Program-made: the position numbers and the translations under genes
Assembly (NCBI GenBank): GCA_009617715.1
Contig: VTFK01000493.1
Span: 124,001-188,000, forward strand
From: Plectrocnemia conspersa
Lineage: Eukaryota > Arthropoda > Insecta > Trichoptera > Polycentropodidae
Direction: 5' to 3'
Length of the DNA: 64,000 bases
Part shown: piece by piece, positions 1-64,000 of the stretch
Position numbering within the stretch: position 1 is the stretch's first letter
Layout: every line of letters begins with the position of its first letter
The notes under the pieces: generated by a model
Databases searched by the model: none
What the model saw: the letters and a program-made list of their open reading frames with translations, nothing else
Told to the model about the DNA's origin: nothing

Positions 1-1180
1 AGATAAAATAAATACGAAAACTTTAAGGGTGCCATAAACTTCACACAATAATTAAACACGAAAGTATATAAAAGACGTAACATTCTGATCATTTTGCTTA
101 TTTGCAATACAAATATTCTTAGCTTATTAAATTTAGGCTGTATTGGTAGTTCTATTCTCAATTCTTACATCAATTTACTAAATCTTGTATATATACTTTA
201 AAGTATAAATTCGGCCTCTTTAGATATAAAACGCAATATTTTAAACTTATTTTTACATTTTTTATTTTGAGTTTTATCGAACAAATATTTTAAATGGTTT
301 TAAATACTCAATAATGCACTTAAATATTCTAAAATAATAAAAACATATGTTACATATATTTTAAGCTATAAATAAAATACTTGTTATTTTTTTGGTTTAA
401 AACCACAGTTTCGTTTCCTTTATCGGATGGATATTAACAGACCCTTGCTATTTTTAAGTTTCTTAATTTTTGTTATTCTTCCTTAGACAGATTTTATACA
501 CACGTCTTGACAGACTTCCTTCGCTGTCACCGGTTTCAGTCTAACAATGCCTGTCTCGATGTTATTATTAATATCTTTCATGGAGAAACGTTGCGGTGCC
601 ACTGCAACATTTGATAAAATATTTATTTCGATTTACTAAAATTAAATTCCGCCGAAGTACATTTACCAATTTATTGATTAATCTTGTGATTTTTAAATCT
701 ATATTGCCATGTGTTTTTGATTAAAACGCATACGAAAAAGCGCGATACGCAAGCCCTCATATCGCATAAAGTAGCGTGTTGAATTCCGTTAAATATTAAA
801 TAAATATATACGTGTGAGATAATATTGAAAATAATAATTTAATCCTAATACAGGAAAATTTTTTTTAACGCAGTGTTTCAATAACTGCAATTCAAAGCCC
901 GTACATCTTTACAAGAACAATGTGTCTACGACATCGTGGGCCAATCGATTTTTGCAAGGATGGACAGAATCGCTGCAACAAAAAGTAGAAACACCCCATT
1001 CAATTCAGCACTCGCCATTTCGCGATTGAAAGCGTTCGTGCAAAAAAAATAATCGTATCATTAATCACAAAAAAATATATACCTGTTTTAAAATTAAGGC
1101 ATGATATGCTTTGTCAAAAGCCAAAAACATCTGCACTACAAAAATTCCAATTAAGTACAGAATCAAAGCTTGTTCGCGGG
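1..1180. other. A+T-rich non-coding stretch
   Basis: I see no supported gene, RNA gene or recognisable transposon here. Short ORFs are few and have no protein-like pattern. It precedes a G+C-richer island and may be part of the upstream or intronic sequence of scratch, whose last exon lies 17 kb downstream; that is inference. Confidence 0.5.
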
Positions 1181-1690
1181 TATCGATCCACTTAAGGGCT
1201 TTTCATCAATTCATACCTACCGATGTTTCCGCGCGTATAATACCTAGCGAGACGTAGGTGAGTAATTCAGGTGGTTGACGTGTAAAAAATTACCTATTTA
1301 CCGGCCGGGAAAGTTGGGAAATAAATTACGAGCGTAATGGCGATAAGTCATTGTGGATTAAATAGCTATTCTATACTCTCCCTCCCACCCGCGGATCTAC
1401 ACGTGCCTTCTCACCCCTTGTTACCTGAGCGGGCAGAGGTGGTGGGGTGTTCGTCCTACCGCCACCCCCCTAAGCAACAAGCGCGGACCCATTCAGATTT
1501 TTAACGGAATTTACACAAAACGCCGCAAACCGGGGCTTACATCGCTTTCACAAGTGGGCTTAAAAAACAGGTGGGGGCCGCTTGTTACTTATTAATTGGA
1601 AAATGGACGTTTGCGAAGTGCCTACCCCGAAGTGGACGTTGAATGGATTTTAATTTATTATGTGCATGTAGGTATTATAGCCATGGAAAT
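1181..1690. promoter_or_regulatory. G+C-rich island, candidate regulatory module upstream of scratch
   Basis: This block is clearly richer in G and C than its surroundings and has no long ORF. It contains CAGGTG at 1268-1273 and at 1568-1573, the core bound by Snail/Scratch zinc fingers, plus a CACGTG E-box at 1400-1405. The 10-mer GTGGTTGACG at 1271-1280 overlaps the first CAGGTG and recurs in the island at 15.3-15.6 kb, again beside a CACCTG. The regulatory role is inference. It could also be an untranslated exon or an old repeat. Confidence 0.25.
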
Positions 1691-1984
1691 GTGAAAGGGG
1701 GTAAAACGTAAATGTACAGTTTGAACCGATTAAACAAACACGATAAGCCATGAGTTCGAGGAAGAATAATTTTGATCGATCACCTCAGATTAAGTTTCCC
1801 TAGCTTTTGTTAATCTCGTGTATAAAAATAAGTGGCCATAATAGCTCGCGAAGCTTCTACTCTCAAACTAGTTCTAAAGATGGAAGTTATGTATTGGGGA
1901 GATAAATAAATTGCTTTGGCTTTATTAATGTCGCTCACTATTAAAAAAAACAGCGTAGGGAGGATTTAGTATATAATCCTATTT

Positions 1985-2290
1985 CATACACACGTCGATC
2001 TGTATAGGGCCCTTGCCTTCAATCTCCAACGAAGCGTGCAACTCAGCTCCCTTGTTCGGGAGAAGTAGGCACTCCCACAGCATGTGCTCGGAGTCCTGCC
2101 AGTTGTAATCTCATGGATATCACAAGTGGTTCCTGATTCCAAAACATGTCTGTGATGAAAAGCAATTACTTTTTAGTCAGTAGTCTATGAGCTAGACTCC
2201 TTCTCTTGTTGATACTCATGATCGCAGCTAAACAGGCTTTTCTTTGACGGGTGTGACGTCTGGGTCTTCAAAAAAATCGCTTATGAAAGT
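1985..2290 (-). pseudogene. Possible 3' end of a decayed non-LTR retrotransposon ORF
   Basis: The minus strand, read across two frames, gives a stretch like DSEHMLWECLLL, which resembles the C-terminal Cys/His region after reverse transcriptase in jockey/R1-type LINEs (consensus like EHVLWECP). The frame is broken and no upstream reverse transcriptase is seen within the next kilobase. The identification rests on this one short motif. Confidence 0.3.
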
Positions 2291-2299
2291 TTTTAGTCT

Positions 2300-3530
2300 A
2301 GTCAAATAAGGCGAAACAAAGACTAAATTATAGATAGCTGATATTTTGCATATACTTTTGTTTCGACGTTTTAAAGACGAGCTGAAAAGTCTCATAAGAT
2401 GATCAAAATATCAAATGTCAAAGATCAGGATACTGCGGTAAAAAAAAATGATACCGAATTTGTGTACTGAAGTGGTTGCTTTCTTTGTACCAAATTGACA
2501 CATTTATACCTTCAAGATATGACTTAATTGAAAGAAACAATGGATAAAGATACTTTTGAGAACCTTGAAAACGATAAATTGATCGTGATCGAGCAAAGTC
2601 TAATACCTCCACTACACTCTCTGGAAGTTGTCCGAACCGAAGTTACAACTGAAGTCGGCCGAGACCTACGACTTCGAGTAAGCGATCACACTGCCACAAA
2701 TTTCATATGCCGTCCGGACGGCGGCTTCTGTCACGTACAGATGGCATATTTGCGCGCGATCTAAAAATGTACCAAATAATCGCAATTTTTAAATTGTCAT
2801 TTTATTAAGTTTGTGTGGCCACTCACCAATACAATATTAGTAAAAACTTTTCAGTCGTAAATATTCAATTTATGCAAAACCTTTTTCTGCTTTTGCAAAA
2901 TGCCATAAGGCATAAAAATGATACTTCATCTGTGACTATCCTAGAATTTGTCGCCATCGATTCTAAATAAGAATTCATTATGGTGTGATATTTATATAAA
3001 CTGATCTAGGAAAATACATAAGGATATTTGAAACGATTTTTTTAAACAAAATCAAGTACCACTAATTATTTAATTTAATATGAAAAAAATATAATAACGA
3101 TATCTGTTGGAAGAATAATTAATCATTTTTGGTGCACTAAAATATTGAAAGATGTGGTATTATAACTTGACCACGTGACTACGATGCAGCGCTCGACATG
3201 CGTGTTGACCATAGGACGCTTACGCGCATACTGAAATTGAAGCGAGTTACTCGTTCTATCTCAATTTGCGAAAAACCATATCATTATTTCTCTCACTGTC
3301 GTCACTTAACACGCGAGAGAACGAAAGGGGAAGTATCTCACCGCTCGCGCTCGAAAGAGCAGCTCTGACTTCGGTCCGTTTGCTGAAAATGTTCTTTATC
3401 TCCCGTTCTCGGTAACCTCGGACAACTTCCGAGAGATTTTAGGCAGAACCGAAATCGACCGAAGTAACCCACTGTATCCTTGGCCAACCATGGCCAGCTT
3501 CCAGGGAGTGTAGTGCAGTCATAATGAAAT
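2300..3530. other. No recognised gene; one G+C-rich patch
   Basis: No supported gene. An ORF of 78 codons at 2528-2764 (+) is intact but matches no family I know. A G+C-rich patch at 3190-3350 ends in sequence reading GAAAGGGGAAGTATCTCACC, which resembles the end of the foldback element at 46,018-46,170, so a diverged relative of that MITE may be present. Confidence 0.3.
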
Positions 3531-3540
3531 CCATGCAGAC

Positions 3541-4010
3541 AGAAGGAGTTTCTCGGGGAATATTTTGTCAATATTGAACTGAATCAGGATAATGTAACAT
3601 ACATCATCTATGGTGGATTTCTTCTGCGTCGCGTCGTATGGAGCAAAGATGATACTTTCTCCATCGTTCTCAATAAAAACATCAGCTATTTGCAAACGCA
3701 TTTCGGTTCAAATATTGTTGTTGTATTCGACGCTCAGACTACAGTAAAAATATAAAAGCAATAGAGGAGCATCTGAACAATAAAAAAAACACCATCATCG
3801 TGGAAGAAGATATTGATCTGATGGTTATTTTAATAAGACGAACCTAATCACGTCAGCAAGAAATTTTCTATAAAAAAAAATTGGCAAAGGACATTTGGAG
3901 ATACGCATGTATTTGTCTAATAGCTTCAACAAATATAATCGTTCTAAGGAACATATCTTATTTTGATACAACATCTGCGGTGTTTAAGAAAGGAAAACTG
4001 TTCGAGAAGC
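3541..4010 (+). pseudogene. Decayed copy of a dispersed insect gene/transposon-associated ORF
   Basis: Across shifting plus-strand frames I read protein-like blocks: YFVNIELNQDNVTYIIYGGF, then RRVVWSKDDTF, NIVVVFDAQTT, IIVEEDIDLMVILIRR and, after a gap, FDTTSAVFKKGKLFEKHT. Their order and wording match a multicopy family often left uncharacterised in insect genomes (pattern: DVTYVIDGG, RVVW, VVFDG, VVGEDVDLLVLL, GCDTTSAFF.KGK). Several stops and frameshifts interrupt the copy, so it is a pseudogene. Further debris of the same ORF may extend to about 4,640. Family recognition is from memory and needs a translated search. Confidence 0.5.
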
Positions 4011-4022
4011 ACACGAGTTGTA

Positions 4023-4062
4023 CTTAGGTATTCGATCTGAAAATTCAGATCGAATACCTAAG
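4023..4062. repeat. Perfect 40-bp palindrome
   Basis: Two 19-bp arms (CTTAGGTATTCGATCTGAA and its exact reverse complement) flank a 2-nt AA spacer. The arms are 4023-4041 and 4044-4062. It lies directly after the decayed ORF at 3.5-4.0 kb. No target duplication is evident. Confidence 0.95.
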
Positions 4063-5289
4063 GTAATAATTTGATGATCGATCAAAATTAAACTATTGTG
4101 TGAGATCATTTTCTATTCACATAATCGAAAAATTTTATAAATTATGTTATTCAAGACTGTTTCTTAAATGATTTTTAATGCTTAAGTTATATCTTAAATG
4201 ATTTTTAATGCTAAAGTTATATTTTAAGAGTATTTAATTTCATCCATTTATAATTATTTTGTCAAAGACTTGATATTTATGTTGACAAAGTTTGCAATAA
4301 TGCGTTAAAAAACGGTTTGTGTTTTGTATGATACGTTAGTCCGTTCTCGAATTTTACTCTATTGTCTGGAATCCCAGCGAAGCAAACTATTTTTGGTAGT
4401 TAAAAAGGGTTCAGAGGAAACTTCACAGACATTTGTACAAGAGGAGTACGATTGTATTAGCATTTTGCGCATTTTCGTTAGGAACGTTTGGAGCACAATT
4501 CATTGTATTCTCGGCAAAGCGGGAACACAATAAAGCACTTTCTAAAGTTGCTAAAGGGTTATGTCAACAAACTGTCGAAGCTTGGTGACTTTTAGCTGCG
4601 GGATGCAATTGTGCCTCTTATTCGAGACGCAAGCACACTGCTTCTCAAAGCTCTCCGAACAAAAACATGCTCAGCAATATCCACAAGGAACTGATACAAT
4701 TCGTATAAATAGTATTTGCTTTTCGTAACAGATTTTGATCTGAAAAAGTATATACTAAACAATTTAATTGATCTCATATAATTTTCACACGTGAAAATAT
4801 GTATTTTTGTGTTATGTTTTGTACAAACAATTCACATTCGATGCACGTAATCCATTAAGTTCCGATTTTCATATTCTTCTCCAAAATATCATGTACTAAT
4901 TAATTTTCAGTAGTTTTATTAATAATTAATGAATCACTGTCACTGTGAAAATTCATTTTCTACGAAAAGTCGTATCAGGAATTATTCACATAATAAAATA
5001 AGTTGTTTTAGAGCATCTAAAAAACATTTTTAATTTTAATTTAAAACTTTTTTCCATAAAATAAATTAATAAATAATTAGAGCTCGAGCTGAATATTTCA
5101 CTAGAACTTAAATTGTATTTTTAAAATATTCGTGACCGAATTCCTGACCCTTCATTTGATGTTTGCTGTCATATATAACAAAGCAGATTAATAAATAGTG
5201 CGGTTAGAATTGCGATCGGTTTTTAAGGGGCCATCCTGTATAGATTATAAAAACAAATATACTACATAAATATGTATGTGTGTAGAGAT
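4063..5289. other. Mostly non-coding, A+T-rich
   Basis: No supported gene. A minus-strand ORF of 61 codons (4592-4777) and a plus-strand ORF of 69 codons (4324-4533) show no family pattern, although the plus-strand one might be more debris of the decayed ORF upstream. Confidence 0.4.
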
Positions 5290-5515
5290 CACCCTTTTGT
5301 TTGGGCAATAAACCAGCGTTGCGTATCCATTTATGTATAATGGCCGCTGTCCCCAAACGGTGCCATTGTTTTGGCTATGCAAATAAAGCATTTTGTGTCG
5401 CTCTAGTTAATTTCCAACCCAATTACAATATTTCAGAAATTCGTAACGGCCAATATCCAATTTTCCGATCGCGTGCCACAGCTCCCGAATGTTCCCATTA
5501 ACAATTATTCGAATA
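5290..5515. promoter_or_regulatory. Candidate SOX-POU element, possible neural enhancer of scratch
   Basis: A block of balanced composition inside A+T-rich DNA contains CATTGTT at 5364-5370 (SOX-type core) and, 6 bp later, a perfect octamer ATGCAAAT at 5377-5384 (POU-type). Paired SOX and POU sites are a known arrangement in neural enhancers, and Scratch proteins are pan-neural factors. An open frame of 66 codons crosses the block but has no protein-like pattern. Enhancer function is inference from two motifs and context. Confidence 0.25.
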
Positions 5516-5751
5516 CACAATTTTTACGGTGTTCAAATGAAAAAATCCATAAAAGTAAGTCTACTATACATTTTGCATATTTTATATAACTAGATGTAAC
5601 AACTAGGTCTCAATGCTTGTAATTTTGATATAGATTAAAACATATAAGCTGTTACTATATAACCAAATGATCTAACTTTAAAAAATATGAAGTACTGAAA
5701 GTACAGGCAAACGCTCTCTATATATTAATAGACTGAAAAATTTATGGTATA

Positions 5752-5880
5752 CACGAGGTGTGATCAAAAAATACAGTGAATGATTTTTTTATAGCAGCAA
5801 CTGCTGACGCTACATCCATTTGAAGTAATAATACCGATAGCCTGATCCTTGAGTTTTTTTGTTACTTTATTATCAAAAAT
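5752..5880 (+). mobile_element. Mariner-like terminal fragment
   Basis: The sequence ACGAGGTGTGATCAAAAAAT followed by ACAGTGAA resembles mariner terminal inverted repeats of insects. I find no matching second end and no transposase nearby, so this is at best a solo end. Confidence 0.3.
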
Positions 5881-5929
5881 AATATTTTTTTATGTAGACT
5901 ATAATATATGACGTTGAAAAATAGTTCAA

Positions 5930-6200
5930 TCATTTTTTATTTTGCGATCGATCCCATGTGAACCATTACGTATCATCTCAGACTAGTAACTCTGAAGTTG
6001 CAGGTTCGAGCCCCGGCAGTGGCATTCGAATTTTTATTTATAAAAATGCGTTCTTATTAAAAAAACAGTGACATCTATTGGTTATAGATTGTATATCAAT
6101 TATAATTAATAATATAGACGGCACTGATTCACAGACTTTTAGTCTGATAGTTACATTGGGCTTACGCCTGTCAGATAACAACGAAAAATTTAATAAAAAT
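5930..6200 (+). repeat. tRNA-derived SINE with LINE-like tail
   Basis: A B-box-like GGTTCGAGCCC follows an A-box-like region. The T-arm does not pair as in a real tRNA, so this looks like a SINE head. The body contains CAGTGACATCTATTGG, and the 3' part reads CATTGGGCTTACGCC before an A+T-rich tail. The tail wording recurs near 15,190 and, in looser form, near 16,610 and (minus strand) 45,960. Other copies of the body word occur at about 11,810 and 15,127. Confidence 0.45.
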
Positions 6201-6914
6201 ATAAATATGGGGGGTTAATAATAAAAACATGCAGCATAACATATGTGATACTAGACATAAATAAAATTAACTAAAAAATGTTTAATTTATTATTTTTATT
6301 CTCTACTACTGAATTTATTTATGTGCATTGCTTCATCTATATCTTTAATAAATTTTAATTAAAATTTTATACAAATTTTTCGTTGAATAATGTAATCTTG
6401 TTTTTGCTATTAAGTTTAAGAGAGCATTTAAATATATTATTTTATACTTTTGTATTTAACCAAGAATTTAAATTCAACATGTTTATTAATTAAGTTTAAA
6501 AAGTTCAGTATAACTCATAATAAAATACTTTTCACAAACATTGAAAACTAACTATTTTCATTAAATATGCTTCAACTTTCTGACCGTTGAATTCGCAATC
6601 ATTTAATTATTTTTTTATGCTTTTTAAATAATAAATTTAGTTGTCAACACTTTATTTTTAGTGATTTTATAAATTCATAATGAATATTTTTATTATTTAG
6701 GCTGTATTGTCATATTTAAAAAAAAATACTTTTAATCATAGTTAATTTATTTAACATAATGAAAATTATGTAATTAGATAATTACAATTTAAATAAAATA
6801 TTACAGATTAAGTTCTCACGAATAATCAAAATAATATAGAGCTGGAAAATCAAAAAATCTATTAATTAATAGTTTATAATTAATTGAATAGATGCCACTA
6901 AATTACTTTATAAA

Positions 6915-7035
6915 CTATAATTTCAATCTGGTGTCTCACTACTTACTTAGTAAATGTGGATTGTGTTTATCCAGCTGTAACGAATGAAGGGGTGTCATGT
7001 TGCAACAGAAGATTTACAATAAATAAATAAATGTA
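6915..7035 (+). repeat. Short dispersed repeat, SINE-like, forward copy
   Basis: The unit begins TCTGGTGTCTCACTACTTAC, contains GTGTTTATCCAGCTG and GGGGTGTCATG, and ends in AGATTTACAATAAATAAATAAATG. An inverted copy lies at 10.8-11.8 kb, where it is split by a hAT element. The simple-sequence tail suits a retroposon. The two copies are about 5 kb apart. Confidence 0.6.
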
Positions 7036-8755
7036 AACACACTTATGCTACATATTTTAATTATGTATATTTTTCTCAATGTGCAAGTATTGCACATAAA
7101 AAAATAAAATAGAAAAATTAAAATAAATAATAAAACAGTCAAATATATTTTTAAATTAAATATTTAAAATTTTAATATTTTATTGCACCCCCTTTAGCAT
7201 AAAGTATGGAATACATCAACGCTTTAATGATCTCGTGGTTTTATTCGTCATGGAATATTCTTTTAATCGCTAATATGCGTTTTTATTTGTTCGTTGAGTT
7301 TTATGGATCATTATTAGTATTTCAAGTCCAGTCCAAAGATTTATAGCTATATCTACATTTACATTTTAAAATAATTTGTAAAAATGGAATGAAAAAGCTC
7401 CTAGAACAATTATATAATCCACCGTCCTCAGTGTCGTCTTTGAAGTGAATACCTTCTATTCCTAAATATAAAAAGCATCCTTAGATCTACATATATTTCT
7501 TTCATTTTTTGCTATATACTTTGACAACGAATTGCCTTCATCTGACACGTATAAATTTATTTTATTCCTATTATAAAGCGTAACTCTTCTTCGATCCAAA
7601 ACATGCATGTTTCGTGTCATGCATGCTTGCTGCATTTATGTGGTTAATGACGGTTTTTATCAGGTATAAGGCTATATAGAATCCCTTCTCTGAACCACAT
7701 ATATTTTAACAATATTTTTATAAATACTGGTGATTTTAATGTAAGCAAAGTAGTAGTATCACTCGAGCTTAATTATATTCTTAAAAGTCTTTACACTGAT
7801 GATTGGTTATAATAGACAAATACACAATAATATAACATTTTTTACTGAAACAATTTGGCATTATATTTTTTATAAATATTTTCACTGTGAAAGCTGATTA
7901 TTAATAGTATAGAAAACCACTCAAAAACGGTATTAAAATACTTTTAAATGAGCAACAAAAAACAGTAATTAATTATATATAATTATAACGAAAATTTTTT
8001 AGAACAATAAATCTAGGACAAAATTTCGTAATAATTTGTAATTAAAATATTTAATATTTTAATTACAAATTACTTTAATTAAAACACCAAATGTTTAAAC
8101 CAGGGGTCAGAGCACCACTAGCCAATTTATTCCAAAAAAATATGCTACTCATTATCTTTTATCAGTTACGATTATCTGAAAGAACGTTATGAGAAAAGAG
8201 TGCATAAAATATTTTAAATCTGTTTGATGTATGATTGTGATATTTTTGTAATTGATATTTTAATAATTGCATATTTAATATAAATTTTAGAGTATCGCAA
8301 AATTATTTATTTTCGAAAGATTTATCTCTCGTATATTTATCTATTTTTACTCATGTAAAAAATATTATTAATTAGATTTGAGTTATAATATTATAGAACA
8401 AATAAATGCGTAAAAATCGTATGATCCTTTAAATCCCAGTCAATTTAAAAAATTGATTTTTTTCGTGTTCTCTCAATGATGTGTGGTAATAAAAAGCAAT
8501 ACTATTTAGTTGTTGCAACAATAAAAAATATGAGTCATTGATTTTAAAAGTGAGGCAAGTCCATTTTGGTAAAAAAAAGTTAAAGCTAATTTTCATTAGT
8601 GTAAATTTTTTATTGGTAATTTATTTTGCTCAATTATAATAATTGTTTGTTGCTTTTGAAAGTGAGGCAAGTCAGAGTTAATTTCCATAGTAACAAGGAA
8701 ACAATTTGGAGTCTTACAGACTAATGGTTTTACACAGAAGTGTGCTAAGGAAAGA
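7036..8755. other. A+T-rich non-coding stretch
   Basis: I see no supported gene or clear transposon. The words AAGTGAGGCAAGTC near 8,550 and 8,660 are repeated about 110 bp apart, which may mark the edge of the decayed element that follows. Confidence 0.4.
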
Positions 8756-8759
8756 ATGC

Positions 8760-9575
8760 GACCCATAAATTAAAGTGGAACGCAAAAAAATTGGTATTTT
8801 AAAAAAAATTTAGACACATTTAAAATATCTAAAGGAAGAGTATACCGTGCTCTCAATGCAACAAAATTTTGGATAAGATTTTCGTGATAGAATGAAAGGT
8901 TCATCCAGGAAAACCAATGAGGAAAAAGTAAGACGCGTGAAGGTACACATTGAGAGTATTCCTCAATAACAAAGGTCTCACAATCAAGTATTAAAACTTT
9001 GAATTGAATATAATAAAAATGTACAAATCATACGTTGATAAATGTAAGGAAAATAACACAAGTTATATTGAGGAGAAAATTTATGGGAATATTTTTAGCA
9101 AATAATTTAATTTGCACTTTCATTATCCACGTAAAGACACGTGCCAAAGGTGTCAAGCAATATTGAAGAAAAAACAAATCTGATGAAACATCATGAACTT
9201 CATTTAAAAGATGCTGAACTAGCTAGGAAAGCTTTACAATAAGATAAAGCGCTAGCCTCAAAAAACCCAGGAAACTATTTTGCTTTTACATTTGCTTTGC
9301 AAAAAGCACTACCATACCGTTTCTGTTTCATATTATAAACGAAACATGTATATTTTAAATCAAGGTTTCCACAATTTACATGCTGATGAAATTCATGTAT
9401 ATAAATACCTTGGATGAACCTACTGCATTCAGAGGATCACAATAAATAGCTTCTTCTTGTTGTTTAAGACATCTACAAAATGTGACAACTAAAATATGTA
9501 ATCATAAACAAGTGCCAAATCAAAAACATGATATTATTTTTAGACTATTCCAATATATTTTTTTATTCGAAAACT
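8760..9575 (+). pseudogene. Decayed transposon-like ORF (HYPRKDTC/QKALP family)
   Basis: Read across frames, the plus strand gives ordered blocks: KGRVYRALNATK, KENNTSYIEEKIYGNIFSK, LHFHYPRKDTCQRC, HHELHLKDAELARKAL, FAFTFALQKALPY, SYYKRNMYILNQGFHN and RGSQ. This order is typical of a multicopy insect ORF with a Cys-rich HPRKDTC segment and a downstream DDE/RNase-H-like region (I believe the family now labelled DUF7869). Many stops and shifts show it is dead. The family name is from memory. Confidence 0.55.
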
Positions 9576-10804
9576 AACAGAATTTTCTTGAAATAAAATA
9601 TAGATCTTACTGTGGTTCTCCGAATTGAGGTTTCATACGTGCATTATTAAAGCTAAGAATACAATACAATACGAGTGCTGAAAACACGTAAACCCATTAT
9701 TCGACACGGAGGAGTTTGTTGAATTACGATCGATAAGCACTTTGAGACACAACTACGTTGTTACTGTACACTAGCAGTGGAGGCTCTTGGTGGAAAATAA
9801 TAGGGGTGCCATTATTTTGTTATTTTGCAAAATCCTAAATGTTGCTTTAAAATAATCAAATTTCATTAATTATAAAAATAAATAAATTAAGTAGCACTGT
9901 ATTTTTTTAATAAATATAAAATACTGCTTCTTAAATCAATATTTATATTATTGATTTAATACACTTTTGCTATAGTCTTTAACTGATTCGTTAATTGTGT
10001 CTGTATCTTCTTTATTAGCAAATCCTTGTAATATGACTTGATTGCAAAAAACGATATTTTCATAAATCTCGGATCTTTTGCATAGATATTTCATTGAAAA
10101 ATATTTGCGTATATATCCTTATATGACTCAATTGACCCAAAAATAATGATCCTCAAAATTGAAAATGTTAAAAAGCAATTTAAGCAATTCGATAATTTTG
10201 AAAATATCACACTATTTTTTACAAATTCCTTTCATAAAGACATATTTAAAGCAAAGAATGGACTAGAATTTGAAATAATCAAACTTTAAAATTATTTAAA
10301 ATATTGAATTTAGAAATAACTAATCTCCACAAATGCGGTACAAAAATTATTGTATTGTTTTGGCCCTACGTAATAGCTAAATCTACATTTTCTGACATTA
10401 TAACATCAGAGATACGAAATTATTTAATTGATGAACATACTATTCAATATTTACATTTTTATCGAAACTATATGATTTTTTATAATCCTTTAAAAATATT
10501 GCCAAATCAATGATCTCATTATTAATATTGTATCGAATGCAGTATTTTTTATGTGATTATATTTTTGCTTTTTTGCGTTTTTGCAGTATTAAAGTCTATT
10601 ATTAATAACATGCTCAACTATTTGTCATGTGTAATTTTAAATTATATTTTACCACATGATGTTTTAGAATTTAATGGGAATTTGACTTTTTTATTATTTA
10701 TTTTATTTTTTATGTGCAATACTTCAACATAGATAAAAATATATAACATATCGTTAGTTATTTAAGAGTTTATCGATCAAAGAGTATTTAACAATGTACA
10801 ATAC
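9576..10804. other. A+T-rich stretch with a possible solo hAT end
   Basis: CAGTGGAGGCTCTTGGTGG at about 9,774 resembles the end of a hAT-type element, but I find no partner end or target duplication. The rest is A+T-rich and holds only short unrecognised ORFs, such as 69 codons at 10,304-10,513 (+). Confidence 0.3.
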
Positions 10805-11860
10805 TATTTATTTATTTATTGTAAATCTTCTGTTGTGTCATGACACCTAAGGCATCCAAATACTCGGCCAAATTAATTACCCGGTTCTACGGATATTTCT
10901 CGGGAAAGAACCGGGTACCCGGTTCGGTTCCGGGTAATTTTTGTAAGCCGTTAAGAGTCTAATTTTTATTATATTTGAATCTTTAATTAAATATGACATG
11001 ATATATTTAATTTTACTTAAATAATTAATATCATTTTTTAAAAAAATTATGTATTGAAATAAAATCAATATATTATGTAATTATTAATCAAATTATTTTT
11101 ACATTCCATCGTTAGGTACATATATACATATACTTACATACTACATACATGTGTAACAGTACAAAACCGAAATATTTATTTTAACACATATTTGGGAATA
11201 TTAATACAAATTGCACATGAAAAATACCGAGGAAATAAATTTTATTAAAATTATAAAATAAATTAGATGACTGTATTTATTATATGTATTATATGTAGGT
11301 AGAGAAACAAAGCTTATTTTGGTGATGTTCTTTTTTGTAAAATTGTTATATTTTAAAACACTAACGAATCTAATGTGTTATATTTTTACCCTACAACGCA
11401 TTAAAAAAATTTTTTTTTTGATTTACATATGCAGCATTTCAAATTAATCCTTATCTATGAAAATTCGCTTATCTCCGTCGAAATCTATAGGCCGCTAAGA
11501 ACTGTCCCTTTTTTGTCGTTCAAAAACGTTAGTCGTTTAAGAACGCCGATTCGGCTCTTCCATTTAATTTGAAGTAATGGAAAAAAAAAATTTAAATGAA
11601 ATTAACCGGATAAATATTTAAAAAAAATTACCTGGTTTTCGGTTTCAAAAAAAAACATGGCGGGTAACCGGGTACCCGGTTCGAGTTTCACCCGGTTCGA
11701 ATGCCCTAATGACACCTCTTAGCTCAATTCGTTAAGCTGGATAAACACAATCAACATTTATTTAGTAAGTAGTGAGACACCAGATTTAAATTAAAATCTG
11801 TAAATCAGTGACATCTATTTTACTACTTATAAACTATTATTACAGCTTGCATGACTTAGC
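10805..11860 (-). repeat. Inverted copy of the SINE-like repeat, interrupted by a hAT element
   Basis: The left piece (10,805-10,847) is the reverse complement of the tail of the repeat at 6,915-7,035. The right piece (11,709 onward) is its head, including GTAGTGAGACACCAGA. The two pieces join exactly if the hAT element at 10,848-11,708 and one target-duplication copy are removed. Confidence 0.6.
10848..11708. mobile_element. Non-autonomous hAT-like element with 8-bp target duplication
   Basis: The element is flanked by ATGACACC at 10,840-10,847 and 11,709-11,716, an 8-bp duplication as hAT elements make. Ends read TAAGGCATCCAAA and, on the other strand, TAGGGCATTCGAA, so the terminal repeats are imperfect. 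Both ends carry subterminal CCGGGTACCCGGTTCG-type blocks in inverted arrangement. The 861-bp interior is A+T-rich without a transposase. It inserted into a pre-existing SINE-like repeat. Confidence 0.75.
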
Positions 11861-13090
11861 TCGAATTTAATTTTTCGTCACGACATTTATACGTGAAATT
11901 ATGAAAACCTGATCTGTGATGCTTAATTGGAATTATAAGTATCCCTAATTTTGCTTTTATCAATATTAGTCACTGACTTTCAACATTAATCTATCGAGCT
12001 AGTATGAGATGCATTTAGCTCTCAATACTATATAGTTATAATTATAATCTGCACTAATATCAATAGCAAGACACAATATAAATGTATAGTTATCGGTGTT
12101 TATATGAGATATGAATCAGAGTACTTTTATCTAAAAAGTTCAATCTAGGTAATCTCGAAATTTAGTCAATTTTTTTAATTCCATTAGCATAACATGTTTC
12201 TCGAACTTTTTAGGATTTCTTGCTTGACGGTATTTTTAAAAAAATTTGATAGCTCGTGGACCATTTTAAAATTTAAAATTTAAATAAACTACAATTAAAT
12301 ACAGGCTATTATTAAAAGTATTTCGCCTTCGTTTTTATTTTAATAATTGGTTATTAATTTACATACATATATAAGAAAATAATAGTTTTTTATTTATTGA
12401 TTTGTGTGTGAAAGTACAGTTTTAAAAACTATTAATAATCAGCAATAAACCTATAAAAGTGATCCTGGTAAAAAAAATGTGTAATAAAAAAATATTATCA
12501 AGATGATTCTTGGGATCGTACATATTATTATTAAAAAAAATAATAAATTGTCTAATTATAGTTTCCTCAAAGAAAGTAGTATGTTGAATTAATCTGATTG
12601 ACCAAGAAAAGTTTTTTCTTTGTTTTGTAAAATTTTCAAAGCTAAAAATATCCTTAACTCTATATTAGAAACGGTTTTAATGCAGGAGTTTTTTAAAAAC
12701 GTGAAGTTATAATAAATTATATTTTAAATTGCAAAGTAAATAATTATAGCTGATTAATACAAACAGAATTTAATTTATATATCTAAAGATTTTTTTACAC
12801 GTTCTAGTGAATGATGATAATAATAATTAGGTGACCATTTAGGATAATTATATTTCCTTTGACTTTTAATAATCATATATTGTATATATAGTAATAAAAT
12901 TATTTGTTTTATATCATATTTTAATTTTATAGAAATGCATAGTACGAATCGCATGGTTCTTAAATAAAATTAAAATGACCGTTAAAAGTCAGTTTTTTTT
13001 TAATACAATAATAATAGTAGTCGCTTTAATAATATTATTATTATTTTATTTTATTAATTTATTTAGCTTAATAGCTAATCTTTACATCTA
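11861..13090. other. A+T-rich non-coding stretch
   Basis: No supported gene, RNA gene or element is visible. Confidence 0.5.
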
Positions 13091-13096
13091 ACAAAT

Positions 13097-14245
13097 TTAG
13101 TAAACATATATAAAAAGTATATAAAAAAAAATACATAACAGAAAGAAAAAATAAAAATATACAATAATAATATTATAATTAATATTATAATTTATTTCTA
13201 TATGTACGAAGGTGTTTTTTATTCCATTTATGAAACCCGTTATATTTTTTGCTGTTTCAGATTTCTCTTGGAAGACTATTATATAAATCAAAACCTCCGT
13301 ACATAATTCCCCTAGCCGTACTCGTTTTCTTATACTTAATTATCTTTAAATTTTCTCTATTTCTAGTATTATATTTATGTACATCTTTATTTCTTATTAA
13401 ATACTTATTAAAATATTCTGGTAACATATTATTTTCTAACTTATATATAAATACTAAAACATTCATACTCAATATTTCTTGAACATTCAACCATTCTAAT
13501 CTATCAATCATACTTTTACAATTAATTAATCTATTTTTATTTAAGATTACTCTCATTGATCTATTTTGTAATTTTTGCAACATTTGTTTATCTAATTTAT
13601 TTAACATATTTAATAGTGTTGCACAATAATTAAAATGGGGCAATATTATACTATTGTAAATTATTTTTTTTATATTTATATTAATTATATTTCCTAATCT
13701 AGAAAATAAACCTATTTTTCTACTAATTTTTTTTAATATGTAATTACAGTGTTCTTTAAAATTTAATTTTGTATCAACAATTACTCCTAAATATTTTATA
13801 TTATCCACTATTTCTATACTCGAGTTATTTATTACTATTTTGGTACTATTATCTAACACATTTTTATAATTAATAAACATACATTTAGTTTTATTCTCAT
13901 TTAATTTAAGTACATTATTCTTTAACCATATTTCTAATATACTTAATTCATTATTTAAATTATTTACAATTTCTTTAATGTTATCACCTATGCAATACAT
14001 TAATGTGTAATCCGCAAATAGATGAATTTTACATTTTTTCACGTTATTAACTATATCATTAATATACAAAACAAATAACAATGGTCCCAATTTAGACCCT
14101 TGTGGTACTCCATAAGACACTAATTTCTCTTCAGAATATACATTATTTATTTTAACTTTTTTGTTTTCTTTTATATAAGTAATTATTAAACCATCTTAAA
14201 ACTATATCACTTATACCTATACTCTCCAATTTCTTTAACATTATT
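13097..14245 (-). pseudogene. 5'-truncated LINE reverse transcriptase (CR1/L2 or jockey-like)
   Basis: A 287-codon open frame at 13,257-14,120 encodes reverse-transcriptase hallmarks: YGVPQGSKLGPLLFVLYIND near its start, then LFADYTLMYC, where the catalytic FADD box has become FADY, then LKLNENKTKCM and KYLGVIVD. The frame breaks near the C-terminal LPREI; the next frame continues for about 20 residues to 13,190. Upstream, another frame adds ESIGISDIVLRWFNNYL before a one-base shift. The 5' side stops at a TA microsatellite, so the endonuclease is missing. The mutated active site and two frameshifts mean it is inactive. Confidence 0.85.
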
Positions 14246-14322
14246 TTTCTGTCTATTATATACTATATATGACTACCTATAAAATAATTGTATTAAATTG
14301 GAACACGAATATTATCATTAAT

Positions 14323-15095
<773 letters not shown>

Positions 15096-15099
15096 TTTA

Positions 15100-15225
15100 A
15101 AATAAAATTGCGCTGGGTCATGCATAGTGGCATCTATTCTAGAGACTGGTAGTTTTTTTTTTGTTTATTTTGTTTATTCCCGTTGTAATGCATTGGGCTA
15201 ACGCCTTAATAATTAATAAATAAAA
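15100..15225 (+). repeat. SINE/LINE tail fragment
   Basis: GTGGCATCTATTCTAGAG near 15,127 and GTAATGCATTGGGCTAACGC near 15,185 followed by AATAAATAAAAA match the body and tail wording of the SINE at 5.93-6.20 kb. It is probably a second, diverged copy. Confidence 0.4.
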
Positions 15226-15289
15226 ATTATTTTTTATATTATCATATTCTTCATTGTTCATGGCAAGATATATAAAATAATATTATAAA

Positions 15290-15640
15290 TTAACAAGCAG
15301 CGAGAAATGTACAAGTGTAGTGGTAGTGGGTGTAGGGGTAGTGCGATCGAAAACGTTTTTCACATAAGAACCATTTTATCGGGGGTAATTCATTTATAAC
15401 GTGACTCGACTCGCACGCAATAAAATAATAATGCTCTTTTCGGGATACGGCCTATCGATCGGAGCGGGTAATTACCAAAGGCCCATTTTTTATTTCCCTC
15501 CTCATTGCCCGGGTCCATCGGGTGGCCTAAAACACCCCACCCTATCCCATTCACGTGAAACAGTACAACCCTCTCTTGTTTTCTCTTAAGGGATCGTCAC
15601 CTGTTACTGAAGTGGTTGACGACTCGTCAAAAATAAATCT
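15290..15640. promoter_or_regulatory. G+C-rich island, second candidate regulatory module upstream of scratch
   Basis: This island about 2.3 kb before the scratch coding exon has CACCTG at 15,598-15,603 (reverse of CAGGTG), CACGTG at 15,552-15,557 and the 10-mer GTGGTTGACG at 15,612-15,621 shared with the island at 1.2-1.7 kb. A 62-codon ORF inside has no family pattern. An autoregulatory or neural enhancer is a reasonable guess but not shown. Confidence 0.25.
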
Positions 15641-17891
15641 GTAACAATCACTATTTTCGCAAATTGTTATGAAAATGTATTACATGTAGATTTAACAAAT
15701 TTTATTTATTTTTATAGCGGAAAAGTTGTTTAAATATTTTCTAGTTTAATATTTTTTTATTAACGTATAAATTGTGTAATGTTAAATGTTGGGTTAAACT
15801 CCGGACTTCGCAAGTCGTAGTTAGACCATGGTTGACAGGAAGAGGGAAGCGGCTGCTTTCTTGGTCGATCCTTGTTTCGGTTGAAGTCTCGTTTTTCGCA
15901 ATCAGAAGTAACTTGTTGTGCGCTAAATGAAGGAGGTTTCTTTTCTCACATTAAATGTTACCCAAATTTATTCTCAATGTTCTCAATGAATGTTCTAAAT
16001 AAGTCTTACTTTACTAATTATCTTTGTGTTACGTTTGAGAAGCACTATAAATACAGATTGCATATTACAGAGACTCACCGCAGATCGATAAAAATGTTTT
16101 ATTTTGAAATGTATGCTACTTTAACAACACTTATAGTATTACGCACTCTTTATGATGCCCTTTTCCGCAACATACTAGAAGCTGATTCCATTCTATGAAT
16201 TGCAATTGACTGCGGTTCGAAAATTAATAGTTATGGATTTATACTTAATGGATATATTCATTCCTGTATCTCAGTGCTCTCATTTTGGGACCGCTATAAT
16301 ATGTTCCTTTGTCAACTCGCAAAGTGTTATCTAATAAAACACTTGGAAATTGCTCAAAGGCATAGTTGAGAACCCTTCGGTTCTCCAGCAGCTTCAAATA
16401 TGGACCCCGGAAGACCGTCATAGTTCTCGGTCACTATCTCTATTCTTGTCTGTAAAGGCTGAGACGGAAGGGTTTGTCAACTCTTCTCTGGCAATAGCCG
16501 TCTGACTGCAGATACTGCAATTTTCTGGTGCATCTACGGTGAGTTGTCTCAGATTGTATTGGATTGAATTTTATATTTTTTTTTATATTTATGCTTTTGG
16601 CCATTGTGGCGCATTATGTTAAACTGCCAGGTTACAGTGGTACTAATTCTAATAAATAAAATACGAATCTTCACATGACTATTGTAATTTGAACATGTGG
16701 AGATTTGGCAACCCTTATGAAACACATTTCACGGACGGCTATCTGCACCTGTAAATGCCAAACATTATTTTATGTTTGTAAAGACACTATTTTTGTTTGT
16801 GTATATGTTTTTAAATATATAGTTTTCAACTTTCTATATAGTTGAGTACTCTTCCTAGAAGGCAAACATTAATCACTTTCGTAATCGTTAAAATGCTGTG
16901 CCGTCATTTGTCTGTGGACGTCATTTCAGCTTTTTTAAATTACCAGTGATTGAATTAAACCAACGAAATTGCTAGAATATTTTAAATACATAATATTACC
17001 GATATTAATATATATACAATAGTTAATAATGTTTGGAACGAATTTGATATATGTAAATAAAGATCGGATCAAAAATTTGCGAAATACAGCTGTTTTTTGA
17101 ATAAGCGGTAAACGATAATAAAGGACTTTCCAGCATTTTTTTTTTCGTTTAACGAACGAATTCTGCGAATTTCGGTCATAGTAGATACCCCCGATAAACA
17201 TTCTATTCACAAATGTTGTTTCGAACGCGTAAAAGATATTTTTGTTGTTGTAAGAAGCGTCGTATTTGCTCGCATTTTGAAACAAAATAAAGGCGCACAA
17301 AACACCATAGATTTTGGAGCGGCACTAGTCACTCGGGTATATTGAGAGAAAAACAACTACATATGTTGCTCAAGTATACAAATTGTTTCATTTTAATATT
17401 TTTTTCAAATTACATTTGAGATAATGTAAGCGAATATTTTACCAATATTAGATCAATTATTCGAATAATCAATTGAGAGCTCTTGACAGTCGATGAAACT
17501 AAATTAATTTTTTTGTAAAGTCACATAATGAATCCTTCTGCAATAGTTAGTATTTAGACATCCTCTGTAATAGATTGACCAGGTTCCAAACAACACTTTT
17601 CGTTTAACCTGTTTTTTAGTTGCTAAAATGATTCAGAATTGTTGTATAACTAACACTTTTTATATTATTTTCAATAAACCTGTTTTTTTATTTAATCAAA
17701 ATCTAATAAAATCAAATATAAAAAAATAATTATCAACAGAATTTAATGTCGATATACGTTCGTACATAAAAAGCTAGCAATCAAGTGACACGACGTGACT
17801 TGAAAATAAAACTTGGATATGCGTGCCGCATATCGTCGTCGTGCGACAATTACTTATTCATGTAATAATGCTTTTATACGTATACTTTCAG
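15641..17891. other. Intron or upstream sequence of scratch
   Basis: No coding exon is visible. An open frame of 108 codons at 15,872-16,198 has no family pattern. At 16,590-16,670 the wording TTGGCCATTGTGG to AATAAATAAAATAC resembles the LINE-like tail found elsewhere. The final bases (TATACTTTCAG ending at 17,891) form the pyrimidine tract and AG of the splice acceptor for the scratch exon, so at least the right part is intronic. The SNAG-encoding first exon expected for a Scratch gene was not found in the window. Confidence 0.5.
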
Positions 17892-18808
17892 ACTACCCCG
17901 GACTCGAAAGCGAAGCGGCGCTCCACGGGCGCTCTCCCGAGGAGACCGCCGCCGCCCATGACCTGCTGTCTCTGGCGCAGAGCCTGCCACCCCTGGCCGC
18001 ACCGGGAGTGCTGGCCATATTGCAACCGGCCGCCGGACCACCGCCCACCGCCTCGTGCCTCTACGTAGTCTCGTCGCTGCAGCCTCGCACCCCTTGCGAG
18101 TACTCCTCCGACGCCGAAAACAACAACCCCAACTCTATCAGGCAGCAGGAGGACTGGCAAGAAGACCAGACGACCAGCGACGCCACCCCCAACGACTCAG
18201 AGTCTTCTGCGACCTACACCTACGACACCCTGTCCGTGACGGACGGGCGGTCCAAAAACAAAACCAGAAGAAGCAGCACCAGGAAGTGGAGTTCCGACGA
18301 AGTGTCCAACAGCGGTGACAGCGAGTCGTCCACCAGATCCGGGAGGTACGCCTGCGGGGAGTGCGGCAAGAGGTACGCGACGTCAAGCAATCTGTCGAGA
18401 CACAAGCAGACTCACAGGAGCTTGGACTCTCTGGCCGCTAAGAAATGCATGACCTGCGGAAAGGCCTACGTGTCTATGCCTGCTTTGGCCATGCACGTCC
18501 TTACCCACAAACTGTCGCACGTCTGCGGCATTTGCGGGAAGCTCTTCTCCAGGCCTTGGCTGCTCCAAGGGCATCTCAGATCTCACACCGGAGAGAAGCC
18601 TTACGGATGCGCGCACTGCGGGAAGGCCTTCGCGGACAGGTCCAATCTAAGGGCGCACATGCAGACTCACTCCCACGACAAAAACTTCGAGTGCTCCAGA
18701 TGTCACAAGTCGTTCGCGCTCAAGAGCTACCTCAACAAGCACTTGGAGTCCGCGTGTCTCAAAGACGGCTCGCCCGACGAAGACACCGTGGACATTGAGG
18801 TCACATAA
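17892..18808 (+). CDS. scrt: scratch, terminal coding exon (five C2H2 zinc fingers, Snail superfamily)
   Basis: Scratch proteins are nuclear, DNA-binding repressors of the Snail superfamily; in animals studied they act in neural differentiation at CAGGTG-type E-boxes. The exon starts after TATACTTTCAG with a split codon and encodes about 305 residues to a TAA at 18,806. A low-complexity N-terminal part rich in Ser, Pro and Ala is followed by five fingers: YACGECGKRYATSSNLSRH, then KCMTCGKAYVSMPALAMH, HVCGICGKLFSRPWLLQGH, YGCAHCGKAFADRSNLRAH, and FECSRCHKSFALKSYLNKH, which ends in Cys (C2HC). The TGEKP linker sits between fingers 3 and 4. The wording KAYVSMPALAMHVLTHKLSH separates Scratch from Snail and Slug. 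G+C is far higher than in the flanks. The upstream exon carrying the SNAG repression domain is not in view. Frames on the other strand over this exon are shadows. Confidence 0.95.
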
Positions 18809-19060
18809 TAAGTCAAGAAATCACAAGTCTGAAAGCGTTGTTTCATTTACATGCGTATATGTTATTTTTTTAGATAAAGACTTCAGTGTGTGCGTGTGTG
18901 TTAAGCGTACCCATTCTATTTTGATTGCCTAAATTGTGAAATTGGATATGGTTGCATCCAAATATATTAGAACACATACATACATCAAATAGCTCAATTT
19001 GACAAAATATTCAATTTATGTTGAATATTTATAAATAAAAAAATTAAAATATTGCCTATT
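18809..19060 (+). other. Start of scratch 3' UTR
   Basis: Sequence after the stop is A+T-rich with AATAAA-type signals, for example ATAAATAAAAAAATT near 19,030. The true 3' end could be here or several kilobases on; the sequence alone does not decide. Confidence 0.4.
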
Positions 19061-22000
19061 ATAGTAAAGTCAACTATAGAACAAATTAACTAATTAATAG
19101 AGTAAACTTAGTTTTGAATCATTGCAATATACATATAAATAAATATTCAAAAAAATAATTCATATTTATTTATTCTTGAACGTCAATTTTATTTTTTGGC
19201 AAAAATTTTTTTAAAAAAAAAACAATATTTTAAAAAAATTAGATATAAACAACAAATCGAAATCAAAAAATATTATTTAAATCAAAACTTATAATAAAAA
19301 AATTAATAAATCAAAAATGAGTTATTTAAAATAAATTGCCAAAAATTAAAAAAAATATTTTTTCAAATTAAAAAAATTAAATTATCTTGCGTGTTTATAT
19401 TGAGTTATCTGATATTTGTGGCACAGCTGTTAAATTGAATTTAATACAGATTAGATCATTGACAAAATGATACAGAATGTAACAAAAAAAGTATAATTCA
19501 TTTCACAAATTAGGCAATTACATGAATCGTAACGCAACATAAGCGTGTATTATATACACAAATATATATTCATATATATATCAAGGCCTCCAAGTGGAAG
19601 TATGGGCAATAAAAAGCAATATTATATTTACACATATTATTTATAAACAATATACCTATATGATATATTTAAAGAAAACTATATATATAGTACCTTAGAT
19701 CGATTCGTAAGCATTGCTTGGATAGTATTAGTTGAGATTAGATTGAGCTTAGAACAGATTAAAAAATGATACAAATGCAACGAAGGCAATGATACATTAT
19801 GTTTATTATTATTATAATAATATAAACAATAATTAATAATAATTTATAAACTAGTAGCGAATTTAGTGGATAAAGAAACGACATAAGAACATAAATGAAT
19901 TAAAATGTTTTTTGTACTAGTATTTTGTAATTTATTAAATAATGTACGTAATTATGAGACATTTTGAATTTACATACATTATACTCGTTTTTTAAAATTA
20001 TTTATTAAAAATTAATTTATTTTCACGTTAATTACAAATAATTTTATAACGAAACAAGATGAATATCTTAATGCCATAATTCATAGAACTTTATATAGTG
20101 CGACTAATTTATTTAACCGGCAGTGACCGAAGGCTTACATGGTCTAAAATATATATATTTCAAAAATTAACATAAATAGAATAATTATACATTCCAAGAG
20201 TATTTTATATGTATATTCAATATGTCTATTAGTACAAAAAAATGGAAAAGAATGCAGCCAGGTACTAATTATTATTATTATTGATATTATTTGCTTATGT
20301 ATTAAAAACAAGCATCATCTGTTGAAGAGACTGTGGTTTTGTTTTCAAGACAGAAATGTGGAAATTAGAGTGGGACTGGTGTAACGAGCGATTAATTCCA
20401 TAACATTTGCGCTTTTGCTGCGTATTTTTCACTCGTCTAAAATCGGACGAAAACAGCATTCGCGTATTCGAATATTAACTGAAAGGTGTATCATTAGATT
20501 TTAAAGCTCGTGTTTTCTTATGCCTATAAAATATTGTACTAACGATAATTAGCCATTTTCACAAATTGCTCCCATACATTAAAATAAGTGATAATATATG
20601 TATATTTTTATACGCAGCTATTCTAACGCTCGTTACGACAGTTCTCTATATCATAAATTTCAATTAAATCGGTCGGTGCAGAAAGAGCTTTAATAATTCT
20701 AAACTCTCAACAGTGTAGACAGTCAATTTCCTATCACAGAGTCACTTTGATTGCATGGAATTCAAAAGCAATGCTTATTTTATCACTCCTCTAAGATGTT
20801 ATGAATTCAATCAAATTCTTCTTTTTCTGCAAAGACCGATCCAATTGTGATAATTTTAAACGAATAAAGTAATATAGCAAATCTTCCATAGTTCGTAATA
20901 AATATCGATACTTAAACATATAGTTGATACCTGAAACCTGATGATAAGCAATTTAATTGTTGTGTGTATTTTGTTGGTAAGCATTTTTGTAAGCAATTCT
21001 CGGAAGTTTAAGATAACCTATTTATTTTTTAATATACTCAAAAGTCATAGTAAAAGTGGATTGAAAGCTTTCAAATCAACGGTCACTCAATTAATTGATT
21101 CGGTCAATTAGAATGCAATTAGAAGATTGTTCAACAGTCGAAAATATACTAGTACCTTTGTCTTTTTAAACCTAGAGCTTTTTGATACTTCGAAATAAAT
21201 TAAATTTATACATACATATATATTTATTAAATTATATTTTACGTATATACATGAACGAAATATATATGTATATTAAAAATAAATATGAAGAGGCAACGAA
21301 TATTAAATTTTTCCCTATGTTCTTCTATACATCTGTGAAAAAAAAGTGTATAAATAGGAATGTGTATGTATGTATGTGTATGTTAGTTTACATCTAAACA
21401 TATTATACATACGTGAGTGGATGAATTTCTCAATTTCCATTGTAAATGTTTGTAAAACCAAGGAATGCTTGTATGCGAGTGTCAATTTCATAGTTAAGCG
21501 ATGGCTAAATTTAAATATGGTTTTAATGCAAAAATTAATCAATTAAATAGTAACTAAAATTACAGCAAATCTTATAAAATCAATATTTAATTAGAATCAG
21601 CGTTTTCCGTTTAAAAATTGTAAATTGTGTAAATCTTATGACCTATTAAAGTTTATCAATGTCATGAATCACAGAATCTTAATCAGTGGCAGTTCGTCCT
21701 TATGGTCTGTGGGTCTGCAGCCCTCCCAGTCTAAAATAAATGTTCCTGTTTTAAATAATGTTATGTTTGTAACTTATAATATCATATTTAGTACATATTT
21801 TAGTTTTATTACTGATATTTTGTTCAATATTTTAACTTTTAATGCTGCAGTACCTTCACTACAAATTCTTACGAGACGCCATTGATATATTTATACATAT
21901 TATTTATTGGAATACGCTGCACTAATATTTTGTGAATTAAAAAATGCATTATATTAATTTTAATATGTTTATCCCTTCAGTAAGATCTGCTTTCAAACGT

Positions 22001-22602
22001 CATAGATAGTAAAGTAACATAATTGTCAAAATAATATATTATTTAAAATATCAAAAACACTGTTTTGTGTAGTTGGAAGTGAAGTTAAACGTAACCAAAA
22101 TATTGCCTTAGCTGATTTTTTATTCACCAGCAATATATTATAAAAGGACATTTTTTGGCGTTCGCTATATTTTTTATTATTTTTTGAAACTGACACAGAT
22201 ACATTATATAAATAATAATTAATGTCAATATCGCATGCTGCCATCGTGTACAAGAGCCTATTATAGAGACTGAAATTTTGTATGTAAAAAAATATTAGTA
22301 TTAATCGATTTAAAAGAAAAATAAATAAAAAAGATCTCGTTCTTATTTTGCTTAAAATCACACTAAAAATGGTGTGGTTTTGAATTTTTCAAATTAAGGA
22401 ATTGTATTTTTACACTTGTAGTCTTTTGCAGTCCTGTGCGAACGTCGAGTTACACTTTTTTTGCACTGCGTGTCGAAATATCCAAAAACAAGTACAAATT
22501 GCGTCTTAAATTTTATGTATATAAAATATAAGCAACGATAGGTTTTTTAGCAGAAAGCTAGAATGTGCAACACTTATTACTATAATTAATATTTATATTA
22601 GC

Positions 22603-22716
<114 letters not shown>

Positions 22717-23372
22717 CAGATAGTTCAAAACCAACTTTATTTTAATTTAAAAAATCATTGAAATTGATTTTTTATAATCTGAATAAAGAAATTGATAAAT
22801 ATTATGTTGGTTTTGTGAAAACTGTATGTATTATATATACATAGTTTAAATGTGGAAAACCTATGGACTTTAATTATGTAATACATCAAAGAATTGAACT
22901 TTTTTTATCATATTTGTTGCAATAATATAACATACAAACTTATAACTGGTGTGTGTTATTTGAATATTATATATGAAATATCCGGTTTCAAATCAAAATT
23001 TTGCTTTGCTGTATACATATACCATCTTAACATATGCTTGTATCGAAAAACCCTTGATTTTATTATAGCTAGTCTAGAGTTTGGAACTTCTAAACCAATC
23101 ATGCCTAATTATATTGTAAAATTTTGAATTTCTTAATCAAATAACGCATTCATTTGCTCTTTCTTTATCTTAAGTTCGTGCGGTACCCATTTTTTCATTG
23201 ACAATAAAATCTTAAAACCACAATTTATTGAGAATTTATCATTTTTCAATGCAATACGAACTTTGTTCCATTAAAATTTAAAGAGTTTGAAAATGTAAAA
23301 TATGTTCCTCAAATATCAGCACTGAATTATTTCATCTTTATCCAAATCCTTGTGCCGAACACTTGCTATTAT

Positions 23373-23407
23373 CACACTCCACGTAAAAATGTTTTGCGTG
23401 GAGTGTG
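23373..23407. repeat. Perfect 11-bp hairpin
   Basis: CACACTCCACG (23,373-23,383) and its reverse complement (23,397-23,407) flank a 13-nt loop. A second small hairpin, CCACGTAAAAGTGG, follows within 20 bp. This may be chance in A+T-rich DNA or a fragment of a foldback repeat. Confidence 0.85.
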
Positions 23408-26400
23408 CGACAATACCACGTAAAAGTGGTTTGCTTTTATATTATAACACCAAAGTTTTTACACGAGTATAATTCATGTGGCACCCATCTATCTGCGCTT
23501 ATTTACAAATTCTTAATCCGTCAACGATCCATGCGTTCATTAAAATACTTTGACGTTTGAAAGTATAGTAATGTAATACGATATCGACTCAAACTTAACA
23601 TTAAGAAATCGGACATTTCATACTTAATATCCTAATATACAATACATGGCAACAATTTAAAAAATGAACACTTCAAATAGTTGCTGTAAACTAAAAATCG
23701 CAAACATGTTAACTAAAATTTGAAATGTTAAATGATAGATTTTTTTAATCATTCAATAATTAAATTAAATGAATAATTAAGTATTGGAACATTTATCACA
23801 AAAATCTCATAATTAATTATTGTCAATATATTCCTGTCATAGTTAATTTTCAAAGATTTTTTTACAGATACAAATTCAAACTAAGTTCATTTTTTGAAAA
23901 GAATGCCAGTTAACATGTTCTTAAATTATGTTACTTTATTAACAGATTCTGTAGGTTTTCCACCCTATACTTTATTATAATTTTAATTTTGTACATTTTA
24001 TTTTAAAACCTTAGCACTGGCGTAGTACAAATATGAAAATTCGTCTGTACTATGTTGCTAATATAACGCATTCGAATAAAATAGTAATAATAATACGATA
24101 AGCAACCATTACGTACTATGCAATAATTTTTTACCAGTACGATAGTGTTTGTGCGTTTAGATTTGCAAATTTAATATTAAAAAATATGTATAATACAGCA
24201 CTCTGTTCGAAGCGAGAGATCAAAAACTCTCATGCAAAACTGACTATGTGAGCCATATCATTAATGAAAATTATACGCGTTTCTTGTTCCTTAAAAAATT
24301 CTACGATTTTAACTATCTACCTAATGACAAGTGAAAACTTATAACTTAGCAATAAACTTACAAAAAAATAAATAAATTATATACATATATTCCTAGCAAT
24401 ACGATTTAGATTGTACATATGTAATATTCAGTTTCTATAGTTAAATCAATATATACTATTTTGACAAAAGGTAAATTTCTCAAAAAAAACCATAAATATT
24501 ACGAGCATTAATTTAATCATTTATAACTCTTAAGGTAGATTTTTATATGCAATAATATTTTTCTTCGTACATTTCATATCTTTTTTTTTATATAAAAAAA
24601 AGTCACTTTGCTGTTAACTTTGCCTGAGTCGTCATATTTAACCGTCGCATCAATTAAAACAGTGCTAGTTAGATTAGTGTTCAATTACTGTGATAAAAAT
24701 TTATGTACGTGCGGATTAACTACATTTTTGTCTTACAAAATTGTATTACAATAAGACCATTTTGCAGTTTTCAAAATTATGATAAAATATCGCATAAGGT
24801 AGTACAATGTATAGTGTGAAACATTAATATGTAACTCGTGTGCGTGTATGTGTGTACAAGATATGTATACATACATGCATAAAATGCATTGTATAATGTA
24901 TTATAGAAAAAACAAATATTTTTCTTACATTTATGACAATTTTTAAATTTCACTTTAAAGTAAACTTACTTTAAACTTTAAACGTGAGGACTTTATTATT
25001 TTTGTTTAATATAATGTCGTCATCGCAATACCTCTCGCCTATTCATCGCATACAACATTTAATACCGCTGATTATTTTCAGTTAATTTTAATGTGTTTCT
25101 ATTGATACTAGATTTTATAAATATGCATATGTTAATAATAATTAAAACAATATGAAATAAAATCGGAGATGTGATAATCTGTCGGATATGTAATAATCCC
25201 ATGTGATAGGAATTTTTTACTACGTAAGCCTCGTCCGTAACCTGACTTTTTTCAACAGGGTTGTAAAACAGGGACAGGATTTATGATAAGGTATATAAAT
25301 GTTGTATAAATTTTTATGAATTATATTATTCTGCGGTGAGAGGTATTTAATGTTTTGTTAATAAAAAAAATACCGTCGATACTCTGTCTAACCTAATACT
25401 ATATAAAAAAATCCCCGTTAGTCATTAAGTTGCGGTAGTGTGACAAAATCTCTGACTTAGAGACTGCCTTAAGTCACAAGCCAAAATGCAGCAACAGTTA
25501 TTTAAATTTTATAAAATAAATTTCACTCATAAGCGATGACGTGTTTTATATAAGATTTATTTCTTAAATAATTCAAAATATTTTAATATATAATAAATAG
25601 ATTACACTTGTAATATTTTAAGCAACCGCGTATTAAAAATGCAATAAAAAAGTCTATTATTAGATATTAAAAAAATAGTAATATTTACGATATTACAAAA
25701 GTGGCAGTTCTTATTCATTTTTTACTATGTATTGAAGACCAAAATCTAGTTTTATTCAAATAGTTTACAATGATCTACAATTGTGTTAAAAATTAACATC
25801 TTATAAAAATATTAATAACATAATTTAAAAATCATTTTAAACTCTATACCGCAAAGCAATAATTCCCAATACTAACTAACTGCATTTTAAATACCTATTT
25901 ATATCTAAGTTTTTCCTGTCAGTTTGTTTTGTAATCAAAAAAGTGATATCACTAAAAAATAATAAAAAAAAACAAACGTTAATTATTTACAACAAAAAAA
26001 CTAATAAAAATATTAGCTATACTTAAAAAAATATATATTTAGACTAACTGTTATTAAACGTATGTTTTTTCCCTCCTTGTACTGAGCCATAGAAAATTTT
26101 GTTATATTTGTATCGATTTAATTTTGTAGATATATTTACATAATATTTATAATGATATTTAGTGAAAACGTACTTTTACATGCTATCGAGTGTTTAATGC
26201 GAAGAAACTGGCTTTAAGTTACTCAACGTGTCCGAGCAGAGTTATCTTCATATGTACATAAATATAATGACACAAAGTCACTTTTGTGAACGCTTAACGA
26301 TGACAACGTACATTTTTTTTACAATTCAGCCTTTTCGAATACGAAGTGAAGAGTTAAAGTTTTAACTGTGCTCTGGACATGAAGTGAAAATTATATATTA

Positions 26401-27289
26401 TTATATTATATTTAAAGTAACAACAAAATGTGAGCAATAAAATAAAATATTTTCAATCTAATTCTTGTTTTCATTTTATGTACAAAACCTTTAAAGAATA
26501 TACTTTTTTATGTCGTCCATGTCGATTCGGCGTGCGCTCCACTGAATGCGAACTCAGACTCAAACTTTTATATATTTCCAGTCGAAAAGGATAATTTATG
26601 CAGGGAATAACAGTTTTACGTCATAGAAAAAACATTCATAACACATCACACAAGATCTAGCGGCCCAGGCGATCGCCTGTATTGCATGCCCCTCGGACAT
26701 GAGACACGGTCAGACACAGCAAAAAGGAACCAATCTCCACTACACTGTCGCAGCCACAACTACAATAGCTTTGAGAATCATCCTTCCGCCAGCTTCTCCA
26801 CCACCGCTCGGAGAATAATAATCTCGCCTATCATAGTTTGTCACACTATATGTAATTTTTAGTTAATAAATTATTACTAATTTCCGACGGCGTCTTTCTG
26901 GCTGCAAAGTCACACCCCTTAGAGCTAGAAAACCCTAAATCTTGAAATGTTCTACTTAAACTTTATAATTTTAAAAATATTTATATTGCTGTTTTACAAT
27001 TTTGTGTAGTTTCTTTTCGAACGCGTCAGTATATATTTATATATAGAATTTATTTTATTAGTAGTTGTTAATGACATGCTATTACAATAGTACTTATTTT
27101 GAGTCTTTGCCGCTTTTTGTTGAAAAATGCTCACATTTCTACTCAAGTTTTTTTTAGAAATTTTTTTTCAATTCTCTAAAAAATAACTTTGAATTATTTT
27201 AAATTGCAACGTTCGCCAAAATTTAATTACAATTTTTTTGTACGAAGAAGCTAATATAAATCCACATTATTTATGTTGTAGCGGCCGAT

Positions 27290-28070
27290 TTAAAATTATA
27301 TATGTATTTATTCAGATTTAGTTATGGCCAAAACTTAGGAGCACTCTGGTAGCACTGGCGTAACGGATTTCTCTCGACTGGCAACTCTCGGCGCGCTCGC
27401 GCACGGTTATGAGCCCGCGCCCCGTTCATTGTATATCCACTATGTAAACAAGCAGTAACTTTAAAGTCAGTTATTTCGTTTTCAAAGATTTTTTTCAAGT
27501 TTTTGGGCAATAAATATTTTTTTATGAGTTAATATTTTTTCAAATAAAAGTTTTATATTAATACATCTGATTTAATCTTTAACCTTTTTCCAAGCGAAAG
27601 TATATGTATTTGTCACTCTATATGGAAATAACATAGCAGATTTGTTGCTGCTGATCTCGATACACTAATACCACACCGTTGATCAATCAAGTATCCTTTT
27701 ATATGGTCTGAAGCATACTTATGAATTAAGATTTCAAATATTTGAGCTGATGCTAATAAAATCGACACTGGCCTATAATTCTCTATCGTAGATTTGTCTC
27801 CTATTTTATTTATAGGAGTCACTTTCTTATTTTACATCCATCGGGGTAAATAAAAATAATTTATTGTTTTCAATGAAAGCTTTAAAACAAATAACACCAG
27901 ATGTGCATTTCTGTAAGAATATCAACTGGAATGAAATCAGGACCTGTTGACTTTTTCACCTGCAATTTCCCAAGATTAGAAATGGTGAAACCATCGATCG
28001 ATAGACATCCCGGAGCGGTTGTCTGAATCTGAACTTGTCGAAGAACGCTTGGAATATTCAACAATTTATT
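27290..28070 (-). mobile_element. Jockey-like LINE remnant
   Basis: The minus strand carries a decayed linker and reverse-transcriptase start: KLQVKKSTGPDFIPVDIL at about 27,970, then TPINKIGDKSTIENYRPVSI and KYASDHIKGYLIDQ at 27,650-27,820. These are the K.STGPD.I and YRPVS.L motifs of jockey elements. A 3' UTR-like segment at 27,320-27,440 shares GTAACGGA-type wording with the jockey remnant at 53.2 kb and ends in AATAAATACATA. The catalytic part of the reverse transcriptase is deleted. Confidence 0.75.
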
Positions 28071-28322
28071 ATTATTATTAATAAATATTGACGTGATAAT
28101 ATTAAATAAACGTTTTTTTACTTTAAATATAATTTACATTAGTAAATATTGTATTCTGAGGATTTTTCAATTAAAATTATGATTAATTAAAAGACATCTT
28201 ATTGTATATATTTCTTTTATTTTACAATATAATATTGTTATTATGTATAACTAACATATATACATAACGCATATTATACAAATTATAAATATATATATTG
28301 TATTAATATAATAACAAATAAA

Positions 28323-28760
28323 TTAACATTCTAGCTCAAATGGAACGCCAGATTCATCACATATAGGCATTTGAAAATAATAAGGAACTTCCTGCACATT
28401 TACTGTATTTGGTACAAGTTTGATCGTTAAGCTTTCTCTAATATCATTGCACTGTCCCATAGTATATAATACATACATACATAGTCAAAAATATTTTGTG
28501 TATAAAACTGTTCGCATTGATGCTTTATAAAATTCGTCCATTCCAATTAAATTGTAATATCACTCTTGCAAGTTTTTATTAAATGATGTCAAAACAAATA
28601 GTTGCCTTTATTATTATCTGAATGCCTGTTTAATCACACAAAATGTATGAGTTGTAGTTCGAGAGGCAAAACTTGAAAATGGATCATCGTACTTCGGTCT
28701 ACTAACTAAATTGTTTAATTTGTCAATAAAATACTGACTGAACACAGATAGACGAAACGT
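28323..28760 (-). pseudogene. Unidentified decayed coding segment ending in a 45-residue ORF
   Basis: An ATG-to-TAA frame at 28,323-28,460 encodes 45 residues (MGQCNDIRESLTIKL at its start, PICDESGVPFELEC at its end) with protein-like composition. Upstream on the same strand, other frames read protein-like sequence including FIDKLNNLVSRPKYDDPF, SRTTTHTFCVIKQAFR, FVLTSFNKNLQE and MDEFYKASMRTVLYTKYF, broken by stops. I do not recognise the family. It may be a dead gene copy or transposon ORF; a live small exon is less likely. Confidence 0.4.
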
Positions 28761-30584
28761 CAATCAATCCAATTAGTTTCATTTGTGATATAAAATTTAA
28801 CTTACATAAACTAAAAAATATATTTTTTAAATAAAAAAATTTGAACAACAGACATTTGCCCTTAAAAATACATTAAATAAATACATCGATTGTTATTAAT
28901 GAACAAACGTCTAATACAATATATTTTGATTTTTTCCTTAAAATTATTTTTATGTAATTAAAATTCTTTTAAAATTTTACCTTCAATGTATAAATCTATC
29001 TAATTTCTTATATGTTACTTACATATATACAAAAAACACATTAAATAACATCAATACAGCCATTGAAAATCAATTCATCATTCAATATCTACTATTGTTT
29101 CCGTGCCAAGGATTTAAGAACCGTTGGTTTTAATCATTCATATAATTCATTCTAATATATATTTTTCATTACAACATTATTATCACGCTTACTTAAAATA
29201 GACACTTATTTTATATCTCCACAGTGCACAAACTCAGCCTTAGGATAGCGAATAAAACTGATAATACTATTTTTGGGAAGTTAATTAAGTAACAAAAAGA
29301 GGTAATTAATACTTCAAATGAAATATTAAGGATATTATATAAACTTAGTCAATGTATGCAAAAGAATATATTTATTTTTCTAAGAGTATAGTCTGAACGT
29401 ATAAGCTAATAATATTACAATAAACTAAATTTGATGGAACGCATAAAAAAAATTTAATGTTCTTTTCTTGCTGTATGGAAAACTATACAGTTATTTATTA
29501 TGTCAAGAATCATTACACGTCTTTTTGCCAATTTATGTTTGTATATTGTTATCTGAAGCTAAGCAAAATAGATTGTCGTTTTACAAACAACATAAAACGA
29601 CCTTATCTATAAAAATCATAAACTAAGTTTATATACTATCTATATTTCATTCATAGCTGCAGTGTCTTTATTGAAGACTTATCTTACTAAATATTGGTAC
29701 AGATTTATCTAATATTTTGTATATTAGTTAACGACTAAAACACATTCGTAACAGTACAGATACTGTAGCAAACCACGATCGTTTCACGACAAATTATTGC
29801 AAGCTAAAATTTAGTGATAATGGTTCTACAGTATCTTATTTCATAAAAATAACTCTGTAATGAAACAACATCGATAATAAAATTGTCTTTAGAGATTGAT
29901 TGAAAGTGCATACATATTAATCCTCCCAAATCAGAAGACTACGAAAATACTTTCTAAGCATGTATTCAGTCAAGGTCAACTATATGTCGTTCCCCCAAGA
30001 GACTCCTTAAGCGTAAGAAATTTTTAATTGCATAATATAATCGGTCTGATGGGTAAGGCAAGGCGACTTTTGTGTTTGACGGCATTTGCCTATGTCTTGA
30101 TATGAATTCCCTAAATTTCGCTTATGCTGGATGACATTTTGATCTAATACAATTAAACAAGCTCAAACACTATTCTGGATTCGACGATAACACTTCAAAA
30201 AAATAATACTCATAAGTGTAAAAGTCAGTATAAAAATACTATCGTATAATATACAGGTGGCCCAAAAAACCGAACGCATTTTTAAATGTTTATATCTTTC
30301 GCACCGTTAATACTATGTCACAGATACAGAAGCGTGACTGCAAAAATAAAAATTAATTCTATTTTAGAGTATTACATATCAATAAATTCATTTAAAAATC
30401 CGTTCGGTATTATATTCGAAGGCAATAAATAACTTCGTTTTGAAAAGCTTTGAAGATAATATCTGACTAGTTGTTCAAAACTCAAGAAGGAAGAAATTGT
30501 ACTAGGAAGAATTGAAGACCAGAACGCAATCGAAAAGATTGAAAGCGAAGAGCCATTCTTCTATTAAGTCGATGCACCGAGCAC
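28761..30584. other. Non-coding stretch downstream of the palmitoyltransferase gene
   Basis: A+T-rich with no supported gene. A repeat-like start ACAGGTGGCCCAAAAAACCG at about 30,254 resembles a transposon end, but no partner was found. The part next to 30,584 is presumably the 3' UTR of the palmitoyltransferase gene, with candidate poly(A) signals around 30,420 on the minus strand. Confidence 0.35.
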
Positions 30585-36206
<5,622 letters not shown>

Positions 36207-36229
36207 TTTCAATTAGAGACGGCGGGAAC
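36207..36229 (-). other. 5' UTR part of ZDHHC coding exon 1
   Basis: An AG acceptor (CATTTATCAG on the minus strand) precedes 23 nt of untranslated sequence and the start codon. This shows that transcription begins at an upstream exon. Confidence 0.6.
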
Positions 36230-37058
36230 CTGATAAATGATAAGATGTAAATGAATGAAAGGCATGTATGCATTTAGGCGCAAATGGTACATCATATTGA
36301 TATGAAAATATAAGACATAAAAAACAGTTAAATTATCTTATCTTTAATAAGTCACTATATGATGTTTAATTAGTCGTTTAATTAACATTATTTTAAAATT
36401 TAATTAAAATAAAGAAACAGGACTTTGCCGTTATTTTTTTAACATATTTTTATATATCTAATAAGACTAATAAGAATGCATCGTTCCTTAGAAATTAAAT
36501 GGATTAATACACAATTGAATGAAAATCCAATTATTTCTAGTCTCTTTCACTTTTCAACATACCAAATTTAACACAATAGGTGCAATTTATAAAAGTTGAT
36601 ACATAGAAATAATTATAATATTGGCATAAAAATTCATTATACTTGTATATAATTATACTTAGAGCATCATCTAAAACACTGTTGCTGTTTTATGTTGTGA
36701 AAAACATTAGCCGTGAATATTATTTATTAATATTGTTTTACGTATTGTGTGTTAGATAAAATCAGATTACTGACAATTTTATTCAATAGTACTTGTATTT
36801 TAAATTATTAAGGAAAACGGCTGCCATTTTGTGTTAAAAAATACAGTCGAATAATCATGAGAGAAGAAAATTAGACAATGTTTCTGTGTTTTTAAGTGAA
36901 ATAAGAGAAAATGCAACACGATATAAAAAAATAATCAGATAGATATGTATATAGCTGGCCATGTTTCTGTGACGGACATGGTATACCATGAATCGCTCGC
37001 AATTGCATGTCGACAGATCGCACTGCAACGCAAATCGCTGTGCGGCACGTCTACCTAC

Positions 37059-37330
37059 CGCAATATTTAACGACAATGGAAGGGCGAGTGACGATTATTG
37101 CGACGCGAATCGTTTCGCGATCGATACGCCAGAGGCGACATTCGATCAGCGTCCGACTGTGGCCTGCGGCTGCAGATCATCTGGAGCGCGCATCGGAGTC
37201 GATTAGAGAGCAGATGAAGGAAAAAACGAGTAACCCAACACTGACCAGCGCCCAGTGAACGGAGCCGGCTATCGACTCGGCCTGTCAAAGTAGCGTAGGG
37301 ATTTCTCGAGCGCGAAGGGTTGTAACCGAC
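37059..37330 (-). promoter_or_regulatory. CpG-rich block, candidate promoter and first exon of the ZDHHC gene
   Basis: This block, 0.8-1.1 kb upstream of the start codon, has many CpG dinucleotides in otherwise A+T-rich DNA, as expected for the promoter of a widely expressed gene. A possible donor on the minus strand (TTGCG then GTAGGTAG, junction about 37,058/37,059) could end an untranslated exon. Open frames of 70-80 codons on both strands are by-products of the composition. Confidence 0.4.
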
Positions 37331-38885
37331 CAGTAATTCAGCTACAAAACTGAAAATATGGTTACAAAATATATATATTCATTCGCCTCGATAGAAAAAC
37401 GTTAAAAAATATTAGAACACCGCTAACGCATTTTTCTAATATTCATCTTCGGCTACAGATCGCATCTGAGAAAATCTGACCTCACAATCTTTATTTTTAT
37501 ATTTTTGCTAATTTATTGAAATCTGACTGACTGACTATTCAACATGTATGTTTCTTTAGTTTATTAATGAAATATTATTAGTTAGATTGTTAAGAATATC
37601 GGCCCATGCTGAGAAACGCAGAACAAAGAATATATAGAAGCGCCGTTAATGGTGCAAAACAAATTACGTTGAAGTCATAACTTTGTCCACTGACGTCAGA
37701 CGGCCTTGTCACGCCGTGTCCGACGAATCTTCACATTATTTTTTTCAAAATTCGCCCGTGTATTAAATATTATGGGGTGCTGTTCAGTTATAGGGTGTAA
37801 AACAAGTTCGTATATTCCCGCAAACAAAATCATCTACAGCAGTGAACATCACGCTATCCACTTTTTTTCCAAAACACACATACGCTTGACTCACACAATC
37901 ATATTTTAGGAGTTGACAACCAATTACTGTAATAATACATATATTTTATTTTGTGTGAAATAGACCGAAATATTAATTTTATAGCCTTATATGATATTAA
38001 GAATTTAAGCATAATATTATTCTAAAGGTCCAAAATTTCTAGCTCCAGTTCTTTTGTCTACATTTTAACAAGCTCCACAATGTATGCACCTATTTCCATT
38101 ATATTTATTTTGCAAGTAAAAGAATTGATAAAATAGGAAACCATTGTCTCAATGATAATAAGCTGCTGAAATCTCTTTTCTAGAAATTTCTTCAAAGTGA
38201 TTAACAAATAATGATACGTTGAATTCACAGCTACCTGCTATTTCCTTTATATTTTGTAAACGCACGAAAGACTTCATCTGCAGATATGATATCTACAAAA
38301 CCAGTTTTGATTTAAATAAGCTTACAGAGCCTATTATGCTAGAAACACTTTTTTCCTTTCCTCACAACTCCAAAAATTCACTTTTCCCAATTTTCCAATT
38401 CAGAAAACCCAAATGCACCAGCCACAAGTCAGTTGGTATATCAAAATTTTCATTTTTGGCGTTAATATATATTTTTTTTTTTCAAATCACAGAATTAGAG
38501 GTATTATATCGTTATATTCGAAAACCCATTAATTGATGCACTCCAATAAAGTGTCATCAAATGTCAGTGCCATATTCTGACTAATGCGATCGATAATATC
38601 TTCTTCACTTTCAGTCTTATTTTCTTTCATTTCTGGTTGAATGAGATTGAAAATAATATCCTTCGTCACTCATTATTTACAAACCTGGATCACATGAATC
38701 ATATTTTAATCAGTCCTCAATTTTTTTCTCTATCAACATTAGCTCACATAGTTAAATATTTCACTTGAATCCATAAAATCACTTTCTACATTTGATAGAA
38801 TTTTCCTCCACGATCGAAAACAATACATGATTTTATTCTTGTGACTTGGCTCTAGCACGTACGAATGTATGTATGTGTGTAAAAA
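37331..38885. other. Non-coding stretch with a dispersed repeat
   Basis: Apart from the repeat at 37,706-37,975 there is no supported gene. Short minus-strand protein-like pieces (for example IKTGFVDIISADEVFRAFTK near 38,270) suggest more decayed transposon ORF, but I cannot name it. Confidence 0.35.
37706..37975 (+). repeat. Dispersed repeat with THAP-like start, related to the insert in locus B intron 7
   Basis: A plus-strand frame includes MGCCSVIGCKTSS, which looks like the first Cys pair of a THAP zinc finger, then loses any further match. From about 37,830 to 37,975 the sequence matches, in reverse complement, 57,195-57,345: shared words include CATCACGCTATCCACTTTT, CACAATCATATT and GGAGTTGACAACCA. 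The two copies are therefore the same repeat family. Protein identity is tentative. Confidence 0.45.
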
Positions 38886-39740
38886 TTGGAAGCCATTGCG
38901 TTCACTGATCTAGCGCTCACAACTTTCAGACTTTTCTTCTTATTGCATCTGGACTTGCACCTACACTCGTATAAAACTCAGATAATACAACAACTGAAGT
39001 CCAGATACCATGGTCAGCGAAGAATGTGCGCAGATTGGGTGTTAGAGCAGCAGGAAGTTGATGATTTTTCAAAGAAAATCTTTTTCTCTTATGAGGCACA
39101 TTTCCACCTCTCTCAGTATGTTAATAAGCAAAATTGACGCATATGGGGCAAGAAAAATCTTCATGAGATTCACGAAAGACCATTGCATGCTCCAAAAGTG
39201 ATTATTTGGTTCGGATTATGATAAGGCGGCGTCATTGGGGCTTACTTTTTTGAAAACGATTAGAGTCAGACTGTAAAAGTCAACGGTGAGTTCTATAGAC
39301 GCACGATAACAAATTATTTTTGGCACGAAGTTCAAGATATTGACGTAAAAGACACGTGGTTCTAACAAGATGCACAACTTGCCACGTATTGGGTGCAACA
39401 TTGGATGTTTTGCGTGAAAAGTTCACGTTTTAATAACTTCAACTGGCTGCCAAGACCATGCGATTTAACGCTGTTGATTTTTTTTGTAGGATTACGTAAA
39501 GAGTCATGTTGACGCCAACAATCCCGTAACGTTTGATCTCGTAAAAATCAAGTTATAGCTGAGATAACGCCCGAAATGTACGAAAAAGTCATCGAAAGAA
39601 TAGACTGCTGCAAAAGATCCAGAGGCGGCCATTCAATTGGTATTATTTTTCCTAAATAATGAAAAATACAAACTGATATCCTTAAATTTGTGGAGTTTTT
39701 TTTTAAAGTTCGTAAACTGAAGTTGGATCACCTTTCTTTT
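38886..39740 (+). pseudogene. Mariner-like transposase remnant
   Basis: The frame starts with an 83-codon piece containing QRRMCADWVLEQQEVDDFSK, KIFFSYEAHFHLSQYVNKQN (the first catalytic Asp position reads Tyr), then in further frames RIWGKKNLHEIHERPLHAPK, ENDQSQTVKVNGEFYRR, DIDVKDTWF, a second Asp region reading QDAQLATYW, and near the end RSRGGHS. This order is that of the DDE_3 mariner-type transposases common in insects. Stops and the lost Asp show that it is inactive. Confidence 0.85.
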
Positions 39741-41280
39741 ATGTAGTACTCACATTTAGTACTACAGATTTTATACCACTAAAATTAAAAACAATTAATT
39801 TCAACATTTAATATGCAAAACTCTATTTTAGCTATTTTTAATTTATTCGAAATAATATTATCATATTTAGTGCTTTTATCTTATACAAAAATATTTAAAT
39901 TATACTTATGTGTATGTCATACTAAAATATAATATATCTAGAGAACAAACCCAGAATAATAAGAATAAAAGCTTCTATTTTTTTAAATAAAAACTTTTAT
40001 AGAAAACATAATTTATATTTCTTAGGGGTTAATATTCCTGTGTACAAATTCCTCATTACCCTCTGATGTAAATATAGTATTATTTAACTTTTATGTACAA
40101 TTCTGCACTAGGATCATTAAAAATGAACCATTTTATTATTTTTGTAAGCAATAATTAGTAGGATTACATTTAATAGTTCGTAATTGTATTTTTATAACCA
40201 TTTCAGCTATAGTTATATGTTAATTAAAATTTGTACTAAAAATATGTAATGTGTATGTGGTAGGGTAATAAAAATAGTTTGTAATTTATTATTATCTTTT
40301 ATTTTATTTTAAAAATGCATACAAAAATTACTTTATCTGCGTATTAAAAATATATTTATATAATTAACGATATCATTAATCACTTGAAATATTATATCAG
40401 GTTCCACACATCCTTACTCTACATATATTACAATTTTATGAATAAATTAATTTATTTTACATACATAAAACATTATTTTGCTCTGTGAGCTATTATGGCT
40501 ATAATATTTTTTTCTGAAATAATACAATTAGGTGTCAGTATATAATACATATGTGAGCCATTTAAAATCACAGGATGTAAGCCAGATGATGTGCTAGCGA
40601 ATTATGTGTGAAACTAATTAGTAAATACATACTACTTCTAATGTCATATGTAAATATGACCAGTGTAGAAACATGACCCTGTATGTCATTCGCTTAGATT
40701 AGTGCCGTGCCATTGTATGTGTCTAGATGTGATGCCGGCTGTTGGGTAATTGATTAAGTGCATTATAATTTTCGTTTACTTCATATTACCGACTTAAAAC
40801 GCATAACGAACAATTAAATAATAATTGGTCAGAGTGGAAAGGGTTAATTTTTTACGACTTAAAATGCTCCGACTCCACAGCCCTAGTAGAAACAATCTTT
40901 ATAAGAAAAAGGAGGAAGGAAACGAATATTTGATTATGATTATAATGTGTAGATGAGAGTAGCAATAATAAAAGTAAACTCAATATTTAATGTAAAATTA
41001 GTTAATAAAAATTAAGCTTTCTTAAAGCGTTTTAAATATTCCTATAATAAATACTCAAATTACTCACTTTAGTAATTATAATTAATGACAGTAACAAAGC
41101 TTAAATGAAATCTATGGTCTTATCGTGTTGTATTGTACTTATAAAACTACCGTTAAAAAATGATTTTAAATAATAATTAACTAATTTTCTACATTTTTCC
41201 TATGGCCATGCTGCATTACTGCCGTTTTAACGAGAGCCGTCACTGTCTCTAGTGATTCACTGCAGAAACACCAAAATCAC
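39741..41280. other. A+T-rich non-coding stretch
   Basis: I see no gene, repeat or regulatory block that I can support. Confidence 0.5.
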
Positions 41281-42109
41281 CTGCAATAAGTTTTGGAAGT
41301 CGCAAAGTTTTGAAATTAAAACATTTATTTTTGTTAAAAATCTATTTATTTTCAACAGCAAATAAAAAAATATAAGCATAAAATATAAGAAAAAAATATC
41401 ATCTAAATATCGTAATATGATTTATCATAAAATGTCTAGTGATATGGTAACATATAGTTATAAGGAATGTGTCAAGAACACTTGCATATTCATAACATAT
41501 AATTAGGAAATATTTTCAGACTCATACTCCTAATTTACTGCCGTAATCTTGAAATCTTACCACAATAAAAATTATCATTAAAACGTCATTTGACAACATT
41601 TTAATACCTGGTTTTAAAATAACCGACTAGTTTATTGACAATTTTAGGTATAAAAGCTTATAATATTATCACCAAGTGATGGCTTAGTTTAAAATTATCC
41701 ACTATTTAAAAGTGTGAACTATAGGAAAAAAAATAGTTTAATTAACATACAATTTTTAACTTAGCTTTTATTGAATAATTCAAACTAAAGCAGTCATGTT
41801 TATACAATTAATGTGAATAAAATTCAGTCAATTTCTTTGGAGATGGCAAGTTACTTGAATTATAAAGAATGTTTTTTTTAGGAATTACACCCATTATTAT
41901 ATAGAATTTGGAACAGTTTTTAGCTGCCAATAAATTTAAATTTAGTGAATATTAACTAATTAATAATATATTTATTACATACAAACGCATGTAATAATAA
42001 AGTTAAAGAAAAAACGTAAAAATACTAATAACTAATGAATGATTAACGATACATAAAATAGCAAAAAAATTTCTTCAACGTCTTTTTTATTTATGGTTTG
42101 CTTCTTTAA

Positions 42110-42349
42110 CCCTTTGGATGCTAGTGTTTTTAAAATTTTCTCTTTTTCATATATTTATCGGTTCTTACTATACATTATTATGATTAAATATATTTAAAAA
42201 CTGTTTTATGCCTCTATCATACTAAGGGAGTAAAAGTTAACAAATCAATTTACTTTTTTCGACTATCGACACGTCAAGATGCAATATTTGTTAATATTTA
42301 TTTTACATAATTACGCACAACGATATATCGTTGTTTAGCATCCAAAGGG
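42110..42349. mobile_element. TTAA-flanked MITE (piggyBac type) in copy A
   Basis: Perfect 14-bp terminal repeats CCCTTTGGATGCTA and TAGCATCCAAAGGG are flanked by TTAA at 42,106-42,109 and 42,350-42,353. The 240-bp element has no ORF. The corresponding site of copy B, near 55,400, lacks it, so it inserted after the duplication or was lost from B. Confidence 0.9.
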
Positions 42350-42646
42350 TTAAACGGCTGATGTACCCATTTCGATTGTTATTAATTTTTTGTCAATGGT
42401 AAAATATTAGGCGACATCTGTCATGACACAAAACCTAGTATTAAAAGTTAAAATTTCGTGTTAAACTTTTAAGTGTTTCAAAGAAAGGTGCTACAGAGTA
42501 ATCAGTACTTGCATCTCCCAATGCTACTCTCTAAAGAAATATAATAACTATCAAGATTGAGATCAAGAAAATAAAAAAAAAAAATGAGATTTAGAACCCA
42601 CTTAAAAATAAAAATAGAATTACCGCTGGTATACAGTTTTTAACCT

Positions 42647-44720
42647 CTATTCAATTAAAATTACATCGTCATCTTCGCTGTCATCTTCGTCGTCCTCGTC
42701 CTCGTTTTTGTCATCGACCTCATCGTCGTTTAATTCATCGACCTCATCGTCGTTTTTTTCGCCGACCTGGTCGTCGACCTCGTAGTCGACCTGGTCGTCG
42801 ACCTCGTAGTAGACCTGGTCGTCGACCTCGTCGTCGACCTCGTCGTCGACCTCGTCGTCGACCTCGTCGTCGACTTCGTCGTCGTCCTGACCGTCGACTT
42901 CGTCGTCGTCCTGACCATCGACCTTATTGTTTTTATCTTCGTCCTGGTCGTCTTCGTCTTCGTCGTCTTCGTCGTCATCTTCGTCATCTTCGTCGTCATC
43001 ATCATCTTCGTCGCTATCGTCGACATAATTTTCGTCATCACCTTCGTTGTAATTATCGTCGCTATCATCATCGTCGTCATCTTCGTTTGCATTATTGAAC
43101 ATGACTGGGACATTTGGTGTATCTTTCCAGTGAAGAATCGATTGGTAATACTGGATGACTAGATGCGGCCAGCGCTTTCTAGCCTGCTCAGATGTCACTA
43201 GCTTCAAATTAACGGAATTGCGGCACTTCATGATGAATTCTAATCTGCCAAAATGTTTACGTACATTCAAGATCTTCAACGGATGTATAACTTCATACCA
43301 CCAGTGTTTGGCTTCTTCCTCCTTGATTTTAATTTTGTTATATTTATCTTCTTGCGAGAGTTCAGTCTTTACTGTTGAAACGTAATTGAAAAATTAGCGG
43401 GAGCGCAAACGCAAGAGACGATAGAAATTCTACTCACTCGGTACTAACTGACTCGCAGCATTTTGAAACTTCCCTCCGAATATCGGAAGGTCGGCAGCGG
43501 TGAGAGGACCCTTCTCCATCTTTACTTCAGGCTCTTCCATTTTAACGGATTCTAGTTTTACATCTGCAACATATGAAAAGTAAATGGAACATTAGTTGGA
43601 TTTCAAACGAAAGAGAGAATACAAATTTTACTGACCCGGTTTATTGGCAAACTTTCCCCCGAATATCGGAAGGTCGGCAGCAGTGAGAGGACCTTTCTCC
43701 GACTTTATTTCAAAGGGTCCGCATTTTACCTCTGCAGCGAACGTAACACATGAAACGTAAATGGAACATTAGGTGGACTTCAAATGCAAGAGGGAAAATA
43801 TATATATATATATATCTACTCACTGGCTGAATGCATCTCACGAGGTTCACGTTTGGGAATTTTGGGGAACAAATATAACCCCGTCCTTGAAAAAAAAAGC
43901 CATCATTGATTTCATCCCTAGTCAGATAACGGCCGGTAACTTTATCCTTCTCTACTATCCAAGCGCTGGCAGAGGTGAGTGGCACATTCCTCCAAGTGGA
44001 GATAGGGAGGTCCGCATACTCCTTCTTAAGCCCTCCAGTAGAGGTGCTCACTTCTTCCATCGGAGTGCCAGCAGAAGTACTCGTTTTCTCCATACAAGTA
44101 GTGGCATAAATGCTCGCCTCCTCCTTCTGAGTGCCGGTAGAGGAGCAATCTTCCTCCATCTGAGAACCCGTAGAGGTACTTGCCTGCTCCATCCGAATAC
44201 CATCAGAGGTGCTCACCTCCTCCATCGGGGTGCCAGCAGAGGTACTCGCTTTCTCCATACAAATAGCGGCAGAGATGCTCGCCTCCTCCTTCGGAGTGCC
44301 CTTTTCCACCTGAGAGCCGGCAGAAGTGCAATCTTCCTCCATCTGAGAACCCGTAGAAGTACTCGCCTGCTCCATCCGAATACCGGCAGAGGTGCTCACC
44401 TCCTCCATCGGAGTGCCAGCAGAGGCACTCGCTTTCTCCATACAAATGGCGACAGAGGTGCTCGCCTCCTCTTTCTGAGTGCCAGCAGAGGAGCAGCCCT
44501 CCTCCACCTGAGAGCCGACAAAGGTGCAATCTTCCTCCATCGGAGTGCCGGCAGAGGTACTTGCTTTCTCCATACAAATACCAGCAACGGTGCTCTCCTC
44601 CTCCTTCCGAGTGCCGGCGGAGAAGCAGCCCTCCTCCACCTGAGAGCCGGCAGAGGTGCAATCTTCATCCATCTGAGAGCCCACAGAGGTTCCCTCTTCC
44701 ATCTGTAGATCCATATCCAT
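42647..44720 (-). CDS. Locus A: chromoshadow-domain protein with 11-residue repeats and acidic tail
   Basis: Not a named gene I recognise. Exons on the minus strand: 44,720-43,824; 43,729-43,636; 43,563-43,438; 43,371-42,647 (TAG). The joined frame is 613 residues. Residues 8 to about 240 are some 20 units of 11 residues, such as STSAGTPMEEV. Exons 2 and 3 each carry a module with PLTAADLPIFGGKF. Exon 4 has a chromoshadow-like segment at about 398-454: KILNVRKHFGRLEFIMK, then LVTSEQARKRWPHLVIQYYQ and ILHW, with the spacing of HP1 chromoshadow domains (KIL..GRL.F, V..A, P.LVI.(Y/F)Y, L.W). A tail of about 140 residues is mostly Asp and Glu with VDDE repeats. In HP1 this domain dimerises and binds PxVxL peptides, so a nuclear chromatin role is likely. 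No chromodomain is seen. The exon 1/2 join keeps frame only if the second AG of GCAGAG is used. Confidence 0.75.
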
Positions 44721-44800
44721 TTTGAAGGAAACGGTCGCCCAACAGCTAGAAAACTAGCAAAAGTTAAAACTTCGATTGTGTTGCCAAAAAATGAAATAAG

Positions 44801-46017
44801 ATTTAAATAAATTCAGGGGTGGTATGAACTGACATCTCACTCGCCGATACCATTGAATTTAGCATGTATTTGTGCTCTATTGGCTTCAAAGAGACATCAT
44901 AGATACATATTGTTCGGTGTGATAATGCAATTGAGAAAAACTAACCAGTGGTCATTACCAGGCTTACACTTGGGCTCAGTTCCTTACGTAAGCGAAAGAG
45001 ATAACTAAGGTTGCTTTGAGGTAAATTCGAACAAAATGTCCAAATTTATGAAGAATTTGTTGCTGTAGAGCAAGAACAACGACCGACAGTGCCCAAAATA
45101 GTCGATAGCAAACTTAATTAGAACATTCAGTTTTAAAAACTTAAGAAAATGATATTGTTCAAGCCAGGTAATAATCTTGACAAAAACATCTTACTTGTTA
45201 TTTTACGTAAAAGCAGACTAAGAATAATTTAAATAAGTATATAACGACGATAATTCCAAATGGGTTAAATAGTAATAAATAATAATAATTGTATTAAATA
45301 GTAAATAATAGTACTAAGAATATAAGATTTTTTTAAATGTCCAAGAATGTGTCTATTTTATTAATGCTCATTACTTTTATAAAAATATATTGAAGATAAT
45401 ATTAATAACTGTAACTAGATGTAGCGAATTGTTTCATAAGCAAGTCGTGAGGGATTAATTCAGAACTAATATAATGCAACAATAACATGGTACAAGCTGA
45501 TATTAAAGAGCTTCTAAGTAAACCGTCGTCACTTTTTATATGCACAAATAACAACACTACAAATTCAACATCAGACGAATGGTACTATAGTAGGCATGTC
45601 GCACAAAATAAATCAACAACTAAATATATAGGAGCAACGTTTTAAATTACAATAATAATGCTGCAATAGATATGAACAATATAATCGTTATGTAATCAAT
45701 AAATTTCAATTTATAAAACAAAGCTTTGTTGTTAGATGAAGTGCAAACGGCTTACACCAACATCTCGCAGAGTTGGAAGCGTTTTCGAAACATATAACTA
45801 ATATCTGAAATGCACAGCAAAAACAAAAATTCTTTATTTCATGATAAATGCTGCAACGCATATTGCTAATCGTGGAGCTGTATATTTAAACAATAACATA
45901 GAACAAAATGGATATTTATTTATTAAAAGTATTACTATCGTGACCTGACAGGTTAACCCAATGCATTACGATGGCCAAGAGTATAAAATATATTACAATT
46001 TTCAAATACATATATAC
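44801..46017. other. Upstream region of locus A
   Basis: No gene is visible. A LINE-like tail (minus strand TTGGCCATCGTAATGCATTG) lies at 45,955-45,975. The region next to 44,720 should hold the promoter and 5' UTR of locus A; nothing in it is distinctive. Confidence 0.4.
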
Positions 46018-46170
46018 CAGGCGCGTACGGTGAGATACATTCCCTTTCGCGAGTTACGTGACGAGAGCGAGTGAGAAGAAGTGGGTGTGCGGAACGCATG
46101 TAACGCACACCCTTATCTCTCATTCACTCTCGTCAGAATGAAAGGAAATGTATCTCACCATACGCGCCTG
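46018..46170. mobile_element. Foldback hAT-type MITE with 8-bp target duplication
   Basis: ATATATAC at 46,010-46,017 and 46,171-46,178 flank a 153-bp element whose ends read CAGGCGCGTACGGTGAGATA and, inverted, CAGGCGCGTATGGTGAGATA. The inverted repeats extend far inward, with GAGAGCGAGTGAGA against TCTCATTCACTCTC, so most of the element folds back on itself. Confidence 0.9.
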
Positions 46171-46259
46171 ATATATACGTATACATATACGTACATATAC
46201 ACATATAAGTAAAAAAACGAAAACAAGATAAAAGAACAAACACAAATCACCTCAAAAGG

Positions 46260-46420
46260 TGTGCAGTGTCCCACACGAATTGAACCAAAACCCTGCATGT
46301 GCATTAGAAAATGTCAATATCTCGATGCACAATATTAAGCAGACGAACGGTCTTTGCCAGAGAAGAGTTGGCAAATGCTCCAGTTCTCGACTTTATAGGC
46401 AAGAACGAAAAAAAAATTTT
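46260..46420. repeat. Repeat shared with 59,200-59,310
   Basis: The wording AATATCTCGATGCACAATAT, TTTGCCAGA, AGTTGGCAAATGCTCCAG matches AATATTTCGAT, ATTGCCAGA, AGTTGGCAAGTGCTCCAA upstream of locus B. Either the segmental duplication extends this far or both copies belong to a LINE family. Confidence 0.6.
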
Positions 46421-46589
46421 TTGATCATGAAACAATTTTTTTTATGTTTTTAACCCTAGTGGAATTTATACGTACTACGCATAGTTCTTAACATATCACA
46501 AAAAAATGACTAAATTAACATAAAAAATAAGATTTTTTTTATATGATCTTCAAATTGCGAAAAATTCTTTCACAAAGGATTAACAAAAG

Positions 46590-47085
46590 TTAAGACATCA
46601 TCGACATATTCATAATAAAAGGAATACCAATAAGTTACATAAACGTAGATATGTGCATGGACCCTACCTCTGATCATTCCCCGGTAATAATGTCATTAAG
46701 TGATACAATGATTACTAAAGACCCCGTTTCCACTATTACCAACAAAAAGGACGAATCGGGATAGATACAAAGATCACCCGGAAGGCTTCATTGTGCTTAA
46801 TGTACCACTGAAAACTAAAGAACTTGAAAATGACTGAAATTTGTTCGTCAACCAACTACAACATTCAAGAATTACAAAACAAAATTATGGAGAAAAACTA
46901 TTTTCTAGAAATTAAAACTGTACTTAATAGAAAACCATTCAAAAGATAAAGAATCTCCAAGTTTATTAATAAAGTAACGCCAAAACAGGTTGAGGAAATT
47001 AAACTTCTAAACTCGAAGAACGTGCCTGATACGGATCTCATAACTGTCCAGATGCTCAAAGAAATGCCATACAAATGAAAACATC
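46590..47085 (+). mobile_element. Jockey-like LINE remnant (endonuclease end and linker)
   Basis: The plus strand reads DIFIIKGIPISYINVDMCMD then PTSDHSPVIMSLS, the C-terminal part of the apurinic endonuclease domain with its SDH motif, and after a gap PKQVEEIKLLNSKNVPDTDL followed by MLKEMP, the linker before reverse transcriptase. Frameshifts and stops are present; the reverse transcriptase itself is absent. Confidence 0.7.
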
Positions 47086-47230
47086 GCGTTCAGATTAAAT
47101 TAAATTAAGACCATCGTAACAGGTTACCTAAATGCATCACAATAGTAAAAATAAAATACATTATATTATAACAATAAACAAAAAATAATACATAGTAAGA
47201 AAGAAAAAAATCATAAGATACTGATATTAA

Positions 47231-48241
47231 CCATTTGAGTGCCAAGGAGCGCGATCACGATCGCGTTGAGAGAATGCATGTTTCGACATGTTACGTCAGT
47301 ATTTATTGAGTTCTTGCGTGCCTCTAGTTTTTTAGGTAAAAATATATTTAGCTACTGATATATATGGCTTTACACTTTAATTTGAATCTACAATAATGGA
47401 AATAAACAATTAAAATATACGTTATTCATAGCCCAAGAAAGATAACAATATGAGTTCAACGACCGAAAAATTTGAAAGTGAAGACGATTCGCTGTACTGA
47501 TTTTGCGAGAATTGATGATAGTATTCTGGAATATGAAACTAATGATAGTTCCATTGTTACTATTCAAAACAAGCCCAGAGTTTTTAATCTCATCGAAAGT
47601 TCAGAAAGCGAAGAAATTGACACAAATACAACTTTCGGAATAAAATTTCCCTTATGCTCATATAATTTATAAAATAAACGTGGGTAGTAAATGTATGCTA
47701 CGTCTTTAATTTACATCCAAGCATAATTGAAAAAATTGAGTAGGAATGGTTAGAAATAGAAAATCAACCACATATTTCAATTACGAATGTTACCTCAACA
47801 GATTTAAGAGGGTTGGAAAAATTACCGGGTCTAAATTTAAGAAGATGTACTGTGTTCAGTTCCCAAAATGGAGGACCTATAAAAAGATCAAACCTAATTT
47901 GTGTCAGATGTAAGAAAGGTGTACATGGAATATTTGTAGGACAGCATAAATGTGAAGAATAAGTAAAATAAACTTTGTACTATGACGAAAATATTATATT
48001 TTTATTTACAAAAAATGTTTGCAGATGCAGCCTTCTATATGAATGTTTAAGAAGTAATAAGAAAAATTGTAATATATAAAGGAAAGATGTTAAATTTATA
48101 GTTCAACTTTGTTATTTTATTATTGAAATCCATATATTATTTTTTAAAAAAGTTTTTGATTTTTTTTTACATCCCTCTTTTTAACTAAGAAATTGTTGGC
48201 AATTATGACATAGTATGAAAAAATGAATGGCACTCAAATGG
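47231..48241 (+). mobile_element. Internally deleted piggyBac-like element
   Basis: TTAA at 47,227-47,230 and 48,242-48,245 flanks terminal repeats CCATTTGAGTGCCA in both orientations. The interior keeps two ends of a transposase: an acidic N-terminus with PRVFNLIESSESEEID and a C-terminal Cys-rich finger reading LICVRCKKGVHGIFVGQHKC, just before a stop near 47,961. The catalytic middle is missing. It is a longer relative of the element at 31,010-31,496. Confidence 0.88.
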
Positions 48242-48245
48242 TTAA

Positions 48246-48449
48246 ATAATACAAACCAAACCAGCTCCTCGCAGCTGACATTAAATAATGCAATGTCAGC
48301 GTATTAAGGAGCCAGATGTCAACAGCCATAGGCGAGACGGCTAGTGCGGATGTCGAACTGGCTTTAACGGGCATTAGAAAAGTATCCGATCGTAATTCTC
48401 GAAAACATTCCAGACCCCAAAATTGGAAATCCTCGATCATAGTTTGATT
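48246..48449. other. Unassigned sequence of balanced composition, left part
   Basis: This and 48,928-50,040 form one block split by a hAT insertion. It could be decayed retrotransposon or an untranslated region; I recognise nothing in it. Confidence 0.3.
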
Positions 48450-48457
48450 GTCTACAG

Positions 48458-48919
48458 CAGGGGTGGCCAACCCACGGCGCCCATGCAGCCCCGCCTTTTT
48501 TCCGGCCCGTGAGATTAATCACTTTTACAAAATATATTAATTTTATAATGGCCAAAATGGTGAAAACCAATGTTTTATAAAAAATACATTATTTGTGCAT
48601 TCGTATATTCAAAAATTAACTGTCAAAATTATGAGAAAAAATTAACTTTGGTTTTAAAATAATATTCTTGCGAATATGTGAGATATATATTTCTTTACAA
48701 TGTACATTTAGTAACATTATTATTATATTATCTATGTTTATATGTAAGAATAATAGTAAACACAATAATAACTCATTATGTTTCAATTTTTCACTCTAAA
48801 AAAATGTCTATTGTGTATCTAAATCTAACATAGGGATATATAATTTTATATGTGACCTGCGGAGTTATGATGCATTTCCATTTATGATCCATTTCCATCA
48901 TTTGGGTTGGCCACCCTTG
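48458..48919. mobile_element. Non-autonomous hAT element with perfect 8-bp target duplication
   Basis: GTCTACAG at 48,450-48,457 and 48,920-48,927 flanks ends CAGGGGTGGCCAACCCACGG and, inverted, CAAGGGTGGCCAACCCAAA. The 462-bp interior is A+T-rich without a transposase. Confidence 0.92.
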
Positions 48920-48927
48920 GTCTACAG

Positions 48928-50040
48928 TATCCTTCAGTTTCCCTCCCCTTCCCCTATCCATTTCCGTCTCCATAAAAGATAGAGATGCCGGAGACAATCA
49001 GTAGCTAAATTGCAAGTCAACCCGAACGCGGTCGTCACTCAGACGATCAAGGAAGGAGGCCTAGCCTAACGTCTAGAGGTACAGACGCGAAAGCTAGGCT
49101 GGGTAATATCCGGTCGCCCATAAAATGAAAATCCCGAGCCTAATGCGACCGTGAGGACGTGGGCCCATTAAAAAAAAATATCCTTTAGTAGCTTAAAAAA
49201 CTACTTAATGACATACAACTCTGAAATAACTCAGCGAATCCTATCCCTACCCTCCTAAAAGGAAGGCGCTGGAATACATAAATGGATAATAACCTATAAC
49301 GACCCAGATACAACGTCCGTCCGAAGACGCAGCAGACCCGAAAATGAAGTCCCACTAAGACTTGCACTCGGACTAAGCAGCGTTATACAATGACTCCGTA
49401 TCACTGCTACTGTCTCCAACGCATAGAGTGGGGTACCTTTGCGCATTCGACTGGAAATATAAGACGGTGTCAAAAGCTCACATACACATTCGACTTGACT
49501 ACACCTAGACGCTCGGATCACATCTTCGTTAAACGGTCTCCTTAGAACTCGTATTTACACCTCGCCTCCTGTCTGAGCAACCATCCCCAGGACACGCGCT
49601 CGAGGATAAATATCGACGACTAGTCGAAGGGTTTAGCTATGACAACAAGGTTCACCGTTAAACACGTCAAGAATACTACTGGAAGGTTACATAAGGGTTA
49701 CTTTGTACAGTTCGCTGTACAAACGTCCTATTATAAATCGTCAACCGGCGCTGCTGAAAACGTTAAATAAAAACGTTAAGTAAACGACAATCCACGACCT
49801 GACTGATTCAAACCAAATATCCTAAGGTATCTCAAGAAACTTTTCTCAACTTTTTCGATTAAGAGGGAGTATTTAGTTACTCGGAGATTCTAAATTATCG
49901 ATTCCGATTCAAGAATACTCCAAGCTAAATCCTAACAGAGCAAATGCATCTTAACAATTTTAACCTTTTCCAGTCCTATGTCAAATGTCATTCCACATTG
50001 GACGTCAATGTCATTCGACATTGTGTGAGTTTCAGTATAA
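48928..50040. other. Unassigned sequence of balanced composition, right part
   Basis: No gene recognised. Open frames up to 75 codons on the minus strand have no family pattern. The contrast in composition with the A+T-rich neighbours suggests an old retrotransposon or a regulatory block. Confidence 0.3.
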
Positions 50041-50089
50041 TTCTATACACCACTTTCAACCCGTTACCGGACAGTTGTAGTGAACGCGG

Positions 50090-50559
50090 CCGGCAACAAC
50101 CAGGCCTTCAGTATCGGGCCGGCGCCGGGTGGATTCATCCGGCACGCCTGAAATGGTAAGTACTAGCCCATACAACACCACCCACACTATATGGCACCGG
50201 CCTAGTGCCGGGTGAATCCATCCGGCACGTGTGAAGCTACACTTAGGCTGGTTTCACACGTGCCGGACGAATTCATCCGGCGCCGGCTCGACCCTGCCCA
50301 TACAACACCACCCCCACTACACAGCGCTGTCTCGGTGCCGGGCAAATCCATCCGGCACGGGTGAAACCGGCCTTGGTGTAGTTTCACACGTGCCGGATGG
50401 ATTTGCCCGGCACCGGGCCGGCGCCGTGTAGTGGAGGTGGTGTTGTAGGAACAGCGTCGGGCCGGCGCCGGATGGATTCGTCCGGCACGTCTGAAACGGT
50501 AGGTACTAACCCATACAACAGCATCCCCACTACATGGCGCCGGCACGTGTGAACCGGCC
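50090..50559. repeat. G+C-rich nested foldback cluster
   Basis: The core GTGCCGGATGGATTTGCCCG and close variants occur at least seven times in alternating orientation, along with GGTTTCACACGTGCCGG and CCATACAACACCACCCCCAC. Units of about 130-180 bp appear to be MITEs inserted next to or inside each other; one runs roughly 50,246-50,377 with ends GGCTGGTTTCACACG and, inverted, AAGGCCGGTTTCACCCG. Open frames here, up to 153 codons, arise only because stop codons are scarce in the repeat. Confidence 0.75.
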
Positions 50560-50563
50560 TTAA

Positions 50564-50729
50564 TGCTCGGCCACACAAAGCGGTCTGTCGCGGCGGGAAG
50601 CGATATCTGATCGACGCGATCAGGCGGTCTTGTTGTATGATGATGCGATGTTGCATCATACAACCAGACCGCCGACCGCGTCCGTCAGATATCGCTTCCC
50701 GCCGCGACAGACCGCTGTGTGACCGAGCC
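50564..50729. mobile_element. Foldback MITE flanked by TTAA
   Basis: TTAA at 50,560-50,563 and 50,730-50,733. Left end TGCTCGGCCACAC; right end, inverted, GGCTCGGTCACAC. These continue into long arms sharing GCGGTCTGTCGCGGCGGGAA and AGCGATATCTGA; the inner part also pairs (GGCGGTCT with AGACCGCC). Almost the whole 166 bp is a hairpin. Confidence 0.9.
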
Positions 50730-50733
50730 TTAA

Positions 50734-51690
50734 CTCTTATAATTCCGTCTATGGCGCTTCAAATTCGGCACTTGGTCCATATGGAAGCAATCCGATCAAA
50801 AGGTCGCCGGTTTTGCCATGAATGAAACAACATTTTCAAGCTCGAATTCCGTTATCGCTAAGCACCGGACTTGGAATCGCCGGATAATGGAGGGCAGTCA
50901 AAACAATTACCTCACTCCTCTTCGTAAGTACGTCGCCCCGATGAAGAAAATGAGTGGCACTTTCTCAAAAACAGGTGAGGATTACGTTTAAAGCATCAGA
51001 AAACACGTTTTATATGGATTATAATCGTTAAAACTGCGACGAACGCGCAGTATTACCTGTGAGCCGGGGACCGGACGCGGGCTGTGTGATAGGTCCTAAG
51101 AGATCAATCAAACGACCATTACAATATTTTATTTCAACAAAACGTTTAATAATATTTAATTACTCAATAGCACTTTAATATAACTAAAATTGGATAATAA
51201 AAAACATTATGATTGGTAAGAATATAAAATATGATAAAAAAATATAAAATAATATATTTATACTGCTTTTCGAAAATTAAAATGTCTGAAGTTAACACTC
51301 ACGTCAGCATAAGTATGTTTTTAAGATAAAAACTGTGCTTACTACATATTCTTTTTTCAATGATTTAAATAGTGGTTTAATGTTTAAAGACACGAAAATA
51401 TTACATTAAGACCATTTTATAACTACATTTTAAAAATATTACATTTTATACATACATCTAAGGCTATTTTATAACCATGTATTTTACACTCACTATATTT
51501 TTACATAAAAAAATATTCTGTACATTGGTTTAAAACACTACGTTGGCTAAGTTAAAGAAAACCACAAAAAAAGAGTATGAACGTCGAATAATTATCAAAA
51601 CTCATTAAATTGCAAGTTGTTACATATATGTATGTATGTTTAAATATGATATTGAATCGAATATCCTTAAATATTTTTCGGTTACAAAAA
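50734..51690. other. Non-coding stretch with splice-donor-like motifs
   Basis: No gene seen. CTTCGTAAGTACG near 50,927 is a good donor-like motif in a G+C-richer patch, but no exon context supports it. From 51,100 on it is A+T-rich. Confidence 0.35.
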
Positions 51691-51697
51691 TATATAC

Positions 51698-52060
51698 AGG
51701 AAGTCCCCGTTCAACGCGGGGGATATGTTCTGGACATGATCGCGTTAAGGGAAATTTCGCGATCAACGGGGGATTTTTGAAAAAAAAACATTGTAAAATT
51801 CTTAAAACACTTTATTTATTAAATAAATATTAATAATAACAAAAAGGCATATATTTCCATCGGGAAGAAGAGTTAGACGGTCCTTGGATGCCAGAAGCAT
51901 CCATTTAAATCCAGAAACGGTATTCCCATCTATGGAAATAAACGTACGTGTTGGCATTCGTTTCCAATAAAGTCCAGTCTCATACACATTAACAATTAAA
52001 TTGATGCTTAAAAGGGTTGTGATTGTACTTTAATTATAACCGCAACTTTTTTAAGCATAA
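51698..52060 (-). mobile_element. Tigger/pogo-like transposon remnant
   Basis: The plus-strand end CAGGAAGTCCCCGTTCAACG resembles Tigger-type terminal repeats. The minus strand encodes YETGLYWKRMPTRTF and LLASKDRLTLLPDGN, matching the DETGL, WK..P.RT and SKDRLT motifs of the CENP-B/Tigger DDE domain, where the catalytic Asp position here reads Tyr. Only this small part of the transposase survives. Confidence 0.75.
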
Positions 52061-52064
52061 TATC

Positions 52065-52440
52065 AACGGTGAAGCTGGTTTTAAAAAATGGAAAAATAAT
52101 TAAATTTTGGCGGCGCAAAGGTAATATAGTCGTGACGTATGGTGCGGCGGCGCAGGCTTTGCTTGTAGGGCTCCAGGGGCGCGTGTAGGGTTTTATGAGG
52201 CGCAGCCTCCAGCGACGCTCGGCGTGCTTCGCTCCAAGCGGTATGGAACAACGTAGACCCGGGCAGCGCGGTGAAGCTGGTTTTAAAAAAATGGAAAAAA
52301 ATAATTAAATTTTGGGGGCGCGAGCAGAACGCGCATGTACAGGAGTGGATTGGGGGCCACATGGTGCGTCAGTGCAGCAGGGAGTGGATTGGGGGCCACA
52401 TGGTGCGTCACAGAGCGTGCGCATTGGGACATGCATTAGA
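52065..52440. repeat. Direct repeats in a G+C-rich block
   Basis: GGTGAAGCTGGTTTTAAAAA followed by ATGGAAAAA and ATAATTAAATTTTGG occurs at about 52,069 and again at about 52,270. Separately, GAGTGGATTGGGGGCCACAT followed by GGTGCGTCA occurs at 52,341 and 52,382, 41 bp apart. The host sequence is unidentified and G+C-rich. Confidence 0.8.
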
Positions 52441-52805
52441 GGCTCCAAGTCGCGGGGCCTCGTCCTGCTTGGTCGAGCTTGGTTTACGATGGCACTTGGG
52501 TGGCTTCTCGCTGGAAGCGTGTTGCGGCGCCGGGTAGTTCCTAGGTCACGTGGTCGGCGTCGGCGGTTATCGATGGGGGCCTGTTAGGGATCGCAGGCCC
52601 CTCGTCTCGGTGATCTTCCAGCTCGAGTACAAATCCAAAAAAGCTCCGGCGGGATGGCGGTAAGCGGCTCAGCGACTCATTTTGTGTATCTAAAATTTTA
52701 ATTAAAAAAAACTACGTTCAGCTAAGGTCACATTTACTGAGGTTGTCAACATAATTTGTAATGCAATTAATAAGTTTAAGTATGTAGGGGGCCCATTTAT
52801 ATATA
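52441..52805. other. G+C-rich to A+T-rich non-coding stretch
   Basis: Nothing recognised. Open frames near 52,440-52,590 show no family pattern. Confidence 0.4.
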
Positions 52806-53218
52806 CAGGGGTACCTCGGTATACGTCCACTTTGGAATAGGTCCAACTTGGTATACGTCCTGTTTGGACGAGGAACATTTTGCTTGGTATAAGACATTCG
52901 TTTGGAATACGACCCGCGTGCGTGCTAAACATTTTATGAGTCAAAAAGACACATCGCGCATGCGCAACTTGTATGAGTTACAACACCGCGCGAAAAATAC
53001 GTTTGGTATACGTCCTATTTGGTATAAGTCCAAGGATCTGGAACGGATTAAGGACTTATACCGAGGCAGTGACGTAGCCAGAATTTTGTCAAGAAAAAGG
53101 CAAGGTAATTTTTGTAATTTATATTTAATCAACATAAAATCACTGGCCGTGCTCCGTCAAGGGGGTGGTTCAGACCCCCCCCCCCTCTTCACTAAGCCAC
53201 TTTACCGAGGTACCACTG
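52806..53218. mobile_element. Tigger-type MITE with TA target duplication
   Basis: Ends CAGGGGTACCTCGGTA and, inverted, CAGTGGTACCTCGGTA, flanked by TA at 52,804-52,805 and 53,219-53,220. Subterminal TTTGGTATACGTCC-type words repeat in the left third. A 139-codon frame through the element reflects those subrepeats, not a gene. Confidence 0.85.
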
Positions 53219-53221
53219 TAT

Positions 53222-53800
53222 TTATATTTACAGGATTGCAAAAATGGACAAAACTTGGCAGAACTCTGGTAATAATGGCGTGACGGACACTTTCTCTTGG
53301 CGACTTTGGCGGACTCACGACGGCCGGTTGCGAGTCCGGCCTGCTTCCTAGTTCACCGAACATAATAATATTCTTGTCGTCTGATGTCGTCATATTAACA
53401 GCTAAGTTGCGGTTGCCTTTTTGTTTGTATGGAGTTTTAGTCTGTTTCTGTATGTCGTGTATTTGTTCGTTATTTCGTCTTTTATTGATTCTATGTTAAC
53501 GTCATTAGAAACATACCAGGAAGCGTCAACTATCATTCGTAACACCTTGGTTTGGAATCTCTGGATGATGGCGATGGTGGAAGCACAGGCCCCAAAGTTG
53601 AATCTCGTATGTCCATACTGATGTGTACATTCATATCTTGTTTTCCAGTGTCTTCTGTGATATTCTTTCCATCATCCAATGAATTTTCCGAAGTTGAATT
53701 CCAAGTTGTTTACGTTTTACTAAAAATATGTTTCCGCCATGTTTCTTCTGTTCAAATATACTCTCAGGTATTTGACCTATTTCTTATGTTGTAATATTTT
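53222..53800 (-). mobile_element. Jockey-like LINE remnant (reverse transcriptase C-terminal part and 3' tail)
   Basis: The minus strand from about 53,795 reads KYLRVYLNRRN, then QLGIQLRKIHWMM across a shift, then YEIQLWG, IAIIQRFQTKVLRMIVDASW and YVSNDVNIESIKDEI, all standard for the region after the jockey reverse transcriptase. The 3' tail at 53,222-53,350 shares wording such as ACCAGAGT.CT..CAAGTTTTG with the jockey copy at 27.3 kb. Confidence 0.8.
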
Positions 53801-53830
53801 ACCATTTAGCGACACATTCGAGCATGTATG

Positions 53831-53867
53831 TTTAATCAATGTGAACGTAACGTTCACATTGATTAAA
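53831..53867. repeat. Perfect 37-bp palindrome
   Basis: Arms TTTAATCAATGTGAACGT and its exact reverse complement are separated by a single A. It is an isolated structure next to the jockey remnant. Confidence 0.95.
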
Positions 53868-54564
53868 AATACCTGTTGATTTCTTCGTATTTGCTTCAAT
53901 TCTCAAATTTTTCATCCATTGTGTATCAATGGTTTATCTGGAGGTTTCTTAACGTTTTCAATAGGTCCTGATGAGAAGCGATCACAGCTGCATTGCCCGC
54001 AAATGTCGCTATTGTTGCTGAACCTGCCTCTGGGAGATCAGCTGTATATATTAGGTAGAGGCTAAAAATTAATAAAACAATATTATATATAGTTAATAAT
54101 TTAATTCAGCAATGATCCAAGGCTTTAGTTGAATTATTTGCCTATCAGAAACCAGCATTTGTTTGCAATATGTATATAATACAATACAAAATTCCAATAC
54201 ATAAATAGAAATCAAAATGCAAATATTGTAAATTAAATGTAACAGTGTAAGTATAAACATGTTATATATATATATATCAATTGACAAAAATATTCTTTAT
54301 ATCCGAGATCGTTGTGACTGCCAACAGCGTATTCCGTCCCAACTTTTGACTACCCAACTTAACCTAAAGCTCAACACAACGACGTTGACAGTATTGTTAC
54401 TTTACGAGACAGCTTACATTCAATCAAATGTTGCAGTTTATATCTAAAAATGTGTCAATCTGTATTTTATATTTTTTCAATCCCCAAATTTTCCTTATTT
54501 TCTTATCGCCATTTATTCCCACCGTGCCACTGCTTCTAATAATCTAATGTAGAAAAAATCAATA
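53868..54564. other. Non-coding stretch
   Basis: I see no supported gene or element. Confidence 0.5.
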
Positions 54565-55533
54565 ATGGGTTTTGGAAGTCGTAAGGTTTTGAAATTAAAA
54601 TGTACATATTTGTTTAAAATCTATTTATTTTTCCATCATAAATGAAAAATATTTATTAACTGATTTAAAATCAAAAAATAAATTCTACAAAAATTATAAA
54701 ACGTTTTATCTTACTAAAACACTTACATATTCATAATATATAATAGGAAATATTTTTAAAAACACTATCACATACATAATCTTATTGTTTAATATAATAT
54801 AAATCAATGTAAAATGTTATTTTAATAGTTGGTTTTAAAATAGATTACTTACTTATTAATAATTTTAGGTTGACTACATTTTTGGAACCATTTGTAACTT
54901 TCAAGGTTTAGACAAAATCAAATTTAAAATCAGGTTAACTCGCCCACCATTTAAAAGTATAAAATTATAAAAAAAACTTGCTTATTACATAATTTTTAGC
55001 TAAACGTGTTTACTTTATGAATTTAACCCATTCCTGATATACAACGTTATACCGTTGTTTGCGACAATATCAAATAAATGCTATTTATGTTGACATGATA
55101 TTGAAAAGCTAATAGAGTAAGATTTTGAAAAACACCAATGCAACCAGAGTTGAACAAAAATTAGATCAAAAATATTTTTTGAGATGTCATAGTTGCACAT
55201 AAATAGGTGCAATATTCCTTTTTAAGGAAATCACTCTTACGTTAATAATTAATAATCGATATATTACATATGAATGTATGTAAAAGTTAAGTTTAAAGAA
55301 CCACATAAAAAATACTAATATCTAACGAATTATTAACGATACATAAAAATAATATCAATAAAACAGAAAATAAATTTCTTTAAAATCTTTTTCATTTATG
55401 GTTTGCACATTTGAATGACTGATGTGTCCATTTTAATTGTTTTTTTTTTAAATATTATTAAAATTTTGTTAAAACTAAAATAGTAAGAACTTATACAAAT
55501 TATTTCCAATTGATTTCGATGGGGATCGTCAAG

Positions 55534-58500
55534 TTATGGTTCTTCTTCCCAAGAAGTAATAGATTGATAGTACTTAATGACTAACTGCGGCCAGTGCTTC
55601 TTAGCATATTCAGATGGCACTTGCTGCAACGACGGGGTGTTGTAACACTTAACGATGAATTCTACTACGCCATTTTTATTTTGGACGTCGACGATCTTTT
55701 CGGAATTAGCGACTCAAGACCCGACTCTTCCTTCTTGATTCTAAACTCTCGAAACTTGTTTTCAATATTTATAAATTCAGTCTTCACTGTTGAAACGTAA
55801 ATGAAACATTAGCAAAAGTTCAAATGTAAGAGACAATAGAAATTCTACTCACTCGGTACTAATTTCCCCTCTGCATTTTTAACAAGCTGTGGAAACTTTT
55901 GTAGGTTCCCCCTGAATAGCGGAAGGCTGGCATTGGTGAGAAGACTGTCCTCTAACTCTTCTTCTTTTATGGATTTACATACTATTTGTGCACCTGTACC
56001 TTCTGAAACGTGAACGGAACATTAGCGGTACTTCAAACATAAGAGACTATAGAAGTTCTACTCACTCGGTAATAACTGCCCCTCAGCATTCGTATCAAGC
56101 TGTGGGCATTTGACCAGTTCCCAGGATATCGGAAGGTTGGCAGCAATGATTGGATCATTTTCCAACTTTAGTTTGTGCTCTTTCTTTTCTATTAATTTAA
56201 ATTCTGTTTTTACATTTGTAAGGTCTGAACCATAAATGGAACATTAGCCGTACTTCAAACATAAGACTATAGAAATTCTACTCACTCGGTACTAATTTTC
56301 CCTCTGCATTCATATCGAGCTGTGGGCACTTGACTAGTTCCCAGGATATCGGAAGGTTGGCAGCAATGATAGGATCCTTTTCCAACTTTAGTTTGTGCTC
56401 TTCATTTTCTATTAATTTAAATTCTGTTTTTAAATTTGCAAGGTCTGAACCGTAAATAGACCACTAGAACATTGAACGTCAGTGTCCAATTTGTACACAC
56501 ATACATTCGCACGTGCTAGAGCCCAGTCAGAATAATAAAATCGTATAAGTCGCACGAAAATACAATTGCGCTGCAATAAAGGTTATTTTCGGGAAACTAC
56601 AGCGTATCGGCATAGTTTGGAGAGTTTAGAAGAGATCGTAAACTTTTCCACATATGATATTTTATTTAAAAAACGCAATTAAAAACATTTAAAAAATTCA
56701 TAAAATATTTTTGTTATATAGTGATATAAATAAATTATATACATATAATAGATACAAATTTACATACATAGAAAATATATTTACAAAAAAATTACATAGA
56801 AAATATACATATTTTAAAATACAATTAATTACAATTAAAAAAAATAATAAAAAAAAAAATTTCTGTTAAGTTGGAAGTCAGTTTTTTTTGGTTTCGTTCC
56901 AACAATATTATTACTTTCTAATGATGCAGAAGAAGATTGGTAGTTTATTTTAAATTTTTAAAAAGGCACTATGAAAACTAGTGAGTACCGAATCCAAAAA
57001 CAGTTTGCTGGTAACAGATACGTCAAAAATTCGTACTGCAATAATTTTGTAAATGCGTTGTCTACGTATGCAGATGTATCCGAGAGAGGAGCGATACATG
57101 CGCGTAAGAATATTAGTTGTCTCTCTTGTTCTTGTTGAAGTGGCAATGCTCATTTCAAGGATTTCGTCTGTGCTACATCCCCGGTTATAAAAAAACATAT
57201 CGGTCTATTTCGCACAAAATAAAATATATATAATATCACATTAACTGGTTGTCAACTCCTACAATATGATTGTGCGAGTAAATCGTATGTTTTTGGATGA
57301 AAAGTGGATAGCGTGATGACCACTGCTATAGAAGTACTACTCACTCGGTAATAACTGCCTCTCAGCATTCATATCGAGCTGTGGGCACTTGACCAGTTCC
57401 CAGGATATCGGAAGGTTGGCAGCAACGATTGGATCATTTTCCAACTTTAGTTTGTGCTCTTCCTTTTCTATTAATTTAAATTCTGTTTTTACATTTGCAA
57501 GGTCTGAACCGTAAATGGAACATTAGCAGTACTTCAAACGTAAAACTAGAAGTTCTACTCACTCGGTACTAACTGTCTCTCAGCATTCATATCGAACTGT
57601 GGGCACTTGACCAGTTCCCAGGATATCGGAAGGTTGGCAGCAATGATAGGATCCTTTTCCAACTTTAGTTTGTGCTCTTCCTTTTCTATGAATTTAAATT
57701 CAGTTTTTACATCGGCAAGGTCTGAACCATAAATGGAACATTAGTAGTACTTCAAACATAAGAGACTATAGAAGTTCTACTCACTCAGTATTAACGACCC
57801 CTCAGCATTCATATAGAGCGGTGGGCACTTGACCAGTTCCCAGGATATTGGAAGGTTAGCAGCAATGACAGGATCCTTTTCTGATTTTAATTTGTGCTCT
57901 TCCTTTTCTATGTTTTTAAATTCTGTTTTAACATCTGCAAGGGCTGAACCGTAAATGGAACATTAGCGGTACTTCAAACATAAGAAACTATAGAAGTTCT
58001 ACTCACTCGGTATTAACTGCCCCTCAGCATTCATATCGAGCGGTGGGCACTTGACCAGTTCCCAGGATATCGGAAGGTTGGCAGCAATGACAGGATCCTT
58101 CTCCGACTTTAGTTTGTGCTCTTCCTTTTCTATGAATTTAAATTATGATTTTACATCTGCAAGGTCTGAGCCGTAAATGGAATATTAGCAGTACTTCAAA
58201 CATAAGACTATAGAAGTTTTACTCACTCGGTACTAACTGCCCCTCAGCGTTCATATCGAGCTGTGGTGACTTTACTAGCTCCCAGAATTGCGGAAGGCCG
58301 GCAGCAGTGACAGGACCCTTTTCCAACTTTTTTTTCCCTGCTCTTCCTTTTCTGTCAATTTACATTCTGTTTTTTCATCTGCAACGTCTGAAACGTAAAT
58401 GGTACATTAGCAGTACTTCAAACACAAGCGACGATAGAAGTTCTACTCACTCGGTGCTAACTGCCCATCAGCATTAACATCGAGCTGTGGGGACTTGACT

Positions 58501-58790
58501 AGCTCCCATAATTGCGGAAGACCGGCAGCAGTGACAGGACCCTTTTCCAACTTTTTTCCCTGCTCTTCCTTTTCTATCAATTTACATTCTGTTTTTTCAT
58601 CTGAAACGTTTGAAACGTAAATGGCAAATTAGCGGTACTTCAAACACAAGAGACTACAGAAGTAGTTCTACTCACTTGGTACTAACTGACCCTCGGCATT
58701 TGTAACGAGATCTGGGCACTCGATGTTCCCTTCTAACATTTGACAGCCGGCAGAGGTGTTACCCTCCACCACCTGTGTATCTGTGTCCAT
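55534..58790 (-). pseudogene. Locus B: paralogue of locus A with an eight-fold exon array and a damaged chromoshadow exon
   Basis: Minus-strand exons: 58,790-58,676; 58,600-58,451; 58,378-58,227; 58,156-58,007; 57,934-57,785; 57,721-57,563; 57,503-57,345; 56,444-56,286; 56,224-56,066; 56,002-55,853; 55,786-55,665. All donors are GTGAGTAG and all internal exons are phase 1 at both ends. Exon 1 encodes MDTDTQVVEGNTSAGCQM. Exons 2-9 each encode about 50 residues like KLEKDPIIAANLPISWELVK. The last exon starts MKTEFINIENKF, as in locus A, but one base is missing near 55,700, so the frame ends at 55,665; the other frame continues as a chromoshadow-like segment (KIVDVQNKNGVVEFI to PQLVIKYYQ) to a TAA at 55,534. 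Exon 3 has two extra bases in its A-run and exon 4 an in-frame TAA at 58,143. Skipping exons 3 and 4 leaves 440 residues without the domain. Confidence 0.6.
56445..57344 (-). mobile_element. Insertion in intron 7 of locus B
   Basis: The other introns of the array are 59-75 nt, but this one is 900 nt. The inserted part shares its 57,195-57,345 end with the repeat at 37.8-37.98 kb and contains an unrecognised 82-codon frame (56,950-57,198) beginning MFFYNRGCSTDEILEM. AGTGGTC occurs near both edges (57,324-57,330 and 56,460-56,466 on the minus strand) and may be a target duplication. Confidence 0.5.
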
Positions 58791-58900
58791 TTTGAAGAAT
58801 AATGGCAGCCAAGGAGGTTTAACACTGACGCGCGACACTAACTGACAGCTAGAGACAACGGCGTAAAGTTAAAACGTTGATTGTGCTGCCAGCAAGAAAA

Positions 58901-60037
58901 AAAAATACGATCTTCGGTAATTTCCCTAAACGAAAAAGATTATATCTAGTTGCTTTTAATTTTTTCCGTGTGCTCTATATACAAACGTATTTAATTTCAC
59001 GCTAATTATATTTTTAACACAAACTGATAATATTAAGCATTAGTATATGACATAACATTTATTTATTTGATAAAATTAAGGCAGGTAAACCTAATTTGTC
59101 ACAATGGACAAAAATATATTAAAATAAAAAAATACCTACAAATGTATACTTATATACATATACGAATACATGCATACAAATACATATACGCTCACACACA
59201 TATGTGCACGAGAAAATATCAATATTTCGATTAACAATTTTGAGCAAAAGGATAGCCATTGCCAGAATAATTAGTTGGCAAGTGCTCCAATCATAGACTT
59301 CACAGACGAAAACAGTAAATACGACAGAAAAAACATAACTATGAATAACCGCGGGGGCGGAAAGTGTGAATTTACCAGATTTGTATTTAATACAGAATGA
59401 AAGCTGAAGAAAAACACGATTCGATTATTGAAATTGCCAACCGACCACCGGTAACCGGGCAACCGGGAAGCTGCAACATCATTAAATTTCAAGCTTAACA
59501 CTGCGACGTCACTGCTGAGTCTGTAGCAAAAGCTTTCTTCAAAATACCAAAAATTGAAGGTGGCAATTGGAGAGTGCTCCCCTAAAGTAACTCGCGAATA
59601 TAACGGAAATGATTGCAGACTACAGCTTGTATTGAGTTAAAACAGGTTTTTTTATATTTGAAAGCAATACTTATTTATTTGATCGCCGATATTGAAAAAA
59701 TATAATATAAAAAACTTTTTTAGGTTCAATTGATCCAGAATAGTGTTCAAGAATATCTATAAGCTTATTTTGTTGACTTATGGTTTCCATTTTTATACTT
59801 TAAAACATGTACGGCCTAATTGAATATATTGTACATTTAAACACAATTTAAAAAATAAAATACATAATAGTATTTATTTATTAAATTTATATTGGAGGTT
59901 TATATTATTTACGATATTCTATTTTGGTTGATATGTACTGTATTGAAAAAGTAGACGAATACTACCGAAAAAATATTTTTATTCTGATGCTGGATGAGAT
60001 AATTACAGATATAAAATCACGTTTAAAATCAGATACA
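58901..60037. other. Upstream region of locus B
   Basis: A repeat at 59,200-59,310 matches 46,260-46,420 upstream of locus A. Otherwise there is no supported gene or element. The promoter of locus B should lie just above 58,790. Confidence 0.4.
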
Positions 60038-60291
60038 ATTGAGCCCCTTATACACAATAACTAAAGATTAAAATATAAAATAATTATTTGTAAAATAAAT
60101 AATGTAAATATAAATAATTTTAAAATCAACAGTAAAATATATATTGTAAACAATAAAATTATCATGATAATTTTATTGTTTACAATATATATTTTACTTT
60201 TGATTTTTAAATTATTTATATTTACATTATATATTTTACAAATAGTTATTCTATGTTTTAATCTTTAGTTATTGCTTAAAAGGGGCTCAAT
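60038..60291. repeat. 254-bp near-perfect palindrome (foldback element)
   Basis: The block starts ATTGAGCCCCTT and ends AAGGGGCTCAAT, with the centre at 60,164/60,165 inside AAAATTATCATGATAATTTT. Arms of about 127 bp differ by a few mismatches and small indels. There is no spacer. No clear target duplication is seen. Confidence 0.92.
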
Positions 60292-60470
60292 GTTTAAATT
60301 AAATTGCTCGCAAAAAGTATATAATACAATAGAAATACACAGGTTGCTTTTATTAATACTTTGGAAATATTTAAAGTAATATCAATTGTCTAAATCTGTT
60401 CAAATATAGTCTTGAAAATTTTAAATACATGCCCGCTTGTGACGTCATAATTGCCAATTATGTTAGTGCA
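60292..60470. other. Short non-coding stretch
   Basis: Nothing recognised. Confidence 0.5.
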
Positions 60471-60608
60471 ACATCTCCCGCTTACCGCTCCCCTTGCCCG
60501 CTCCGCTGTCATATGTCAGTGCGGTTCGCGCCGAGCGCGCGAGCGTCATCTGCGCTGATGGCTTGTCACGACTGCTGCTATCTCCTCTCCTCTTCTACCC
60601 GTTAATCG
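60471..60608 (+). promoter_or_regulatory. CpG-rich block with splice donor, candidate first exon of a gene to the right
   Basis: A compact G+C- and CpG-rich block ends CCGTTAATCG followed by GTAAGTCAG, a consensus donor at 60,609. This is the look of a promoter plus untranslated first exon on the plus strand. No downstream exon is visible in the window, so the gene would continue beyond 64,000 or have small exons I cannot see. Confidence 0.35.
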
Positions 60609-63600
60609 GTAAGTCAGCCCTGCACCACCTCTCATTCATAATTTTTGATCGACCGTCTCGACGGCCATTACGCGCCATTTTTCAGCCATATCCATCTTTA
60701 ACATCCGAATGTTTCGGGCGTAGAAACGCGACAGATCCATATATTTTGTTATTTTGACGTAAATATAATATATAAGACCATGTTGTGTCATGAAATATGA
60801 CCGAGTACGCTCTTTGGCTAGAAAATTGCGAATACATACATAACCTTAACTTGTGAGTTGATTATATCGCATACAATTTAAATTCATATATTTAATTCAA
60901 TTTGAAAAAAAATATGGTTTAAAAATATAAACCTCTTATGGCCAAATTTTAAGACCATATCTTACTTAATATTAATATTAACGAAAATATTTTTTTTTTT
61001 AAAAACACAATACAATATAATAGTGAAATATTAATTTATTTTTTGTATGTGATTAAAATAGACGTGTACTACAAAATTTTATGAGTATAATTTTGAACTA
61101 TTTTGAATTTTAAAAAATGTATAAATTTCTGCATATTGCAAAAAATAACTTGTACGTGTTTTATACGGTTGATTATGCATTTAATAATATACAATTTTGT
61201 GTATAAATTACTGATTTTCCATAAAAAAACACTTAAATAAGAATAAATTACACTTTGCACAAACAGCTTAAGTAAAAGATTGTTTGCTTTGAGTTATTAC
61301 AATAAATTGTAATCTTTGAATAACTAAACCGAAATGTAAATAAACTTGTAGATTAACATTTGTGAACTTTAGAAATGTACTTATCTCAGTTTAGTCTAAA
61401 TACGTTTCTTTAACACAAATACGCGATAGGAAATTTTATGATGTATCATCTAAGACAGGCCTTTCAAACTCGATCGTTGGTATGCGCCAAAAATGTAAGA
61501 TTTAATTTTATGTGGGCCGCAAGAAAACATAAAAATATTTTTTTATATTTTTTTATTATTTTGTAAAATACAATATCATAATTGTTTTCGCGCTCTCCTT
61601 TTGCCAAAATTCGGTTTGGTTATACTTTGATCAGTCCTTTTATATTAGTAGTCCATAGTAATATCGGTAAAGATAGCTATCATATTTTTAAAACATAATG
61701 TAATATCGAAATGCAGACAAATATGGAGCAATATGGGAGATGTGAGCGATGAGTTGGATTAGTTTGTATTTTGTACTTGACCTGAAAAAAATTTTAAAAC
61801 TATAATTAGTTTTAGAACTTTCATTAAGTTAGGTTTGGGTTTGAACAGCAAATGGACGTTTCGCAACTGTTAAATTGAGCTTCATAGACATTTTAAAATA
61901 GACTATCAGTGCCTATCAGTTAAATTATATTTTCACTAGTAGAAATATATATCTACTGCTAAAAATGTATTTGGATTTTACTAGTGAAAATATAACTCGA
62001 CCAAAAAAATAATTCACTTTAACATTTATACATCAGATGTAAATAAATAATGATAAGTATGTAAATATATGTATATATTACTACATATAGAAAAGTTTAA
62101 ATCATATAATTTTACTAGCATTTGCCAAATAATTTATATTTTCACTGTTTAAAATATATATCTACTGGTAAAAATATATTCTGATATGATTTTACTAAAA
62201 TTACATTTTTTTTAAATATTTTTGGGATTTTAGGAATAAGAACATGACACTGAATATACTATTTATTTATTTTGCTGCATTAAATCCACTTGTCGAATTA
62301 ACGATAATACAATCTATAAAAACATTAAATTTATATAATTCAGCTGATGCTGTTGTTGACTTTTCGTTATTTCTTTGTTTCTTCCTTATGTACTTAAATG
62401 TACTGCTACTAATTTACATTCGTTAAATATTTCCTCTCGTGTCTAATATTTTTTAAACGTTTAAAAAGCAATAAAGTCAACAATAATATGCAAACAAATT
62501 TTAACACAAACCGAGCTGCATCAAGAAACTACAATCTGTCCCTTTGAATAATAATGTTTATTGTGAAAGTACTGACTAGAAATTGTGTACTTTTGAAGAC
62601 AATGTTCCGCTCCTTTTATTTATTGTATGTATAAAAAGCGATGAAGCAATTTATACCTGAAATACATCAGCACATACATTTCAAATTGTAGTTTAGTTCA
62701 GATTCTTTATTTGAGGTCGGTTTTTACTTTTTTTTTATAAATATATTCTTGCTATGATTTTTTTCCAGAGTCGGCCCCTCCCCTCTTGGCAGGCCTTGGT
62801 GTGACACATACCTACTTAAATTATTAGTTTGTAAATTGTGCAATTAGATCTAAATGTAAAATTATTCACTGATTTCCAAGCTGTCTTGATAGACTATAAC
62901 AATAATACTTATAAATTGTAGTAAAGAGCTAACGACATAAATAAATACTATACGAGGGGAGTTGATAATGTCGTGTAATTAAGATGAAATTACTACTGTC
63001 AAAACTGAAGACGTTTCTAAAAATAAACCTGTTTAAATACGATAAGGTTTGTCCTATAGCAGTTAGCTCTTGTATAGAGTAATCTGCAATTAAACACGTC
63101 ATTCCGGAATTGAGAGTGCAATATGAGGAAAAATATCGAGAGCCGTAATTAAGTTTCCAGCTAAGAATGGAAACTATTCATAAACTATCGCCAATATGAT
63201 TGCAGACTAAACATTCATAAACATTAAGAAATGTATATATAAAACTGCGATCCAATTAAAACTCGATTGGACAACTCAAGTATCGAAAGATTAACGAACT
63301 TATTTAAATATTTATACAGCTTCCAAAGTCACTCCTACGCGTTGAACCAATGCTGATTTGTATATGCAGAAATGAACTAATTCTAGTGGCCTCTGTCAAA
63401 CGGAAATTTTTTCTAATATATGCACTCCATCGATCAATCTGACGGCTTAGAATTAAATCAATCGTTATCGCTGCACTTAAAATCATCAGATTTATATCAA
63501 CTGCACGTCATCGTTACGATTTTGCATAAAAACTCGTTCTTTTACCTCGTATTTGTCTCTAACAATACAATGGCTCAGCAACAGTTCCTGGATTATTAAA

Positions 63601-64000
63601 GCGGCCTATTAAAAAAAATTGCATCGTATAATAAAAATAATGTTTTTAAAATAACATGCTTATAAATAAATATTATATGCATGTTATGGTGGACGTCATA
63701 CCGTTGACCTCAGTCACTATCTTTTTTTTTATCTAAATTTATGTTTGACGACACGTCTCATTAGGTAGCGGTCGTCAGTTTACTTTATTGTCTCTCATTT
63801 TTTGGTTTACCGTCCGGAAAATGACACCAAAAATGTGCAGAAAAACTGTCACTTTCTAAACATAATGATAGCGCTGCAACAATTCGTATTTTAAATCTCA
63901 CTTCAATGTTAATTTATAATATGTAAATGTAATTTGAATATACGTTTTAGAATGCTTAAATAGTTAAATTTGCAACTACGTAAGCAAACACGATTTGTTC
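60609..64000. other. A+T-rich non-coding stretch with repeat ends
   Basis: No supported exon. CAGGCCTTTCAAACTCGAT at about 61,457 with TGTGGGCCGCAAGAAAA after it resembles a hAT end without a partner. Inverted repeats TTATATTTTCACTAGTA (61,925) and TACTAGTGAAAATATAA (61,980) are about 40 bp apart, and a related copy lies near 62,140. The last 1.5 kb holds nothing I can name. Confidence 0.4.

Follow-up and report, generated by a model that had tools for sequence, protein, structure and literature searches.

The closest described relatives of the locus reported here are the partial HP1 proteins of Drosophila, among them Umbrea/HP6, which descended from HP1B. For membership of the HP1 family a chromoshadow domain (CSD) alone suffices, as the family is defined in the excerpted text of Levine et al. 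(PMC3380853). According to excerpts of three papers, the CSD dimer binds PxVxL peptides (PMC3380853, PMC7062049, PMC11272775), and the HP1 ligands that carry them include CAF-1 and KAP1 (PMC7062049) and, going by an entry title, Shugoshin 1. Umbrea is stated to localise to heterochromatin (PMC3380853) and, per the title of a cited paper, to interact with HP1, and a CSD-only protein is thus able to reach heterochromatin. Expression in testis or germline is given for Umbrea/HP6 and for lineage-restricted HP1s, and in the excerpts of the same survey no two partial HP1s of Drosophila were seen to be sisters (PMC3380853). In the excerpts of the literature searched, CSD-only HP1 genes are described from flies; for Hymenoptera, a simple HP1 set of one full and two partial genes has been claimed (as quoted in PMC7202025).

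The window, that is, the whole stretch of 64,000 nucleotides of Plectrocnemia conspersa DNA analysed here, holds two related minus-strand loci, A and B, which the initial annotation had described as a tandem pair of genes that end in a CSD exon and lack a chromodomain. The limits it gave, 42647 and 58790, coincide exactly with the stop codon of A and the start ATG of B. The reading we favour, with some confidence, is that A is a working CSD-only HP1 relative with PxVxL-type peptides of its own and that B is a tandem copy, since damaged. The CSDs were called with the Pfam profile Chromo_shadow PF01393, whose cut-off is 22.4 bits.

43115..43276, minus strand: CSD of locus A, PF01393 36.4 bits, E 5e-9, with a fold match
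55537..55698, minus strand: CSD of locus B (CSD frame 55713-55534), PF01393 41.1 bits, E 2e-10

An HMM search of exon 4 of A against this profile had been suggested from the outset, and the match in the first line is its result. Both CSDs also matched HP1 sequences of solved structure by alignment, and the structure predicted for the A domain, computed as a single chain, had HP1 chromoshadow domains as its best matches. The claim that both loci carry a CSD is therefore upheld by the profile and the alignments, and in A by the predicted fold as well; the tryptophan said to close the domain is present in A and in B as well. Residues identical to Ile161, Tyr164 and Trp170 of CBX1, which we take to be dimer and peptide-groove residues, stand at the aligned positions of both loci, and the two domains are alike at 28 of 54 residues (51.9%).

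Locus A is predicted to be an intact gene encoding 613 residues. It occupies 44720 (ATG) to 42647 (stop) on the minus strand, with 613 open codons in four predicted exons separated by GT-AG introns.

43824..44720, minus strand: predicted exon 1, with the start codon and some twenty repeats of 11 residues (STSAGxxMEEx), followed by a non-repeat tail that has about 70 residues and includes PNVNL
43636..43729, minus strand: predicted exon 2, acceptor GCAGAG, donor GTCAGT; its join to exon 3 gives PDVKL
43438..43563, minus strand: predicted exon 3, carrying PEVKM; related to the exon that is repeated in locus B
42647..43371, minus strand: exon 4, with the CSD, PNVPV, the acidic tail and the stop

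The predicted join at exon 2 requires the second of two neighbouring acceptors. In exon 1 the 11-residue (33-bp) repeat stays in frame over 19 aligned units, one more unit being 15 bases short, while the acidic tail extends for 158 residues C-terminal to the CSD, is 61% Asp and Glu and has a net charge of -92. The coding sequence of A is free of any lesion; in neutral simulations that scored stops only, the number of copies left open out of 1000 was 72 at a divergence of 0.05 substitutions per site and 1 at 0.1. That A and B are both decaying relics without present function, A being open by chance, is most improbable: A is open across 613 codons, both its repeat length and the single internal loss are multiples of three, and the CSD interface residues are kept. 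What such decay would account for is the repeat-rich, low-complexity content, the repeats of A exon 1, which show no significant synonymous excess (14 against 11.2 expected, P 0.21), and the outcome of the homologue searches. Among 2863 candidates drawn from protein collections by words from residues 226-470 of A, none matched at E up to 10, and among 96 candidates in a further protein search none matched at E 0.1; alignment of the CSD to protein collections yielded no candidate, and no viral relative was confirmed among 130 pattern matches.

For the chromodomain, residues 1-470 and the whole of exon 4 were scanned in A, and, in B, exons 1, 2, 6, 7, 8 and 10 together with the segment of exon 11 that holds the CSD; no Pfam chromodomain match was obtained in either set at E up to 10, a limit to be read with the HMMER filters, which discard most matches with E above 0.1. 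The B scan covered seven of eleven exons at least in part, with exons 3, 4, 5, 9 and the rest of 11 outside it, so the statement that neither locus shows a chromodomain is borne out for all of A and for that portion of B. The exon 1 tail of A and the exon repeated in B were each considered as a degenerate chromodomain, an idea that was dropped, since Pfam gave no match and the 73-residue non-repeat tail, modelled from one sequence, had no confident fold (pLDDT 44.2); a strongly degraded one may still be present. When three B exons were joined, Pfam returned TLE_N (31.7 of 32 bits), RuBisCO_small (25.8 of 27) and YscK (20.1 of 22), all below their cut-offs, which we read as summed repeats.

PxVxL is the canonical peptide motif, and M or V may replace its final L. 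Four peptides in A fit the pattern PxVx[LMV], namely PNVNL at residue 289, PDVKL at 330, PEVKM at 342 and PNVPV at 458. Shuffling residues 1-470 gave 0.17 such motifs on average and reached four in 1 of 10000 trials; shuffling residues 230-470 gave 0.20 and reached four in none of 20000. The strict PxVxL form occurs twice, against 0.055 expected for residues 1-470 (P 0.0012) or 0.094 for residues 230-470 (P 0.0038). Since the motif class was chosen post hoc, after the sequence had been seen, since PDVKL and PEVKM lie 12 residues apart inside a short VKxE repeat, and since PDVKL hinges on the predicted exon 2-3 join, we treat the motif count as a lead and not as proof. No PxVx[LMV] peptide was found in B in two gene models, both of which omit exons 3 and 4.

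Comparison of the surroundings of the two loci revealed matching blocks that are collinear on both sides, and the starts of the coding regions are similar.

41284..46406, minus strand: duplicated unit around A, collinear matching blocks
54560..59313, minus strand: duplicated unit around B, collinear matching blocks

By these alignments, A and B stem from one tandem segmental duplication. A further DNA match (45884-45927 with 59846-59885) was excluded from the unit, as collinearity is broken there. The flanks are 73-81% identical in blocks that were selected for similarity, and for this reason the figure was not taken as a neutral clock. Since the duplication, the 33-bp repeat has expanded in exon 1 of A, against one unit in B, while B has expanded an exon unit, and the terminal exons have come to differ by one 10-base and one 3-base gap. 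Several elements lie nearby. A short 3'-flanking element of A at 42105-42354 has 19-nt perfect inverted ends and by eye is missing at the matching B site; an element upstream of A, at 46006-46182, has 43-nt inverted ends (91%); and one at 47227-48245 has 18-nt perfect inverted ends and parts related to 31006-31518. Long near-palindromes occupy 60038-60291 (93% self-complementary) and 50251-50497 (85%).

Locus B starts at 58790 on the minus strand and extends through eleven exon-like blocks to 55534.

58676..58790, minus strand: exon 1, with start codon and a single 11-residue repeat unit
55853..58600, minus strand: exons 2-10, arrayed phase-1 exons that each encode about 50 residues
58227-58387, minus strand: exon 3, frameshifted
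58007-58165, minus strand: exon 4, with an in-frame TAA
56445..57344, minus strand: intron 7, enlarged to 900 bases against 59-75 in the other introns
55534..55786, minus strand: terminal exon (11), in which a stop closes the array frame ahead of the CSD, itself in another frame

Most inner exons measure 159 bases, and exon plus intron recur in arrays whose period is 220 (89% matches) or 222 (87% matches). The initial annotation had called the part that precedes the CSD repeat-built, and so it is, by this 220-222-bp exon-plus-intron array in B and by the 33-bp repeat in exon 1 of A. Part of intron 7 (57183-57332) matches a repeat at 37833-37986 (85%).

Its lesions make B a probable pseudogene or, at best, the source of an exon-skipped isoform. 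When the terminal exon is entered through the TTTCAACAG acceptor, the CSD is out of frame and a stop is reached. Among 15 AG sites around this exon, 55712 alone is phase-compatible, preserves the entire domain and lies beyond the last stop that interrupts the CSD frame; use of 55664 or 55661 would remove the first CSD strand. Skipping exons 3 and 4 and splicing to 55712 keeps phase and leaves 462 open residues, and on this route A and B could both be functional, as a true diverged pair of CSD genes. We consider that outcome unlikely. The acceptor at 55712 is weak, with 6 of 15 upstream pyrimidines, and stands 74 bases behind a better one with 8 of 12 pyrimidines among the bases seen; there are three separate lesions, and intron 7 has grown to its present size. 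The absence of a stop from the B CSD is suggestive only, since 12-18% of simulated neutral copies also stayed open at 0.326 substitutions per site.

Substitution counts in the array bear on the same question from both sides. The distinct changes in exons 4-9 are skewed towards synonymous ones (16, where 9.7 were expected, with 24 nonsynonymous, P 0.024), as would suit a functional B, and counting per copy gave 18 against 12.8 expected, with 35 nonsynonymous (P 0.073). Pooled over these exons, pN was 0.079 and pS 0.174, and four introns differed by 0.05-0.10; the pN is thus close to the intron rate, a pattern expected without constraint, which argues against function. Between the CSDs of A and B, dN was 0.379 and dS 0.652, a ratio of 0.58 over 54 codons. 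The suggestion that these genes are young and fast-evolving is weakly supported by this value, which is relaxed or fast yet below 1. No sign of positive selection appeared in the CSD comparison, in B exons 4-9 or in the A repeats, and taken together the selection data are weak evidence at best of past constraint on A and B.

A different way to rescue B is to attribute its lesions to assembly or sequencing errors, so that it would truly be an intact twin of A. The exon 3 frameshift sits at a run of eight A where exon 2 has six, and arrays of 220-bp units are prone to misassembly. On the other hand, the TAA of exon 4, the sole stop codon among exons 4-9, is a base substitution, and the terminal exon has 10-base and 3-base gaps relative to A; we hold such errors to be a rather doubtful explanation of the whole. 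We therefore retain of the "tandem pair of genes" the tandem duplication and a predicted intact A, and, given the lesions of B (frameshift, TAA and terminal-exon frame), redescribe the pair as a sound gene, A, beside a probable pseudogene, B.

A transposon origin of A and B was rejected: the nine other open frames taken to Pfam gave only one transposon-type match, 29 kb away. This frame, at 13257-14195 on the minus strand and 29 kb from locus A, is a reverse transcriptase fragment (RVT_1, E 2.9e-15), a LINE-like remnant. Elsewhere in the window, an open frame at 17810-18808 on the plus strand encodes C2H2 zinc fingers (Pfam E 1e-26) and aligns to SNAI1 over residues 203-316, presumably a gene of the Scratch/Snail family, and 31436-31774 on the minus strand has a weak, sub-cut-off match to DHHC palmitoyltransferase (17.4 of 28.7 bits) and may be an exon.

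Under the favoured reading, in which A works and B is damaged, the fold and interface residues suggest that the CSD of A would dimerise, with itself or with host HP1, and that the groove of the dimer would bind PxVxL-type peptides, perhaps its own or those of HP1. With its four peptides outside the CSD and its acidic tail, A could then link CSD dimers or compete for HP1 partners, and it would do so without reading histone marks itself. B would have arisen from the same ancestral gene by the tandem segmental duplication, amplified its phase-1 exon module and later suffered damage. By analogy A may be placed on chromatin, and the role in the germline or in transposon control raised by the initial annotation is a conjecture borrowed from flies. 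A bolder proposal, to which we give little credence, casts A as a heterochromatin adaptor that docks to its own kind: the HP1-derived dimer would bind the PxVxL peptides of like molecules and read no histones. If that were so, A could polymerise in chains or close on itself in cis, and the number and spacing of motifs, set by exon and microrepeat turnover, would tune assembly. A protein that carries a ligand of its own domain would offer a bench test of whether HP1 relatives assemble without chromatin marks.

Set against full HP1 proteins (HP1a/b, CBX1/3/5), A has the CSD fold and interface residues in common. It differs in the N-terminal chromodomain, for which neither A nor the scanned B exons gave a Pfam match, and in the acidic tail, which in HP1 is far shorter than in A. 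Judged by the family definition, A as predicted has the intact coding sequence of the CSD-only class, and B is damaged with one weak splice route; A can fairly be counted in the HP1 family as of the Umbrea-like kind. The likeness to Umbrea/HP6 put forward by the initial annotation is fair for architecture, as A resembles Umbrea and the other Drosophila partial HP1s in having a CSD without a chromodomain match and is HP1-type by profile and fold. It is set apart from Umbrea, whose own sequence did not enter the comparison, by PxVxL-type motifs, an 11-residue array and an acidic tail, and from the Drosophila partial HP1s by a related, damaged copy in tandem. This copy is a case of a partial HP1 begetting a further partial copy, which is absent from the excerpted Drosophila survey (PMC3380853). 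A CSD-only protein with PxVxL motifs of its own is not described in the excerpts of the literature searched, and such a report may still exist. With the HP1 ligands CAF-1, KAP1 and Shugoshin 1, A shares a CSD-binding type of pentapeptide; unlike them, it joins ligand and receptor in one protein. What makes A a variant of the known CSD-only design is the presence of putative ligand motifs of its own, besides its repeat array, its acidic tail and a partial copy in tandem.
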